A stretch of DNA of 63,846 nucleotides from Candidatus Bathyarchaeota archaeon (GTDB taxonomy: Archaea; Thermoproteota; Bathyarchaeia; Bathyarchaeales; SOJC01). Location: the NCBI GenBank assembly GCA_026014805.1, contig JAOZHR010000008.1:1-63846 (forward strand), read 5' to 3'. The notes below the pieces were generated by a model. It searched no databases. It had not been told where the DNA came from and was given only the letters and a program-made list of their open reading frames with translations. A program made the position numbers and the translations under genes. Shown piece after piece: positions 1 through 63,846 of this stretch. The stretch's first letter is position 1. Each line of letters begins with the position of its first letter.

Positions 1-2
1 AC

Positions 3-1274
3 GATTATGTGCCGAAAGAGCAGCACGATGTAATGAGGGAGTCTCTGAGAAAAGTTTTCAAAACGGGAAAACCAGATAGCTTCGAGGTTTCCTCAAACAT
101 CCCAAAAATTGGCACCATATGGTTCAGTGCAAAAGTGGTTCCCATCAAACATGATAAAGAGGTTCCCAGTGTTGTAATAATTACTACAGACATCACCGAA
201 CGCAAGAAAGCACAGGTGGCACTGCACAAATCAGAGGAAAGATATAGAAACATATTTGAACTGGCTCCAGACGCCGTAGCAATTATGAACATGAAGGGGG
301 TGGTTACATCAGTTAACCCCACCTTCTTAAGATTGACAGGCTTCTCAATGGAGGAAATAATCGGCAAACATTTCACAAGGTTAGGAACCCTGCGAGCGAG
401 GGACATTCCAAAATACATAAAAATGATAGGCTCCATTCTCAGAGGAAAAATATCATCACCAATTGAATTTAGCTATCAACGTAAGGACGGAACTCAGCGT
501 TGGGGTGAAGCCCATCTCAGTATGCTGGAAGAGAAGGGCAAGAAGGTAGGTCTCCAAGCAATCCTGAGAGACATCACTGAACGCAAGAAGACGCGGGAGA
601 AGTTGAAGGTGCTTAACGAGAAGTTAGGTGTTGTTGGCAAGTTGACCAGGCATGATGCACGAAATAAGCTTTCCGCGGTTACAATGAACGTCTTCTTAGC
701 TAAGCAGAAGCTGGCTGAAAGCCATGAAGCCCTGAAACACTTGGACGAAATTGGATTAGCTGTTAAACAGGTGGAAGTAATCTTCAATTTCGCAAGTATT
801 TACGAGAAGTTGGGTGCCGAAGAATTAGTTTACATTGACGTGGGGAAAGCTTTTGATGAGGCAGTTTCGCTGTTTTCAGACCTGAACGGCGTAGAAGTAA
901 CGAATGATTGTCGTGGCTTGACCGTTCTGGCAGACTCGCTGCTTAGGCAGCTTGTTTACAATCTGGTCGATAACTCGTTGAAGCATGGAGAAAAGGTCAG
1001 CCGAATCAGAGTGTACTATGAACAGGCGGGAAAGGATAAGCTGAAGCTGGTTTATGAGGATGACGGCATAGGCATATCTAAGGCTGAAAAAGAGAAGATT
1101 TTCAAGGAAGGCTACGGAAAAGGCTCAGGCTACGGGTTGTATTTGATAAGGAAAATGTGTGAAGTGTACGGCTGGACCATTCGAGAAACAGGCAAGCATG
1201 GCAAGGGAGCCCAATTCACCGTAACCATGCCAAAAACGGGTAATAGTGGGAAAGAGAAGTATAGAATTCATTAA
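3..1274 (+). CDS. PAS-domain sensor histidine kinase (5' end outside window)
   Basis: Signal-sensing histidine kinase, probably cytoplasmic since no membrane segment is visible. The frame is open to the window edge, so the GTG at 9 is unlikely to be the true start. Numbering from that GTG, residues 1-68 are the end of one PAS/PAC domain, 75-195 a complete PAS/PAC domain (both end in DITERKK), and H215 in LTRHDARNK is the phospho-acceptor. The ATPase domain shows the N box around N322, G1 DDGIG (351-355) and G2 GYGLYLI (374-380). The H box and C-terminal layout resemble soluble archaeal kinases. No response regulator lies next to it; the next gene is over 400 bases away and unrelated. Function is clear as a kinase; the signal is unknown. 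Confidence 0.93.
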   Translation, partial: DYVPKEQHDVMRESLRKVFKTGKPDSFEVSSNIPKIGTIWFSAKVVPIKHDKEVPSVVIITTDITERKKAQVALHKSEERYRNIFELAPDAVAIMNMKGVVTSVNPTFLRLTGFSMEEIIGKHFTRLGTLRARDIPKYIKMIGSILRGKISSPIEFSYQRKDGTQRWGEAHLSMLEEKGKKVGLQAILRDITERKKTREKLKVLNEKLGVVGKLTRHDARNKLSAVTMNVFLAKQKLAESHEALKHLDEIGLAVKQVEVIFNFASIYEKLGAEELVYIDVGKAFDEAVSLFSDLNGVEVTNDCRGLTVLADSLLRQLVYNLVDNSLKHGEKVSRIRVYYEQAGKDKLKLVYEDDGIGISKAEKEKIFKEGYGKGSGYGLYLIRKMCEVYGWTIRETGKHGKGAQFTVTMPKTGNSGKEKYRIH

Positions 1275-1299
1275 TGCCCATGCGTCTCGAGTGAATCTG

Positions 1300-1332
1300 C
1301 AAAAATGGGGAGTTGCGGGAGATGTCTCCACT
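1300..1332 (-). repeat. Dispersed palindromic repeat, copy 1
   Basis: Read on the minus strand this is GTGGAGACATCTCCCGC followed by AACTCCCCATTTTTG. It matches the copies near 43208, 43324 and 55110, with one change in the GGAGATATCTCC core. It lies 25 bases after the kinase stop codon. Confidence 0.55.
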
Positions 1333-1674
1333 ATGGTGGTAGTCCAAACTAGACTATAGCCGCAATTCGAAGCCTACTACAAGTTTATTTACTTCTCTTA
1401 AACATTTGAAAATGTAAAATTTAATCATACAACACCCCAACTTTTTTCAAATTCACCATGCATATACCTGACATAATTTTAATATAAAAACATACACACA
1501 CGTACACATATATGTTTATTCATATTTGTTTTACAATGTCATAGCCTGAGTCATCGCGACATAGAAGAGTCTACGTTCTTCCTCTTTTTGCACGCGCTAC
1601 ATTTTAGCCTAATCTATTTTGCAAACCTAAAAGCGTTTGAATGATCTGAGCTAGCACATCAATTGCTATGCAAG

Positions 1675-1683
1675 TTATAAATA
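1675..1683 (+). promoter_or_regulatory. TATA box for the BglII-like gene
   Basis: TTATAAATA lies 28-36 bases before the GTG start at 1711 with no Shine-Dalgarno sequence between. This is the spacing expected of a leaderless archaeal transcript. Confidence 0.5.
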
Positions 1684-1710
1684 AAGGGAATTATCTCAAA
1701 CATAATTAGC

Positions 1711-2223
1711 GTGAGAAAATTGTTGCGACTACGAAGATTTTCCTATCGTTTTGCTGAGCAAGTTCTTAACAGTAAGTTAACGCTCAAACAGGAGATCGAG
1801 AGCATACTCACTGATCCAAGTATTGATATTAGTTCGTTGTCAAGACCTCGCTTCAATGAGGTTCTTAAGGAAAGATTTGTCAATAAAGGATGGGAAAGCC
1901 AACCATCCGTTTTTGATGAGCCAAAAGACCCTTCTGCTAAAATGGATTTCATGAAAGAGAGAATAGGCATCGAAGTTGGCTTTGGGCACGCTTCATTCAT
2001 TGGAATAGATCTGCTCAAGTTTCAGGTCGCTTCGTACTCTGGCCTAAACAAAATTGACATTGGCGTATATATTGTAACAACTCGGAGCTTCCAGAAAAAA
2101 ATGACTCAAGAATATGGAAAGAATTGGGCAGGGTCTCTAAGCTTCGAAAAAGTTGCCAGATACCTTCCTCACTTTAAAAGCGCAATTCAACTGCCGATTT
2201 ACGTGATTGGGGTGGACTTGTAA
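1711..2223 (+). CDS. BglII-like restriction endonuclease, copy 1
   Basis: Predicted type II-like DNA endonuclease of the BglII family (PD-(D/E)XK fold). The signature is D79, then E88 in RIGIEVGFGH, then FIGIDLLKFQ and KIDIGVYIV. The D-to-E spacing of nine residues equals that of BglII (D84, E93), but the residue two after the Glu is Gly90 where BglII has a Gln. The 170-residue length is shorter than BglII itself. There is no adjacent cognate methyltransferase; the next gene is another nuclease-fold protein 40 bases away. A clear paralogue, about half identical by eye, lies at 22494-22988. GTG start, probably leaderless. Family assignment is good; sequence specificity and activity are unknown. 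Confidence 0.75.
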   Translation: MRKLLRLRRFSYRFAEQVLNSKLTLKQEIESILTDPSIDISSLSRPRFNEVLKERFVNKGWESQPSVFDEPKDPSAKMDFMKERIGIEVGFGHASFIGIDLLKFQVASYSGLNKIDIGVYIVTTRSFQKKMTQEYGKNWAGSLSFEKVARYLPHFKSAIQLPIYVIGVDL

Positions 2224-2263
2224 TCACGTGCATATAAATAAATGAAAGGGTAGATGGATTGAA

Positions 2264-2746
2264 ATGTCTTCGGCATCAAAACGGGCACAGAAAGCTTGGG
2301 AAAATAATCCAAGAATCGGTAGTCAAGCAATGCTTTCGGGAGAATTTGGTGAAAGCTTCATTGCATATTTGTTGTCGAAGGAAGATGTAGATGTTGTTAG
2401 AGCGAGTACTGTCGGGATTGATCTATTTGCCATCGATTCTCTTGGGAAAATTTTCCCAAAGAGAGAAATCGTTGGAATTTCCGTAAAGGCGCGTATATCG
2501 AAACAACATAAAAATTTCAAGCCCACCATACCTATTGGTTCAAAGAAAGTCTTAGCGGCTGAAAAAACATGGGGCATTGCAGCTTGGATTGGCATAGTTG
2601 TTGGAAGCAAGGATAAAACTCTTGCTGCATTTGTCTTTCCTTTTAAAGATCTACCAGCGCTACGTGGGAAAGCTGTAAGAGAAGATGTAGTGGCAGTTTC
2701 TGAGTTGTACAAGGACACAACTAAAAAGGTTAAAAGATTGTTCTAA
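2264..2746 (+). CDS. PD-(D/E)XK nuclease-fold protein
   Basis: Small 160-residue protein with the core of the restriction-endonuclease fold. Glu27 and Glu30 sit in a helix GEFGESFIAYLL, D53 in VGIDLFAID, and a strand GISVKAR with S73-V-K75 occupies the usual E-x-K position. Archaeal Hjc resolvases and several orphan nucleases show the same order E...D...(E/S)xK. It begins 40 bases after the BglII-like gene and is probably co-transcribed with it, so the two may be one module. A role in recombination or in defence are both possible; I do not recognise a named family. Confidence 0.5.
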   Translation: MSSASKRAQKAWENNPRIGSQAMLSGEFGESFIAYLLSKEDVDVVRASTVGIDLFAIDSLGKIFPKREIVGISVKARISKQHKNFKPTIPIGSKKVLAAEKTWGIAAWIGIVVGSKDKTLAAFVFPFKDLPALRGKAVREDVVAVSELYKDTTKKVKRLF

Positions 2747-2830
2747 ATTCGTGCAATGCAGATAAACGCCCACGGTTTGTAAACTTTCAAGGTACACGTA
2801 ACAAACCTAATCGTGTGCAGACCATTGTCT

Positions 2831-3256
2831 CTAGATAGTTTCTGGGTGATATGCCTTAACCAATTCTCGCAAGAAATCGATCATATCAACATTAGCAATA
2901 TCATCGTAATCCAACCATTGATACATATCATGCTCTAAAGGATTAAGCCTAATCTCACCGTCTTTGTATTTGCTAAGATAGATTGCTTGAAAGGTCTGAC
3001 GAATAGGTAATTGGTCTCGGTTTGCGTAAATATAGATCACGCGTTCAACTTGAATTGTCAAGTTGGTCTCTTCACCCACCTCTCGATAAATAGCCTCTTC
3101 TAACGTTTCGCCTTGTTTCACAATTCCTCCAGGAATATCCCATTTGAGTGGCATGTAGGTGCTTAATTTTGAACGCTTAGTGACTAAATACTTATTATTC
3201 CGTTCAATTAGGGTGTGCCCAGCTACATAGAAGTCTGTCAATACATTTCTCTCCAT
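2831..3256 (-). CDS. Nudix hydrolase
   Basis: Nucleoside-diphosphate-linked pyrophosphatase. The complete Nudix box GX5EX7REVXEEXG is present, starting GGIVKQGETLEEA and continuing to REVGEET. The frame stays open to a TTG at 3319, giving up to 162 residues. I prefer the ATG at 3256 because the domain begins just after it, but no Shine-Dalgarno sequence decides between them; an ATG at 3292 is also possible. It is transcribed away from the methyltransferase/radical SAM/MazG/deaminase cassette that starts at 3443, sharing its upstream region. Nudix and MazG enzymes both clean or shape nucleotide pools, so it may belong to that cassette. The substrate cannot be told from sequence. Confidence 0.85.
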   Translation of the reverse strand: MERNVLTDFYVAGHTLIERNNKYLVTKRSKLSTYMPLKWDIPGGIVKQGETLEEAIYREVGEETNLTIQVERVIYIYANRDQLPIRQTFQAIYLSKYKDGEIRLNPLEHDMYQWLDYDDIANVDMIDFLRELVKAYHPETI

Positions 3257-3442
3257 ACATTTTTGTGTATGGCGTTTTTGGAGCATTGTCATGCATCCAG
3301 AGAAATATTGCGATATCAAAGCAATAAAGACTTTGGCTGATTCAACATCCTTTATATGTTAAAATTTTGGCTTGAATTTTTATTCCCAAAAATATTTGTT
3401 TATGTTTAGAGATAGATTATAACTATCGAGGACTCACATGCG

Positions 3443-4621
3443 ATGAACAATTATAAGATTCTGAGTTCTGAGTATGGCTCTTTCCGCAATAGTATAGTGA
3501 AGCTTTTTAAAAAGAGAGTCCTCAAAAAACCGTCAGTTTTATTGGATCCGATGGCGGGCACGGCACCATTAATTCCATTTATTGAGATGGAGGGACATAC
3601 TGCTTATCTCAATGATATTCTACCCTTACATTATTTCATCAATAAAGCAAAAACATACCGAGTTTTCATGGATTACCAAAAAAAAGGCTATGATTGGTAT
3701 TTTGAACAGTTACTCGAGTGTATGGCTCTTTTAGAAGGTAAAGTGCTGGTCATGTCCGATAATTGGATAGATGACAGTATTCTCAATGGACTGGTTGAAG
3801 CATGGCACGCAACGGAAGAATATGATGATGAATCGGCAATCCTTTTGAAGGCCATAATTATATTGTGTGTACGCCCTTTCTCTTCAGTTACGAAGTCAAA
3901 CAATCCCACTTGGCTAAAATTCGGTGGTATATCATCAGATAAGGATTTAGGGGATATAATCAAAGATAGCTTGACTAAGTTCGATGGATACTATCGTTAT
4001 TATTACCTATCACATCGCATAAAGAAAAAGGGTGAATGTATATTCACTCACCTAAACGCCACTGAATTGCAGCTGCCACAGAAAGTAGAAATTATTCTGA
4101 CTTCACCACCGTATTGTAACAGACTAGACCCTATAGTTCAGTATGGACCTGAAAACTACTTTCTCTCTGCTCTTGGACATCGTTCTCCTGATGAGAGTCT
4201 GGTCACCACTACAAAGGTTAGAAATTATGACAGACTTGAAGCGGATTTCGAATACCTCACAGCTAATTCCGAATTTGCAAATCGCTTATTGAACAAAATA
4301 AAAAAATCTAAGGCTGATGACCGAAGTTACTATCTTAAATATTATACTCGCTATTTTGCCAAGCTTTTTGAGGTTGTAATCAAAGTGCTAGACAACTTGT
4401 CTCCAAGCGGTAAAATGTATATAGTTACTCAAGACAACATCCACAGAGGTAACCTTATAGAAATCGATACAATTCTTAGAGAATTGCTTAAACAAAGGGG
4501 GTGGCGCTCTAGATTGATCAAAACATGGAATAGACATCATCTAGGTTTGAGGAATGTTTCTCGGAAACATGCGTTTGTTAAACCAAGGCATTTTGAGAAA
4601 CTTGTGGTGCTATACCAATGA
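3443..4621 (+). CDS. DNA amino-methyltransferase (N4-cytosine or N6-adenine type)
   Basis: SAM-dependent DNA methyltransferase. Motif I is LLDPMAGT (33-40) and motif IV is TSPPY (220-224), the order typical of amino-methyltransferases. The long insertion between them is rich in aromatic residues and has no recognisable target-recognition domain. Its stop overlaps the start of the radical SAM gene (ATGA at 4618-4621), so the two are translationally coupled. It heads a four-gene cassette ending in a dCMP deaminase. No restriction enzyme is in the cassette, which argues for a modification, tRNA-modification or nucleotide-linked role rather than classical restriction-modification. The base modified is not determined by what I can see. 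Confidence 0.75.
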   Translation: MNNYKILSSEYGSFRNSIVKLFKKRVLKKPSVLLDPMAGTAPLIPFIEMEGHTAYLNDILPLHYFINKAKTYRVFMDYQKKGYDWYFEQLLECMALLEGKVLVMSDNWIDDSILNGLVEAWHATEEYDDESAILLKAIIILCVRPFSSVTKSNNPTWLKFGGISSDKDLGDIIKDSLTKFDGYYRYYYLSHRIKKKGECIFTHLNATELQLPQKVEIILTSPPYCNRLDPIVQYGPENYFLSALGHRSPDESLVTTTKVRNYDRLEADFEYLTANSEFANRLLNKIKKSKADDRSYYLKYYTRYFAKLFEVVIKVLDNLSPSGKMYIVTQDNIHRGNLIEIDTILRELLKQRGWRSRLIKTWNRHHLGLRNVSRKHAFVKPRHFEKLVVLYQ

Positions 4622-5568
4622 CTTACATTGAGCGAGAAGAACCATGGGGAAAACTCAGATATGACTTATTGAAGCATAAATTCTCTTGTATTCAAACAAA
4701 TGGAAAAAACGTCGTTCCTTACTCACAGAAGCCGGTTGTTCTAAATGTTGATTTAACTATGAAGTGTAATATGAATTGTATGTATTGTGTTACCAAGGAC
4801 TTTAAACAGGCAGAAGATTTGGTAATATCAAAAAAACTTGTTGACTGGATTAATGAATCGCCTTTCATGGCAGTGGTTATTACTGGAGGTGAACCGCTTC
4901 TTCCCGAGTATGAAAAACAGCTAATAACGCTTCTCCAAAAAATTGAAAACAAAGGTCTGATTATTGATACAAATGGAACTATTCTTCCTAGCGATTCAGT
5001 GATGGAAGCGATTCATGAATCTCATGTTTTAGTTCGTATTTCTTGTGATGCTGCTCGTTCAGGTGATGAAATACATTATCGTCATTTAAAGCCATATTCA
5101 CAACGGAATATGAAAGAAAATCTGGAGTATTACAATAAAAAAATCGATATGATGGAACACATGCGTTCAGAAGGCGTTAATGTTGCGATACAAAGTGTGG
5201 CTATTAATCAGAATCGCATATCACTCGAGAATATGCCTTCCTTATTAAAAAAATATTCTATTAACCATTGGTATATACAGAGATTCATTCCTTCATATAA
5301 AGCAATTGGAAGGAAACTTGGATTTAGCAATGTTGGATATGACCAACTTATTGAAGATTTGACAGAAAGGTGTAATAAAATGAATATTGAATTCGTGACA
5401 AAAAAAGACCGGAGACATAATTGTGTTGTTCTATTGGTTGGAGACGGGATTCTTTATACACAAGGTGAAAAACCAGGTCAAAAGCTTACAATAGGTACAA
5501 TACATTCTAAAACCAGATATTTTGATTATATAAGTTCCGCGGATCATGCGGAAAGGTATTATATTTAA
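4618..5568 (+). CDS. Radical SAM enzyme
   Basis: Radical SAM protein of 316 residues. The CX3CX2C cluster is C50, C54 and C57 in KCNMNCMYC, followed by the SAM-binding TGGEP (89-93). The C-terminal part ends in GDGILYTQGEKPGQKLTIGT, like the tail of MoaA-type enzymes, but has no extra cysteine cluster of SPASM type. It is coupled to the methyltransferase before it and followed 35 bases later by a MazG-like gene and then a dCMP deaminase. That company suggests a nucleotide or nucleobase substrate. Viperin-type enzymes, which make altered nucleotides, are an alternative to test, although the viperin-specific motif around the cluster is not convincing here. Confidence 0.8.
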   Translation: MTYIEREEPWGKLRYDLLKHKFSCIQTNGKNVVPYSQKPVVLNVDLTMKCNMNCMYCVTKDFKQAEDLVISKKLVDWINESPFMAVVITGGEPLLPEYEKQLITLLQKIENKGLIIDTNGTILPSDSVMEAIHESHVLVRISCDAARSGDEIHYRHLKPYSQRNMKENLEYYNKKIDMMEHMRSEGVNVAIQSVAINQNRISLENMPSLLKKYSINHWYIQRFIPSYKAIGRKLGFSNVGYDQLIEDLTERCNKMNIEFVTKKDRRHNCVVLLVGDGILYTQGEKPGQKLTIGTIHSKTRYFDYISSADHAERYYI

Positions 5569-5603
5569 GTTATCTATTCACAATTCATTGCAGGTTAGAA
5601 AAA

Positions 5604-6593
5604 ATGAAATCGCATGAAAATTGGTCGATAAAGAAATGGAGCGAAATGTTCTCAGAGTTGTATTCCCAAGCAGATTCCAAAAGAACACCAGAGCAGATGT
5701 GGATTGCAGTAATGGCTCACACTAGCTTCATAGGAGAGAATATCCGGAAGATTGCTTTTGAAAGTTTGTTAAATTCTGCTGCACATACATTCTGCTGGTT
5801 ATGCAGCTTTGTAAATAAATGTAATAAATTTCAGGATGACATTTTTTCGATTGATGAAAACCTTAGTGAGATTGTTTCCCTAAAATACCCGAGGGTGTGT
5901 GGTCACTGCGGAGCTAGCACCTGCTCATGCGATCCAGAAAAAATGGATAAGGAAGAAAATAAATCCGCTCTTTACAAAGACCTTTTTAACCGCCGAAAAG
6001 AAATTTTGGCATCAGTTAAAAATTATTCAATCAAAACTTGGAAGGGAATATTCCGGCGTATTTATAGTGGAAGGATTCATATTCAAACACTTGAAAGTAT
6101 TGGCTTTCATTTCTTGGAGGAAGTGGGAGAAGCAGCTTTTTGTATTAGGAAACTTGGTCAATTAAGAAAGGTTACTGAATACCCCAAAACAGAGATCGAT
6201 TTGGATTTCTTGAATGAGCTATCGACCGTTAAAGGAATCGTCGAAAAATACGATGATTTAGAGAAGTTGATAAGAAAACTTGATTATTCTTCCACTGAAG
6301 CAAACATGGTCAAAGCAAGAGTAGTGGAAGCTAAAATGGGTTTGATTGTTGAAATTGGCGATTCATTCTCCTGGTTCTGTGCAATTCTGAATAAATTAAA
6401 TTCCATATCAAAAGCAATATTTGACAAACCCGAGGAGCACCAAGAATTTCCAAAATTGGATCAAGTTCTGACTAACGAATATTTTGACACTGATAATAAT
6501 CCTAGATGCCCTCATTGCAAAAGTAAACCTTGTGAGTGTACTTTCTATATTGACACTGATAAAAGTCGATCAGCAAACGCAAAAAGGAAGTAG
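5604..6593 (+). CDS. Tandem MazG-like NTP pyrophosphatase with two zinc knuckles
   Basis: The protein is an internal duplication. The C-terminal half has the all-alpha NTP pyrophosphatase signature: EEVGE (172-176) in one helix and EIGD (250-253) in the next, giving the EExxE...ExxD metal site of the MazG/dUTPase superfamily. It is followed by CPHC-x4-CEC (C302, C305, C310, C312). The N-terminal half repeats the same plan, including NSAAHTFCWL opposite EIGDSFSWF, but lacks the metal-binding acids. It ends in a matching knuckle with C99, C102, C107 and C109. I infer one active and one inactive subunit fused together. Substrate is unknown; a role beside the deaminase downstream is likely. Confidence 0.65.
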   Translation: MKSHENWSIKKWSEMFSELYSQADSKRTPEQMWIAVMAHTSFIGENIRKIAFESLLNSAAHTFCWLCSFVNKCNKFQDDIFSIDENLSEIVSLKYPRVCGHCGASTCSCDPEKMDKEENKSALYKDLFNRRKEILASVKNYSIKTWKGIFRRIYSGRIHIQTLESIGFHFLEEVGEAAFCIRKLGQLRKVTEYPKTEIDLDFLNELSTVKGIVEKYDDLEKLIRKLDYSSTEANMVKARVVEAKMGLIVEIGDSFSWFCAILNKLNSISKAIFDKPEEHQEFPKLDQVLTNEYFDTDNNPRCPHCKSKPCECTFYIDTDKSRSANAKRK

Positions 6594-6597
6594 TCTA

Positions 6598-7125
6598 ATG
6601 AACTCAATTTCAAGACCTTCTCTACATGAGCATTTCTTCAACAGAGCCAAAGTTGTCGCCCAACGAAGTACATGTTTGAGAAGAAAAGTAGGTGCAATTA
6701 TTGTTAATGAAAATGGTGTGCAGCTTAGCTCTGGTTATTCTGGAGCCCCAAGAAACTTAAAACATTGTGCTGCTATTGGAAAGTGTCTTAGAATTGAACT
6801 AGGAATTCCATCTGGACAGAGATATGAATTATGTAGGAGTGTACATGCAGAACAGAACGCTATAATAAACGCAGCGAGAATCGGGACCGCAATTTTAGGT
6901 GGAGAATTATACATTTCAAGCCAAAAGATGAACGAATATACTAACGGAAATGAAAAGAATAAAATTTACGGCCCGTGTATCATATGTAAGAAAGAAATAA
7001 TCAACGCTGGCTTAAAAAAAGTACATATGAGAGAGATCGGAGTTGGGGATAAAACATATAATCTTGAAGATATCAAAAAATTGTTGGCGAAAGAGGAAGA
7101 AGAATGGAGAAAAAATGTTGAGTAA
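6598..7125 (+). CDS. Deoxycytidylate (dCMP) deaminase family protein
   Basis: Zinc-dependent cytidine/deoxycytidylate deaminase. The catalytic HAEQN (83-87) and PCIIC (C127, C130) bind zinc, and SGYSGAP (45-51) with the following H56-C57 matches the second metal region typical of dCMP deaminases. The frame extends upstream to 6484, but the ATG at 6598 follows the MazG stop by four bases and starts the conserved domain, so I take it as the start. The C-terminus ends in a charged helix. dCMP deaminase makes dUMP; in this cassette it may instead act on a nucleotide produced by the radical SAM or MazG-like protein. Confidence 0.85.
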   Translation: MNSISRPSLHEHFFNRAKVVAQRSTCLRRKVGAIIVNENGVQLSSGYSGAPRNLKHCAAIGKCLRIELGIPSGQRYELCRSVHAEQNAIINAARIGTAILGGELYISSQKMNEYTNGNEKNKIYGPCIICKKEIINAGLKKVHMREIGVGDKTYNLEDIKKLLAKEEEEWRKNVE

Positions 7126-7313
7126 TATACCCGCGCTCACTCTAATGAAATTTTCAAATGACTTTTTCGAAAATTCCGGGCGCGGAATTTATTGTGAAAT
7201 GATTTCTTGGACAAGACTAGAGTAATAGACAGAGTTAAGTCCCAATTTTCTGCCTCTAACCGAGTTTTCTGGGTCCAGTTGTTGTTTACATCCAAGTCTT
7301 CTAACACACAATT

Positions 7314-7523
7314 CTACTTTTTCAAGTTGATTACGATTTTTGGCTTTAGCATCAAAGTGTGTGCCTTAGGATTCCATTTAATCTCAAGTCTACCTGCAAA
7401 AAACAAATCCGTTAGTATCATGTTACATTCTTCTTCGTCAAACTCCTCATAACCATTCACTTTGCACCCAAGGTTTTCAATAAAATCAGAAAAGAATTGC
7501 CTTATTACAGCTTCTTTAGTCAT
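7314..7523 (-). CDS. Small protein of unknown function
   Basis: A 69-residue acidic-to-mixed protein with no recognised motif. The ATG at 7523 follows a good Shine-Dalgarno sequence (GAGGTGA, seven bases away), which I use rather than the GTG at 7532. A different minus-strand frame continues downstream to 7189 with coding-like sequence (QLEKVELCVRRLGCKQQL), so a frameshift near 7390 may have split a longer gene. It follows the 148-residue gene on the same strand and probably belongs to the same mobile-element operon. Confidence 0.5.
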   Translation of the reverse strand: MTKEAVIRQFFSDFIENLGCKVNGYEEFDEEECNMILTDLFFAGRLEIKWNPKAHTLMLKPKIVINLKK

Positions 7524-7569
7524 ACATTTCACCTCTCAATTCACATTTTTCAATTCAATTATCAAGAAA

Positions 7570-8016
7570 TCAACCATATTGCTCAACGTAGTTTTCCCAG
7601 TATTCTGCTAGGTTTCTAAGCCTGCTGGCAAATGTTTTACTCATGGAAATTGGGCTGTATCTGTATGGCTTTGCGGTCAGGCCGCTTTTCCACATCATCT
7701 TGAACACTTTGGCAATAGTATCTTTGCTGACTATTTTCACTCTTTCATCTTTACCAGTGCCTTTAGGACCTTTAGGGTTAGTGATTTTGGTGTGTGTTAA
7801 TCTTGTTTCAGTTTGTATGAATGGGATAACGTCCCGCAGCAAGTAAGCACTTTTGTGATGTGACAAGTATTCTAGTATGTTCAACGCGATTCTTTGATGT
7901 AGCTCATTGTTTGGAAAAACTACTCTCAGAAAAGAATTGAGGTCAACAAATATGCGATTCGTGTTTTTTCTATCAATTAATGGTCTGACGTAGTGATGAA
8001 CCTTTCTGCTTTTCAA
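7570..8016 (-). CDS. Uncharacterised basic protein of mobile-element block
   Basis: A 148-residue basic protein. Residues near 40-115 alternate predicted helices with a short turn (ITNPKGPKGTGKDERVKIV), consistent with a winged-helix-like DNA-binding domain, but I do not recognise a family. Its ATG overlaps the stop of the upstream Cys-rich gene by four bases (ATGA at 8013-8016), so translation is coupled. Position between other small genes and a TOPRIM gene on the same strand suggests plasmid or virus origin. Confidence 0.55.
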   Translation of the reverse strand: MKSRKVHHYVRPLIDRKNTNRIFVDLNSFLRVVFPNNELHQRIALNILEYLSHHKSAYLLRDVIPFIQTETRLTHTKITNPKGPKGTGKDERVKIVSKDTIAKVFKMMWKSGLTAKPYRYSPISMSKTFASRLRNLAEYWENYVEQYG

Positions 8017-8195
8017 CTTTCATACACCTCCCTATCTTTAACGTAAACAATGTCCACACCTGCACCAACGAAAACTATGTGAATATTTCTTGATACGTAA
8101 CAAACGCAGTTTTCACTCGTTTCGTTAACATCAATATCGAATTCACCGCATTTTCCATTTTCAAAATATTTGCAATTCACACACTTTTTAGTCAA
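8013..8195 (-). CDS. Small cysteine-rich protein
   Basis: 60 residues. The N-terminal half has four spaced cysteines (C5, C8, then C16 and C30 in the region CGEFDIDVNETSENC), like short zinc-binding domains found in archaeal viruses and plasmids. The C-terminal half is hydrophobic and beta-rich. The start is a TTG after a strong GAGGAGG Shine-Dalgarno sequence. It overlaps the next gene. No specific function can be named. Confidence 0.5.
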   Translation of the reverse strand: MTKKCVNCKYFENGKCGEFDIDVNETSENCVCYVSRNIHIVFVGAGVDIVYVKDREVYES

Positions 8196-8543
8196 TTGTA
8201 AAAATCCTCCTCATGAAGGCGCGAATAGTGTAATAGTTATGTATGATTGAATGATGATGTGTGGGTGTGTACTGTCAAAAAATGACAAAATAAACATATC
8301 CAATATGCATGTACAAAAATCAAAGCTAATTGTTGTCTAACATTACCATGAACAAACTCAACGCTGTCATCCATTTGAACATCATACAATCACTAACGCA
8401 ATCTACTGTAATCCCAATACAGAAAGCCCTCAACTCATGATTTCATGCATTTAATTCCCTGATGTTCACAATTACAGGTGTCTCTGAGATCTAAATAGTG
8501 AGTGTCGTCTCATTGGACATATTTAGTGAATTCAGCTAGAAGG
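8196..8543. other. Intergenic stretch with short palindrome
   Basis: No gene is seen in this AT-rich stretch. The only structure noted is TGTCA-AAAAA-TGACA at 8273-8287, which could be a repressor site for the operon reading leftwards. Confidence 0.4.
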
Positions 8544-8837
8544 CTAAGTGAATTCGAGTTTGTCGTTGTCTTTTTTGAGAAAAACAACAGTTTCATCATC
8601 CATTATTAGCACAAACCCAGCATCTTGCAGCTCATTAATGTATTTTCTAGTAGTTTCTGGGTCCCAACTTACATATCTATTACCTATCTTCTGGTAGGAG
8701 AAATGTCCGCAGACTTCGCAGATTTCGCATTTTTCGCGTTGTTTTATAAACATGAGTACTTTGTGCATCCTAGCTCCTCTCCCTTCCTGCCAGGGCTCAA
8801 AACCTCTTCGAACTCTGTCATCTTCTTTTCTAGGCAT
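8544..8837 (-). CDS. Small winged-helix-like protein with cysteine pair
   Basis: 97 residues. The middle contains KCEICEVCGHFSYQKIG and then WDPETTRKYINELQDAGFVL, which looks like the recognition part and wing of a small helix-turn-helix domain. The start ATG has an excellent Shine-Dalgarno sequence (AAAGGAGG). It lies 94 bases after the TOPRIM gene on the same strand. Probably a DNA-binding accessory protein of a mobile element; the regulator role is inference. Confidence 0.5.
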   Translation of the reverse strand: MPRKEDDRVRRGFEPWQEGRGARMHKVLMFIKQREKCEICEVCGHFSYQKIGNRYVSWDPETTRKYINELQDAGFVLIMDDETVVFLKKDNDKLEFT

Positions 8838-8931
8838 TAAACAACCTCCTTTACACTTGTATAAATCTTAAATATCCAAAAAAGGGGGAAAATATGTGGA
8901 ACAATTTGCGAGGCGAGCAATTTTAATCAGG

Positions 8932-10077
8932 CTAGAACTCCTCACAAATCGGTAGGACGTATTTTTTCAATGCTTCAAGAACTCGTCTGCATTTGTTGCT
9001 TTCCAGTATGGCTTTTTTTCCTAATTCAACCAATTTGTTCTCTACGTCGTCCACATTGACTATGGCAGAACGCTGATATTCTTCGTATCCTGCTTCTTCA
9101 ATCTCTTCATAAACCGCGTCGAGTCCATAGGACTCAACGAAAGGGACGATTGCTTTGAGAGCCTCAAATTCGAGTGGGAGCGCACCTTTGACAGTTATCG
9201 ACCTGCTCAATCTCCGCTTTGGGCATATGATCTCCATTCGCTCTTTCAAGTATTGCCAAAACTTTTCTATCTTGACAGACGCCAACACCGCTTCAATTTC
9301 GACGCCATACATCGCAAGACGTTTTATGAACTCGGCTGAATAGTTGTCTGTTTCCCAGAGATAGGCCAAATCCGATTCCCTTGGTGTTGCTTGTTGTTCA
9401 AGCTCCTGTTTTAATAGACCCAATTCTCGAATCATCTGACTGTCAACGCCTAAACATGGCAGTTTGCCAGTCTTCTCCCACCATACTAGCCCCGCCGCGT
9501 CAAAATCCGTCAGAACAAACACGTTGGCCTTATTTTCTTTACTTCGAAGATATTTTACCAAGGATTTGACATAATCTTGTGCAAATCCACAGTTGGTGAT
9601 TATGGCGACACCTAACGGTTCTGCGTAGGGTTGCAGTAGTTCCACAATTCCTTCTTTTCTGCATAATATAACATCTGTTCCTTTCTTCGCCAAGTCAACA
9701 AAGTCCCAGTATTTTATTGGCTCATCAGAACCTCTGAAGAGAAATTGAGCTGGCCCATTGTTGATTATTCCTAGAGTTTCACGCCAGCCAATTCCGCGCC
9801 CAGGCCCGATGCAATGGAGTGCCTTTATTTCTTTGGGAAGAATTTCCTTGAAAGATTGGTACAAGCTCCTAATGTTCTTGCCGATTGGGCTAATGTCCAT
9901 TGCTCTGCAGAATTCATGGAAAAGGATTCTGGAGGTCGTCATTTCCCCAGGTTGAAGAATGTCGAACTTTGTGTAAATTGTGAAACGTCTTTTGAGCTCT
10001 TTTCGTAAAAACTGTCGCATTTTGCCATTAAGCTCAGGTTGAATCTTTTCGATGGGATTAACAACTGAGTGTTGCAT
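8932..10077 (-). CDS. TOPRIM-domain protein (Spo11/Topo VI-A-like)
   Basis: 381 residues. The central part fits a TOPRIM fold: E142 in CRKEGIVELL, then TDFDAAG with D191 and D193, the acid pattern that binds magnesium in topoisomerases, primases and Spo11-like proteins. The preceding region (30-130) is helical and may bind DNA; there is no catalytic tyrosine I can place with confidence. The C-terminal third is acidic. A Shine-Dalgarno GGAG precedes the ATG. It is divergent from the helix-turn-helix gene at 10172, with an inverted repeat between them. Related proteins are known from archaeal mobile elements and may act in their replication or segregation. Confidence 0.6.
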   Translation of the reverse strand: MQHSVVNPIEKIQPELNGKMRQFLRKELKRRFTIYTKFDILQPGEMTTSRILFHEFCRAMDISPIGKNIRSLYQSFKEILPKEIKALHCIGPGRGIGWRETLGIINNGPAQFLFRGSDEPIKYWDFVDLAKKGTDVILCRKEGIVELLQPYAEPLGVAIITNCGFAQDYVKSLVKYLRSKENKANVFVLTDFDAAGLVWWEKTGKLPCLGVDSQMIRELGLLKQELEQQATPRESDLAYLWETDNYSAEFIKRLAMYGVEIEAVLASVKIEKFWQYLKERMEIICPKRRLSRSITVKGALPLEFEALKAIVPFVESYGLDAVYEEIEEAGYEEYQRSAIVNVDDVENKLVELGKKAILESNKCRRVLEALKKYVLPICEEF

Positions 10078-10120
10078 ATTTCAAACTCCTTTTTAGTCCA
10101 CATTTTCTTTTTATTGTATG

Positions 10121-10150
10121 ATATGTGCCGCGTAACACATATATATATAA
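10121..10150. promoter_or_regulatory. Inverted repeat operator and TATA box in divergent promoter
   Basis: ATATGTG (10121-10127) and CACATAT (10136-10142) form a seven-base inverted repeat with an eight-base spacer. The right arm runs into an ATATATATAA tract suited to a TATA box for the gene at 10172. It is probably where a regulator controls both divergent genes. Confidence 0.45.
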
Positions 10151-10171
10151 TGTACTTATACTATCAACAGG

Positions 10172-11038
10172 ATGTATACTATGCCATTAACATATGAGCC
10201 ACTTATTGAGGATATGGAATTTCAAAAATCACACACAAAACATCTCGGAGTTCCTGAGTGGAGAGTTTTGCTGGCTTTAGCACACGGTGGTCCTAGAAAT
10301 ATGTATCAAATCGCCAAGACCTACAACTTCAAGTACCCAGTGGTTCATCGTGCTACCAAAAATCTCCACGAAATTAGATGGATAAAAATCGTGAGAAGAA
10401 GACTTTCCTCAAAGAACGTTTTTGCGACAATCTATAGTTTGAAAAGTGAAGGGTTGTTGTGGCTCCTGAGTAGAATACCTAGAACACTTCATCCATCACT
10501 TGTGGATTTTTCAGAGCCTGACTCGCTAGGTCTAAGAAAGAGAATTGATGAACAGAAGACCTGCGTACTAGCTAATTTGGCAACCCAGGATGATGTGTAT
10601 TTGCATCTCCTTTTTAACTTTGACTTGGATAAAATTGCGAAGAGTAACAGTGGACTTTTTCCCCTTGTCTTCGGAAACTGGGATTTGTTCAAAGAGATTG
10701 GCGTGACACAATGTCTAGGTTGTGAATTTCCTAAAGCGGCCTTTTCCACATTGGTAGAGTACTATTACGATTACGGGGGCCTCAAGAGCAAGCTTGGCAC
10801 AATCGAGATGCTTTTCACTTACAAGCTATTCTATGCCTTTCTTGAAATCTTTGCTGAAGGGTATGTAGATTCCCCAGCAGAGTTCAGAGAAGAAAGTGTC
10901 CAGAAAGTGGCAACAGCATTCAAAAGCACTCCACAGCTTAGGAAATTGTATGAGCAAATTTGCAGCGACATCGAGAACAAGCTTAGTCAAAGTCAGATCT
11001 TTATTAGACGTGTTAGAGCGAGCATGAATCATCATTAG
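10172..11038 (+). CDS. Winged-helix transcriptional regulator-like protein
   Basis: 288 residues. The N-terminal part (25-95) reads as a winged helix: WRVLLALAHGGPRNMYQIAK, then a recognition helix around YPVVHRATKNLHE and a basic wing with RRRLSSKN. The remaining 190 residues are helical, with no known ligand motif. An alternative ATG lies nine bases downstream. It is divergent from the TOPRIM gene and a good candidate to bind the inverted repeat at 10121-10142. Plasmid-encoded regulators of this sort are common in archaea. Confidence 0.6.
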   Translation: MYTMPLTYEPLIEDMEFQKSHTKHLGVPEWRVLLALAHGGPRNMYQIAKTYNFKYPVVHRATKNLHEIRWIKIVRRRLSSKNVFATIYSLKSEGLLWLLSRIPRTLHPSLVDFSEPDSLGLRKRIDEQKTCVLANLATQDDVYLHLLFNFDLDKIAKSNSGLFPLVFGNWDLFKEIGVTQCLGCEFPKAAFSTLVEYYYDYGGLKSKLGTIEMLFTYKLFYAFLEIFAEGYVDSPAEFREESVQKVATAFKSTPQLRKLYEQICSDIENKLSQSQIFIRRVRASMNHH

Positions 11039-11058
11039 CACGCACCGAAGCTCACATA

Positions 11059-11715
11059 TCACTTAGGAACTTGTCTAAGAACTCTGCCTATGTTTTTGAA
11101 TAAGTCAGCGTCTTGAGACACTACAAGGAACTTCCGCGTGTGCTTGCGAGCTTCTGCCATGAAACTCCTCACAAAAGGGCTTTCTTGGAACCGATGAGCT
11201 TCTTCAAGGATGATTATCCAATCTTTAAGCGATTTCTGAAACATTATCAGATGACGAAAGATACTATCCACCTCTGATTTGCTCACATCAACATTTACGG
11301 ATGGTAATAGTCGGTATTTTCCATTGTTATTTTTGAAACTGAGCCCAAAGAAATCACCAAGATTGAGCGTTTTTAGGTGACAATTACAGTATTCAGCATG
11401 GACATCTACAACGAAAACAGCGAAGTCTTTTGATAGTTTTGGGATTAACATCTTTTGTAAGAAATAGGTTTTTCCTGAACCTGGCAAACCAGTGAGAATT
11501 ATCGGAATGGAGTCAGCCATGACTGTTTCATAGGATACTGCAGGATACTCTTTTAGTTCTTTAGATAAGATAAGGCTGATTACACTATCATAGGTTGGAA
11601 GGTTGAAGACACTTTTCAACACGCGTAATTTTTCTCGATTTCGAACTGTAACGCGGACCATAGTAACCTTACGCTTGATTGATGTATACATATTGTCAAC
11701 ATTCATAAATGACAA
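11059..11715 (-). CDS. Ribbon-helix-helix / P-loop ATPase fusion (HerA/FtsK-like, short)
   Basis: 218 residues. Residues 17-56 (VTMVRVTVRNREKLRVLK...) look like a ribbon-helix-helix DNA-binding domain. They are followed by a P-loop ATPase with Walker A GLPGSGKT (76-83), Walker B IIILEEAH (167-174) and a sensor SQDADL (200-205). The ATPase most resembles HerA/VirB4-type DNA pumps, in which EEAH is typical, but it is less than half their usual length and stops soon after the sensor. It may be a dedicated DNA-partitioning or packaging ATPase, or a truncated one. No membrane segment is seen. Confidence 0.6.
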   Translation of the reverse strand: MSFMNVDNMYTSIKRKVTMVRVTVRNREKLRVLKSVFNLPTYDSVISLILSKELKEYPAVSYETVMADSIPIILTGLPGSGKTYFLQKMLIPKLSKDFAVFVVDVHAEYCNCHLKTLNLGDFFGLSFKNNNGKYRLLPSVNVDVSKSEVDSIFRHLIMFQKSLKDWIIILEEAHRFQESPFVRSFMAEARKHTRKFLVVSQDADLFKNIGRVLRQVPK

Positions 11716-12251
11716 CCAGTTAATCCAACATCACAATATTGAAATTTATCACAGCTTAAAACATAAATACCCAATTTTTTGACAACGAGCACTTACCTTG
11801 CTTAAATAAAATAACCTTTAAATGAACTTGAATGAACATCATATGAGCTTTATCTGTCAAGAGCTCTTTACAATAATGTTATTCAATGCAACCAAATATA
11901 TAAATGTTTGGATAATAGTTATTAATATAATCATCAAATTGAATCAATCCAACAAAACAATGATTTCATAATGTGACACCACATGTTTACTTGATTATAT
12001 CAATCATCAATGTCATTATTTTGTATGTATCATATGTGAAATTTCCTTAGAAAACATGGTTACCATTAATATAATGCGCACGCATTTTCTGATGATAGAT
12101 AATTGTGAAATCGCTTTAGAAGTCTTAGCTTCAATCGAAACTTTGAACAAAATGTTTGTAAGCGAGAATGTTTGACTTCTATCGTTATGGAAGGATTCGT
12201 TTGAAAAAATTTCACACGAAATTGGCTAAATTATCATGGATCATCTTCAAC
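11716..12251. other. Very AT-rich intergenic stretch
   Basis: No gene is visible. The 11-base word ATTAATATAAT occurs directly repeated at 11931 and 12065, and there are several further A/T palindromic words. It separates the mobile-element block from the McrBC operon and could hold a replication or partition site, but nothing proves this. Confidence 0.45.
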
Positions 12252-13523
12252 TCATCTTTCTGCGGTAGTTGAATCGGTTAGAAATTTATCCTCAATATAG
12301 CCTAGGAGTGTTTGTTCCTCTGCCCGAATGTCTTTATTGGCCAGATTAAAGTGATAGGTGAAAATTCTGACGCCTGATATCTGCCCAATATATTCCTCTC
12401 CAGATAAAACAGATGTCTTTGGACATATTAGAACCCCGACATTTGATCTATACGAAAGACAATAAGTGATAATCTGGTTTAGGTCTTCTCGTCTTGGTTG
12501 ATCCTTATACTTGGCATCAATGATTAGTGGAAATATTTTCTCTTTCTTTATCACGATATCTGGGGTTGTGGTATACATCTGATTATCAGAAAAGAGTTTT
12601 TTCATTCCCTCTGCTTTGTTCCCATTAAGAACTTTTACATTTTTTCTTTGAATTCCCTCTTTCAAAACTCTGAAAAGATACTTTTCGAAGACATCAGACA
12701 TCTTAATGATAAGAGAAGGGAGATAGATGTCTTGCTCAAAACGTTGTACATCTATTGACGATTGATTTATTATAAGAAGAGAAATTCTCAAAATTGCATT
12801 GTAATAGCTCCTTATAAAAGGAACCTGACTTGTCTCAAGTATATCTTTGACATCAACAAGGAATTTTTTATCTCTATCTAGTTTCACTTGCTCGAAAAAT
12901 CGATAAAAGTAAATCGCTTTTCTAACAAGATTTCTTGGTTTATAGTTTAGATCACGAAAATGGTTTAAAATAGTCCATAATGCGTATTTTATAGCTCTGT
13001 TTTCAGGAATATCTTTGTCCAGTAAGAAGAACGAATGAGCTATTATGTGATCTTGATGTCTCATAACGTTTCTCATTGTTTCTTTGAACAGGATCTTCCC
13101 TTTCAGAAGACCATCATTATGAAACATTGTTTCATATTTCCGATATACCCCGAACTTGTCGATATTTTGAAGATCTTGGAGGAAGCTTCTTATGATGAAG
13201 TCGAAAATGCCGGCAGAAGAATATAGTAGCTCACCATACATCCTTTCATAATCAATATCTATGACTCTTTCACCTGATTTATGAATAAGATGCATTAGAT
13301 TACTCAAAGGTACTTTTGGGTGAACGTTTATAGCAACTTCATCATTTAGAGGGATAAGCCCAATATATTCCCCTGCGGTTAACACCAAACTACTTCTTCT
13401 AAATAATATGTTGAAATATCCCTTTTGCTGAACATCTGTATAAATATTAAACTTACCATCTTTCATAACATGTTCAATCGGTATATCTGTTGGACTCCAT
13501 TCAATGGCATCAAATATCTGCAA
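12252..13523 (-). CDS. mcrC: McrC-like nuclease subunit of a McrBC system
   Basis: DNA-cleaving partner of the McrB GTPase. The 423-residue protein has the McrC layout: an N-terminal beta domain ending near INVHPK (65-70), a helical middle, MSDVFEKY (275-282), and a C-terminal PD-(D/E)XK nuclease with D322 in TTPDIVI and D336-A-K338 in IIDAKYK. The start lies two bases after the McrB stop, so they are one transcription unit. McrBC cuts modified DNA in Escherichia coli. Here, with two methyltransferases upstream, it more likely acts like the LlaJI restriction subunits and cuts unmodified DNA. Confidence 0.87.
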   Translation of the reverse strand: MQIFDAIEWSPTDIPIEHVMKDGKFNIYTDVQQKGYFNILFRRSSLVLTAGEYIGLIPLNDEVAINVHPKVPLSNLMHLIHKSGERVIDIDYERMYGELLYSSAGIFDFIIRSFLQDLQNIDKFGVYRKYETMFHNDGLLKGKILFKETMRNVMRHQDHIIAHSFFLLDKDIPENRAIKYALWTILNHFRDLNYKPRNLVRKAIYFYRFFEQVKLDRDKKFLVDVKDILETSQVPFIRSYYNAILRISLLIINQSSIDVQRFEQDIYLPSLIIKMSDVFEKYLFRVLKEGIQRKNVKVLNGNKAEGMKKLFSDNQMYTTTPDIVIKKEKIFPLIIDAKYKDQPRREDLNQIITYCLSYRSNVGVLICPKTSVLSGEEYIGQISGVRIFTYHFNLANKDIRAEEQTLLGYIEDKFLTDSTTAER

Positions 13524-13525
13524 TT

Positions 13526-15208
13526 CTATTCAGACCACGGATACAGATTTTTTATTTCGCTAAATTTGTCAGGTTCATACTGGAAATATTTCTTGAACAA
13601 ATCTCGGAGTTGATATCTCCACAGTCTTCCTAGGTCTTCTTCATTTCTAACGTTCACAAAATAAGCATGCCCAAAACCAATTTCGTAGATCTCTTGAATC
13701 CTTTCAGAGAATTCAACAACTCTCTCAATCAACTCAGGAGCCATGTTCTGTAAAGACAAAATCTCTTTAAGAATTCTAGTGCTAGGGGGCATCTTAACTT
13801 GTTTAAATCTTCTTTCCATCATTATATCCAATTCGGAGATTGATCGATCAAAAGGATTCATAGTTCCAATTATTATGAGGTTCTCAGGCACATAGAAGGA
13901 ATCTTCAGTATACAGTAGGTTTATTGGCTTATGAGGATATTCCATGTAAGTCAGTATCTCGCCAAAAATCCTGCTTGCATCGCCTCTAGTGAATTCATCT
14001 ATCACCAAAACATAGTATCTCTGAGGATCCAAAAGTGCCTTATCACAAATTATCTTGAAAATCTTATCCTTAAGAACAAATCCTGAACCTTTTGGATTAG
14101 GGATATAGCCTTCGATGAAATCCTCATAACTGTAGGACTGATGAAACTGAGTTTTTTCAACACGTGCTGCATCACCGCCAACAATTTTCAATGCAATCTT
14201 TTCTGCATACCAAGTTTTGCTTGTTCCAGGTGGACCTACAAGAAGAATTCGCTTGATACCTTGATCAAGTAAGTTCTCCTTTACCTCTTTCCAAATAGGA
14301 TCTTCATCACTGAGTAAATCTTCTTGTGAAACGTTGAGCAATACCGATGCTCCATAATGTGCAAACCAACGGTTTACATTTATTCCCTCGGGAAGATTCT
14401 CTGGTTGATTGCTGAGCATATAATCGATAAATGCTTCGTAATTGTCATTCAAGCGGTAAATAGTAGTGCCCAGAGGACATTGCCCTTTTCTTAAAATTAT
14501 TCCTGAATTAGTTTGCGAGAAATTCTCGAACCCCACTCCTGCCCGATGCATAAAATATAACGGTCTAGCTGGTGTTCCTGAGATGGGGTCACCGAATTCT
14601 CTGTCAATCTCTTCCCTAGAAGGATTACCAGATAGTTTCTTTCGATATTTATGAATCTGAGTTATAGTTTCACGAATTTCTTTCATGTAAGCAATCTTGA
14701 CTAGAAACCTACGAAATTCGTCGTCTGAGATGTAGTTTGAGCATTCTCTCATAATTCTGAAAAGAGCCCAATAAGGAAAAATATCTCCTTTGCTGAGATA
14801 TGATTCTCCTCTTCTTGCTGGATTCCATTGTTGATATCGAGAAACAATTTCAGTCAAGAAATAAGGAAAGAATTTCAGATAGTCTGGCGCATTCTTTATC
14901 AACATATATGCCTGTTTTCCAGCATCTGTAAATCTGAAAACTGTCTTTCCATTCTCAACTACTCTGGATGTCCATCCTTGTTCCTCGAATGCAGTTATAT
15001 AGGTCTCTACTTTGCTCAATTTCGCTGATTTTCTTTTTGCGCCTTGTAAGATTCTATGTCGCCCATCTGCCTCCTCTCGGAAATCATGATCATATTCTCT
15101 TCCATCCATGTCCCAAAGAACCATCAGTAGATTAATGGCTGAGGGTGTTAACGTACAGTATTGAGCATTTATCCAGATATCGTCAGGATTAGTATATTGA
15201 TCAGACAT
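13526..15208 (-). CDS. mcrB: McrB-like AAA+ GTPase subunit
   Basis: Motor subunit of the restriction complex. Walker A GPPGTSKT (325-332), Walker B VLVIDE (400-405), the McrB signature MNPFDRS (450-456; most members have MNTADRS) and the ERRF arginines at 466-467 are all present. The N-terminal 320 residues start with a winged-helix-like segment (20-105) and carry the DNA-recognition part, unlike the E. coli methyl-binding domain. It starts two bases after the methyltransferase stop and ends two bases before mcrC. The GTP rather than ATP preference is inherited from the family, not visible here. Confidence 0.87.
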   Translation of the reverse strand: MSDQYTNPDDIWINAQYCTLTPSAINLLMVLWDMDGREYDHDFREEADGRHRILQGAKRKSAKLSKVETYITAFEEQGWTSRVVENGKTVFRFTDAGKQAYMLIKNAPDYLKFFPYFLTEIVSRYQQWNPARRGESYLSKGDIFPYWALFRIMRECSNYISDDEFRRFLVKIAYMKEIRETITQIHKYRKKLSGNPSREEIDREFGDPISGTPARPLYFMHRAGVGFENFSQTNSGIILRKGQCPLGTTIYRLNDNYEAFIDYMLSNQPENLPEGINVNRWFAHYGASVLLNVSQEDLLSDEDPIWKEVKENLLDQGIKRILLVGPPGTSKTWYAEKIALKIVGGDAARVEKTQFHQSYSYEDFIEGYIPNPKGSGFVLKDKIFKIICDKALLDPQRYYVLVIDEFTRGDASRIFGEILTYMEYPHKPINLLYTEDSFYVPENLIIIGTMNPFDRSISELDIMMERRFKQVKMPPSTRILKEILSLQNMAPELIERVVEFSERIQEIYEIGFGHAYFVNVRNEEDLGRLWRYQLRDLFKKYFQYEPDKFSEIKNLYPWSE

Positions 15209-15210
15209 TT

Positions 15211-16305
15211 TTACCCCTTCTTTAAGTCGACCACCCAGTCGTACTTAATTAATCCCCCTCTACCCTTTCGTGGAAATCGCATATATCTGTTCTTTATCTT
15301 GTAATAGAACAAATCATTAAGAGAATAATCAATAGATCTAGCTATGTCAATAATTAGATTTCGCACTGGAATCTGTTCTCCAGCGACATTACAGTCTCCT
15401 ACAACAACAATGTAATGTCCGTTGTCTCTAAGGATCCTGAAAACACCTTCTAGGTTAGCATGCATATCTTCGAAGAATCTGTAGGTGATATATGCGAATT
15501 TCTCGCTTTTTTTGTAGATGTTTTGAATGAAGGAGTCAATAGATGGAAAGTTGGTTAACTTTAGATCTGAATATTCATTTACATATATCATCTTTGTTCC
15601 AATGTACCGTTTCTTGTATTCATTTTGGCTCTTTTGATCAGCTAGCCCGAAAAGGTCTCCTATCCAAAAATGTTCTACCATTTGAGTATAGATATAGTCA
15701 ATAGCTTTTATGTAAGGAGGAGAAGTTATTGCTAAATCAATGCAATCCAGTGTCTTTTTCTTGAATGCTTCTTCTACATATCTTGCATCTGCATCTTCAA
15801 AAATAAAGGATCTTACCATTTTCGGTTTTACCTTGGAAAAATCAACTAATCGTTTCGAGTAATCCAAAAGGTTTTTCTTGAATTTCGGTTTGACAGGTGG
15901 CGGTGTTTTCGGGTTTGTGTGTGAAACATAAGTTTTTTGTGATTCGTTGTCCGCATTGGATACTTTTCTTATGATTGAAGAAAAGGTAACAATAAGAAAG
16001 TTGTAGATATCCTCATCATCTTTGTATTTTTCAATAATATCTCTAATTATTCCTAGATCGTTTATTGCTTTTTCATTAAACCAGTGGTGAAGAGTGGGTA
16101 ATGAAGGTTGAAAATTACCTTCCTTCAATTCTTCCATTTCGTTTATCACAGCTTGGCAGGTTTCATTCAGCTTTTTTTTGTCCAGTGTTGTTGTTTTGAC
16201 TTTTGAAATTAACCTAGCTAAAGGGTCTATATCCATACCATAAACATTATGAGATGCAAGAATTCCCTCCACAAGCGTTGTTCCAGATCCACACATAGGG
16301 TCCAA
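15211..16305 (-). CDS. DNA amino-methyltransferase M1 (start not clear)
   Basis: DNA methyltransferase with motif I LDPMCGSGTT at its very N-terminus and motif IV ITSPPYIKAIDY in the middle, both as in N4-cytosine/N6-adenine enzymes. A TTG at 16305 would start the protein inside motif I, which cannot give a working enzyme. The same frame is open upstream to a TGA at 16501-16503 and encodes typical N-terminal sequence (HKIHKFPSKFIPQVPRWA) but offers no ATG, GTG or TTG. Before that TGA, in the same frame, ATG AAG ACA AAA ATG GGG overlaps the M2 stop. So the gene probably begins near 16519 and is either interrupted by a stop or misread in this sequence. Second gene of the McrBC operon. Confidence 0.75.
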   Translation of the reverse strand: MDPMCGSGTTLVEGILASHNVYGMDIDPLARLISKVKTTTLDKKKLNETCQAVINEMEELKEGNFQPSLPTLHHWFNEKAINDLGIIRDIIEKYKDDEDIYNFLIVTFSSIIRKVSNADNESQKTYVSHTNPKTPPPVKPKFKKNLLDYSKRLVDFSKVKPKMVRSFIFEDADARYVEEAFKKKTLDCIDLAITSPPYIKAIDYIYTQMVEHFWIGDLFGLADQKSQNEYKKRYIGTKMIYVNEYSDLKLTNFPSIDSFIQNIYKKSEKFAYITYRFFEDMHANLEGVFRILRDNGHYIVVVGDCNVAGEQIPVRNLIIDIARSIDYSLNDLFYYKIKNRYMRFPRKGRGGLIKYDWVVDLKKG

Positions 16306-16517
16306 AATAGTCTTCTCTTTTTGGTTTCTGAGATGTCTCTTTATCGCCCAACGAGGAACCTGAGGGATGAATTTGGAAGGAAATTTATGAATTTTATGAG
16401 TTAAGTAAGCTACGTTATTGTCAGATATGACGTACCCTTGTTCGAATGGAATAAGGCCATCATGGGGCAGTTCTAAAATATTTAGAAGATTTATTGTCTC
16501 TCACCCCATTTTTGTCT

Positions 16518-17918
16518 TCATTTCTCAAGAACGATTATGCTCTCTCTAAGATATTTTTTTAACCGTTCTAATCTTTTCTTCTGTTGAGAACTAGTAGTGA
16601 GGTGGCGAGCAATAATGAGCTTTGTCTTCTTAAAGCCTATTTCTCTCCCGATCTTCGATAACAGCAAATCTGTTGGAATAAGAACATTTGAGTAAGCGGA
16701 ATTCCCCACTACGATTGCACATTTTCGGTTGGGCATCAACATCTCATAAATCTGTTTCAACACAACCTCCATTTTCGTGAAGTATCCTTCAATCATCGAA
16801 ACAATCTTTTTGTCCCAAAGTTTCCTTCCCTCAAACAAGTTGAGAATTTCACTCAACTCTTCAAAATCAAACTTTTCAGAAGGAGATACCTGCCATAATG
16901 ATCCGATGGACTTCTTTTTGAGCTTTCGAATGTCCTCATAGCCCTTGATGAAACCTCCCATCCATAGTTCTACTTTGAAGATTTCGAAATAGTCAAAGCA
17001 GTTTGCATAGGGAGGAGAAAAGATGGCTAAAGAAAACTTCTCTTCATCTAACATCGAGCTGATTTGAGCCGAGTCGCCGTCAAAAATTTTCGTTGAAACC
17101 ACAGGGTGACTGATACAATGATTTTCGATATCTGAAAGTATTGTTTGAAGTTTATTCTGAAATTTTTTCCTAACAAAGCCAATCCTGTCTTTTCCGTAGT
17201 ATTCATGTTGCCAGACTGAATCAGGAATGTGAACATAACCATTCTTTGTCCTACGAGTTGATCTATATTTTATTCCGTTTCCTTCTTTTTTAGTATTAGA
17301 AACACTCTCAAGAATAGCGAGCCATCCTAGCAATAATGTGTCTTGTATTTTCCCTTCTGCAACTGATTTGATTCTTACTCTTAATCTGAGCAAGTAATCA
17401 AGGATATCGGCAGGAAAGACTTTACCTATGATTTTTAACTTTGGTGGATCATCTGGCTTCACATTAACATTAAAAATCTCCTTTGATAGTTTTTTTAGGA
17501 TTGCAAGATCTTTTAAAGTAAATTGATATGTTTTGACACGTGATATAAACGCTGATAATGGATTTATGTCCATTCCAACAGAATTCAGTCCTTTTTGTTT
17601 AGCACAGACAAGTGTAGTTCCACTACCACAAAAAGGATCCAACACTGACTTTTCAGTAGCATCAAAAAATGCGTGTACTAGATTAGGCGAATACCCCTCA
17701 CGGTATTTGAACCATCTATGGATAGGAACATTCTTGGATTGTGAAGAGTTCACAAAAGAGGCGAATTCTGGTCTTGAAATGTAGTCAACATCATTGAGTC
17801 TCCTTATGATTTCTTTCTGTTTATCAATGAATTGAGCAAAAGAAGACAATGGAGGCTTCCCTTGCTTTGGAAAAAAGTGATGCAATCCCTCTTGTTCTCT
17901 AACGGTCATTCTGCTCAT
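16518..17918 (-). CDS. DNA amino-methyltransferase M2
   Basis: Second methyltransferase of the McrBC operon, 466 residues. Motif I DPFCGSGTT (94-102) and motif IV FSPPYANCFDY (about residue 300) place it among N4-cytosine/N6-adenine DNA methyltransferases. It resembles M1 only in the motifs. Two enzymes of this sort usually modify the two strands of a non-palindromic site, or two parts of it. It is first in the run M2-M1-McrB-McrC, and its stop overlaps a possible start of M1. The HsdR_N-like gene at 18126 reads the same way 207 bases upstream. Confidence 0.85.
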   Translation of the reverse strand: MSRMTVREQEGLHHFFPKQGKPPLSSFAQFIDKQKEIIRRLNDVDYISRPEFASFVNSSQSKNVPIHRWFKYREGYSPNLVHAFFDATEKSVLDPFCGSGTTLVCAKQKGLNSVGMDINPLSAFISRVKTYQFTLKDLAILKKLSKEIFNVNVKPDDPPKLKIIGKVFPADILDYLLRLRVRIKSVAEGKIQDTLLLGWLAILESVSNTKKEGNGIKYRSTRRTKNGYVHIPDSVWQHEYYGKDRIGFVRKKFQNKLQTILSDIENHCISHPVVSTKIFDGDSAQISSMLDEEKFSLAIFSPPYANCFDYFEIFKVELWMGGFIKGYEDIRKLKKKSIGSLWQVSPSEKFDFEELSEILNLFEGRKLWDKKIVSMIEGYFTKMEVVLKQIYEMLMPNRKCAIVVGNSAYSNVLIPTDLLLSKIGREIGFKKTKLIIARHLTTSSQQKKRLERLKKYLRESIIVLEK

Positions 17919-18125
17919 TCCTCACTGAATCAGAAGCAATGTTGTCTAACAAATTATTGACAGCCTCGTCAAAGTGACCTTAGGTGTTCTTCTGCGTTTC
18001 ACTAGCTCAACTAGATACTGCTCTAATCGTTTGTAAGTATTGATTTTTAAGACAATTGTTCGATTTCTGACGCTTCGGCCTCTTTTTCTCAAAGTCTTTA
18101 CACCGAATGTATTCAATATATTAAA

Positions 18126-19301
18126 TCACAAAATTTTTCTTAAGACTCGCCTTACGTAGTCTTCCTTAAGGCTTGGATCTAATTCCATGATGCTTTTTAC
18201 TATGGTGTTTTCTTTTTGTCTTAGCCACTCTGATGTTATTCTTTTCGCATGTTCAAACTCTCCCTCCTCATCTAACTTTCCAGAAATCACGTTGCCTTTT
18301 GAAAGTAACAGTAGCGTGCTGATCTTCTCCTTAAGGTCATCTACTAGCAGTTTGAAAAGCATCTTTCGTTCTATTCCTTTAATCTTCCAAAAAGCGTTAT
18401 AGACTCTTAATTCACGTCCATTCATAAGTACGCACCAGCTTACGCCTTCAGCGTTAGCATATCTCAATGGTTGTTCTGCCAAATGATTGCGTAAAGGCGT
18501 ACCTACGGATTTGGCCTCAATAAACAGCACAGGCCTACTGTTAATTTTTAAAGCAATGTCCACATACTCAGTCTTTTCACCTATACGAATCGCATATTCC
18601 CTCTGGACCTCATCTGGATCTCGTATGTTCCATCCTAAAGCTTCAAGAAGCGGCTCTATCATTGTAGAAATCGTATTTGACTCATCCATAGTAGGGTGTC
18701 TTTCAATTATTCCCTTCGCGTGCTTAACAAAATCATCTATCGGCGTTGGCGGATGGGGAATAGGTGGTCGTCCCTTCTTTTCCTCTGCAGTCACTAAATC
18801 CTTGTCCGTCAGACGGTATTTTTTATACTCTTTATCGACAAACCCCAGGCTTATTAACCAATTTAATCTATACATTGTTTGAGTAGTTGTTGCCCAATCA
18901 AGATTGCATCTCTTCAAAAGCCCCTCATGAATTTCTGTCAAGCTAAGCGGTTGACTTTCAGCCAGCATCTGGAGAACTTCCGCAAAACCCAAAACTCGCT
19001 TCTTTAAAACTCCAAGGACTAGACGGTTTTCACTTGTCCTCAAAAACTCCTCTGCCGTAGGAGTGAGCTTAACTCGACCACCGACTTCTTGCATAAAACC
19101 TAAGCATTTACTAACAACTCTGAGCATGCCATAAGGAACGGTCTTGCTTGAGACTTTGTACTCGCTCCTTAGCCACGAAACAAGCTGGACCATTGTTGGA
19201 TTTTCTTGGTTAATCCTCTCTAAGATTTTCCTAAGGGTTAGAACATAGTTTCTCATGCCACCGTATAAAGGCCAGATGCCCTTAAACTTCTTCATAGACA
19301 A
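18126..19301 (-). CDS. Winged-helix / HsdR_N-like nuclease fusion protein
   Basis: 391 residues in three parts. Two winged-helix-like domains (about 10-90 and 95-170) resemble those of archaeal plasmid regulators. A Pro-rich linker (178-188) follows. The C-terminal part is a PD-(D/E)XK nuclease of type I restriction R-subunit N-terminal type, with D248 in EYVDIALKI and E262-A-K264 in FIEAKSVG. No helicase is attached. It may be a stand-alone restriction nuclease or a DNA-end processing protein. It lies upstream of the McrBC operon on the same strand but is separated by 207 bases, so membership is uncertain. Confidence 0.7.
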   Translation of the reverse strand: MSMKKFKGIWPLYGGMRNYVLTLRKILERINQENPTMVQLVSWLRSEYKVSSKTVPYGMLRVVSKCLGFMQEVGGRVKLTPTAEEFLRTSENRLVLGVLKKRVLGFAEVLQMLAESQPLSLTEIHEGLLKRCNLDWATTTQTMYRLNWLISLGFVDKEYKKYRLTDKDLVTAEEKKGRPPIPHPPTPIDDFVKHAKGIIERHPTMDESNTISTMIEPLLEALGWNIRDPDEVQREYAIRIGEKTEYVDIALKINSRPVLFIEAKSVGTPLRNHLAEQPLRYANAEGVSWCVLMNGRELRVYNAFWKIKGIERKMLFKLLVDDLKEKISTLLLLSKGNVISGKLDEEGEFEHAKRITSEWLRQKENTIVKSIMELDPSLKEDYVRRVLRKIL

Positions 19302-19815
19302 ACCAAATGCCTCGTCTTGGATTATTATGACCTTTCTATTGTCAATACTGTATATGTACTGTATAATAATTTTAAGGAACTTGGCTGAAGGTAGAACCTG
19401 CTCAGATGTAAGTATAACTTAGATTTAAACGAGTCATAAAAAAGAAGTCTATCTATAAACTAAATGTGTTCTAAGGATTGTATTCTTCTCCATAGCTCGT
19501 ACAGATCATTACTATGTCGTAAATGTCTATGATTCCATAGGGTTCAGCTATGTCACAGTGAGGATTCCAGCTAGGATCTATTGGTGTTGAACCATACGCA
19601 TTGCAGGCTAACACAACATCGTAAATGTCTACTTTCTTCAACTTTTCTCCCTAGATGAAATGCACATTGGAAACTATTAGCATTTCTGGAACAATCTTCT
19701 ACTCGAATCTCACATTGTTTTTCATAGAATATAACGGCTAGATTCGAGAGCAATCTACAATATAGAAGAAGAGGACGAGTTCATTTGCTGAATATAACAA
19801 CCATGGAAAATTCAT
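19302..19815. other. Intergenic stretch with dockerin-domain relic
   Basis: Apart from the relic at 19471-19650 nothing coding is seen. AT-rich sequence around 19340-19370 (TATATGTACTGTATAATAAT) is a likely promoter for the HsdR_N-like gene reading leftwards. Confidence 0.5.
19471..19650 (-). pseudogene. Remnant of a dockerin-like (EF-hand type) protein C-terminus
   Basis: On the minus strand an open frame without a start codon runs from an in-frame stop at 19651-19653 to a stop at 19471. It encodes KVDIYDVVLACNAYGSTP, then DPSWNPHCDIAEPYG, then IIDIYDIVMICTSYGEEYNP. The two DIYD(V/I)V repeats with AYGS spacing are the calcium-binding dockerin-like repeats found at the C-terminus of many secreted Bathyarchaeial proteins. 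The rest of the protein is missing, so this is the tail of a lost secreted protein. Confidence 0.7.
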
Positions 19816-20646
19816 TCAAAGCTTTATGAAAAGGCCCGCTTGCCTTAGTTTTTTTACTTCTTCATCACAGTCTTTATGCTGAATGTGTTTTGACACTTTT
19901 TCACTTTCTGATTTAAGTAAGTTGACCAGTTCAAAAAACTCGCAAAAAGATGTAAAACTATAGATTAAACAAGAATTTTCATAGTCTTTATGCCTTACAG
20001 CATTCTGTGAATGCATAATGGTAGCTCTTAAATTATCGTTAATAGCATCTGGTACTCTGTATATTTTTTTGAAGTTCAACAGACCTATAAGATCCTTTAA
20101 ATAAAACGTTTGAAAGGGTTCCAATTCTTTCCTTTTAGCTTGATTTTCTGCCTTTTTGAAATTTTTCGCTTTGTCCAAATAATACCGATCATCTTTATGC
20201 TTCAAGAAGAAATCCAACATGTCATCATTGTTCAAGCCATTAGAAACGAGTAGTTTTCTCAATTTTCTTTCAAACTCCAATAACAAAGCGTATCCGTATA
20301 CAGAAACTAGGTTCCTATTATAGTCGCAAAAGTGAACTACGCCTGCAATACCAGTTTTACGATGCACAAAAAGGACTTGGTGTTCGCGAAACTTTTCTAC
20401 AACTGAAGATTGAAAAACATAGTCTTTTACGTCTACTTTCTGGCTTTCCGTGATCATCTCCTTCTTGAATGTATCGTCTAATAGCTTATAACAGAAGCTC
20501 GGATCTTTTTTACAAGGAAGATATGTTATGTTTCTTTTCTTGCAGAACTTCTTGCAGTCTTCATTGAAATCGTCATCATAAAACAAAACTTCAAATGTCA
20601 TGATTTTCTCAAAACATAAGCTTGCTTCGATTTCTGATAAGTTCAT
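19816..20646 (-). CDS. CBS-like / HEPN-like protein
   Basis: 276 residues. The first 110 residues end in VLFVHRKTGIAGVVHFCDY, which matches the last strand-helix unit of a CBS domain. The second half is helical and has LRATIMHSQNAV, an R207-x4-H212 arrangement like the catalytic Rx4-6H of HEPN ribonucleases, in a setting SCLIYSFTSFCEFF. HEPN proteins are frequent in defence and toxin systems. The fold of the N-terminal part and the nuclease activity are inference. It stands alone, convergent with nothing, next to the HEAT/BglII-like pair. Confidence 0.45.
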   Translation of the reverse strand: MNLSEIEASLCFEKIMTFEVLFYDDDFNEDCKKFCKKRNITYLPCKKDPSFCYKLLDDTFKKEMITESQKVDVKDYVFQSSVVEKFREHQVLFVHRKTGIAGVVHFCDYNRNLVSVYGYALLLEFERKLRKLLVSNGLNNDDMLDFFLKHKDDRYYLDKAKNFKKAENQAKRKELEPFQTFYLKDLIGLLNFKKIYRVPDAINDNLRATIMHSQNAVRHKDYENSCLIYSFTSFCEFFELVNLLKSESEKVSKHIQHKDCDEEVKKLRQAGLFIKL

Positions 20647-20764
20647 TTCATCGCATTCCTATATCTGAAACAATTTTTAATTGAATTTTAACCTATAAAA
20701 TAAGTTTTATGAATTGCTAGTAAGGCAAACTTTCTAAGTTTCTACTTCCTATTCTATTAAAAAG

Positions 20765-20773
20765 GTTATAAAC
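20765..20773 (+). promoter_or_regulatory. TATA box of the HEAT/BglII-like operon
   Basis: GTTATAAAC lies 55 bases before the start codon at 20828. A Shine-Dalgarno sequence (AAGGAG) lies between, so the transcript has a short leader. Confidence 0.4.
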
Positions 20774-20827
20774 TTCCTTTGAATCATCTCTAAATTGACA
20801 CCAGTACGATAAGGAGATTCAGAAGGT

Positions 20828-22492
20828 ATGTCTAACAATCCTTTTTCAGAACTTACAGAGAGGGAGTTGCATGGATTGTTAACACATATTCTCTCGGGAT
20901 CTTCCAAGGATCACAAATTTAGAAGAATAAAGTGTCTGGAAGAACTGCTGAGGAGAATTATGTCTGATTCTATTCAAAACGTAAATGGTTTTGTGAATGT
21001 ATTATTAGAAATGGCTAAGAATCAAGGTGATGCTAAGCCAGAATCTTCACTTATTGTTGATTCTCTTTCGCTCTTCATTAAGAAAAACGATGATGTACTT
21101 AAGAGAGTTCTAGATGGATTAAAAGGACAGGAAGGTCAACTTTTCATTGTTTTCTCGAAGTTAACATTAGAGCTAAACAATAAGAATAAAAGACGATCGA
21201 TTCAACCACTTCTTCATTTTATAGTTACTAGAGAAGCAGTTAACAGCATTGGAGTGGAGGAGGTCTATGATTGCTTGCTAACCCTTAACAATCAAAGACT
21301 TAGCACGGAAATTATTAAAGAGACTTCACAATTCTTGAATGCACTTGAACCTTGTGCTATAGTATTCTCTGTAAAACTATGTTCAGAATTTGCTGATCAA
21401 CGTCTTCTACCTCAAATGCTAAAAGTACTTGATAAATCTATGAAAGGTTATTATGATGCTCATCATATTGAAATTGAGAGAAGATTATGTAGATATTTTG
21501 GAAGGATAAGAGATCGAAATAGCTTTCCTCATTTAATGAAGCTACTCAAACTCAGATATCAAGAAAATCCCAATGATAAGAGCGATGCCTTGAGCGAGAT
21601 TCTCAATTCTCATCCCTATTTAATGGATGATTTGTTGGACATGCTTTATGACGCTCGACAGAATAAGGAATTGGTCAATGTCATTTTACGGACATTTGAA
21701 AAGATGGAAAAACCTCCAAGCGCAATGACACTCTTGTCGAAGATTCATATCAAATATTGGTGGGAAAGTCCCGCTAGATTCTATGTAAAAAACATTCTAG
21801 TTAAAGGAGGAGAATCATCAAAACCTGCTTTATTTGACATGTTGCGAGATGATGAGAAGCATAATTATGCTTTGGAATGTTTGAAAGAGATTGGGGTTTC
21901 AACTGAAGAACTCTCTCAGGTTTTCCCAAAACCACCTATGGTACAAATCTATAATTTCTTATACTCGCAAGCACGAGGTAGGAAAATGCATGAAGATTTG
22001 AATACACTATGGATGGAAAAGGAGAAACTAAGAGAAAATATCCTAGGAACTACTGATAAATTGGAACACTTAGTGTTACATCTCCTTTGTAGCTTCAATT
22101 TTGTAACGTTGAATGTTGCGCCTTTGAAACTGGAAAGTGTTGATATCGTTGGCTTCTATCCCGAGACTCTTGATCTCCTTATCATAAGCTGTACAACAGG
22201 AGTTTTGAAGGACGACCTAGCAAAACTAGATGCGATGGTCAACGAAATGGAAAGTGAAATGCCAGATCTTTTTGACAGGTGTACATTGACCCCAGTTGCT
22301 GTATGTTCAAAAGACGTCGCCATAGCTCCATCAGATTTAAAATATTCTAGGGAACAAGGAATTGCTATTCTGCAAGGTTATGACATTGATAAGTTGTTAG
22401 AAATGTTGAACACTAACAGGAAACCGAGACAGGTACTAAGATACATTGAGGAATGTAAATGGAAATATGTAGATACTTCGGGAGATTATTAG
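20828..22492 (+). CDS. HEAT-like solenoid protein with C-terminal nuclease-like domain
   Basis: 554 residues. About residues 10-400 are a series of paired helices with Leu/Ile spacing of HEAT or ARM type. The last 150 residues look like a PD-(D/E)XK domain: a helix with EHLVLHLLCSFNFV, a strand VDIVGFYPETLDLLIIS, and SCTTG in the place of the catalytic strand. The usual E-x-K is replaced, so activity is doubtful or relies on a variant site. The following BglII-like gene starts one base after its stop. I infer a two-protein module in which the solenoid recognises DNA or another signal and the BglII-like protein cuts. Confidence 0.6.
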   Translation: MSNNPFSELTERELHGLLTHILSGSSKDHKFRRIKCLEELLRRIMSDSIQNVNGFVNVLLEMAKNQGDAKPESSLIVDSLSLFIKKNDDVLKRVLDGLKGQEGQLFIVFSKLTLELNNKNKRRSIQPLLHFIVTREAVNSIGVEEVYDCLLTLNNQRLSTEIIKETSQFLNALEPCAIVFSVKLCSEFADQRLLPQMLKVLDKSMKGYYDAHHIEIERRLCRYFGRIRDRNSFPHLMKLLKLRYQENPNDKSDALSEILNSHPYLMDDLLDMLYDARQNKELVNVILRTFEKMEKPPSAMTLLSKIHIKYWWESPARFYVKNILVKGGESSKPALFDMLRDDEKHNYALECLKEIGVSTEELSQVFPKPPMVQIYNFLYSQARGRKMHEDLNTLWMEKEKLRENILGTTDKLEHLVLHLLCSFNFVTLNVAPLKLESVDIVGFYPETLDLLIISCTTGVLKDDLAKLDAMVNEMESEMPDLFDRCTLTPVAVCSKDVAIAPSDLKYSREQGIAILQGYDIDKLLEMLNTNRKPRQVLRYIEECKWKYVDTSGDY

Positions 22493-22493
22493 T

Positions 22494-22988
22494 GTGAGGT
22501 TCCAAACATTCTCTTACAGGTTCGCTGAACAAGTACTGAACAGTAAATTAAGAACCAAGAAGGAAATTGAGAATATTATAGGGTCTATAAGATCTAGAGG
22601 TTATTCCAGACCAGGACTGAATGAGGTTTTTAGGACAAAGTTTCTAGAGAGAAATTGGAAGGAGCAACCTCAAGTATTCGAAAAAATCACCGACATCGCT
22701 GCCAAGATAGACTACTTGAAAGACCGAGTAGGTGTTGAAGTTGCATTCTCACATTCTTCCTTTATAGGCATAGACCTTTTGAAGTTTCAAGCGCTCTCCT
22801 ACTCTAACCTTGACAAGATCGATGTTGGTGTCTATATTACTGTAACCAGAGACCAGAGAAGAAAATTTGAGCAAGAATACAACAAGAAATGGCAAGGTAG
22901 CTTAACCTTCGAGAAAGTGTGCAAGTATCTGCCTCATTTTAGAAGTGCAATACAAGTTCCAGTGTTTGTATTTGGAATAGAAGAATGA
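22494..22988 (+). CDS. BglII-like restriction endonuclease, copy 2
   Basis: Paralogue of the protein at 1711-2223; shared stretches include FSYRFAEQVLNSKL, FIGIDLLKFQ and KYLPHF-SAIQ. Active-site residues are D73 and E82 (VGVEVAFSH), nine apart as in BglII, while the third position is Ala84 instead of Gln. 164 residues. The GTG start follows the HEAT protein stop by one base, so expression is coupled. No methyltransferase is nearby. Cleavage specificity cannot be read from sequence, and protection of the host DNA is unexplained unless the partner restrains it. Confidence 0.75.
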   Translation: MRFQTFSYRFAEQVLNSKLRTKKEIENIIGSIRSRGYSRPGLNEVFRTKFLERNWKEQPQVFEKITDIAAKIDYLKDRVGVEVAFSHSSFIGIDLLKFQALSYSNLDKIDVGVYITVTRDQRRKFEQEYNKKWQGSLTFEKVCKYLPHFRSAIQVPVFVFGIEE

Positions 22989-23004
22989 TGCGCGCCATTT
23001 TTCC

Positions 23005-23220
23005 TCATGTATTTGAAGTCTGCCAAACATTTCTAGGTTGTATTGAAGTGTTGATACTCCAACTGCAATTAGGGCAAATTAAGTTTACATACCAATCTCC
23101 TACTTCAAAGGTTGCGTCATCTCTAGGCTTCCATCCTTTTGCAGGAACGTGTTCATAGTAAACCTTTTTATGACATCTCGGACACTTTTTATAACTTAAA
23201 GTCTCGTTTACTTTAGGCAT
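23005..23220 (-). CDS. Small zinc-ribbon protein
   Basis: 71 residues with two cysteine pairs, CPRCHKK near residue 13 and CPNCSWS near residue 49, which together form a zinc ribbon. The intervening loop is aromatic and charged. The ATG is preceded by a good Shine-Dalgarno sequence (AAGGAGGTG). It is convergent with the BglII-like gene. Could be a transcription-associated or accessory protein; nothing more specific is visible. Confidence 0.6.
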   Translation of the reverse strand: MPKVNETLSYKKCPRCHKKVYYEHVPAKGWKPRDDATFEVGDWYVNLICPNCSWSINTSIQPRNVWQTSNT

Positions 23221-23348
23221 TATTTCACCTCCTTAGAGAGACTCGCATTCACGCTTTTTCGCTTCAATGCTGACACTCTTCTTAAGTGTTTTTTCACAGA
23301 TTATTAATATTTCACTTTTAAAGCATGCGCTCGCCACTTCTCCATAAT

Positions 23349-24083
23349 TTACTTTATGATTTTTGAAATGTATCCAATGAAAGCGACTGCAGGAAATATC
23401 TCAAAGGAGTTCAGAGATTCAATTCCAATGGGTTCAATAAGCTCTCTATCAAGGACCCAAAGCCCGTGGAAATCCGGTTCATATTTGAAATGAGCATTCT
23501 CAATCAACTCTTTAAACAATCTTTTGAAGTCGTATTTATCGAGATCATCCTCCAAATTGGCTTCGTTTTTTTGTCTTCTATAGAACGTGATGACTTCTAA
23601 AGCAATTTTACGCAATCCATCTCCAAATTTTAGTTTACGGCATTGCTCCATCCTGACATTCTGAAGTTGTTTCCAAGCATCTGCTAACTTTTTTGCTATG
23701 CGCTTACTAGGACTATGGGCTCTACTGAATGCGAAATAAGCGTGCTTCAATTCCATGATAAAGGAATAGTTCCTGTAAGATATCCAGTAGTCAGCGCTTC
23801 CGCGATATTCAATTTCGCCAGCAGGCTTTCTGTCTATTGGATGCTCCATTAGAAAAACTGATTTGGGCATTTGTGCTATAGATGGGCAAATAATGGAATG
23901 TAGCTGCCTTTCCCTATAGTAGAAAGCATATTCCCCTGTTTCATTGTAATATTTGGCTGACCTTAAAACAAACTGTTTTAGTAAGTCTCTGAGGAAGGCC
24001 TTCGCAGTTCTTGATCCAAGTCCTCTAACATCAAAGAATTCAATGCCTAAGTCACCAAAATCTTCTATTGTTTCATAATGCAT
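23349..24083 (-). CDS. PD-(D/E)XK nuclease-like protein A
   Basis: 244 residues. The central segment RGSADYWISYRNYSFIMELK has D98 and E111-L-K113, the D-(x)n-ExK pattern of the restriction-endonuclease fold. The following helix is rich in Ala, Lys and Arg (FSRAHSPSKRIAKK), as often seen after the catalytic strand. The C-terminus is hydrophobic. It lies 14 bases after nuclease-like protein B (24098-24616) on the same strand, so the two form an operon. I do not recognise the family; defence is the likely role given the neighbourhood. Confidence 0.55.
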   Translation of the reverse strand: MHYETIEDFGDLGIEFFDVRGLGSRTAKAFLRDLLKQFVLRSAKYYNETGEYAFYYRERQLHSIICPSIAQMPKSVFLMEHPIDRKPAGEIEYRGSADYWISYRNYSFIMELKHAYFAFSRAHSPSKRIAKKLADAWKQLQNVRMEQCRKLKFGDGLRKIALEVITFYRRQKNEANLEDDLDKYDFKRLFKELIENAHFKYEPDFHGLWVLDRELIEPIGIESLNSFEIFPAVAFIGYISKIIK

Positions 24084-24097
24084 TGCTTAAACTCTCT

Positions 24098-24616
24098 CTA
24101 GCATTTCTCATAATCATGCTTCACATGCAACAAGTAACTAAGTTTCTTTGGTCCATCTAGCTTCACATAGATTGGTTTCCATGTCTTATGTGCGATTCTC
24201 CTTCTATGTCGCCCATCCTCATCTATCATTACAAAATGAGCGCACTTTCCTCTACCTGCATACTTAGCAACCTTTTTTAGGTCACTTTCAACGCTTCCAG
24301 CTCCTTCTGCTTCTCTATTTGTGCTGAATACTACAGGTTTGCTTACTCCAGGATAGTCAGGTTCAAGTTTGAGTTCAACAAGTATTTCATCGTTTCCTAG
24401 AACTAAATCTACTTTTTCTCTTTGAAAGACTGATTTCTCCGCATATAATTTTAAAGGAAGAGGAAAACCTCTTTCTTCCATCAGTTTTCGACATTCGTAG
24501 AACAAATGACCCTGTAAATCTCTCTCAGAGTAGAATTGAATCTTACTGTGCGAATAAGCCTCCAGAACATTGTTGAGAGCATCATCAAACAACTCATCAT
24601 AATCCATAAGCAACAC
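24098..24616 (-). CDS. PD-(D/E)XK nuclease-like protein B
   Basis: 172 residues. The nuclease core is E31 in a helix ERDLQGHLFYECRK, D70 in KVDLVLG and E81-L-K83 in ILVELKLEP. An arginine-rich segment follows (DEDGRHRRRIAHK), which may contact DNA or RNA. The ATG at 24616 or the ATG three codons later could start it. Protein A follows by 14 bases. The size and motif order resemble stand-alone restriction-type nucleases, without a methyltransferase next to them. Function beyond nuclease-like is not assigned. Confidence 0.6.
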   Translation of the reverse strand: MLLMDYDELFDDALNNVLEAYSHSKIQFYSERDLQGHLFYECRKLMEERGFPLPLKLYAEKSVFQREKVDLVLGNDEILVELKLEPDYPGVSKPVVFSTNREAEGAGSVESDLKKVAKYAGRGKCAHFVMIDEDGRHRRRIAHKTWKPIYVKLDGPKKLSYLLHVKHDYEKC

Positions 24617-24731
24617 TCCTAAATCGTTTCTACTTTTCTATTTCTAATTTAATGCTAAACTTAGAGATTTCTATAAATCTTCCTTAACTTGCGCGCGCTT
24701 TTGATCAGCAAAAATTGAAAACAGTTCTTCG

Positions 24732-25031
24732 TCAGATACTCCATTTCGAATAACCCAATTTGCTATTATTTAGTTCATCTTTTATTTGATTCCACTGAGG
24801 CATGAAGGATGTCATTAACATCTTGAATTTCTCAGGGTGATTCTTTTCGATAAAATGAGTCATCTCATGAACTAACACATACTCTAGGGAGTGAAGCGTT
24901 TTTTTTGCTAGTTCAAGATTAAGCCACACTCTTTGATGTTCTGGGTTGCAGCTTCCCCACTTAGTTTTCATTTTTTTGATTCTGAACAACACTGGGACCC
25001 TCTGTTCTACATAGGTCAAATCCATATTCAT
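24732..25031 (-). pseudogene. C-terminal fragment of YgjP/DUF45-type metallopeptidase
   Basis: About 99 residues containing the second half of the SprT/YgjP-type (DUF45) metallopeptidase: KMKTKWGSCN, then a helix with VLVHEMTHFIEKNHPEKF, in which HEMTH binds zinc and H in NHPEKF is the third ligand. Family members are more than 200 residues long, so the N-terminal half is missing. The reading frame overlaps the end of the next gene upstream, as if a deletion had joined the two. It may still be expressed, but is more likely a broken gene. Confidence 0.65.
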
Positions 25032-25383
25032 AACCGTCTACAGTCACCACACCGATTGCATAGTGGTTGTTATATGTAAAACAACCCATTCCGCCAAGCT
25101 GGTCAAGTGGAACTACCGACCTTGAATAATCCTCTTGCTGTATGAAAATCAAGTTGATGTTGGTGAACACTAACAACCCTTTTTTAAGCGTTGTCGTTTT
25201 ACTTGAATCAATGGAGCCGTTTATGAACCCCTGAAAAAGATATTTCAGTTGACTTCCATCACCACGTCCAATTACGACCTTCTCAATGAGGTATTCCAGT
25301 TCTTTCTTTTCTCCTTCAAGTAATCCAAGATTGTCCATGGAAGCTCTATATTCAGTATCTTTCAGTCCTTTCATTAATGTCAC
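24961..25383 (-). CDS. PH-like domain protein, 3' end altered by a fusion
   Basis: 140 residues. Residues about 55-120 (LKKGLLVFTNINLIFIQQ, then SRSVVPLDQLGGM) resemble small bacterial/archaeal PH-like domains that turn over a beta sheet. Before it is a helical segment. The last 20 residues (CRTEGPSVVQNQKNEN) are translated from sequence that encodes the metallopeptidase fragment in another frame, so the natural end of this protein has been lost or replaced. Function unknown. Confidence 0.4.
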   Translation of the reverse strand: MTLMKGLKDTEYRASMDNLGLLEGEKKELEYLIEKVVIGRGDGSQLKYLFQGFINGSIDSSKTTTLKKGLLVFTNINLIFIQQEDYSRSVVPLDQLGGMGCFTYNNHYAIGVVTVDGYEYGFDLCRTEGPSVVQNQKNEN

Positions 25384-25604
25384 TAAGAAAAGTCACGTTT
25401 AGCAATTAAAAAAAGCTTATGAATTCTCCTTTTAGTTTCTAAGTATGGTTTGGGTTTTGGGGTTGGCTTGGGTTGGGGTTCAAATCCCACTACAAATGCG
25501 CATGTGTGTAAATGTATAGAAAGACTTAAAAAATAGAATAATTAGTATTATTTGTTAAAAGTAGTTCTTCCTTGAGGATTAATATCTAACTTAGGGGATT
25601 TAAT

Positions 25605-26114
25605 ATGACTATTAAGTTGAAGCTGACTTTTAGCGATAAAAAGAGGCCATACCTTTTAGATGTCTCTTCACTTCTATACGACTTCGAGCTACTTCATGAT
25701 CTTGCCTTGATGCTTTATGCAGAGGGTTATTCGAACTATAAATTCTCACGATTCTTCTGGTACAGAAAAGGAAGACCCATCAGACCAAACCACAAAATTC
25801 GTGCAATTAAAATAATCAAAGAATCACCACTCATAATTGTAATTAGTGTTACTGAGATCTTAATTCTTACAGGTGCATTCTGGGCAATGGTTCAAACTAT
25901 AGAGAAAATTAGCAATTGGAAAATCAACAGGCAAAAATTAGAAGCTGAAGCCAAAAAAGTGCAATTAGAAGTTATCGAGAAAAAAATGGAACTTGAAAGG
26001 AAACTTGCGGAAAGACAAGCGTCTTTCATCCATGATGCATTGATTAAAAGACTAGAAGATTGTGAAATAACTCTTGAAGACATTGAAATGCAAATCGAAA
26101 GGAGCGAAGATTAA
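25605..26114 (+). CDS. Single-span membrane protein with coiled coil
   Basis: 169 residues. One membrane segment at about 73-96 (SPLIIVISVTEILILTGAFW) is followed by a long charged coiled coil (about 100-160, rich in Glu, Lys and Leu). The N-terminal 70 residues are a mixed domain with many aromatic residues. No enzyme motif. Such proteins often oligomerise at the membrane; in a defence region it could be an effector that damages the membrane, but this is a guess. Confidence 0.5.
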   Translation: MTIKLKLTFSDKKRPYLLDVSSLLYDFELLHDLALMLYAEGYSNYKFSRFFWYRKGRPIRPNHKIRAIKIIKESPLIIVISVTEILILTGAFWAMVQTIEKISNWKINRQKLEAEAKKVQLEVIEKKMELERKLAERQASFIHDALIKRLEDCEITLEDIEMQIERSED

Positions 26115-26553
26115 TCAGATATTTTCAGATAATTTGATGAGCAAAACACATGGAAAATCTCTCTATCGCTGACAGCCGACCCCAAATATAATGATCTTTT
26201 CTCGCTTTTTAACAGAAAAGCGCAATATGTCCAGAGGATATTTAACCATTTTTCTGGCTTATTTCAAAAAATAAGGATTCTCCAAAGAGATTTACGCATT
26301 TCATTCTAAGACTCTTTTTTCATCAGTTTCTTCCTCTTGTTGTGCCATCCATTATCTTATTCACCTAGTTTTTCTATGTGTTGTCTGTTACTTTTTAATT
26401 TACTTTGTTGCTTTTGACTGGTTGGGTGGTCATGTGAAGAAATGTGGTTGGTTGGGATTTGAACCCTCCCCCACAAGGGAGATATCACCCAATCTCCTCC
26501 CCCTTTTAATGGCTTGTGGAAGAAAATAAGGTAACTCTATGGTTGCCTAAATT
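26115..26553. other. Intergenic stretch with repeat copy
   Basis: No gene is seen. It contains GT-rich sequence (GGTTGGTTGGGATTTGAACC) and a copy of the dispersed repeat at 26477-26510. The 13-base word GGGATTTGAACCC recurs in reverse complement near 25478, so these may be ends of a deleted or moved segment. Confidence 0.4.
26477..26510 (+). repeat. Dispersed palindromic repeat, copy 2
   Basis: GGGAGATATCACCC followed by CTCCTCCCCCTTTT. The left half of the palindrome is intact and the right half has one change. A TTTGAACC word lies about 15 bases before it, as in copy 5 near 43190. Confidence 0.5.
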
Positions 26554-26820
26554 TTAGAAAGGTAATAGATAGTATATTAGACATCCTATCAATATCAAGA
26601 ATGTTATTGTCACCACAAATCCCATTTTCCTGTTTTTGTCGAAGGAAACACCTATCATACTGAACATAGCAGCATAGAAGACTACATTGTAGGGGCCATG
26701 AATTGCCAGTATTTCTCTGAATGGAATTTTAAGGATGTAATCTAATAATAATTCCAGAAAGAGATAGAAGAGAATAAACACATGAGATACTATCGTCCTT
26801 TTTTCCGCCTTCTCCTTCAT
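26554..26820 (-). CDS. Small three-span membrane protein
   Basis: 88 residues from the ATG at 26820 (a TTG at 26832 would add four). Three hydrophobic segments: VSHVFILFYLFLELLLDYIL, YNVVFYAAMFSMIGV and MGFVVTITFLILIGCLIYYL. No conserved charged residues in the membrane and no known family. It stands between the coiled-coil protein and the integrase, reading with the integrase. A holin-like or immunity role is possible but unsupported. Confidence 0.5.
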   Translation of the reverse strand: MKEKAEKRTIVSHVFILFYLFLELLLDYILKIPFREILAIHGPYNVVFYAAMFSMIGVSFDKNRKMGFVVTITFLILIGCLIYYLLPF

Positions 26821-27028
26821 ATATCCTAACAATGTGATAGTGAAAGGAATTATTCTAAGAATCTATTAGACCTAAAAATTTAGTTGCACGCGCATATACC
26901 AAAAAACTTATTCAAACTCATTTAAACATCAAACACGTTCCTATTAAACCCGAAAAATCAGTGTATTATCAGTTAAAGCACTGATAAATTTTGATAAATT
27001 AATACTGGGTCGGGATTTTATATTTCAT

Positions 27029-28450
27029 TTATTTGATGCCTTTCCTTCGTTCAGTAAGTTTCCTTAACTGTTCCTTTGCCATCTGTCGTATCCTCTTCAG
27101 CTCTGGGTCACTTACTCCCCTTTCAAACATTTTTGCACGACACTGTTGAGCTTCAGATGTAAAACCATAATTATCATATTCAGGCACATACACTAAATAA
27201 CCATCAACATCAACAAGGCATGCCATATACTCATGTTCCAAAATATCTCCTTCAATATTCCTACTGTTCATAAACATATCCAAATTTTGAGTATTTGGAG
27301 AAGTCCCCAAAACATAATCCACAATGTCACGCATCTTCCTAATTTCCAGTTCCCTTTTCAACATCATTACAGTATCTTGAAGTTCATACACATCCTTTTC
27401 CAATTCCATTTCCTGTGATATCGCTTGTTCAGGAGTTAATGGCAATCCACATTGACCACAAAACTTCACTTCACCTGAGTTTTTGAAATCGCACCTTGGA
27501 CAATTTTTAGATTTCAATGGACTTGCTACCTTTTCTTCAGATATTTCTACACCAGCAGCACGCAATAAATCATCATCTAAATCTGCACCACTGAGATGAA
27601 CATATATACCTCCCATACTACTGCCTCCTACCCAACCTGCAAAAACCTTCAGTTTAGCATCTGACAAGAATTTTGCCAATTCAGTTAATCTACTATGCCT
27701 AAATGCATGAGGATTACATGGTTTGTCAATCCCAGCTCTTTTAAAAACCCTATGTAACAATCTGCTAAGATATACATAACCAACTTTTCCCCTATTTGTG
27801 CACCATATATATGCATCCTTGTCATGTTTGCTGGAATGTGTTTGTAACCATTGCTGAAGGTGCGAAACACTCTCTATTAGTCTAATCCTCCTTTCACCTG
27901 TTTTACCTTTAACACTTATAACAGCACCTTTCTTGTCAAAAATCATATCTCTAACTTTCCAATCTAAAAATTCTGAAACTCTACAACCACTTTCATATAA
28001 GCTTGAAATCATTGCTTTTTCTCTAAAATTGCCACAATTCCCCAGCAACACAACAATATCTTGTTTATTAATTATCTCAGATGGTTTAATAGGTTGAGTC
28101 TTTTTAGGTTTAAAATTTAGATGTGCAACTTGCTCAGGATAATGATGTTTTGGAAGTTTGTAAAACCATCTATAGAAAATTTTCAAGACAGAAATATACA
28201 TAGCATATGTAGAATCACTTAATTTTTCATTGTTAGGATATTTCCCTTTTCTCACTTTATTATTTCTCTTCCATTTTAAAAACGCTTCAATTTCCTCTTT
28301 AGAAAGCTCTGTGAATGATTTTTTATTCACAAAATCCGATAACTCAAACATCACTGTCTTATACAAGCTTACAATTGAGTCACTTCTTCCATTTGTTTTA
28401 AGCTGATTCGCATATTTTTCTAAGATTTCTTCATTTTCCAACTGAACCAC
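27029..28450 (-). CDS. Tyrosine recombinase / integrase with zinc ribbon tail
   Basis: Site-specific recombinase of 473 residues. An N-terminal SAM-like core-binding domain (about 5-110) precedes a catalytic domain with R157 (ESGCRVSEF), H248 and R251 (PHAFRHSR), W273 in FAGWVGG and the nucleophile Y283. The C-terminal extension contains a zinc ribbon, CPRC (317-320) with CGQC (331-334), then a coiled coil and an acidic tail, unusual for the family. GTG start, with a TATA box placed for a leaderless transcript. It is complete and probably active. It marks the right edge of the accessory region and is the likely agent of its integration; no clear attachment site was found. Confidence 0.9.
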   Translation of the reverse strand: MVQLENEEILEKYANQLKTNGRSDSIVSLYKTVMFELSDFVNKKSFTELSKEEIEAFLKWKRNNKVRKGKYPNNEKLSDSTYAMYISVLKIFYRWFYKLPKHHYPEQVAHLNFKPKKTQPIKPSEIINKQDIVVLLGNCGNFREKAMISSLYESGCRVSEFLDWKVRDMIFDKKGAVISVKGKTGERRIRLIESVSHLQQWLQTHSSKHDKDAYIWCTNRGKVGYVYLSRLLHRVFKRAGIDKPCNPHAFRHSRLTELAKFLSDAKLKVFAGWVGGSSMGGIYVHLSGADLDDDLLRAAGVEISEEKVASPLKSKNCPRCDFKNSGEVKFCGQCGLPLTPEQAISQEMELEKDVYELQDTVMMLKRELEIRKMRDIVDYVLGTSPNTQNLDMFMNSRNIEGDILEHEYMACLVDVDGYLVYVPEYDNYGFTSEAQQCRAKMFERGVSDPELKRIRQMAKEQLRKLTERRKGIK

Positions 28451-28474
28451 AAGATAAATTATACTTGATAGATG

Positions 28475-28484
28475 TATTTAAATA
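28475..28484 (-). promoter_or_regulatory. TATA box of the integrase gene
   Basis: The minus strand reads TATTTAAATA (palindromic) 25-34 bases before the GTG start, with no Shine-Dalgarno sequence; leaderless initiation fits. Confidence 0.5.
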
Positions 28485-28541
28485 TTACATTTGCCTTTAT
28501 TTACTTCTCTTAAAATCTTTCTGAAAGGCTGGAATGCAGCA

Positions 28542-29072
28542 ATGGCTTACAAGACATTCAAGCTGAAGGATGGACGAACAGCTACGCTTGACTGGTTAAG
28601 AGAAGAGGATCTGCCTGAAGTTGTAGAGGCGATTAACAGTGTAATCAGCGAAGGAAAATACCTCTTCATGAATAATGAAATAACGGACATGGAAGAGGAG
28701 CGAAGATGGTTTGAACGTGGCATAAAGGCGGGAATGCTTTACCTGGTTGCAAGAGTTGACAACAAGCTGGTTGGAGGCGCAAGCATCCACCCCCACACAG
28801 ATAAACGGGCACACGTTGCAGAGTTCGGCATTTTCATTCGCGATGGCTATCGCAACTCAGGATTAGGAACAACTATGACAAAGACGTTTATCGAAATCGC
28901 CAAGAAACGCGGATTTGAGGTTCTTCAACTCTCTGTCTACGCCACAAATAAGAGAGCTTTCCACGTTTACAAGATATGCGGGTATAAAGAATGCGGCAAA
29001 CTAACTCGAGACATAAAGTTTCTTGATGGAACATACATTGATAGAATATTATTGGAATTACTTTTGAAGTAG
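28542..29072 (+). CDS. GNAT family N-acetyltransferase
   Basis: Acetyl-CoA dependent N-acetyltransferase, 176 residues. The acetyl-CoA loop is in RDGYRNSGLGTTMTK, preceded by a strand VAEFGIFI and followed by LQLSVYATNKRAFHVYK, the usual motif B with the Asn/Ala/Tyr pattern. The open frame begins at 28491, but ATG at 28542 starts just before the domain, so I use it. The substrate may be an amino group of a protein or small molecule; the closest well known relatives include RimI/RimJ-like and peptidyl acetyltransferases. Promoter region overlaps that of the integrase. Confidence 0.85.
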   Translation: MAYKTFKLKDGRTATLDWLREEDLPEVVEAINSVISEGKYLFMNNEITDMEEERRWFERGIKAGMLYLVARVDNKLVGGASIHPHTDKRAHVAEFGIFIRDGYRNSGLGTTMTKTFIEIAKKRGFEVLQLSVYATNKRAFHVYKICGYKECGKLTRDIKFLDGTYIDRILLELLLK

Positions 29073-29197
29073 TAGAGTCGAAAGCAGAGCATAGAATAAG
29101 TCAGATAGCAACATCTACACTCGCACCCTTTCCTTTCTCTCTTTAGCACATTTAAGACTAATATACGTTAACAGACCACATTGAAAAGCGAAGTAAA

Positions 29198-29845
29198 ATG
29201 GCTGTCTTCATAAAATGGTTGGCTCACGCCAGCTTTCAAATAAAAGCTGAAGGAATAGTCATCTATATTGACTTGGAGAAATATGGTGAAGTTGCTGAAA
29301 AGGCAGATTTGATTTTGGTGACGCATTCGCATAGTGACCATTGTGATCCATCTAAGGTCAAAAAGGCTCGTAGGGATGACACTGTGATAATTTCTCCCAG
29401 AGATTGTGTTTCAAGAATCGGTGGAACCGTTAAGACTCTTGAATCTGGGGAAGAGACAACGGTGAAGGGTGTGAAAGTTAGGGCTGTGGACGCCTACAAT
29501 ACTAAGCGTTTCAGATCTCCCGGAAAGCCTTATCATCCCAAGCAGTTTGGGGTCGGCTACTTGATAACTGTTGAGAACAAGACGATTTATCATGCTGGAG
29601 ACACAGATTTTATCCCCGAAATGCGGCAGCTCGGACCTGTAGATGTGGCGTTGCTCCCTAGCGGAGACACATACACCATGGATAACGCTGAGGCTGCTGA
29701 AGCAGCGATAGCAATCAACCCTAAAACAGCATTACCGATGCACCGTTGGAGCACGAATCCCGAAGAGTTCAGAAAGGAAGTGGAGGCCAATTCAAACATC
29801 AAGGTTATGCTGTTGCGAGAAGGAGAAGAATATCAAGTAGCTTGA
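29198..29845 (+). CDS. Metallo-beta-lactamase fold hydrolase (UPF0173-like)
   Basis: 215 residues. The metal site HSHSDHCD (43-50) is the HxHxDH motif of the MBL superfamily; a further His appears in IYHAGDTDF (about 131-139), and PMHRWS near 188 completes the set. The compact size with no oligonucleotide-binding insert is that of the UPF0173/UlaG-like group, which are predicted metal-dependent hydrolases of unknown substrate. Single gene, with its own AT-rich promoter region. The family is clear; the substrate is not. Confidence 0.85.
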   Translation: MAVFIKWLAHASFQIKAEGIVIYIDLEKYGEVAEKADLILVTHSHSDHCDPSKVKKARRDDTVIISPRDCVSRIGGTVKTLESGEETTVKGVKVRAVDAYNTKRFRSPGKPYHPKQFGVGYLITVENKTIYHAGDTDFIPEMRQLGPVDVALLPSGDTYTMDNAEAAEAAIAINPKTALPMHRWSTNPEEFRKEVEANSNIKVMLLREGEEYQVA

Positions 29846-29972
29846 GAGCAATAGAAGCTTGAGAAAACAGAGTATTCCATAGGCGGGCGTGACCTGTTTT
29901 AGGCAGCATGCGCAAACGCTTGAAGGGCGACTTGTGATGCCTGAGTCATCCTACGTATGGACTTGTACGCGG

Positions 29973-31400
29973 TTATTTCTCCCAAACATCGAGAGGAGGC
30001 TTTTTATCAGTAGGGATTGGAGACACGTATTTTGCATTACTTATTCTTCGGTTATGCTCCTTCTTTGCCTTGTTCAATTCGTCCTCATTAGTCAAGAGAT
30101 CTATTACTGTAGTAGCCATCACCTTCGCTGCGAAAATCAGCGACTTGTGTCCAAGGCCAACTCCGCTTTGCGCAACCGCTTGCCATGAATGAGCAGGGGT
30201 ACCTAAAATCCAAGTGGCAGTGCTGAATTCTACAGTAGGTGTCTGCCAACTCACGTCAGCTACGTCGGTGCTGCCGTGGCTAGTTTCTCCTTCGCCCCAA
30301 GGATCAGGAAGTTCAGGGTCTATCAATTCGTCAACAAGTCGTTCCCATCCAGGTCGTTTGGATTTTCGTAGTTGAGCATTCTTCATCTCTGGAGTAATCG
30401 TCTCGGCAATTTGATTTGCAAACTTCAAATCATCATCGGCGTATTTTGGCAGTCCAATTTCACGCATATTCTTAACAATCAACTCTGAGATGGTTTTATT
30501 AGGAATGTAGTTATGATCGCCTTCGATGAACTCTACCTTCAGCTCAGTTCTGGTCATAAGCGCTGCCCCCCGCGCTATGTCAAGTACCCAATCATATATG
30601 AACATCATTTGATCTCTCTCTGGAGCTCTCACATAGTACCAACTTCGGGAGTATGGAGGCACAATATTCGGCTGGTCTCCTCCTTTTTCAATTATGTAAT
30701 GAATTCTCGCGTCTTGGACTACATGTTCCCTAAGATAGTTCACGCCAGTATTCATCAATTCAACTGCGTCCAACGCACTTCTACCTTGCTCCGGGGAACC
30801 ACCAGCATGAGAAGCTTTACCATAAAAATGAAACTTGACCGAGTTGACAGCTAAACTGCTTAGCAACGAAGCTTCGTTCATAGTGCTCGGATGATGGCTA
30901 ATTACAGCGTCGACATCCCCGAAGTATCCATCTCTAATCATGTACACCTTGCCTGAGAAGTTCTCCTCGGCTGGGCATCCAAAGAATTTGATCGTACCCA
31001 TTATTTGATGCTTCTTCATTGCGTTCTTCACAGAGATCGCCGCTGCCATCCCGCTTATCCCATGAATGTTGTGTCCACATCCATGTCCAGGTCTCCCCGG
31101 TTCTAATGATTCTTTCCACGGAACCTTTTTCTGTGATATTCCTGGCAGTGCATCATATTCACCCATTATTCCTATAACGGGTTTTCCTTCACCAAAAGTA
31201 GCTACGAAAGCTGTTGGCATACATGCAACTCCACGTTCAATCCTAAACCCGTGTTTCTCCAACTCATCTGTAAGGAGCGCTGAAGACTTGAACTCAATTA
31301 AGCCTAACTCAGCAAACTCCCACACTGTATCACTTATTTGAACGAGTCGGGCCTTGTTTTCATCAATCCAGCAAGTAGCAGTTTCCTTCGCAACAGACAT
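29973..31400 (-). CDS. M20-family amidohydrolase (AbgB-like)
   Basis: Zinc-dependent aminoacylase/carboxypeptidase. Conserved elements are GYDALPG-type sequence (MGEYDALPGISQ), the metal-binding GHGCGHNIHG, PAEENFSGK with catalytic Glu, and SHHPSTMN. The length of about 475 residues and the loop content match the p-aminobenzoyl-glutamate hydrolase subunit B group rather than the shorter IAA-amino acid hydrolases. I start at the ATG at 31400, which follows GGTG; the frame can begin 12 bases earlier. Nearby genes give no pathway clue. It probably hydrolyses an N-acyl or dipeptide substrate in the cytoplasm. Confidence 0.87.
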   Translation of the reverse strand: MSVAKETATCWIDENKARLVQISDTVWEFAELGLIEFKSSALLTDELEKHGFRIERGVACMPTAFVATFGEGKPVIGIMGEYDALPGISQKKVPWKESLEPGRPGHGCGHNIHGISGMAAAISVKNAMKKHQIMGTIKFFGCPAEENFSGKVYMIRDGYFGDVDAVISHHPSTMNEASLLSSLAVNSVKFHFYGKASHAGGSPEQGRSALDAVELMNTGVNYLREHVVQDARIHYIIEKGGDQPNIVPPYSRSWYYVRAPERDQMMFIYDWVLDIARGAALMTRTELKVEFIEGDHNYIPNKTISELIVKNMREIGLPKYADDDLKFANQIAETITPEMKNAQLRKSKRPGWERLVDELIDPELPDPWGEGETSHGSTDVADVSWQTPTVEFSTATWILGTPAHSWQAVAQSGVGLGHKSLIFAAKVMATTVIDLLTNEDELNKAKKEHNRRISNAKYVSPIPTDKKPPLDVWEK

Positions 31401-31641
31401 AAACAACACCAAGAATATAGTGATAAAGGCGACGAATTTTTATGGTTTTCCAAACATACTCGCCGCGTAAATAAGAGAGTACACATGCACCATCTATCTA
31501 CGATGTGAGAGCTAAATTTAGACCAAACCTGAATGGACATGCCTTATTTTTCTATGTTTGTGTTGCCACGCGCATAAAATGAGGGCAAACCGACAAGGTT
31601 TTATTAGACCAGAGTCTTCACCAGATTGAAAGGGGATCAAC

Positions 31642-32847
31642 ATGAGTGAAAAAGCAAAGGTCTATTTTGGCTCCATACAGCAGGGCCAAGATGCAATTTT
31701 CGCGGCCTTAGCGGCGAAAGTTGACAAGATAATCGAGTTGCTAGACTTCTCAACAATCAAGAAGCGTGACAAAGTCGCCATCAAAATGCACCTAGGCTTC
31801 CAAGACGGATACCAAACGGTGCCAGTATTCTTCGTCCGGCGGATCGTCAAAGCCGTTAAACGGGTTGGCGGGTGGCCCTTCATCACCGACAATCCCACAG
31901 CGGTTTACAATGCGGTTGATCGCGGCTACACGCAAGAAACGTGCGGCTGCCCAATCATTCCAGCTGCCGGAGTCAAGGACGGGTATACCCACTCAGTTAA
32001 CGTGGGCTACAAGAATGTAGACACGCTAGAGATGAGCGGCGTAATTCACGACGCCGACGCGCTCATAGATTTAACCCATGCAAAGGGACATGCTTGCAGT
32101 GGGTACGGCGGCGCCATCAAGAACCTCGCTCTGGGCGGCTACTCGCTTCCATCAAGGTGGAATAAGATCCATGGTGTTGAGCATTCCATTCCTTACTGGG
32201 ATGCAAAGAAGTGCACGCCAGAGCATGCCCAAGCGCTTGTTAAAGCCTGCCCCTACGGTGCCCTCAAGTATGATGCCAAAAAACACAAACTGTCGCTGCT
32301 TCTTTATGCATGTAGAAACCAGCTCTGCTTAGAATGCCTCGAAGCAGACAAAGAGATCGGGTGTCTGCAAATCAAGCCTGAGTTCTTCGCAGCTTTTCAA
32401 GAGTTGATGGCAATTACCGCCAAAAAGGTTCTTGACACCTTTGATGAAAACAAGCGGTTCTTCCTAAACTTCATCCTTCAAGTAACGCCTCACTGCGACT
32501 GCATGGGAATGATTCAACCAAGCGTCGTAGCAGACATTGGGGTTCTGGGCAGCCGCGATATCGTAGCGATTGAGATTGCTACATTGGATCTTATCGCAAA
32601 GGCTGGGCTGATCGAACAGACCATCCCGCCCTACTTCAAACATGTCAACCTCGACCCCAACATAGACCTACATCCCTTTGAACGTCTCTGGGGGGCAATG
32701 AAGAATCCCTACCTCGTCGCCAAATTCGCGGAGCAATATGGTTTAGGCACTAGAAAGTACGAATTAGTTGAATTGTTGTCGCCTAAAGAGACCAGCAAGA
32801 TGGAACCACCCAAACAAGTGTACGAACGCCAACCCTCCTTCTACTAA
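31642..32847 (+). CDS. DUF362 domain protein
   Basis: 401 residues. The first half (AIKMHLGFQDGYQTVPVFFV and ITDNPTAVYN... up to DLTHAKGHACSGYGGAIKNL) is the DUF362 domain. Cysteines in KACPYGALKYD, ACRNQLCLEC and HCDCMG could hold an iron-sulfur cluster or metal, although a complete ferredoxin CX2CX2CX3C set is not present. A good Shine-Dalgarno sequence (AAAGGGG) precedes the ATG. DUF362 proteins are widespread in archaea and bacteria, thought to be involved in iron-sulfur or redox functions, with no established reaction. Confidence 0.83.
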   Translation: MSEKAKVYFGSIQQGQDAIFAALAAKVDKIIELLDFSTIKKRDKVAIKMHLGFQDGYQTVPVFFVRRIVKAVKRVGGWPFITDNPTAVYNAVDRGYTQETCGCPIIPAAGVKDGYTHSVNVGYKNVDTLEMSGVIHDADALIDLTHAKGHACSGYGGAIKNLALGGYSLPSRWNKIHGVEHSIPYWDAKKCTPEHAQALVKACPYGALKYDAKKHKLSLLLYACRNQLCLECLEADKEIGCLQIKPEFFAAFQELMAITAKKVLDTFDENKRFFLNFILQVTPHCDCMGMIQPSVVADIGVLGSRDIVAIEIATLDLIAKAGLIEQTIPPYFKHVNLDPNIDLHPFERLWGAMKNPYLVAKFAEQYGLGTRKYELVELLSPKETSKMEPPKQVYERQPSFY

Positions 32848-32919
32848 CAAACCATCAGTACAAAGGCACGCACATAGTTATGATAAGAGCCGGGTTCAAA
32901 CCCAAGTCAAATGGAAATA

Positions 32920-32950
32920 TCACCCGCAAACTCCTCATTCTTGTTTACTC
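32920..32950 (+). repeat. Dispersed palindromic repeat, copy 3
   Basis: ATGGAAATATCACCCGC followed by AACTCCTCATTCTTG. It is diverged, keeping the GGA-ATATC-CCC core. A palindromic GGGTTCAAACCC lies just before it (32891-32902). Confidence 0.4.
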
Positions 32951-33021
32951 TATAACTGCGCCCATAGACAAGATTCGGAATTCATAACGCTTTTTTCTTA
33001 TAGCCTTGCATATAACAACTG

Positions 33022-33462
33022 GTGAACCCTTTGAGAACAGCTGCGATGCCTTATGTTCTAATCACATTTGGCATCTTCGGCTCGGTGTTTCTAGGCCTTG
33101 TTGCTGGTTTAGGAAATATCATGACTAATGAATACATAGATTACAATCTTCCAGGGAATCCCATCATACGAGAATACGATTTCAGAATAGGAGGAAAATA
33201 TGGCCTAGTAACCTTATCCCTTCTTTTCGGGGGCGCAGCTTCAGCTATTGGCGGATATGGCACAGGATTCCACATTCTTTGCAAGCAGTCTCCTACGATC
33301 CATCACTCCAACAGTGAGAAGTGCATGGTGCTTCAGAAAACTAATGTTGCATTACCGGTGACATGCCCACAATGCAAGAAAAAGCTTCCAACATATTCCA
33401 AGTTCTGTCCCAAATGCGGGACTGATCTCATACCTAATGCTGCAACATTACGAACCTCTTGA
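33022..33462 (+). CDS. Membrane-anchored zinc-ribbon protein
   Basis: 146 residues. A membrane segment near the N-terminus (VLITFGIFGSVFLGLVAGLG) and a second at about 65-90 flank an extracellular or cytoplasmic loop. The C-terminus is a zinc ribbon, CPQCKKKLPTYSKFCPKCG (Cys at about 114, 117, 129 and 132). GTG start. The combination is common among small archaeal membrane proteins of unknown function; the ribbon may mediate protein contacts. Confidence 0.55.
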   Translation: MNPLRTAAMPYVLITFGIFGSVFLGLVAGLGNIMTNEYIDYNLPGNPIIREYDFRIGGKYGLVTLSLLFGGAASAIGGYGTGFHILCKQSPTIHHSNSEKCMVLQKTNVALPVTCPQCKKKLPTYSKFCPKCGTDLIPNAATLRTS

Positions 33463-33695
33463 AATTCAAACCCGCTCGTGCACTAATGCATCTCTGGCTT
33501 AATATTTTTAAGAAATCTTGAATATGAAGGTACCAAGCAAGACCTTGGATTTGATACCATAATACATGAGAATGCACGCGCACTCCAAAAAATGCTTTGG
33601 CTAAACACTATACTCCCCATGGAATTAAGATGTTAAAGGTTGTCTACGATAAGGCAAATTTGAGAGTATTTGGAGGCTGGTCCTTCTTACCTTCT

Positions 33696-34022
33696 TCAGG
33701 TATATAGGCTTGCAACACTAATATTGTGCAACCCCGCTAGCAAATTCATAGCTCCAAATCCCAACGCCATTATTGTTATTAGAACTGCAGCCCAACCAGA
33801 ATACCTGTTTTGAATTCTGAACAAAAGTAAGTAGGTGAACAAAAGAGTAGGGATATAGAATATCAAAGCCCCCCAAGCTCCTAAAGGCCAGCCTAGAGGG
33901 TTCATTTCTCCCGCCACGCCTAGATAATCTATAACATATAGAGTCGTAATTAAATCGAACGCCCAACAACAAAGAGGAATAATATGTAAATACAAAAGCT
34001 TTCTTTTTGTACCATCCATCAA
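33696..34022 (-). CDS. Small membrane protein (DUF5658-like)
   Basis: 108 residues with three membrane segments. The conserved turn GEMNPLGWPLGAWG in a loop, followed by Tyr-rich helices, resembles the DUF5658 group of small archaeal membrane proteins (pattern E-x-NP-x-G). The frame may begin at the second Met. No enzymatic residues apart from the acid in that loop. It reads with copA but is 300 bases downstream of it, so probably separate. Confidence 0.55.
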   Translation of the reverse strand: MMDGTKRKLLYLHIIPLCCWAFDLITTLYVIDYLGVAGEMNPLGWPLGAWGALIFYIPTLLFTYLLLFRIQNRYSGWAAVLITIMALGFGAMNLLAGLHNISVASLYT

Positions 34023-34156
34023 GCTTTTTTCCCTCAGGAAATATCTTTAAAGACTGATATGGTGACTGATTGAGGTAAGGATTATGAAATATAGATAAAG
34101 ATGGAACATTCAGCTTAAAGGGGAAGTCGACTCCTATATTTTAAAAAGGGAAGCTA

Positions 34157-34384
34157 TTGAGCTTGTTAGGAATACTAGTAAGTCTTTGCCTTCCAAAAAA
34201 CGTTGTCAAAAGGGTGAGAACCCATAGATTAAATCTTTCAAGAATCACAGAACAAGACCCAAACAGCATTTTGGATTATCTGGAGACTCAAAATCTACAG
34301 GCAAGCTCAAAGTTTCTTGGTTTAGCTTCCTATTTTGGCTTTAAACCTCTTCAGGAGCGAGGCGTTCGAAACCACAGACACTGA
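34157..34384 (+). CDS. Possible small antitoxin-like protein
   Basis: 75 residues from TTG at 34157 after AAAAAGGG. The part [20 protein letters not shown] resembles ribbon-helix-helix/CcdA-like antitoxins, in which a strand is followed by a helix with GLNLS. The last 20 residues overlap the end of copA on the other strand. It lacks a toxin partner. Could be a relic of a toxin-antitoxin pair. Low confidence that it is expressed. Confidence 0.28.
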
Positions 34385-36796
34385 ACTAGTTGCCATTGCC
34401 GCAGCCGCGAAGATGGGATCCAACAAAATGGCGAAGAATGGGTATAAGATGCCAGCGGCTACAGGTATAAGAGCGGTATTGTAAGCGAATGCCCAAAACA
34501 GGCCTTGCTTGATCTTTCTCATCGTGGCTCTGCTCAGCTGGATGCTGATGACTACATCTCTCAAATCATCTTTGACTAACACGATGTCCCCCGTCTCCAT
34601 CGCTACGTCTGTTCCACTCCCAAGGGCTATTCCGATGTCTGCCTGCGCTAGGGCTGGAGCGTCGTTTATTCCATCGCCGACCATGGCCACTATTTTGCCT
34701 TCCTCTTGCAGGCTCTTTATTTCGTTAGCTTTTTCTCCGGGGAGCACATCCGCCAGCACTCTGTTCATGCCTACTTGTCTTGCAATAGCCTTCGCTGTCC
34801 TCTCATTGTCTCCTGTTATCATGATAACCTCTAGACCCATGTTCTGGAGTGTCTTCACTGCCTCGGTGGAATACTCCATTAAGGTGTCAGCCACAGCAAT
34901 AATGCCAGCCGCCTTCTTGTCTACAGCCATGAGCATCGCAGTCTTTCCATCTTCCTCCAACTCCTTCATCTTCTCCTCGAGGAACTCTATGTCTATGCCT
35001 TTTTTCTTCATCAACTTTCGGTTGCCGAGCAAGATCTCCATGCCGTTATGCTTCACTTCTATACCGTGTCCAGGTATTGCGTTGAAGAATTCTGGATCTA
35101 CGACTTTGATTTCTCTTTCCATTGCTCTTCTTACTATAGCTTCTCCAAGAGGGTGCTCAGAGTTCTTCTCAGCGACCGCGGCGAGCTGCAACAGTTGCTC
35201 CTCACTTAAGGTCTTAACCTTTTGCTTAGTTGGTGAAGGATTGCCAATAGGAGTCGTAACGGTCACAATGTCTGTGACTTCTGGTTCCCCTTTTGTCAGT
35301 GTTCCAGTTTTGTCGAATACGATGGCCTGAAGTTTGTGAGCTGTTTCTAGGGCTTCTCCGCTCTTGATTAAGATTCCATTCTCTGCCCCTTTTCCGACAC
35401 CAACCATGATGGCGGTTGGTGTGGCGAGGCCCATAGCACATGGACATGCAATTATTAACACGGCAATGAATACAGTGAGGGCGAATATGAAGCCCATTCC
35501 TACGAAATACCACACAAGAAACGAAAGCGTTGCGGTTACTATGACGGCTGGGACGAAATATCTACTAACCACATCCACTAACGCTTGAATGGGCGCTTTG
35601 GAACCCAACGCGTCCTCAACCAACTTTATGATCTGTGACAGAACCGTGTCAGCCCCTACTTTGGTTGCTCTGAACTTTAGCATGCCTGTTTTGTTCATAG
35701 TGGCGCCGACAACCTCGTCGCCCACCTTCTTCTCGACTGGTATACTTTCACCGGTGATCACCTTTTCATCCACTCCTGAATAACCTTGGATCACCACTCC
35801 ATCTACTGGTATCTTCTCTCCAGGCCTAACTACCACGACGTCTCCAACTTGGACATCTTCCACTGGAACCTCCATCTCCTCGCCGTCTCTAACAACCCTC
35901 GCCGTCTTGGCCCGTAGCCCCATAAGTTTCCTGATAGCCGCTGATGTCCTACCCTTGGCTATGGCTTCCAACAGTTTGCCCAAAATGAGGAACGTCATAA
36001 GCGACACAGCTGTTGTATAATACAGAAGCCCCACACCAGTAAAGGTGACAGCAACGCTGTAAAAGTACGCCGCTGAGGTACCTATTGCGACTAGTACATC
36101 CATGTTTGGGTTTTTGTTTCTCAGCGCTTTATATGCACCTACAAAGAACCCATGTCCAACTATGAAGTGAACCGGGGTGGCTAAAAAGAATAAAAGGAGG
36201 GGTACGAAATTCTCTATAGGAAGAGTGGGGAGAGTAAAGGGAAGAAGGGGCATGTAATTGTAAAACACTACCGGTATGGTGAGCGTTGCAGAAAACGCAA
36301 ATTTATACTTCAGTATGCGAACATTTCTTTCTCTTTCACTTTTCTCTCTGTCTTCCAAGCCTTCCTCAGGTACAATGACATCGTATCCCACATCTTGTAT
36401 GACTTTTCTGATTCCCGCTACGCTTATTTGTTCCGGATTGTACTCAACCGTCGCCTTTTCTATTGCGAAGTTGACGCTGGCCTTGTATATGCCCTCTTTT
36501 TCGTTTAGGGCCTTCTCAATGGTCTGTGCGCACGTGACACAACTCATGCCAGTTATCTTGAGAAAAATGCTTTCATGCACTACTTTGTAGCCTACTTCAA
36601 CAATAGCATCCTCGATAGTTTTCTGATCCACAGTGTCGGGATCGTATTCTACGATGGCTTTTTCTGCTGCAAAATTTACTGTTGCTTGATTTACACCCTT
36701 AAGTTTGGACAATTTTTTCTCTATTGTCTGTGAACAAGTAACGCAGCTCATTCCACCAATGTCAAGAACAGCTTTTTTGCTCTTTTCTTTAGCCAT
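34322..36796 (-). CDS. copA: Copper-transporting P-type ATPase CopA
   Basis: P1B ATPase that exports Cu(I) across the cell membrane. 824 residues from the ATG at 36796, chosen for its strong GGAGGGG Shine-Dalgarno sequence. Two N-terminal HMA domains bind copper with CVTC at 18-21 and 86-89. Then come eight membrane segments, the TGES dephosphorylation motif (348-351), the membrane CPC metal site (451-453) that fits copper or silver, the phosphorylation site DKTGTLT (495-501), the ATP-binding HP in [10 protein letters not shown], and GDGINDAP. It is the last gene of a regulator-HMA-CopA operon. The C-terminus has no histidine-rich tail. Substrate assignment to Cu(I) is secure from CPC plus HMA domains. 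Confidence 0.95.
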
Positions 36797-36797
36797 T

Positions 36798-37130
36798 CTA
36801 ACTTCCCCTCCACGTCTTTGCATGCATGCCTTCCGTTTTCCTTAGAGCGTTCTCGATGGTTTGGGCGCAAGAAGCACATGTCATACCTCCAATCCTTAGC
36901 GTAATCCTCTGAGTTCCCCCATCTACATCATAGCCTGTGTCCTTGATGATCTCTGTCAGTCTCTTTTCATTTGTTATCTTGTCATCATATTCTATGTGTG
37001 CAGTCTCTGTTGCGAAGTTAACTAGGGCTTTATCTACTCCTTCAGTTTTCAGCAATGCCTTCTCTATTGTTTGAGCACAGGCAGCACAGGCCATTCCAGA
37101 GATTTTAAGACGACTTTTTTGTTTGGTCAT
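36798..37130 (-). CDS. HMA copper-binding protein with a truncated second domain
   Basis: 110 residues. The first HMA domain is complete (C15-A-A-C18, then [12 protein letters not shown]). The second starts well ([21 protein letters not shown]85 and C88) but after about residue 101 changes into HAKTWRGS and stops, missing its second half. The change comes at GCATGCATGC. It lies between the regulator and copA, and its stop is two bases before copA. It may be a copper chaperone passing Cu(I) to CopA, with the partial domain a leftover of an array of HMA repeats once continuous with CopA. Confidence 0.8.
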
Positions 37131-37135
37131 TCAAA

Positions 37136-37603
37136 TCATCTCCTTCTTGGTTTTTCAGCTGATTGAGTTACTGAGTGTAATTCGTTTTTGTAGGCTTGGG
37201 CGCAGTGAACGCAACAGAAGATTCTTTCTTTGTCTCCTTCAGCCTCTCGGTATCCCCCTTCGTAAATTTTGCAGCCACAGTGAAAACATACGCTTAGGTT
37301 CGGCTCGATAGCCATAGAGACCATTGACGCTATTCGCTTGTAGATACGGGCAGCTAATACCTTTCCTGCAGCCGTCAACTCATACACTTTCTTTGGCTTC
37401 TGGCCCACTGGTTTTCTAGTCGACGTCACCAAACCGTTCTTTTCAAGCTTTTTCAGGAACGGATAAAGCAGACTTGGGTTGACTGGTTTGCCTATTCGGT
37501 CCTCAACCTCTTTCATGATTCTATATCCATGAAGAGGTTTCTCGCTGAGAAGTAGAACTATAGATGATCTTATCATGTCTAAAGCGATGTCTTCGCTCAA
37601 CAT
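37136..37603 (-). CDS. PadR-type repressor with C-terminal TRASH-like metal sensor
   Basis: 155 residues. Residues 10-95 are a PadR winged helix (SEKPLHGYRIMKEVEDRIG and VNPSLLYPFLKKLEKNGLV). Residues 104-138 form a TRASH-like metal-binding knuckle with C106, C109, C111, C130, C131 and C134. Archaeal copper regulators use TRASH domains to sense metal, so this is most likely a copper-responsive repressor of its own operon. The stop lies five bases before the HMA gene start. The start is an ATG only about 35 bases from a TATA box, with no Shine-Dalgarno sequence. The PadR-TRASH pairing is unusual; known archaeal copper regulators have other DNA-binding domains. Confidence 0.8.
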   Translation of the reverse strand: MLSEDIALDMIRSSIVLLLSEKPLHGYRIMKEVEDRIGKPVNPSLLYPFLKKLEKNGLVTSTRKPVGQKPKKVYELTAAGKVLAARIYKRIASMVSMAIEPNLSVCFHCGCKIYEGGYREAEGDKERIFCCVHCAQAYKNELHSVTQSAEKPRRR

Positions 37604-37636
37604 TATATATTACCCAAAAATATATTATTATCAAAT

Positions 37637-37648
37637 ATATTTAAATAT
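37637..37648 (-). promoter_or_regulatory. TATA box/palindrome of the copper operon
   Basis: ATATTTAAATAT is a 12-base perfect palindrome 34-45 bases before the regulator start. Further AATATATT words lie between it and the start codon. It is a combined TATA box and likely operator for the PadR-TRASH protein. Confidence 0.5.
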
Positions 37649-37820
37649 TACTCATTTCACAATCATTAAGAATTGGAATTAGGCTCTCGCCGTTAGTGTG
37701 TCCCTAAAAAACGTTTAATAGCTATAGTGGTTATTAAAAAGGAGAAAAGTATACGCCACGAATGGATGTGATTGGTGTTTTCAAGACAATAATCACATGT
37801 TTAGGGAGGATGTGCTGAAA

Positions 37821-38003
37821 ATGGAGATTAAAATTGGGGATAAGATAAAAATTCCAGCAGATGAGAAGTTTCATCCAGAGAGGGGACACTTTGGCAAATG
37901 TGTGTGGATAAGTGAAGACGGAAAAACTGCAGCGCTAATGTGTGAAAGGCGCCACGAAGGCAAAAAAACTGCTTTCATGGTGAAAATCAATTCTGAGAAG
38001 TGA
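37821..38003 (+). CDS. Small SH3-like protein of unknown function
   Basis: 60 residues from the ATG at 37821, preceded by GGGAGG; the frame stays open to 37797. Sequence MEIKIGDKIKIPADEKFHP followed by VWISEDGKTAALMC is strand-rich with alternating charge, as in small SH3-like barrels. One Cys pair (CVW, CER) is not a typical zinc motif. Divergent from the copper operon, sharing its upstream region, so a link to metal response is possible but unproved. Confidence 0.5.
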   Translation: MEIKIGDKIKIPADEKFHPERGHFGKCVWISEDGKTAALMCERRHEGKKTAFMVKINSEK

Positions 38004-38058
38004 GCTGCTAGAAAGAGCGCGAGCCTTCAACTATCTATAGACGGCTTCGTCAAATCCT

Positions 38059-38976
38059 TCAAAAGATGGCTATTTCCACTAGGATTATATAACCCAACAT
38101 TAGTGTTGCCCCGATAATTCCATACTTTGTTGCAGTTTTTTGCATATTAATGACGTTTTCTACTGATGGCTTCTTTAACAAGGCAGCATAGCGCTTGAGG
38201 ATCGGTATGGAAGGGGGGAGGATTATGAAAAACATGAATAAATGTTTGTAAGCGAGTAAGCCAAAAACCGAATAGACAAATGGCAAGAAACATGCCGATA
38301 GAAACAGGAATCCAGCGACAATGGCACCATTCTTCCTGCCATACTTGACAACAAAAGTGTGAATCCCCATTTTGCGATCTACCTCATAGTCTCCAACCGC
38401 TTGAATGATATGGCCACCACAGTGAATTAGCATTAACGGAACGACACCTAAAATAATTAATGAAATATTGGAGCCTAGCTTGCCAGTTAACTCCAACCCC
38501 ATCAAGAATGGCATGAAGCCAGCACCTATACCTGAAACAATGAAGTCCACAACTGGCACAGTTTTCAGTCTGAAAGGGGGAGCAGAATACGCGATTCCGA
38601 ATGCAAGATAGATGAGAAACAGCCATACAAGATTTGGCTCAACAAAAACTACTGAGACTAAACACGAGATTGCTAAAAGAAAGGAAAAGATTAGTGCTGT
38701 CCACGGCGTTATCTTCCCAGAGGCCACAGGCAAACTAGACTTGAACTCGTTCACCTGATCTTCTTTTCGGTCGAAGTATTGGTTCAAGATGAAGATGCTG
38801 GCTGTGGCAAGTGAGAATGCAAACAAGACAACAACGAAACGATCAAGAGGAGGCAAACTTAGGAAGATGCTTCCGAAGCCAAAACTAAAAATCCACCCAA
38901 GCCAACTTCCAACTCTCGTAACCCTAAGGTATTCCATACTCGTTGAGAACAATTGGACCACCTGAAAAGTTTTCAC
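38059..38976 (-). CDS. UbiA-family prenyltransferase
   Basis: Membrane prenyltransferase with about nine membrane helices. The two Asp-rich motifs that bind prenyl diphosphate with magnesium are NQYFDRKEDQ (65-74) and GDYEVDRKMG (about 193-202). In archaea this family makes digeranylgeranylglyceryl phosphate, menaquinone or heme/bacteriochlorophyll precursors. The first motif has NQYFD instead of NDxxD, and 305 residues is typical. The neighbours give no pathway clue. Family secure, product unknown. Confidence 0.82.
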   Translation of the reverse strand: MKTFQVVQLFSTSMEYLRVTRVGSWLGWIFSFGFGSIFLSLPPLDRFVVVLFAFSLATASIFILNQYFDRKEDQVNEFKSSLPVASGKITPWTALIFSFLLAISCLVSVVFVEPNLVWLFLIYLAFGIAYSAPPFRLKTVPVVDFIVSGIGAGFMPFLMGLELTGKLGSNISLIILGVVPLMLIHCGGHIIQAVGDYEVDRKMGIHTFVVKYGRKNGAIVAGFLFLSACFLPFVYSVFGLLAYKHLFMFFIILPPSIPILKRYAALLKKPSVENVINMQKTATKYGIIGATLMLGYIILVEIAIF

Positions 38977-39491
38977 CAGCCTTCACAATTTCAATCTTAT
39001 ACTCTAGTTATCGAATACACTTAAACTATTTTTGCTGAAAGCTTCACGTGCGTGGCTAAGCAGTCTTTCTCAGCCTTCCCGACAAGTGGCTCTTTCGATA
39101 GCGCAACTTCTCTTTTTCTTCCTTAGGGAGCAGGAAAACTGGAAGTCCCTTCACCTTCTTTGGGCATCCCCATCTGCTAGGTTGAAAAACCTCAATATCC
39201 TTCGTCAAAGAAAAACCTCACAGCACGCAAGTTTGCATGTTGACAATATTTAAACTTTAGCACCCACGACCTCCACAAACGGGATTTCCAAGTTTCCGTC
39301 ATTGGCTGCCCTACCACTTTTCATAGTGGCAACACTACTAGCAGTCATAATTTAAGGAGAAAATGCTTTATGCGCACAATGAAAAATGTTAAAGGCTGTG
39401 AGAAGACTTTCACAATCAATTCCTGTGGCGCACGTGCGCAGAGTGGACCGGCCTTAAAAGAGGGGAATGCGATGAAAGGAGGTTTGAAGAG
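38977..39491. other. Intergenic stretch with one small gene
   Basis: Contains the small minus-strand gene 39056-39208 and its TATA box near 39245-39254. The rest, including a perfect CACTTTTCATAGTG palindrome (39315-39328), is not recognised as coding. Confidence 0.45.
39056..39208 (-). CDS. Small basic protein, 50 residues
   Basis: Open frame starting TTG with a Shine-Dalgarno GTGAGG six bases before it and a TATA box TTTAAATATT about 40 bases before it, so it has the full set of expression signals. The protein starts MTKDIEVFQPSRWGCPKK and ends in KLRYRKSHLSGRLRKTA, with 15 Lys/Arg in 50 residues. No family recognised. It might bind nucleic acid. Could be a real small gene or chance; the signals tip me to real. 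Confidence 0.42.
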   Translation of the reverse strand: MTKDIEVFQPSRWGCPKKVKGLPVFLLPKEEKEKLRYRKSHLSGRLRKTA

Positions 39492-39866
39492 GTGAGACAC
39501 TCGTTGGCAAGCGGTATCCCCTGTGTAAAACGTAAATGTGTAAAGTGCTGCTTGGAAACGAGAATGCCTCTTTCCAATCTTGATTTAAGGAGAATTCTAA
39601 AGCTCAATTATGAACTCGAGTACTTCGCAGTGAAAACAAATGGGGGATGGCGTTTAAAGAACAACCGTGGAAGGTGTGTTTTTCTCCAAGAAAAGGGTTG
39701 TCGAATATATCCCCATCGACCTGACGGATGCAAGCTATACCCGCTAGTCTACGATGAAACCCTAAAAAAAGCAGTTATTGATCCGCTCTGTCCCTACGGT
39801 TACTTATTTGAGGTCCAAAAGAACGATGTCGAAAGACTGAAAACGCTCCTCGAAAACTCGCATTAA
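39492..39866 (+). CDS. YkgJ-family zinc/iron-binding protein
   Basis: 124 residues. Cysteine pattern CVKRKCVKCC near the start, C in RCVFLQEKGCRIYPHRPDGC, then YPL and CPYG: the YkgJ (CxxCxxCC) family of putative zinc- or iron-chelating proteins found across bacteria and archaea. GTG start after AGGAGG. The closest gene, 39 bases after its stop, is tRNA-Phe on the other strand. Biological role unknown; some homologues sit near flagellar or lipid genes. Confidence 0.8.
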   Translation: MRHSLASGIPCVKRKCVKCCLETRMPLSNLDLRRILKLNYELEYFAVKTNGGWRLKNNRGRCVFLQEKGCRIYPHRPDGCKLYPLVYDETLKKAVIDPLCPYGYLFEVQKNDVERLKTLLENSH

Positions 39867-39905
39867 AAGACCTAAAAGCATCAATTCGCAAAACCACGCG
39901 CACGA

Positions 39906-40008
39906 TGCCGAGGGCCGGGTTTGAACCGGCGACAACCCGGTCTTCAGCTTCACCCTCACATGAAAACCATAATGAGTCGGGTGCTCTCCCAGGCTGAGCT
40001 ACCTCGGC
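39906..40008 (-). tRNA. tRNA-Phe (GAA), with a 29-base intron
   Basis: Acceptor stem GCCGAGG/CCTCGGC, D arm GCTC-AGCCTGGGA-GAGC, T arm GCCGG-TTCAAAC-CCGGC and discriminator A. The anticodon loop CTGAAGA gives GAA. An intron of 29 bases (39949-39977) interrupts the anticodon stem: removing it restores the stem CCCGG/CCGGG, putting the junction between positions 30 and 31. The intron itself forms a hairpin (CTCA...TGAG with TATG...CATG). I place the splice sites by stem completeness; the usual 37/38 position does not give a functional tRNA. CCA is not encoded. Confidence 0.85.
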
Positions 40009-40245
40009 AACATGCCCAAATCATGCATATGACATCTTTAAGTTTTTCTAGACCACCCTAATAAAAACTCGTTTCTACTAAAGCTTAACTACAACGTCAA
40101 CTCATCTCAAATTCGGAAAGCCACGAAACTGTTGAGGAGAACAGATCCCCTCACAATAGGGCATCCAGCAACCCCTCCAATCTTCCTACTGACTGAGTAG
40201 CCTCAACAGCGGGACAGACATCACACTAATGGAATCCTCATCAAT
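40009..40245. other. Intergenic stretch between tRNA-Phe and the next gene
   Basis: No coding region or clear repeat. Includes AT-rich sequence just upstream of the tRNA (about 40020-40070) that may hold its promoter. Confidence 0.4.
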
Positions 40246-40626
40246 ATGAAAAAGAAACACATTTTCTTTAACGTTGCAGGGATTGCGGGCGTCTCCTCGT
40301 TAATTATGGTTATAGTCTATTTCGTTAACGTTTTATTGTTATCTTCAAATGAGGTAATTTCTCCAACAGACACATTATTCATTGAAGGAGTTGGATTTTT
40401 GCTGATTGGTTCGCTGCTTTTGCTGGGTAGAGGGGGGATAAATCTTTGGAGCAAGAAAGCGGCAATTTTGTCTGCAACTGCCGAGGCCGTGTATGGTGCT
40501 GATACTGTTGGTCCCGCTGAGACCATGAGAAAAGACGCTTGGAAGTCGAAAGGGTTTGTTCGTGCAGGGCTTATCTTGGTGCTAACTGGAGTATTCATGT
40601 TTGCTGTATACTTTCTAACTCTCTAG
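40246..40626 (+). CDS. Small membrane protein, unknown function
   Basis: 126 residues with three membrane segments (GIAGVSSLIMVIVYFVNVLL; FLLIGSLLLLGRGGINLW; LILVLTGVFMFAVYFLTL). The central cytoplasmic segment includes KSKGFVRAGL before the last segment. No known family. ATG start without clear Shine-Dalgarno sequence. Confidence 0.5.
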   Translation: MKKKHIFFNVAGIAGVSSLIMVIVYFVNVLLLSSNEVISPTDTLFIEGVGFLLIGSLLLLGRGGINLWSKKAAILSATAEAVYGADTVGPAETMRKDAWKSKGFVRAGLILVLTGVFMFAVYFLTL

Positions 40627-40769
40627 CCGATCACGTGAAAAGTGGCCTCCTGCACGTTTGAGGGTTAGCTGAGAGCCGCAAGGCTAAAGCACACATGCGA
40701 GTCTAGCATCGCAGCAGAATGTAATAGGTGTTATATGTCTCTTCCGCAAACTTAAGATAGGTGACATTC

Positions 40770-41003
40770 GTGGAAGCGTATGTCTTAGTTAACTGCGAAG
40801 CCGGTGAATCCTGGGAAATTGCCAAAGCTGCGCTCAAGATGGAGAACGTGAAGATGGCGCATGCTGTTACTGGTCAGTATGATGTAGTTGCCTTTGTTGA
40901 GTTTGCTGACATGGACGTGTTGACGAACATTCTTGGCAGGTTTCAAACTATGAATGGAATTGAGCGAACTCATACAGCGGTCGTAATACCTCCAACAAAA
41001 TAA
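40770..41003 (+). CDS. Lrp/AsnC-type ligand-binding domain protein (no HTH)
   Basis: 77 residues from GTG at 40770 after GGTGA (an in-frame GTG lies at 40761). MEAYVLVNCEAG, AHAVTGQYDVVAFVEF and the end VIPPTK are the beta-alpha-beta-beta-alpha-beta RAM fold of Lrp/AsnC proteins. There is no DNA-binding domain. Such stand-alone domains sense amino acids or similar ligands and may pair with a separate regulator. Common as a single gene in archaea. Confidence 0.82.
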   Translation: MEAYVLVNCEAGESWEIAKAALKMENVKMAHAVTGQYDVVAFVEFADMDVLTNILGRFQTMNGIERTHTAVVIPPTK

Positions 41004-41083
41004 CCACGCACCTTTTTTTTGCGTACATTGCTGAAGCACAAGACGTAATAGCTGGTTTGTGTAACGATCAAGTGGGAGAAACA

Positions 41084-41440
41084 ATGAGGAGAAAAGTCAA
41101 ATTTTGGCTTCTCTTTTTGCTAGGAGTCTGCATATTCATTCCGTTTTTCCTTTTCTCTATAATAATTCAAGTGTTTATGGCTGGATTTTCGATTTTCGGA
41201 GTTCTATACGCTGCACCGTTCCTCGGAGGTTTCATCATATATTGCTATCTTCTTTACCATTCAGTTTACAAAGGAGCAAAAACGAAGTATCCCATAGTGC
41301 CTCCCGAAGGGCGAACGGATATTTATTTCCCTCGAACCGACATTCCAAGACCGATCCATGAAGACGTGCGACGACATCCTAAATTCTTTAAGCGGAAGAA
41401 GAAGGTCCAAAGATGGGAGAAAAGGAAAAGGAAGAAATAA
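41084..41440 (+). CDS. Two-span membrane protein with basic tail
   Basis: 118 residues from the ATG at 41084, preceded by GGGAG. Two membrane segments (FWLLFLLGVCIFIPFFLFSI; VFMAGFSIFGVLYAAPFLGG) are followed by a Pro- and Arg-rich segment and a Lys/Arg-rich C-terminus (KFFKRKKKVQRWEKRKRKK). No domain known. The basic tail may bind nucleic acids or lipids. Confidence 0.5.
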   Translation: MRRKVKFWLLFLLGVCIFIPFFLFSIIIQVFMAGFSIFGVLYAAPFLGGFIIYCYLLYHSVYKGAKTKYPIVPPEGRTDIYFPRTDIPRPIHEDVRRHPKFFKRKKKVQRWEKRKRKK

Positions 41441-41506
41441 GCTGCAAATGAAAAAAGACTTTATGAACTACCTCAAATGCAATAAGGCACGTGTTCTGTT
41501 GCGGGT

Positions 41507-41854
41507 CTACTTCTTTAACTGTTGTCTTGTCTTCTCAAGCGTCTTTCCTGCCTCAGGCGCATTTTCAAAGAATTTGGTGAGCGTCTCACATTTATAGTCA
41601 GCACAGTAAGCACAGTTTTCAACTTCTTTTTCCATTCCACATTTTCTAATCTCACAGAGATGCAGTTGTTGATGAATACCTAGTCCTGGCAAGCAACCGT
41701 TGCAGTTTATTTGTTCGGGTCTTATTTCGTTGTTGTAGGCTCTCGACCATTCTTCAGCTACTTGTCTTCTTTTAGCATCATCATCTTCCTGTGTGGCTAT
41801 AAAGGCTTTACAAGCTGTACAAGTTATTCCACAAAAAGCAACCATCTTCTCCAT
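41507..41854 (-). CDS. DUF3795 cysteine-rich protein
   Basis: 115 residues from ATG at 41854 (frame open to 41932). Cysteine pattern MVAFCGITCTACKAFIAT, then WSRAYNNEIRPEQINCNGC, then CEIRKCGMEKEVENCAYC and CETLTKFF: the DUF3795 family, small Cys-rich proteins predicted to bind zinc. Found in methanogens, bathyarchaeia and anaerobic bacteria with no known function. Confidence 0.8.
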   Translation of the reverse strand: MEKMVAFCGITCTACKAFIATQEDDDAKRRQVAEEWSRAYNNEIRPEQINCNGCLPGLGIHQQLHLCEIRKCGMEKEVENCAYCADYKCETLTKFFENAPEAGKTLEKTRQQLKK

Positions 41855-41960
41855 ACAATAACATCCTACAAACCAGCAACTAGTCGCTCCATAATAAAAA
41901 GTTAATTGTCCAAGCGCGCTATAAGGACACAACCGTCTTGTTACTCGAAGAAAAGCGAGG

Positions 41961-42035
41961 TGGGCCGGGCCGGATTTGAACCGGCGATCTTCGCCGCGTG
42001 AGGGCGACGTCTTAGCCGAGCTGGACTACCGGCCC
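41961..42035 (-). tRNA. tRNA-Val (CAC)
   Basis: Seven-base acceptor stem GGGCCGG/CCGGCCC, anticodon stem TCGCC/GGCGA around loop CTCACGC (anticodon CAC) and T arm GCCGG-TTCAAAT-CCGGC. Discriminator A. No intron, CCA not encoded. 75 bases. It stands alone between the DUF3795 gene and a decayed region. Confidence 0.92.
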
Positions 42036-42180
42036 CAACACAAGTCTAAACGGTTAACTAGTTCCCTTATATCTTTTGCAGCCCCACCGCCAACATTCAT
42101 ATTTGGAGCCCTTCTGGAAGGGTTTAAACCAATCCCCTTTTTTCAAAAGAGTCGTCGTCTAGCTTGGACACCTACCCCAG

Positions 42181-42231
42181 TGGAGCTATCACCCGATTCA
42201 CTCCCCACAAATCCCTTTTTTGAAATCAGCC
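42181..42231 (+). repeat. Dispersed palindromic repeat, copy 4
   Basis: TGGAGCTATCACCCGATTC, then CTCCCC and a T-run. Same arrangement as copies at 43208 and 43324, with core changes. Confidence 0.4.
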
Positions 42232-42332
42232 ATGATTGGTTTGAAGTGCAAGCTTTATCTATAGTCTGGAATTCACATGTTTCTCTATCTCTCAGCTGGC
42301 AGGATATCTTTATGACGAGGTTTCCGTCCTTA

Positions 42333-42527
42333 ATGTTGACAGGAGAGCTTAGGCAAATGTGCACAATGGTTACCATGGCCAAAGATGGTGCCGTACTAGC
42401 TGGAAATAATGAAGATTATACCGAACCAAGAACCAAGATTTGGTTTATTCCTGCTTCGAAAGAGGCATATGGGCGGGTCTATGTTGGGTTTGATCATGCG
42501 TCTATACATGATCGCGTGCGCATATAG
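42333..42527 (+). pseudogene. N-terminal fragment of choloylglycine-hydrolase-like amidase
   Basis: About 64 residues beginning MLTGELRQMCTMVTMAK. The Cys after the second Met would be the N-terminal nucleophile of linear amide C-N hydrolases, and GNNEDYTEPRTKIWFIPA followed by YGRVYVGFDH matches the start of that family. The family continues for another 250-350 residues; here the frame ends soon after, with different sequence. A 5' remnant of a lost gene. Confidence 0.65.
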
Positions 42528-42693
42528 CTTATGGAGAAAACTTCTATTATTATATGTTATTTGTGTAGTGAATGTTTCTTTCTATGAAGTCCAGAGAATG
42601 TTTGTGAAGCTTGCTCTGTAAGGTACTTAGTTCGTTTTCTATTTGTATCTTGATACTTTCTTTTTTTTTTGGATGTGGATGAATTGATAATGT

Positions 42694-43122
42694 CTAGACT
42701 TCTATCTTTACTGCTTCAATAGTTTCAGGTTTCATGTATTCAAAACTGATGGGCTTTAGTTTTATGACAATATAGTTAGGATCGTCTGGGCTTTTCCAGA
42801 ATTCTTTTGCAAAGGAAATGTTGTTGAAGACATCTGCTTTGACATCCTTGTCTTCAACTATTTGTGCAATGCATTCAGCTCTCACTGTCCCTTTTCTCTC
42901 ATCTTTTTCAAGCAATAGGCAAAACTCCGTTTTAAAATTTCGTTTTATCTGCTTCACTTTAGCATCGTTGGAACCAGTAGTGACATAAAGTTTTTCCTTC
43001 AAATGTATAAGTGTCACAGGTCTCACTCTCGGTTGATCAACATCAACAGTAGCAAGGAAAACATGTGGCTCTCCATCAAAGTATTTCCAAATTTCCTGTA
43101 ATTCAACACTCTTATGGTTCAA
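42694..43122 (-). CDS. Pyridoxamine 5'-phosphate oxidase-like (FMN/F420-binding) protein
   Basis: 142 residues. The split-barrel signature is HVFLATVDVDQPRVRPVTLI, followed by LYVTTGSNDAKVKQIKRN and C-terminal FEYMKPETIEAV. Members bind FMN or F420 and act as general-stress or F420-dependent reductases. The position of the arginine after PRVRPV suits a phosphate of the cofactor. Single gene. Function is known only to family level. Confidence 0.8.
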   Translation of the reverse strand: MNHKSVELQEIWKYFDGEPHVFLATVDVDQPRVRPVTLIHLKEKLYVTTGSNDAKVKQIKRNFKTEFCLLLEKDERKGTVRAECIAQIVEDKDVKADVFNNISFAKEFWKSPDDPNYIVIKLKPISFEYMKPETIEAVKIEV

Positions 43123-43207
43123 GGGCTATTCCTCATAAAGTCTCTTCAACACACAATCTCTATTTATAGATTTCCAGACTTGCATGCATGCATTTGAACC
43201 AGCGACA

Positions 43208-43256
43208 AATGGAGATATCATCCGAATTAGTCCCGCACACTCCCTTTTTTATAGTG
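43208..43256 (+). repeat. Dispersed palindromic repeat, copy 5
   Basis: AATGGAGATATCATCCGAAT, then ACACTCCCTTTTTTATAG. Directly repeated 116 bases downstream as copy 6. A TTTGAACC word precedes it. Confidence 0.6.
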
Positions 43257-43323
43257 AGTCTCAGCATTTGAAAAGCTGCGGGGTCAGGTAAAAACAGGAC
43301 GGGGTTGCCCTAGCCTCGTAATA

Positions 43324-43369
43324 AATGGAGATATCTCCCGAATTATCCGCAGACTCCCATTTTTATAGG
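43324..43369 (+). repeat. Dispersed palindromic repeat, copy 6
   Basis: AATGGAGATATCTCCCGAAT, then GCAGACTCCCATTTTTATAG. Contains the perfect palindrome GGAGATATCTCC. Copy 5 lies 116 bases upstream, same orientation. Confidence 0.65.
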
Positions 43370-43552
43370 CGATTTGACAGCGATGCGTTTTGTCATCTTA
43401 TTCTATGCACAAAAAGCTTTGGAAAAGGATTTGTTGATACACTTGAGAAGGCGGAAGGACAGAAAGAGTCTAAGCCTCTCACGTGTCCATATTGCTGTGC
43501 CTCAGTGCCGCCCCATTCCAATTTTTGTGCCAGTTGTGGAAAGAAACTCTAG
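43370..43552 (+). pseudogene. Decayed zinc-ribbon protein
   Basis: The frame that ends at 43552 encodes TLEKAEGQKESKPLTCPYC and then SNFCASCGKKL, a C-terminal zinc ribbon like that in other small archaeal proteins. The upstream part includes the repeat copy 6, so the original N-terminus has been lost. I class it as a fragment; expression is unlikely. Confidence 0.4.
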
Positions 43553-43678
43553 ATTTCTAATATTTTTATTGCACGTGCCTTTCGCCTATCCTTCCGTGGA
43601 TATGATATAGAGAATTCTTCTATAACAAAAGTAAGTAAATGTTGAAATAATCCATCTTAGAACTAAGAGACGGTAAAC

Positions 43679-44761
43679 ATGATTAGTTTAAGAAAATCTA
43701 CAGTATTGATAGTCACATGTGTGCTACTCGGGGCTTCGCTTGCTTATGTATTTGCGACCCAACTACAACCATCTTCGCATGGTATTGGATTGCTCAAGAG
43801 TGCTGACAGCTTTGCCTACATAGGCGACTTTGTCGAGTATCAGATAAAAGTCTATAATCCCTCCGACTATGACTTGTACAACATCAACGTAACTGATCCT
43901 ATGCTTGGACTTAACGACACCATTCCCTTCCTAGAGGCAAGAAACATGACAGGCAAAACCTATACATTCCACAGGGAAGTCCTTGAAACCGATCTTAATC
44001 CCTTAGTCAATGAGGTTTTCGTTGAAGCTGTTGATTCTTCAGGGGCATACTCCTCTAGTTCCACTCAAGCAATTACAATAATAGCTGAGCGCTACCTCAC
44101 AATTGTAAAGGTTGGACCCGAAAGCGCCCACAAAGGTGAAGCAATAGAATATACGATTACAGTGAACAACACTGGAGAACATGACCTCCTTGATGTCGTT
44201 GTGGAAGATGAAACGCTCGGGTTCGCTTGGAAAGGAGATCTGAACACAGGAGAAACCAACATCTTCAACCTAACTTACACGATCCCCTGCAGCATTGAAG
44301 GCAACCTAACAAACACAGCTGCTGTCTGGGCACAGCTAAACGAAACAACATTTTATGCCGAAGCATCCTGGACCACCAAGATTGTCCACCCTTGTCTTTA
44401 CCCGCACAGTATGGGGTATTGGAAGAATCATCCTGATGAATGGCTTGTGGACTGGATAGAGATGGGAGACACGAATTACACGAAAGAAGAGGCCATCGAT
44501 ATACTGGAAGGAGCTAATGCCAAGGATGCAACCCGAATGCTCGCTGCCCAGCTTATCGCGGCAAAATTAAACAGACTGTCTGGAGCTTGCTCAGATTTCT
44601 GTTACTGTGATGAATCAGTGGATATTGACGAAGTAATCGAAGACGCTGATGAATTCCTAGCAGAATACCCACTCGGCTCTGACCCCAAAGATGAGAACAG
44701 GCAAAATGCTCTTCAGCTAAAGGATTTGCTAGATGCGTACAACAACTCCAAATGTGACTAA
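43679..44761 (+). CDS. Secreted surface protein with DUF11-like repeats
   Basis: 360 residues. An N-terminal signal/anchor (VLIVTCVLLGASLAYVFA) precedes two DUF11-like beta domains (GIGLLKSADSFAYIGDFVEY and LTIVKVGPESAHKGEAIEYT, each with NPSDYDLYNINVTDP / NNTGEHDLLDVVVED). The last 110 residues start with GYWKNHPDEW and contain a segment with several cysteines and acidic residues (CSDFCYCDESVDIDE). The GYWKNHP motif recurs in archaeal surface proteins. Probably displayed outside the cell; ligand unknown. No sorting signal seen. Confidence 0.65.
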   Translation: MISLRKSTVLIVTCVLLGASLAYVFATQLQPSSHGIGLLKSADSFAYIGDFVEYQIKVYNPSDYDLYNINVTDPMLGLNDTIPFLEARNMTGKTYTFHREVLETDLNPLVNEVFVEAVDSSGAYSSSSTQAITIIAERYLTIVKVGPESAHKGEAIEYTITVNNTGEHDLLDVVVEDETLGFAWKGDLNTGETNIFNLTYTIPCSIEGNLTNTAAVWAQLNETTFYAEASWTTKIVHPCLYPHSMGYWKNHPDEWLVDWIEMGDTNYTKEEAIDILEGANAKDATRMLAAQLIAAKLNRLSGACSDFCYCDESVDIDEVIEDADEFLAEYPLGSDPKDENRQNALQLKDLLDAYNNSKCD

Positions 44762-44871
44762 CTAGTTACGCGCGCGCTGATGTAAGAAAAAACAGTTGCT
44801 GCAAAGAAGAATAGTGCTTGTGCAAGGGCTAGAAAAAGAGAAAGGGTTGTGAAGGCTTACAGTTTTTTTCG

Positions 44872-45066
44872 CTATCCTTTTCTCAGCTCGAGGTAGTCGA
44901 CGAAGAATAGCAAACCTTGTATTATGAAGTACAATCCGACGATCCATTGAAGGAGATCTGGAAAGACTATTACTAGAATGCCGAAGATTATGGCAATCAG
45001 AGCGAGGATAGGCTTTGAGACGGTGACGCCGAATTTCTTAAGTCCTCTTTCAATCGTTTCACCCAT
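44872..45066 (-). CDS. Small membrane protein, DUF3096-like
   Basis: 64 residues with two membrane helices: PILALIAIIFGILVIVFPDL and WIVGLYFIIQGLLFFV, joined by a short turn. The P-D-L-L-W turn after the first helix matches the DUF3096 pattern. A TATA box (TATATAAAG near 45102) and a GAGGA Shine-Dalgarno sequence support expression. Function unknown. Confidence 0.65.
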   Translation of the reverse strand: MGETIERGLKKFGVTVSKPILALIAIIFGILVIVFPDLLQWIVGLYFIIQGLLFFVDYLELRKG

Positions 45067-45197
45067 TAGGATTCCTCAAAACTGTAGTTACAGTTGGAGG
45101 GTATATAAAGTATGACGAGTCTCCAATTCTTAGAACCATAAGTCGCCAAGTAAAACCAATGACAGATGTCAACATTGGACGCAAAATAGCTACAGCA

Positions 45198-45586
45198 CTT
45201 CTGAAGTCTGGCTTTCACGAAAGGACCAAAGAGATGAGAACTAACACCTTACAGTCTCCGTAAATACTTTCATACAAACCTTGCAAGCGCTGGCGTTCAC
45301 CGCGATTACATCGACTATTTCATGGGACATGTTACACCTACTTATAATAGCATCAAGTCAAAGTATGGAATTCCTACGGCGGATATACATTGCAAGTGGG
45401 CTATCAATGAAGCCAAAGACCCATGTCACAAGGATGGAGATACTCAAGGAAATGGTTAGAAGCCTTGGCTACGACCCAGACAAAGTCTTAGTGAAAGAAG
45501 CCTTCACTCACCCGCATAGAACTGTTGTAAATAATGAAAATGTGCTTAGAACGCTGCTTAGGGAAGTCTTAACTAAAAGTGTTTAA
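45198..45586 (+). pseudogene. Frameshifted C-terminal half of a tyrosine recombinase
   Basis: Three reading frames in order give an integrase tail. From 45241 the frame reads LTPYSLRKYFHTNLASAGV, then DYIDYFMGHVTPTYNSIKSK. A one-base shift near 45368 leads into MEFLRRIYIASGLSMKPKT and then EAFTHPHRTV. The upstream part from 45198 (LLKSGFHERTKEMRTN) is in another frame. The catalytic R-H-R part is largely gone; the H of GH and the tyrosine region remain. It is a relic of an older integration. Confidence 0.6.
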
Positions 45587-45667
45587 ACCCTTCTGGAGTG
45601 AATACAATCATATTTGGAACCTATAGAATAGTCTTTCAACTGCACCACACACCAACAAAAATTTCTT

Positions 45668-47188
45668 ATGCTGAACCCAAACAGTAAAACAGTTGGAAAC
45701 ACGCAAAAAATGAAGTTCGCCTTCATAAGCCCAGGAGCAAACGAGGAACTCTCCCTAACCGAAAAAAGCAAAGTTATAGGCTCCTGGCCACCCTTAGGTA
45801 TACTCTACGTCGCAACCATACTGAGAAACGAAGGAGTAGAAGTTGCTGTCCTAGACCAAGCGGCAGTAGGCTATTCCATAGAACAAACAGCAAGATGGGT
45901 AGAAAAACAAGACCCGGATATACTAGGTTTCTCAGCCCTCGCAAGTTCAGGCAAAACAGCCGCGAGAATCGCCCAAAAAGCAAAACAATACAACCCTGAC
46001 ATCAAAACAGTTTTCGGAAACTACTATGCCACCTTCAACCACAAAAGAATACTCACCACATACCCTCAAGCAGACATAATCGTCCGCGGCGAAGGAGAAG
46101 AAACAACCAAGGAACTCGTAAAAACCATAGAGAAAAAACGCAGCCTAAAAAAAGTCAGAGGAATAACCTTCAGACAAAAAAACAAAATCATCACCACACC
46201 AGACAGACCCCTAATCAAAAACATCGACGAGCTACCAATCCCCGACCGCACACTACTAAACGTGGAATACCACTCAACTCTCGTAGGCGCCATTGGGGCA
46301 CCAAAAAAATTCACAACACTACTCTCCTCACGAGGCTGCCCCTACCACTGCAGATTCTGCGGCTGCCAGAAAATTGCCCACGGCACATGGCGCCCAAGGT
46401 CAGCTGAAAAAACCTTTGAAGAACTCCAACTGCTAGCAAGCGAAGGATACCGACAATTTCTCTTCGTAGACGACAGCTTCACCATAAACCAGAAAAGAAC
46501 CACTAAACTCTGCAAAAGAATCATCAAAGAAAAGCTAGATGTTGAGTGGATTTGTGAAGGGAGAGTAAACCACGCATCTTACGAGTCAATGCGGTCGATG
46601 GTGAAAGCAGGCTGCAAGATTATTTACTTTGGCGTAGAGAGCGCAACTCAGAGAATCTTAGACTACTACCAGAAACAAATAACCCCACAACAATCTAGAA
46701 AAGCCGTGAAAACGGCTAGAAAAGCTGGAATGGACATAATTGTCGGCTCCTTCATTGTAGGTGCCCCAACAGAAACAAGACAAGAGATAGAAAGCACCCT
46801 TAAATTCGCACAAGAAGTCCCCCTCGACATCCCCCAATACAACGTTTTAGGCGTATTCCCAGGCATGGCCCTCTGGGACGAATTCAATGCAAAAGGATAC
46901 CTAACCAAAGAACAGGAAGAGCAACACTGGGAGATGGGCGTCGCCGTCGCCAACGTTCATCCAGATACCGTGCCCTACGAGGAAATAAAGTACTTAATCC
47001 GCCACTACTACCGCCAATTCTTCATACAACGCCCAGACTTTCTCTTGGCACAATTGGCGCGAACAATGAGAAGTCCCTTCAGGTTTGGTATCATAAAAGC
47101 AAATGTAACCCGAATCGGCAGCATCACAAGAGGGTGGAAAGACCTTGTCGCCTTCGAAGGCGAAGAACAGTGTACGATAGAAGCTTAG
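45668..47188 (+). CDS. B12-binding radical SAM protein
   Basis: 506 residues (or 491 from the ATG at 45713). A cobalamin-binding domain (PPLGILYVATILRNEG; VAVLDQAAVGYSI) precedes the radical SAM domain with SSRGCPYHCRFCGC, whose CX3CX2C binds the cluster. The C-terminal part (YYRQFFIQRPDFLLAQ) is the tail common to this BchE/P-methylase-like family, some of which methylate or rearrange lipids, antibiotics or hopanoids. No neighbour hints at the substrate. The 3' end overlaps eL40 on the other strand by three bases. Confidence 0.85.
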   Translation: MLNPNSKTVGNTQKMKFAFISPGANEELSLTEKSKVIGSWPPLGILYVATILRNEGVEVAVLDQAAVGYSIEQTARWVEKQDPDILGFSALASSGKTAARIAQKAKQYNPDIKTVFGNYYATFNHKRILTTYPQADIIVRGEGEETTKELVKTIEKKRSLKKVRGITFRQKNKIITTPDRPLIKNIDELPIPDRTLLNVEYHSTLVGAIGAPKKFTTLLSSRGCPYHCRFCGCQKIAHGTWRPRSAEKTFEELQLLASEGYRQFLFVDDSFTINQKRTTKLCKRIIKEKLDVEWICEGRVNHASYESMRSMVKAGCKIIYFGVESATQRILDYYQKQITPQQSRKAVKTARKAGMDIIVGSFIVGAPTETRQEIESTLKFAQEVPLDIPQYNVLGVFPGMALWDEFNAKGYLTKEQEEQHWEMGVAVANVHPDTVPYEEIKYLIRHYYRQFFIQRPDFLLAQLARTMRSPFRFGIIKANVTRIGSITRGWKDLVAFEGEEQCTIEA

Positions 47189-47346
47189 CGGACCAGTTCC
47201 CGCCTCTTCCAGCGTAAATTTTTACTTCTACATTTTCTGCATTTAACAGCTGTAGGTGCGTTACGCGCGCCGCATTTTCGACAAATCTTCATGTGAAGCC
47301 TATGACGTTGAGCAATAGCTTTCTTCTGTAAATCAGTTACAGGCAA
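47185..47346 (-). CDS. rpl40e: Ribosomal protein eL40
   Basis: 53 residues, missed by methods that need a long frame. Start TTG after GAGGAG, TATA box near 47391-47399. Sequence MPVTDLQKKAIAQRHRLHMK, then ICRKCGARNAPTAVKCRKC, ends KNLRWKRRELVR. The four cysteines (CRKC and CRKC) form the zinc site of eL40. It is a component of the large ribosomal subunit, close to the GTPase centre. Its stop codon overlaps the stop of the radical SAM gene on the other strand. Identity is firm. Confidence 0.93.
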   Translation of the reverse strand: MPVTDLQKKAIAQRHRLHMKICRKCGARNAPTAVKCRKCRSKNLRWKRRELVR

Positions 47347-48021
47347 TGGTTAATTCTCCTCGTCTATTTCACGTCTCAAGCACGGTAGCCATAAATATAC
47401 TTTGCTGTAGTCTTTTGAAGATTTCCAGCTACTTTCGTTTTCTAAAGATTTTGCAGTTATCAATGCGCGCTAGTCTCTTTCCTAAGTTTTATGCTCGTAA
47501 AACCTTCACTCATTTCCATGCTCCCCAAATCTGCGACGTACATTATAGGATTTCATGGAGCATAAGCATTACGCTTTTTCTGAGTTTATCGTGGCCTTAT
47601 TAAACTAGTTACGAAAATCTATGGACATTACCAGAAACACCTAGAAAAAACAGAGTTCTGCATGTACTCCGCAAGTTTATCTAATCGTGTGAATTATTCC
47701 CTTTGGTGTCTAGATTACCGGTTTATTGCATTGTCTCATTGTGGCGCGCGCGCGCGATAGAAGTAGGGCAGAGCCTTAGTTCGGAATTATTAATGGGCTG
47801 CTACATGCTCCAATCTTTGCAGTTAAGTTGGCACTGAAATATAGGCATGCTCGTTGATACCTTTCATGATTATTCGGCAACCACATTCTCCAAAGGATTC
47901 CTGAAGTCGCATACAGTAGTTACTCAAAAAGTTGGGACCATTTCGTCCTCACGTAACAAGTGAACTTTTTCATACGCAGGAGCAACATGCGCGTGCACGT
48001 GAACAAAAATTGTGTGACATT
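47347..48021. other. Long intergenic stretch without recognised genes
   Basis: The right part includes a 13-base GC dinucleotide run (47744-47756) and a 7-base inverted repeat ATGCTCC...GGAGCAT with a 34-base loop near 47518. Nothing coding is recognised; some RNA gene could be hidden but I see no sign of one. Confidence 0.4.
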
Positions 48022-49278
48022 TTATTTAGACTGTGTTTCGTTCAACAGCCTTCTTTCACCTTTAATGTTTTGAATATCTGTAATGTCCTGAGTTACTTCG
48101 ACGCATCCCACATATTCGCCATTTTGGTTTCGCACAGGAAAATATCGTATGTAGATTTTTCTCTGATTCAATTCTATCCAGAAGTCCGCCGATTTCCTTC
48201 TACTTTTCTTTAGGTCGTCCAGTACTTGGCTGACTATGTGGACGCTTTTTGGAGGGTGGCATTGTTGAACCTTGCGGCCAATTACTGCTTTTGTTCGGGG
48301 GAAAACTCGCCCTTCAGCTTTATTGAAGTAACGAACAGTGTCCTCTGCATCTACAAAACTTATGTCTACAGGTAAGGCGTTAAGCACCGCTTCTATCTCC
48401 TCTTTTGTCAAGCTTCCAGTTTCAAAATTAATAGCTCCTTTTTCTAGTGTCGACTTTAGCTCTTCTTTTTTCACTTCTTCTTCACCAACTTTCTCATATT
48501 TAGGCGTAAAACAACAATAACCAAGTTCATCACATTGCTCTCTTATATCTTTCCACTCTTCAGCTTTTATTGTTCGCTGAGCAACGGGGTAAAGAATATG
48601 GTTTTCCTTGTAGATGTGATTTGACAGTTCGTCGGTGATGTAGCTTCCAGTGTCTGCTAACTGCTTTTTGAAATCCTGAAAACTGAGTGTGCCAAGTACT
48701 CTCATTAATTCAAGAAGTTGCTTCTTCTTCTCCTTCAACTCGTTGTGTTCAGCCCACATTATTGCCGGTGGCTCAGTTATGCCATGTTTTTGAAGGTAAG
48801 GAAAGAGAACGTTCTCTTCTCTTACGTTGTGTTTTTCCACCTCCATGAGGTGTTCAGCAATGTGTTTCAACTTGTGCATTTCTCGGTCAACTTCCTCAAA
48901 ACTCTCCGCATCGCTGACTTTTTGAATGATGTTCTTAAGTTCTTCTAGGTGCTGGAGAATTATTTTGTGCTCTTCCATAAAAACGTGGATCGGATGATCC
49001 GTTGGAACCTCAACTGTTTGTTTGTTGAGGGATTCTCTGAAAATCGCTAGGTGTACGCTGCAAAGTTTGCGTATTTCTTCTCTAGGCATTCCTTCATTTA
49101 CAAGTTCTTGCTCTAGCTTTGCTATTTCTGTTGGGCCAACGTTTCTTAGGATACTCCTGAATTTTGTCTTAACTTCTTCAGGGTTCTTTCCTTCACGTAT
49201 CTGTTTGATTAAATCTCTGATCAGTTCTTTGGAGGTTGTTTTTGCTTTGGGATTATTTAACTCTTCTTTGTCTACCAT
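48022..49278 (-). CDS. DUF438 / hemerythrin / PAS protein
   Basis: 418 residues. Residues 15-90 are DUF438 (LIRDLIKQIREGKNPEEVK). Residues 95-245 form a hemerythrin-like four-helix bundle: HPIHVFMEEHKII, HLMEVEKHNVREENVLFPYL, MWAEHNELKEKK and HIYKENHILYP give the His/Glu ligands of a di-iron site. The last 130 residues are a PAS domain (LPVDISFVDAEDTVRYF) with CHPPKSVHIV. Likely an oxygen or redox sensor in the cytoplasm. It follows an ArsR regulator by 17 bases. Confidence 0.9.
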   Translation of the reverse strand: MVDKEELNNPKAKTTSKELIRDLIKQIREGKNPEEVKTKFRSILRNVGPTEIAKLEQELVNEGMPREEIRKLCSVHLAIFRESLNKQTVEVPTDHPIHVFMEEHKIILQHLEELKNIIQKVSDAESFEEVDREMHKLKHIAEHLMEVEKHNVREENVLFPYLQKHGITEPPAIMWAEHNELKEKKKQLLELMRVLGTLSFQDFKKQLADTGSYITDELSNHIYKENHILYPVAQRTIKAEEWKDIREQCDELGYCCFTPKYEKVGEEEVKKEELKSTLEKGAINFETGSLTKEEIEAVLNALPVDISFVDAEDTVRYFNKAEGRVFPRTKAVIGRKVQQCHPPKSVHIVSQVLDDLKKSRRKSADFWIELNQRKIYIRYFPVRNQNGEYVGCVEVTQDITDIQNIKGERRLLNETQSK

Positions 49279-49295
49279 TTTAACTCACTCTCTCT

Positions 49296-49670
49296 TTAAT
49301 GGCGACTCAAATACAGCGAGCTTGCCGTCTCCCTTTTATTACGTTCCTTTAAGTGCCTTGTTGTTAGACATTCCCCTCTTGTGGGGCAATATTTCTTTGC
49401 GTGATGAGAGAATATTTTGAATATCGGCTCCATTGTTTCTTTGTTTAAGGCGTAGATTCGTTCCTTTTTTCGTTTTTCTGAGAAGACAAACTTGCATCTC
49501 TCTAAGGGTCGGAGGTTGTGCGAAATCATGCTTTGTTCCTGGTTGAGAGCTTCAGCAATTTCAGTTACGTTTCTTGGTCTTTTTTTTAGAAGTTCGAGAA
49601 TTGCCAGTCGTGTCGGATTGGATAGTGTAGAAAAGAATAGGTGGCATGTCTCGCTTAAGTCTTGTTTCAT
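49296..49670 (-). CDS. ArsR-family transcriptional regulator
   Basis: 124 residues with a winged helix: STLSNPTRLAILELLKKRP, then NVTEIAEALNQEQSMISHNL, then a wing with RIYALNKETM. Cysteines (CHLF, C in ERCKFV, CPTRGEC) may bind metal or sense redox. It is the first gene of a two-gene operon with the hemerythrin protein and probably regulates it. Confidence 0.88.
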   Translation of the reverse strand: MKQDLSETCHLFFSTLSNPTRLAILELLKKRPRNVTEIAEALNQEQSMISHNLRPLERCKFVFSEKRKKERIYALNKETMEPIFKIFSHHAKKYCPTRGECLTTRHLKERNKRETASSLYLSRH

Positions 49671-49748
49671 CTTCTTCTCACTCAGAGCTTATAGATGACA
49701 TATTTTTCATATGAAATAAACGTCATTCTTATATTTAAGCTTTCCCGC

Positions 49749-50618
49749 TCACACCGTCCCAGCTAAAAACTCCGCAATGTCACTCGGTCTTGCAGCAACC
49801 TTTACTCCAGCAGCCCTAAACGCTTCAATCTTGCCTGCCGCAGTCCCCGCCTTACCCATAACAATGGCGCCCGCATGTCCCATACGTTTCCCCGAAGGTG
49901 CCGTACGTCCAGCAACAAACGCCACTACACGCTTCGGATACTTCATCGTAGCAACATACTCTGCCGCTTGCTCCTCAGCATTACCACCAATCTCACCTAT
50001 TAAAACTACAGCCTTTGTCTGACGGTCTCCCTCAAACATTTTTAACGCATCCACAAAACTCAAACCCACAATTGGGTCGCCTCCTAACCCGAAGCAAGTG
50101 GACTGCCCCAAACTATGCTTTGTCAGTTCAGCCGCAATCTCGTAGGTCAAGGTTCCACTTCGAGAAGCAATACCCACAACACCATGCTTGAAAATGTGGG
50201 CAGGCATTATTCCCAGTTTACATTCACCGGGGGTGATAACGCCAGGAGTGTTAGGGCCAATAACGGTTACGCCTTGTTGTTTTGCGTAAGCCATGATCTG
50301 GATGGAGTCTCTTATGGGAATGTGCTCCGTGATTATTATTACAGCCTTTATGTTAGCATCCATAGCTTCTAGTGCCGCTTCTGCCGCAAAGGGTGCGGGA
50401 ACAAAAATTATGGATGCATTTGCGTCATGCCGCAGAACAGCTTCCTTAACGGTGTCGTAAACTGGAACGCCGAGGACTTTTACTCCACCTTTGCCGGGGG
50501 TTACTCCTGCAACAATCTTGGTTCCATAGTCTAGCATTAAGCGGGTGTGAAAACTGCCTTGCGTACCAGTAATGCCCTGCACAACAGCTCTCGTATCTTT
50601 CCCAACAATAATTCCCAT
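49749..50618 (-). CDS. sucD: Succinyl-CoA ligase, alpha subunit
   Basis: Catalyses succinyl-CoA + NDP + Pi to succinate + CoA + NTP in the citric acid cycle (or the reverse). Conserved regions: TGTQGSFHTRLMLDYGTKIV, GPNTPGVI, and GHAGAIV around the His that is phosphorylated. 289 residues, the usual length. Overlaps no gene; seven bases after sucC on the same strand. Archaeal members may use ADP or GDP. Confidence 0.95.
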   Translation of the reverse strand: MGIIVGKDTRAVVQGITGTQGSFHTRLMLDYGTKIVAGVTPGKGGVKVLGVPVYDTVKEAVLRHDANASIIFVPAPFAAEAALEAMDANIKAVIIITEHIPIRDSIQIMAYAKQQGVTVIGPNTPGVITPGECKLGIMPAHIFKHGVVGIASRSGTLTYEIAAELTKHSLGQSTCFGLGGDPIVGLSFVDALKMFEGDRQTKAVVLIGEIGGNAEEQAAEYVATMKYPKRVVAFVAGRTAPSGKRMGHAGAIVMGKAGTAAGKIEAFRAAGVKVAARPSDIAEFLAGTV

Positions 50619-50625
50619 CCTGTTT

Positions 50626-51771
50626 TCACGCTCCCTTGGACATTTCCACTGCTTTTTTCGCGGCTTCCTCCATACTATCTAGAACATGAATTCCAGCTTC
50701 TACTAGTATGCGGCGACCTTCTTCCTCATTTGTGCCCACCAACCGTATCACTATAGGTTTTATGAAGTCGGCTTTCTTCTTTGCCCCCAAGATTCCTCTA
50801 GCAACGTCGTCGCAACGGGTGATGCCCCCCAAAATGTTAATGAAAACTATAGATGCTTGGGGATCTACTAAGAGAATGTTGAGAGCCTTCACTATTTGCT
50901 CTTCAGAAGCACCTCCGCCAACATCAAGGAAGTTAGCGGGTTTGCCGCCGTAAAGCTGCACGGCGTCTAGGGTAGCCATCACTAAGCCTGCTCCATTTCC
51001 CATTATGCCAATATTGCCATTCAGCTTCACATAAGCCAAACCTGCTTTTCGAGCATCTATTTCTTCAGGCGTCAGTTCAGTCTTGTCTTCTGAAAGCAAC
51101 CGAGCCTTATATTGAGGATGACGGAAAAGAGCGTTATCGTCGATTATAATTCGAGCGTCCGCTGCAACAAACTGTCCATCAATGGCTTCAACTATGGGGT
51201 TCATTTCAATTAGTTCAGCGTCATACTCCATGGTAACCTTGTAAAGTTTTTGAAATATCGTTGCAAGCTTTAACATTGATTTTCCCGAGTACCCCATCTT
51301 GCCTGCCATCTGCCGGGCATGATAACTTCGAAAGCCTAGAACTGGGTCAATAAACATTTTGATTATCTTTTCAGGTGTCTTGGCTGCGACCTCTTCTATG
51401 TCCACCCCCCCTGCAGTAGATGCGACGGCCACATAGCAGCATCGAGAGCGGTCGATTGTGATACCGAAGTAAACCTCCTTTTTCACTTTTACTTTTTCCT
51501 CTATCCAGACGCTTCTAACATTTAGACCATTTATTTCCATGCTTAAAATTCTCGCAGCAATCCCCTCAAGTTCTTCCAACGTGTTGGCAAACTGGATTCC
51601 GCCGGCTTTGCCTCTCCCAGCAACAAGCACTTGAGCTTTGACAGCATAAGGAGCATTTAGCTGAGAAGCAGCTTCCTTTGCTTGGGTTGGAGAGGTGGCT
51701 AATTCACCACGCGGGATAGGAATTTCATATTTTGCTAGAATTGTTTTTGCTTCATGCTCAAAGAGTTTCAT
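50626..51771 (-). CDS. sucC: Succinyl-CoA ligase, beta subunit
   Basis: ATP-grasp subunit that binds nucleotide and succinate. Conserved: KLFEHEAKTILAKYEIPIPR at the start, VKAQVLVAGRGKAGGIQFA, the magnesium-binding EMNP (in LIEMNPIVEA) and GNGAGLVMATLDAVQLYGG. 381 residues. First of the sucC-sucD pair, preceded by an Lrp-like regulator whose stop lies 25 bases upstream of it. Confidence 0.95.
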   Translation of the reverse strand: MKLFEHEAKTILAKYEIPIPRGELATSPTQAKEAASQLNAPYAVKAQVLVAGRGKAGGIQFANTLEELEGIAARILSMEINGLNVRSVWIEEKVKVKKEVYFGITIDRSRCCYVAVASTAGGVDIEEVAAKTPEKIIKMFIDPVLGFRSYHARQMAGKMGYSGKSMLKLATIFQKLYKVTMEYDAELIEMNPIVEAIDGQFVAADARIIIDDNALFRHPQYKARLLSEDKTELTPEEIDARKAGLAYVKLNGNIGIMGNGAGLVMATLDAVQLYGGKPANFLDVGGGASEEQIVKALNILLVDPQASIVFINILGGITRCDDVARGILGAKKKADFIKPIVIRLVGTNEEEGRRILVEAGIHVLDSMEEAAKKAVEMSKGA

Positions 51772-51796
51772 GAAGGAGCACTTCCATGGAAGAGAG

Positions 51797-52264
51797 TTAT
51801 TTTAACGTTTGAATAGTGATATATGTTCTTGTGTCTAAAACCCCGTCCACATTTGCCAGTTTCTTCAAGGCTATATCTAGATTTTCTTGTTGAATAACCA
51901 GAAGGGCGTCCACGTCACCTGCCACACGAAAGACACGTTGAATTGGGAATTGGAAAATTTCCTCATAAGCTTCCTTTCGTTTCAAAGGAGAGATTTTAAG
52001 AAAGACAAAAGCAGGATTTGCTGAGATTCCTAGAAGGGTTAAGCCTTTTTCGGTAACATCTATGAAACCTCTACCTGTACGAATGTAGCCTTGATCTCGA
52101 AGTTTGCGCAAGTGCACATTTAGGGCTTGGCGGCTTATCCCGAGCTGTGCCGCCAAATCGTTTTGCTTAATTCGCAAAGTGTAAGTCGTTATTATTTTAC
52201 CCTTTTCGTAGAGCATACGAAGCAGCCGCACAGGACGCCCAGTGAGAACAACCTCCTCGGTCAA
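51797..52264 (-). CDS. Lrp-like transcriptional regulator
   Basis: 155 residues: a winged helix (NDLAAQLGISRQALNVHLRK, then RTGRGFIDVTEKG) and a C-terminal RAM-like ligand domain (RVFRVAGDVDALLVIQQENL; TRTYITIQTLK). It lies directly upstream of sucC on the same strand, so it may control or be co-transcribed with sucCD. Ligand unknown. Confidence 0.82.
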   Translation of the reverse strand: MTEEVVLTGRPVRLLRMLYEKGKIITTYTLRIKQNDLAAQLGISRQALNVHLRKLRDQGYIRTGRGFIDVTEKGLTLLGISANPAFVFLKISPLKRKEAYEEIFQFPIQRVFRVAGDVDALLVIQQENLDIALKKLANVDGVLDTRTYITIQTLK

Positions 52265-52711
52265 ATAACTTCCACCTTGATTTTAGACAAGACAAAGCTT
52301 TACGATAGTAATGATTATTAAACTTATGCACAATGAAAATTAAGGCTTTATGTGTCCAAAAGATGCCGCTTGAATGCTGCCTTAAATACCGTAATGTATT
52401 TATCTACTCCACTGCACCTTAAAAAGCCCAGAATATAAACGTCAAGGAGCGAGGCGATATAATCGCTGAAACTAACACGGTGATAATTAGAGGAAGACCT
52501 CTAATGAACTGTATGCTCATCTGCACAACACTCTCTCGTGAGAGCAAAAAGAGTTGTCGTCAGAACCCCATACAGAGCAGTAAGCAGCACCCTAGATGTT
52601 GCAGAAGCCGATTCATAGCACGCCTTTAGAACAAGTACAACTAGAATAGCAACACAGTTCAGTACATGAAACATGTGTCGCCCCTCCTCAGCTTCGGAGG
52701 ACACCAAAAAG
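52265..52711. other. Intergenic stretch
   Basis: No supported gene. An open frame without start from about 52421 to 52618 encodes KERGDIIAETNTVIIRGRPL, which looks coding but may be a relic. The end has GGAGG at 52696-52700 for the KH-protein gene. Confidence 0.35.
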
Positions 52712-53221
52712 GTGAAAACACAGCTATGCAATTTCTGCTTAAAAAGCGGAATACTATGTTCAAATTGTCAGGCAAAGGTCAAATCAGGTCAGATCAGCGA
52801 TACATATCTTGAAATCGCTAACTTGCTCCTGAGTCTAGAAGAGAAATACCCTCCTCTGCAGGATGTTTATTTTCATAAAGCCGTCGAAGCAGACGGCGTT
52901 CTCGCGTTGATTGTTGAGCGCGGTGATGTTGCTCGTCTTTTAGGGTATGGTGGAAAAATTTTAAGGGCGATAGGTGAAAAAACTGGCAAAAGGATTCGCA
53001 TCTTAGAACAAGGTGTAGATGACAGAAAATTTCTTGAAGACCTATTTGCTCCTCTACCTGTTATGACAATAAACACAATCTGGCTTCCAGATGGAACCAC
53101 TGAAACTCGAGTTATTCTAAGAAAAAGAGGGAGAAGACCACCGCCTATCAATGTTGAAGCAATGAAGCAAATTACTAAGAAAGTTCGAAACATGGTTCTC
53201 AGAGTAGAGTTTTCACGTTGA
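52712..53221 (+). CDS. KH-domain NusA-like protein
   Basis: 169 residues from GTG at 52712 after GGAGG (the ATG at 52673 would extend it with unlike sequence). N-terminal zinc-like CNFCLKSGILCSNC, a helix, then a KH domain LLGYGGKILRAIGEKTGKRI. In many archaea this gene stands directly before aspS, as here (13 bases). It is thought to bind RNA and act in transcription elongation or ribosome assembly. Confidence 0.83.
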   Translation: MKTQLCNFCLKSGILCSNCQAKVKSGQISDTYLEIANLLLSLEEKYPPLQDVYFHKAVEADGVLALIVERGDVARLLGYGGKILRAIGEKTGKRIRILEQGVDDRKFLEDLFAPLPVMTINTIWLPDGTTETRVILRKRGRRPPPINVEAMKQITKKVRNMVLRVEFSR

Positions 53222-53234
53222 GGCGAACAGCAAT

Positions 53235-54554
53235 ATGGAACTTGACCCGCTAGAGGACTGGCGAAAAACACAATACACTACAGACATAAAGCCAGAACTT
53301 GATGGGACAGAAGTCATTGTTTTAGGTTGGGTTCAAGAAATCCGAGATCTAGGCGCCATAAAATTCATAATCCTTCAAGATCGAAAAGGAACTGTGCAAA
53401 TAACTATCCAAAAGAAAAAAGCAGGAAAGGAAATCTTAGAGAAAGCAAACTCTCTGCAAACGCAATACTGCATCGGCGTAAAAGGCATAGTGAAGAAGAC
53501 GAAAATGGCCCAGCGAGGCTTCGAAATAATTCCAACCAAAATGAGAATTCTAGGAATAGCACAGCATCCGCTACCCCTCGATGTAACTGGCAAAACTCCA
53601 GCGTCTATAGACACGCGATTGAACGCCCGAGTCCTAGACCTTTCTCAAGAGGAAAATAGGGCAATTTGGAACATCCAGCACACAATGTTGACCGCCCTTC
53701 GCAGGTTTCTTTCAGAAAAAGATTTCATAGAAGTCTACACACCGAGAATCATTGCAACCGCAACTGAAGGTGGAGCCGCCCTTTTCTCCGTAAACTATTT
53801 TGACCAAGAAGCCTATTTGGCGCAGAGCCCACAACTATACAAAGAAGAGCTAACTTTGTGTTTCGAGAAGATTTTTGAAGTTGGACCCTTTTTTAGGGCT
53901 GAAGAGTCTCACACCCGGAGACATTTGAGCGAGTTTATTTCAATAGATATAGAACAGGCTTTCGTTACCGCAGACGATGTAATGATACTGCTTGAACAAA
54001 CTTTGCATTACATCTGTGAAGCCGTGAAGAGGAATTGCCAAAAGGAGCTTGAAATCCTGAAACACGAAGTAGATGTCCCCGAATTACCCTCAAAACGCTT
54101 TACTTACACTCAAATTCTAAATGAACTGAAGAAAGAAGGGATAGAAATCCCATGGGGTGAAGATATCCCAACGCCTGCATACCGAACTCTAGGCAAACTT
54201 CATCCCTACTTCTACTTCATAACTGAGTGGCCCACGAAATCCAAACCGTTCTACATCAAACCACATGATGATAACCCTGAGGTCAGTGAAGGATTCGACT
54301 TCATGTGGAAATGGATGGAGCTGGCCTCCGGAGGAACACGCGTTCACTCAAAAACCCTCTTAATGAAACGCCTGAAAGAACAAGGATTAAACCCAAAATC
54401 CTTCAAGCACCATTTACAAGTTTTTGACTATGGACTGCCTCCTCACGCAGGATGGGCAGCTGGCCTAGAAAGGGTGCTGATGATGTTGACAGGCAAACGG
54501 AACATTCGGGAAGTTGTTTTATTCCCCAGAGACCGCGCCAGACTCACCCCATGA
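53235..54554 (+). CDS. aspS: Aspartyl-tRNA synthetase, archaeal type
   Basis: 439 residues. An OB-fold anticodon-binding domain (20-110) precedes the class II catalytic domain: motif 2 RAEESHTRRHLSEF, motif 3 GLERVLMML, and GGTRVHS. No bacterial GAD insertion. The residue that in the Asp-specific Thermococcus enzyme is a Trp that helps exclude tRNA-Asn seems to be Gln here (GWVQEIRD), so it may also charge tRNA-Asn. It follows the KH gene in one operon. The enzyme identity is firm. Confidence 0.96.
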   Translation: MELDPLEDWRKTQYTTDIKPELDGTEVIVLGWVQEIRDLGAIKFIILQDRKGTVQITIQKKKAGKEILEKANSLQTQYCIGVKGIVKKTKMAQRGFEIIPTKMRILGIAQHPLPLDVTGKTPASIDTRLNARVLDLSQEENRAIWNIQHTMLTALRRFLSEKDFIEVYTPRIIATATEGGAALFSVNYFDQEAYLAQSPQLYKEELTLCFEKIFEVGPFFRAEESHTRRHLSEFISIDIEQAFVTADDVMILLEQTLHYICEAVKRNCQKELEILKHEVDVPELPSKRFTYTQILNELKKEGIEIPWGEDIPTPAYRTLGKLHPYFYFITEWPTKSKPFYIKPHDDNPEVSEGFDFMWKWMELASGGTRVHSKTLLMKRLKEQGLNPKSFKHHLQVFDYGLPPHAGWAAGLERVLMMLTGKRNIREVVLFPRDRARLTP

Positions 54555-54649
54555 AAATGACAAGCTATCGTTCTCGTCTAGAAGATAAGTCCACATACAT
54601 ATAAGAAAGGGCGAAACGCCAATTTATTGTAGGAAGGAGAAGAGTAAAA

Positions 54650-55090
54650 ATGCAGAAAAAAGCTAGCGCTATAGTAGCTATCATATTATTGACGCTTGGA
54701 ACATTAGGTGTGGTTTCCCTTTTTATGCCGACCCAAGCCGTCCCATTAGACTTTGAAACCATGTGCGAAGGAACGGTTGATAAGAAGCCGGGTGAATCCT
54801 TCACCGTCAAGATAACCTTCAAGAACAAAGGCACAACAGAAGGCACGTGGAAAATCACCGTGACTTTTGAAGGAGAGGATTGGACATGGAAAGGCGAGGA
54901 GAAACAACTTACGCTGAAGTCGTGTAAAACGAAAACTCTGACTTGGGAAGGAAACGTGTCAGAAGACGCTGCCGTAGACGCTGTTGCACGATTAGTCGTA
55001 TACTACGACAGCGAGTTTGCGGCTTTGAATTGGTGGATTCACGTGATACCTGACGCGGAACTCTACATAATTGACAGCAAAGTAAGCTAG
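54650..55090 (+). CDS. Secreted Ig-like domain protein
   Basis: 146 residues. A signal anchor (ASAIVAIILLTLGTLGVVSL) is followed by a beta-sandwich of CARDB type (GESFTVKITFKNKGTTEGTW, then VTFEGEDWTWKGEEKQLTL). Probably exported to the cell surface; partner unknown. Repeat copy 7 lies 19 bases after its stop. Confidence 0.6.
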   Translation: MQKKASAIVAIILLTLGTLGVVSLFMPTQAVPLDFETMCEGTVDKKPGESFTVKITFKNKGTTEGTWKITVTFEGEDWTWKGEEKQLTLKSCKTKTLTWEGNVSEDAAVDAVARLVVYYDSEFAALNWWIHVIPDAELYIIDSKVS

Positions 55091-55108
55091 AACCAGCTTT
55101 CATAATAA

Positions 55109-55147
55109 AGTGGAGATATCTCCCGCATTTCTCCGCCTTTTTTATGC
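55109..55147 (+). repeat. Dispersed palindromic repeat, copy 7
   Basis: AGTGGAGATATCTCCCGCAT followed by TTCTCCGCC and a T-run. Perfect GGAGATATCTCC core; stands just after the gene ending at 55090. Confidence 0.6.
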
Positions 55148-55215
55148 GTTAGGAATTGAATGCACAAAATATATTTTACTGTTTCACAATAGGACGTGTC
55201 AGGGGGAGGTAGAGA

Positions 55216-55860
55216 TTGGCTATCCGCGTTTTTTGGACGGTTCTCTATGGATTGCTAATGGCATGTTTCTTTTTAGTGGGAATCTATCTCCCGTATTTAG
55301 GCTGGGCTGGCTTTATTGTGTTACCTCTGATGACAAGTGCTATTGTTGGTTACTTCTCAAAAGAAATCAGAGAAGCCTTCTCGGTTATTGTAGTGGGACT
55401 CGTTGTCTATGGAGTCATAGCATTAATACTCATAGGGGTGCTTTCCAGTTCTATAGCAAATGCTCTATATTGGGTACATGAAGCGAGTTGGCCTCAACTC
55501 TCAGAAGCTGAGCTTCATGCAACAATGTATAACGAGACAGTCTACGCTCTTGGCATAATGTGTATCGGCTTTTTTATGATTCAGATTTCGTTGACAGTTG
55601 GTGGAGTATCCGTCGGAATATTTGTCAAGAAGTTGCAGAGGATGTTGCAACCAGCCAAAGATCGGATAATCAGTTATGGAGATTTCACAACTGAAGGCAT
55701 AACGAGAACAGGTGTAGTTAAAGTGAGAGTGATCGGAACTATTCCAGAGGAACTGTATGAATGGATGAAAAAAGAAGTAGAAGCCAGCAACTACGTTAAC
55801 CAAAGCCACATTATCGAAGCTGCTCTAAGAAAGCTCAAAGAAGAGAGAGAAGAACCATAG
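55216..55860 (+). CDS. Membrane protein with C-terminal ribbon-helix-helix domain
   Basis: 214 residues. TTG start after GGGAGGT. Four membrane segments occupy about 1-150 (TVLYGLLMACFFLVGIYLPY; AFSVIVVGLVVYGVIALILI and others). The last 50 residues form a ribbon-helix-helix motif: VKVRVIGTIPEELYEWMKKE then NQSHIIEAALRKLKEE. The pairing of a membrane domain with a DNA-binding tail suggests a membrane-tethered regulator. The ligand of the membrane part is unknown. Confidence 0.65.
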   Translation: MAIRVFWTVLYGLLMACFFLVGIYLPYLGWAGFIVLPLMTSAIVGYFSKEIREAFSVIVVGLVVYGVIALILIGVLSSSIANALYWVHEASWPQLSEAELHATMYNETVYALGIMCIGFFMIQISLTVGGVSVGIFVKKLQRMLQPAKDRIISYGDFTTEGITRTGVVKVRVIGTIPEELYEWMKKEVEASNYVNQSHIIEAALRKLKEEREEP

Positions 55861-55866
55861 TATACA

Positions 55867-56088
55867 TTGATTTTATTCAATGCGCGCGTAAAGGAGTTCC
55901 TAGGCCACAAAAGAATCGAAGACACTATGCGTTATATCCGAGTTGTTGAAGCCATTTTCAAAGAAATTACAGATGAATTCACCGTTAGAATAGCTAGAAC
56001 ACCAAAGGAAATTCAAGGATTGCTAGAAGTAGGCTTCGAATACATCTGCGAGAAAGACGGTTTACTATATTTCCGCAAACGAAAATAG
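55867..56088 (+). pseudogene. C-terminal relic of a tyrosine recombinase
   Basis: About 65 residues KEFLGHKRIEDTMRYIRV, then FTVRIARTPKEIQGLLEVGF and CEKDGLLYFRKRK. This is the end of an archaeal integrase: LGH, the tyrosine YI and the C-terminal extension FRKRK. The rest is missing, so it is a remnant of integration or of an IS-like event. Confidence 0.6.
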
Positions 56089-56112
56089 CTATATAAAAAC
56101 CGTACAGATCAG

Positions 56113-57474
56113 CTAAAACCCAGCTTTTATCATGTTGCGTGGCTTCATAAATTCACGTAAGACCACAGTCGCGTAACAGCCACGATGCAGAGTAAAACTA
56201 ATTCTCAGTTCCTTCTTGCGCAAATTTGACTCGTCTTTGACTGGTTTATCTGCATTAAGATTTATTATAGGTGTCATAGTAGCTCGAAGCTCGCCAGCTG
56301 CACTCATCTCTGGCGCAGAAGAGACGTAGAAATTCGCTTGAGTTATTTTTTCACTTTCAAGTATGGAGTGCTCTATTTCGCCTTGCAGGCCCTCTGATGA
56401 GGTTTGCTTGAAACCTATTAAGGGAATTGCGACGTACATCTCACCTTTTTTTACTTTTTTTCGTAAATCTTCAAGCTTCTCATGTGTGGCCTTTATGTAG
56501 CTTCTGATTGGCAAGCCATGGCTGTCGGTTTTCACAACGTAATCGCCGAGTTGTGGTTCGTTAATTGGAATCTTACGTAGTAGGCGTTGGCTGAGAAATC
56601 GGTTGAAGATGTATGACTGGTATGCTTGAAGAAAGAGCCTGCACAAACGCCGGGGCAGCCTTCTGAAAGCGCCCACAAAGTTTTTCGGATGCTTAACCAA
56701 GTGAGCCAACATTAATCGTTCATACAATAACCATCGTGGAAAAACGTTGATTACCTCCTTAAAGTCTCTAGTCTCTTGCAATCTCTGTCTCGCTTCTCTC
56801 GATTGGGGATGCTCGTAGGGGCTTGACTTGGCGAGAAACAGTAGCGCTGCCCTTTCTAAATCATCACGCGCTAACGCTTTGCCAACCAAATGGGTAATAG
56901 GGCGAATAGTGCCAAAGCGTTGGTGTCCAAAGAAATTCGGAATACCGCCTAAGACGCGTAACTCGTTTACCATGTCAGACATTCTTTCTTGAAGGACTGC
57001 GTTACTATGGCTGATGTTTCTTACTGATATATGGAATGTGTTGCCGAATGACATGTGGGGAAAAATCATGTTTGGCGAATAACGGAGAGGATACACATGA
57101 ATATCGTCTACTCGTATGCGTCTTAGCTGTCTCAAATTTATATTTTCGATGCTGATGTGCTGAGCGGTTAAGGCTTTTTTATCTTTTATTCCTGCAATTC
57201 TCACACGCCGCTCACTGATACCTAATTGCTTAGCGATTTTTCTTGCCGCCAGCAACGTATCCCAGTCTCGTTTGACGAGCAAACAAATCAGGTAACGTCC
57301 TTCCCCTGTTACTTGACCCCGCAGCTTTGGCTTTAGCTCTGCCTTTGAACCGTCGACAAGCACCTCTTCAACCATAAAGTCTTCAGGCATCTGCCGTATT
57401 ACGCCACCTATGCCACGAGTCTTTGTGACGAAAGTTTCAATGCCCAACTGTTTTTCAATTGTTGGAACTTTCAA
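56113..57474 (-). CDS. truD: tRNA pseudouridine(13) synthase TruD
   Basis: Makes pseudouridine at position 13 of tRNAs. 453 residues. Conserved GIKDKKALTAQ (about 93-103) holds the catalytic Asp, and NFFGHQRFGTIRP and the TruD insertion domain follow. Last gene on the minus strand in a run with pth2 and the reductase; 12 bases after pth2. Identity clear. Confidence 0.95.
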   Translation of the reverse strand: MKVPTIEKQLGIETFVTKTRGIGGVIRQMPEDFMVEEVLVDGSKAELKPKLRGQVTGEGRYLICLLVKRDWDTLLAARKIAKQLGISERRVRIAGIKDKKALTAQHISIENINLRQLRRIRVDDIHVYPLRYSPNMIFPHMSFGNTFHISVRNISHSNAVLQERMSDMVNELRVLGGIPNFFGHQRFGTIRPITHLVGKALARDDLERAALLFLAKSSPYEHPQSREARQRLQETRDFKEVINVFPRWLLYERLMLAHLVKHPKNFVGAFRRLPRRLCRLFLQAYQSYIFNRFLSQRLLRKIPINEPQLGDYVVKTDSHGLPIRSYIKATHEKLEDLRKKVKKGEMYVAIPLIGFKQTSSEGLQGEIEHSILESEKITQANFYVSSAPEMSAAGELRATMTPIINLNADKPVKDESNLRKKELRISFTLHRGCYATVVLREFMKPRNMIKAGF

Positions 57475-57486
57475 GATTAACCCTGC

Positions 57487-57855
57487 TCATAGAAGCGGTA
57501 GTTTCCCCGTTATTTCGTCAATTTGTATAGAGGGTGCTGGCCCAATGCCTAGACATGTCACTGTGCTTGGGGGGAGTTGTGTTAATCCTCGATCTGTAAT
57601 GAGGCTGTGGGGAAGCTTCATCCCTACTGCTTCTTTTTGAAGCTCTAACAGTTCGGCTAGATTTTTCACTTTTACAGCTACTTTGCATTGTCCTTCCCTC
57701 AACCATGCCTGCCACCATTCGGAGCGCCTCTTTCTAGCTTTTTCAGCGGCGGAAACCGCTGCATGCCCAACCTGTGCTGCCAGTTTGCCTTTACCCATCT
57801 TCAGATCTGTTCTTACCGCTATCACTTGTTTGTATTCGAACTCTTCTTGTGACAT
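57487..57855 (-). CDS. pth2: Peptidyl-tRNA hydrolase, archaeal type (Pth2)
   Basis: Releases tRNA from peptidyl-tRNA. 122 residues from ATG at 57855 (a GTG nine bases upstream). Pth2 signature AVRTDLKMGKGKLAAQVGHA and the end TVTCLGIGPAPSIQIDEITG. It shares an operon with truD. Confidence 0.95.
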   Translation of the reverse strand: MSQEEFEYKQVIAVRTDLKMGKGKLAAQVGHAAVSAAEKARKRRSEWWQAWLREGQCKVAVKVKNLAELLELQKEAVGMKLPHSLITDRGLTQLPPSTVTCLGIGPAPSIQIDEITGKLPLL

Positions 57856-57911
57856 CCAATACACGCTCAGTATTCAGTTGTGTTTAAGGTTAAAGGGCTT
57901 TACAGATGTGC

Positions 57912-59126
57912 TTAGAAGAACGAAGCTATTAAGAAATATAATGCTGTCGCTAAAATCCTTGGGCTTTTAGCTATGCGAATCAATGAAGTACCTTGAAAAT
58001 CAACGTCTCTCACAGTCTTCAAACTCTCATCTAACCTCAGCCGAGTGCAAAGAGTGATGAGTTGGTCGAGTTGTTTGTCTGAGAAACTGTTAAGCATTGT
58101 ACGCAGACGTTTCATTGCCATCATATCAAAACCTATCTTCTTTTTCCATCGACGTTCATATTCAGCGAGAAAGTTTGCTGAAAAATCTTTGTGGCGAACA
58201 GCTAGGGCAACAACCTTACCTGCAATTTCCGCGCAGGTCAATCCCATAACAACACCTCCACCTGTAGTAGGTTTAACCTGTGAAGCCGTGTCCCCTACAA
58301 CCAGCAACCCATCATAGAACGTTCGGGGAATCGGACCACCTAACGAAATAGGATGGTAGGCAAGGTTTGTAACATGGCTCCGCTTGAGCCTTTGACGGGC
58401 AATCGGGTTGTGATTGACAAAATGGCGTAAACACTCCCGAGGATTACCTCTTTCTGTTCCCAAGCCAACCTTCGCGGTGCCATCACGTCGCGGGACTATC
58501 CAAGCGAAGAAGCCAGTGGCGAAGTTGCGGCTTAAAAAAACTTCAACTGTGTCGCTGTCGATGTTATTAATCTTGTCAACTTCCGCTTGTACTCCATTAA
58601 CTATTGTACGACTATTAAGTGAAGACAGTCCTGCTCGTTTTAGAAGACTTGAGGACACACCTTCCGCATCAATTACAACCTTAGACACAAGCTTTTTGGT
58701 TCTTTTCTTTCCTTTGAAAATAATGCCCCTAACTGTGCCCTTTTCAATCAAAAGAGAATCTACGTAAGTGTCATTTACAATTTTAGCGCCAGCCTTTAAA
58801 GCCAAATTCGAAAGATGCTGGTCAAAAAGCGCCCTGTTAACAACACAAGTCACTGGAGAGGCAAATCGAACCACAAATCTGTATCCAGAAGGAGAATAGA
58901 AGACAGCTGATTTAATCTCGTTCTCAAAGACGTTTTTCGGCAAACGGAGATCAAATCGTCTTATACCGGCAAGGCTTAGGTGGCCTGTGCAGTGCGAAGG
59001 CACTCCAACTTTACCGTGTTCCTCGAAAATAGTAACTTGGGCGTCTAGTTTTGCTGCTTGCAAGGCACAAAAAGAACCGGTTGGGCCAGCGCCAACAACT
59101 ACTACGTCAGAGCTCACTAGAATCAC
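57912..59126 (-). CDS. Geranylgeranyl reductase family protein
   Basis: FAD-dependent reductase that saturates isoprenoid chains of archaeal lipids. 404 residues. GAGPTGSFCALQAAK binds FAD; PSHCTGHLS near 50 matches the Cys motif of the family; FAWIVPRRDGTAKVGLGTE and the FAD-ribityl GDTASQVKPTTGGGVVMG complete it. May act on digeranylgeranylglyceryl lipids or on prenyl chains. 48 bases from pth2. Confidence 0.9.
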   Translation of the reverse strand: MILVSSDVVVVGAGPTGSFCALQAAKLDAQVTIFEEHGKVGVPSHCTGHLSLAGIRRFDLRLPKNVFENEIKSAVFYSPSGYRFVVRFASPVTCVVNRALFDQHLSNLALKAGAKIVNDTYVDSLLIEKGTVRGIIFKGKKRTKKLVSKVVIDAEGVSSSLLKRAGLSSLNSRTIVNGVQAEVDKINNIDSDTVEVFLSRNFATGFFAWIVPRRDGTAKVGLGTERGNPRECLRHFVNHNPIARQRLKRSHVTNLAYHPISLGGPIPRTFYDGLLVVGDTASQVKPTTGGGVVMGLTCAEIAGKVVALAVRHKDFSANFLAEYERRWKKKIGFDMMAMKRLRTMLNSFSDKQLDQLITLCTRLRLDESLKTVRDVDFQGTSLIRIAKSPRILATALYFLIASFF

Positions 59127-59231
59127 GTTTGCTGTTTTTAAACTTCACTTCGGTATTTAGCTATTTACTTTTTCGTTTAGCTTTAAAAATTGAAACAAGA
59201 AAAAAGAAGAGAGGGGGAAAGAAGAGTGTTC

Positions 59232-59399
59232 CTAGATTTTTCTTTTACTCAGTGCTTTACGGAAGACGCCGCATTTGGGACAGTCGAAAAGACCAATTTC
59301 GAGTTCAAGTCTTTTGCCTTGCTTGTCAGGGCGCCCTGCCATTTTCCAAGTTTTTCTGGGCTTAGCAATCTCTTTTCCGCATTTAGGACATTTAGCCAT
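59232..59399 (-). CDS. Small zinc-ribbon, Cren7-like protein
   Basis: 55 residues from MAKCPKCGKEIAKPRKTWKM. The C-terminal part GLFDCPKCGVFRKALSKRKI together with KTWKMAGR resembles Cren7 chromatin protein (W-x-x-A-x-G-R and IGLF-x-x-P-x-x-G), with cysteines added to form a zinc ribbon. A basic chromatin protein is plausible. Alternatively a general zinc ribbon. Start chosen at the ATG next to the zinc motif. Confidence 0.55.
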   Translation of the reverse strand: MAKCPKCGKEIAKPRKTWKMAGRPDKQGKRLELEIGLFDCPKCGVFRKALSKRKI

Positions 59400-59522
59400 A
59401 TATATCATCCGTTTCCATCTTACATATGTATATGAATATATAATTTTCCATGCAAAAGAGCTTTCAACTGCGAAAATGACTGCTTTAAGCAACAGTAGAA
59501 AGTTTTGAAGGAATAGGATAAG

Positions 59523-60014
59523 ATGTCGTCAAGAGATGAAGTGTTGCAAACGATAAAAAATGGCAAACGCGAGCTTGGCATCGAAGATATGATGTTTGAA
59601 GTAGAATATGTTGAGAGACCGAGCAAAATAGGAAAACGAGCGGAGATCTTCATCTGGTCTCAAGACCAGGCAGAAATAGTGCTGTATCCAGATGCAACGC
59701 TTTTTAGCGTTCATCATGAACTTTGTCATGCAAAGCTGTTTAGAATGGGTTTCCCTTTGACGAATACTGAGAAGGACCTTGAACTGTTTCCTGATTTAAA
59801 AGATTATAGGAGGATGGTGGTTATCGTTGAATGGTACATCAATGAGCTTCAGAAACGAGTTTTTGACGAATATTACGCGGTCGATGAAGCAGGTACCGCT
59901 CGACCGCCTCCGTTCCCAGAATTACCAGGACTTCCAGAGGAGAAATTTTCTGCTGAGCAGATTATCCATATAACTGAAATTGTGAAAAGAGAAGGCAAAG
60001 GTGGTGCTTTTTAA
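59523..60014 (+). CDS. Zincin-like metalloprotease-fold protein
   Basis: 163 residues. SVHHELCHAKL holds HELCH (65-69), the HExxH zinc motif, and E103 in VVIVEWYINEL may be the third ligand. The N-terminal strand-rich region and helix around 60-75 fit a minimal zincin. Substrate unknown. Not related to the YgjP fragment elsewhere. Confidence 0.65.
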   Translation: MSSRDEVLQTIKNGKRELGIEDMMFEVEYVERPSKIGKRAEIFIWSQDQAEIVLYPDATLFSVHHELCHAKLFRMGFPLTNTEKDLELFPDLKDYRRMVVIVEWYINELQKRVFDEYYAVDEAGTARPPPFPELPGLPEEKFSAEQIIHITEIVKREGKGGAF

Positions 60015-60016
60015 GT

Positions 60017-60505
60017 TTAAGTTCTTCCGCGCCAAAATGCCAACACTACGAGACTTCGAGCAATCAGAGAAACCCCTACTACTGCTATAATTCCACCTAT
60101 AAAAGGAAACCATTCTTTTATGGCTTCTGAAAGCAAAAGGTTGAACATGTAGGCTGCGCCCAACCAAAGAACAATGTTGGAAGTCGTCTCAGCCACCTTG
60201 TTCATATGAGACTTAAAATTGAGCCTCAATGCCAAGACAAAGAACTGAAATAGTCCAAGGACTATGCAGAACCGCATTACTGTTTCATAGACCACATGGT
60301 GTTCGTTCACATGTGTAGGAGCAGGCAAAAGCACGTTGTCCGTAATATTTTTTAACTCGAAATCTTCAAAGAACGCTAAAACTTCTGCATAGTAATTTGG
60401 CACAATAACGAAAAACAACGCGAAAAGCATAACAAAAAAACCGAACGAGAGAAGACCAATCCAATTTTCTCTTCTATCATGTGGCACTCTAAACAATCTC
60501 CTCAT
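60017..60505 (-). CDS. Four-span membrane protein, unknown function
   Basis: 162 residues with four membrane segments (LLSFGFFVMLFALFFVIVP; MRFCIVLGLFQFFVLAL; IVLWLGAAYMFNLLLSEA; FIGGIIAVVGVSLIARSLVV). The loop after the first segment carries NEHHVVYETV. Converges with the zincin gene, their stops three bases apart. Confidence 0.55.
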   Translation of the reverse strand: MRRLFRVPHDRRENWIGLLSFGFFVMLFALFFVIVPNYYAEVLAFFEDFELKNITDNVLLPAPTHVNEHHVVYETVMRFCIVLGLFQFFVLALRLNFKSHMNKVAETTSNIVLWLGAAYMFNLLLSEAIKEWFPFIGGIIAVVGVSLIARSLVVLAFWRGRT

Positions 60506-60629
60506 CTATCTAATTGATTAGCGGTGTAACCTTAAAAAATTGACTGCCAGCAAGGAACACCACACACTCAGCAAGCCAACATAATGCACAGCAAACCTAT
60601 AACACCCAAACACCCGTATCCACACCAAT

Positions 60630-63705
<3,076 letters not shown>

Positions 63706-63846
63706 TTGGCGTGTAGGTGAATAGGTGTTTGTTTAGTGTAGGTTTGTTGGCAATTTGGGCTTGCTCCTGTGTGGTGTTCATTGTGAGCTTGATGTGCCCA
63801 TTTTCTGAGCTCACTTGCATTCTTCACCTTGCAATCGTTTGATTGA

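What the first reader, a model, noticed from the sequence alone, without database searches (positions are those of the whole stretch)
2831..7125. Cassette of DNA methyltransferase, radical SAM, double MazG-like protein and dCMP deaminase, with a divergent Nudix gene
Four genes in tight array (overlap 4, gaps 35 and 4 bases) combine a DNA amino-methyltransferase, a radical SAM enzyme, a nucleotide pyrophosphatase and a deoxynucleotide deaminase. A Nudix hydrolase sits divergently at the upstream end. I know no described system with this set. It could make or destroy a modified nucleotide, or cut the dNTP pool during infection.
Basis: partly seen in the sequence, partly recalled or inferred. Interest (0 to 1): 0.75.

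Follow-up and report, generated by a model that had tools for sequence, protein, structure and literature searches.

The report
Nucleotide-enzyme operon in mobile archaeal island
A mobile DNA island in an archaeon's chromosome, full of restriction genes, carries a tight four-gene operon (DNA methyltransferase, radical SAM enzyme, double MazG-like protein, dCMP deaminase) that was found in no other genome searched, so it is a real but one-off set whose likely theme is pyrimidine deoxynucleotides and whose function is unproven.

Summary
MTase (3443-4621), radical SAM (4618-5568), tandem MazG-like (5604-6593) and dCMP deaminase (6598-7125) lie head to tail with a 4-base overlap and gaps of 35 and 4; a Nudix gene (2831-3319) is divergent. 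The element also carries two BglII/BstYI-type restriction genes, McrBC with two MTases and a HsdR_N protein.

The set is not a recurrent system in any data I could search. The radical SAM protein has no near relative in 150 order-level, 257 class-level or 398 phylum-level genomes. The closest dCMP deaminase (70%) is a lone chromosomal gene. The tandem MazG-like protein recurs once, in G017, beside a different MTase, a non-orthologous radical SAM and a TMP-kinase-like gene, near a HamB-like helicase gene. The radical SAM is not a viperin (51 bits; cutoff 180; real viperins 270-302).

Best reading: an operon in a mobile restriction island that remodels the pyrimidine dNTP pool (dCTP to dCMP to dUMP) and probably makes or removes a modified nucleotide. 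This is inferred, not shown.

The parts
1384..1402 (.). left 19-bp attachment-site repeat TTTATTTACTTCTCTTAAA (attL)
   Evidence: exact direct repeat D7; flank 1340-1402 matches G001:C32 at 97%
1403..28514 (.). 27.1-kb integrated element, GC 0.367 against 0.446 in the rest of the window to its right
   Evidence: 19-bp repeats at both ends; empty site in G001:C32 and G009:C16; GC
28496..28514 (.). right 19-bp attachment-site repeat (attR)
   Evidence: flank 28496-32847 matches G001:C32 at 93%
27029..28450 (-). tyrosine-type integrase with C-terminal zinc ribbon, at the right end of the element
   Evidence: PF00589, 60.8 bits, cutoff 27.1
1711..2223 (+). BglII/BstYI-type restriction endonuclease upstream of the cassette (second copy at 22494-22988, 57% identical)
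   Evidence: PF09195 E 3.5e-44; BstYI 1sdo E 4e-8; pairwise identity
2264..2746 (+). 160-aa protein that looks nuclease-like by eye (GExxxAxxL...GIDL...VKAR); no family hit
   Evidence: no hit in Pfam, NCBIfam, PHROGs or PADLOC; reading by eye only
2831..3319 (-). Nudix hydrolase, divergent from the operon
   Evidence: PF00293 E 1.9e-17; PHROG MutT E 2.8e-21
3320..3442 (.). divergent intergenic region, presumed promoter region of both units (AT-rich, TTTATATG near 3350)
   Evidence: sequence; promoter function inferred only
3443..4621 (+). amino-type DNA methyltransferase (DPMAGT...SPPY order), 392 aa
   Evidence: PHROG_18146 E 3e-17; PADLOC MTase_II PDLC03224 E 5e-13
4618..5568 (+). radical SAM enzyme, 316 aa, CxxxCxxC, no cysteine-rich SPASM domain
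   Evidence: PF04055 E 3.9e-12; viperin and other radical SAM models all far below their cutoffs
5604..6593 (+). tandem MazG-like protein, 329 aa: first half without catalytic acids, second half EEVGE...EIGD, each half followed by a CxxC...CxC zinc-knuckle motif
   Evidence: alignments A1 and A5 with relatives that hit Pfam MazG
6598..7125 (+). dCMP deaminase, 175 aa, HAE and PCxxC intact; the only copy found in this genome
   Evidence: PF00383 E 3.8e-16; PDB dCMP deaminases 2hvv/4p9c; single match in own genome

Best explanation
The four genes form one operon, with the divergent Nudix gene as its likely partner. They are cargo of a 27.1-kb integrative element that also carries several restriction-modification genes. 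The most likely working theme is remodelling of the pyrimidine deoxynucleotide pool. The second half of the MazG-like protein hydrolyses a dNTP (most plausibly dCTP, dUTP or a modified pyrimidine) to the monophosphate plus pyrophosphate. The dCMP deaminase turns dCMP into dUMP. The radical SAM enzyme makes or unmakes a modified nucleotide or base, the MTase marks DNA, and the Nudix enzyme cleans up. In a restriction-rich mobile island the benefit would be competition with, or defence against, other invading DNA, or protection of the element itself. Shown: the genes, their intact motifs, the operon layout and the mobile element. Inferred: co-transcription, all substrates and the biological role.
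For: Four same-strand genes with ATGA overlap and gaps of 35 and 4 bases. Catalytic motifs intact in the MTase, radical SAM, second MazG-like half, deaminase and Nudix. An all-alpha NTP pyrophosphatase next to a dCMP deaminase gives a simple two-step route dCTP to dCMP to dUMP (established enzymology of both families, not tested here). The element's ends, integrase and empty site are shown, as is its restriction cargo. The only other tandem MazG-like gene found, in G017, is followed by a SAM methyltransferase, a cysteine-poor radical SAM gene and a thymidylate-kinase-like gene, close to a helicase that matches HamB models.
Against: The set is found once only. The G017 and window radical SAM proteins are not orthologous: each is closer to other radical SAM families than to the other. 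The G017 MTase is an unrelated type. The nearest deaminase is a stand-alone chromosomal gene in G012, so it may have been picked up separately. No structure model was usable (pLDDT 35 and 38). No substrate evidence exists.
Confidence: 0.33

Rival explanations
1. Chance accretion: independent genes (an orphan or restriction-linked MTase, a radical SAM gene, housecleaning NTP pyrophosphatase and Nudix, and a dUMP-supplying deaminase) gathered in the cargo zone of a mobile element and share only a promoter.
For: No second instance of the set was found. The deaminase stands alone in G012. Single-domain MazG-like relatives are ordinary archaeal genes near glyA and the polymerase gene. The element clearly collects cargo, with two BglII-type genes and three amino-type MTases.
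Against: Tight spacing including an ATGA overlap. Functional coherence around nucleotides. The second tandem MazG-like locus also has an MTase, a radical SAM gene and a deoxypyrimidine gene next to it.
Confidence: 0.32
2. Modification arm of a restriction system: the MTase protects the island's BglII/BstYI-type sites (R^GATCY) or others, and the radical SAM enzyme further modifies the methylated base, with the nucleotide enzymes as accessories.
For: A BglII/BstYI-type endonuclease lies 1.2 kb upstream on the same strand. The MTase is a distant relative of the island's own type II MTase. MTase and radical SAM genes overlap by 4 bases.
Against: BglII-type sites are not avoided: 12 AGATCT in the element against 10.5 expected. 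Two other MTases in the island could serve the endonucleases. BglII-type genes on plasmids showed no neighbour like this cassette. A restriction system needs no deaminase or NTP pyrophosphatase.
Confidence: 0.2
3. Viperin-like antiviral module: the radical SAM enzyme makes a chain-terminating nucleotide analogue, and the other enzymes feed or protect the pool.
For: Viperin is the best PADLOC family for the radical SAM (E 3e-19) and viperin-type proteins are the best PDB matches. Both lack a SPASM domain.
Against: Only 51.5 bits on NCBIfam viperin (cutoff 180), while three real viperins score 270-302 on that model and themselves score about 50-79 on unrelated radical SAM models. The His of the N-x-H-x4-C motif is Asp, the RWK segment is HWY, and the conserved C-terminal segment is missing.
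Confidence: 0.06
4. Replication help for the element: the deaminase, MazG-like and Nudix enzymes supply dUMP/dTTP and clean the dNTP pool during element replication, as auxiliary nucleotide genes do in many viruses.
For: Deaminase relatives are frequent in viruses (10 viral loci, best 55%; 432 phage records). The same-genus genome G001 has no match to it, and it is the only copy found in this genome.
Against: Does not account for the MTase and radical SAM genes in the same operon. The element shows no virion genes by the searches made, and the closest deaminase relative is chromosomal (70%).
Confidence: 0.09

Closest known systems
Prokaryotic viperins (radical SAM nucleotide dehydratases)
   Same: radical SAM core with CxxxCxxC, no SPASM domain; some viperins sit beside a nucleotide kinase gene
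   Different: scores at background on the viperin model; motif His is Asp; RWK and C-terminal segment not conserved; partners here are MTase, MazG-like and deaminase, not a nucleotide kinase
Deoxycytidine deaminase anti-phage proteins (AvcD, dCTP deaminase family; PMC10511110)
   Same: zinc deaminase fold acting on deoxycytidine nucleotides; the expected outcome (loss of dCTP/dCMP) could be the same
   Different: here a 175-aa stand-alone dCMP deaminase without the N-terminal part of the anti-phage proteins; 58 bits against a cutoff of 400; the dCTP step would need the MazG-like neighbour
MazG / all-alpha NTP pyrophosphatases (E. coli MazG 3CRC, M. tuberculosis MazG; PMC10014863)
   Same: tandem all-alpha domains with EExxE...ExxD; only one half keeps the full acidic set (in E. 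coli MazG the named active-site acids are residues 171-196)
   Different: two added CxxC...CxC zinc-knuckle motifs; only 28% identity to the single tandem relative found; no direct Pfam match
Type II restriction-modification (BglII/BstYI with amino-MTase)
   Same: BglII-type endonuclease and amino-MTase in the same element and on the same strand
   Different: not adjacent; pairing unproven; extra radical SAM and nucleotide enzymes have no counterpart
G017 tandem-MazG locus (L070)
   Same: tandem MazG-like, SAM methyltransferase, cysteine-poor radical SAM and TMP-kinase-like genes in a row, near a HamB-like helicase gene
   Different: MTase of an unrelated class; radical SAM not orthologous; kinase in place of deaminase; no Nudix

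Membership tests
Viperin | score above the curated NCBIfam viperin cutoff (NF038283, 180 bits) | tested here: not met
   51.5 bits; three plasmid-borne viperins used as controls score 270-302
Viperin | N-x-H-x4-CxxxCxxC-F motif | tested here: not met
   NVDLTMKCNMNCMYCV: His is Asp, Phe is Val
Viperin | RWK segment and conserved C-terminal segment | tested here: not met
   HWY; C-terminal segment absent in alignment A3
Viperin | makes ddh-nucleotides | not testable with these tools
   needs anaerobic enzyme assay
Radical SAM superfamily | CxxxCxxC in PF04055 above cutoff | tested here: met
   47.1 bits, cutoff 29.5
SPASM radical SAM enzymes | C-terminal cysteine-rich auxiliary-cluster domain | tested here: not met
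   two C-terminal cysteines only, at 252 and 269
MazG / all-alpha NTP pyrophosphatase | Pfam MazG match | tested here: inconclusive
   no direct hit; relatives at 28-32% identity hit above cutoff
MazG / all-alpha NTP pyrophosphatase | EExxE...ExxD metal site | tested here: met
   second half EEVGE...EIGD; absent from the first half
dCMP deaminase | PF00383 with HAE and PCxxC zinc site | tested here: met
   59.3 bits, cutoff 25; SVHAEQNA and GPCIIC
Anti-phage dCTP/dC deaminase (AvcD type) | full-length match including the N-terminal domain | tested here: not met
   175 aa; NF041025 57.9 bits against cutoff 400, deaminase part only
Amino-type DNA methyltransferase | motif I DPxxGxGT and motif IV S/DPPY with family match | tested here: met
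   DPMAGTA and SPPY; PHROG 3e-17 and PADLOC 5e-13 over most of the length; Pfam below cutoff
Amino-type DNA methyltransferase | methylates DNA at a motif | not testable with these tools
   needs methylome data
Integrative mobile element | att direct repeats, integrase, empty site | tested here: met
Recurrent multi-gene defence system | the same genes together in several genomes | tested here: not met
   set found once in the data searched; tandem MazG-like gene recurs once with non-orthologous neighbours

The most novel reading that the evidence does not exclude
A new nucleotide-based defence or DNA-modification system of archaeal mobile elements, built on a tandem MazG-like protein (one dead half, one active half, two zinc knuckles) that works with a cysteine-poor radical SAM enzyme, a methyltransferase and an exchangeable deoxypyrimidine enzyme (dCMP deaminase here, TMP-kinase-like in G017).
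Probability: 0.14. Interest if true: 0.78.

Novelty: new variant of a known kind. Interest (0 to 1): 0.42.

Why it matters
If the operon works as one unit, it would link radical SAM chemistry, DNA methylation and control of the dCTP/dUMP pool in one archaeal mobile-element module, a combination for which no description was found here. Even if not, the finding maps a complete 27-kb archaeal integrative element with ends, empty site and cargo, and points to tandem MazG-like proteins (including MazG-MazG-TIR fusions in two other genomes) as candidates for study in archaeal conflict systems.

Tried and rejected
Viperin: rejected on score with positive controls and on motifs. AvcD-type anti-phage deaminase: rejected on domain content. 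Phage or plasmid origin of the whole set: no tblastn match for the MTase or the tandem MazG-like protein in 50,697 phage and 72,556 plasmid records; the radical SAM had no phage match and only two weak plasmid matches to other radical SAM families. IMG/VR scans with each cassette protein found relatives of the deaminase only. The one scan of genome contigs with the radical SAM gave one distant SPASM-type protein. Alignment A2 was too diverse to scan with. AlphaFold2 on single sequences gave pLDDT 35 and 38, so no fold search was run. BglII-site avoidance: none. Orthology of the G017 and window radical SAM proteins: rejected.
Full report
Setting. The window is a whole contig (C8, 63,846 bases) of a 1.79-Mb archaeal assembly, 97% complete (archaeal LSU rRNA at 60632-63703). 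The 19-bp repeat TTTATTTACTTCTCTTAAA occurs exactly at 1384-1402 and 28496-28514. In the same-genus genome G001 the sequences flanking the two copies are joined across one copy of this repeat with one mismatch (G001:C32). The match coordinates in G009:C16 show the same arrangement. An integrase gene lies just inside the right end (27029-28450). GC is 0.367 inside and 0.446 in the window to the right of it. The cassette is therefore cargo of a 27.1-kb integrated element.

Other cargo. There are BglII/BstYI-type endonucleases at 1711-2223 and 22494-22988 (57% identical). McrC (12252-13523) and an AAA protein in the McrB position (13526-15208) are followed by two amino-type MTases (15211-16305 and 16518-17918). 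There is also a HsdR_N protein (18126-19301) and a YgjP-like peptidase (24732-25031). The element is thus rich in restriction genes.

The cassette. The MTase has DPMAGT then SPPY. Its best models are PHROG_18146 (E 3e-17) and PADLOC MTase_II PDLC03224 (E 5e-13), the model that also best fits the island's MTase at 16518-17918. The radical SAM protein has CxxxCxxC in NVDLTMKCNMNCMYCV and no cysteine-rich C-terminal domain. The 329-aa protein is a tandem MazG-like protein. It does not hit Pfam MazG directly, but the first half aligns at about 30% with single-domain archaeal proteins that hit Pfam MazG at 46-49 bits, and the whole aligns with a G017 protein (28%) whose second half hits Pfam MazG above cutoff. 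The acids EExxE and ExxD are intact in the second half and lost in the first. Each half ends in a CxxC...CxC motif. In E. coli MazG the named active-site acids lie at residues 171-196 (PMC10014863), that is in its second domain, so one inert and one active half has a precedent. The deaminase keeps HAE and PCxxC and matches solved dCMP deaminases.

Does the set recur? The radical SAM had no match at E 1e-15 in 150 relatives, none at 1e-12 in 257 class-level genomes, and only 26-28%-identical SPASM-type or other proteins at 1e-10 in 398 phylum-level genomes. The MTase had one partial 25% match in 200 relatives. The tandem MazG-like protein had one relative of the same architecture, in G017, in the order-level and phylum-level searches. 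The deaminase is the only copy found in its own genome. Its nearest relative is a lone chromosomal gene in G012 (70%), and the next nearest found is in a viral contig (55%). Phage, plasmid and viral-contig searches found no second cassette. Limits: the IMG/VR and genome-contig scans rely on exact short peptides and find close relatives only, the phylum was sampled, and metagenomes could not be scanned.

The G017 locus. Downstream of the tandem MazG-like gene in G017 (L070 8242-9138) come a class I methyltransferase, a radical SAM protein with a cysteine-poor C-terminus (10184-11101) and a thymidylate-kinase-like protein (11179-11772, PF02223 E 2e-27). Further genes on the opposite strand follow (a TIM-barrel protein, an unassigned one and a weakly glycosylase-like one), then two genes of which the second, a helicase, matches HamB models. 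The functional classes resemble the window cassette. The proteins, other than the MazG-like one, are not orthologous: the G017 radical SAM is closest to heme and peptide-maturase families and matches the window radical SAM more weakly than any other protein in the test set. I count this as suggestive, from a single case.

Viperin test. PADLOC ranks viperin first for the radical SAM and viperin-type proteins are the best PDB matches. The controls decide. Three real viperins score 270-302 bits on the NCBIfam viperin model, whose cutoff is 180, and score about 50-79 on unrelated radical SAM models. The window protein scores 51.5 on the viperin model, which is background. It also lacks the motif His, the RWK segment and the C-terminal segment. 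The G017 radical SAM likewise ranks viperin first in PADLOC without being one, which shows how little that ranking means in a library with few radical SAM models.

Mechanism. The adjacent MazG-like and deaminase genes suggest dCTP to dCMP to dUMP, which follows from established enzymology of both families and was not tested. Anti-phage deaminases such as AvcD deplete dCTP and dCMP (PMC10511110), so the expected outcome is comparable, but the protein here is not of that type. What the radical SAM and MTase contribute is open: base modification or a modified nucleotide are both possible. Restriction pairing with the BglII-type gene has no support from site avoidance.

Verdict. A conserved five-gene system is not supported by the data searched. 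A mobile, probably functional nucleotide operon is the best reading, with accretion of independent genes almost as likely.

Noticed in passing
L071 7133-8182 and L104 2365-3402: MazG-MazG-TIR-like fusion proteins (349 and 345 aa) in two archaeal genomes of the same phylum; the first MazG half keeps its acids, a zinc knuckle precedes a part that matches TIR weakly in L071 (E 0.0025, below cutoff) and by eye in L104. Possible NTP-linked TIR effectors.
   Followed up: partly
window 12252-17918: McrC, a McrB-like AAA protein and two amino-type MTases in a row, reminiscent of LlaJI-type systems (from memory) but with amino-MTases in place of 5-methylcytosine enzymes.
   Followed up: partly
window 8932-10077: 381-aa protein that resembles the Topo VI A / Spo11 part by eye; relative in G077 (L068 2826-5177) is a 783-aa protein that looks like a B-A fusion, next to an integrase 39% identical to this element's. 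May mark an element family.
   Followed up: partly
window 1334-1384: Only the first about 21 nt of a tRNA-Gly gene that is intact beside the empty site in G001 (L049 1540-1617) remain next to attL; left of it lies a histidine kinase region, so a second rearrangement or insertion, or an assembly join, broke the tRNA here.
   Followed up: partly
window 1301-1333: A 33-nt sequence with two short palindromes (GGAGATGTCTCC, CCACTATGGTGG) recurs at several unrelated places in G001 and other family members at 81-100% identity; not matched by Rfam at gathering cutoffs.
   Followed up: no
window 1711-2223 and 22494-22988: Two BglII/BstYI-type genes, 57% identical, in one element; the second follows a 554-aa gene of unknown function (20828-22492).
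   Followed up: partly
L015, L017, L018, L019 (G269, G033, G024, G039): Radical SAM matches reported with an in-frame TAG in relatives; could be alignment reading upstream of the start, or TAG read as a residue. Not examined.
   Followed up: no
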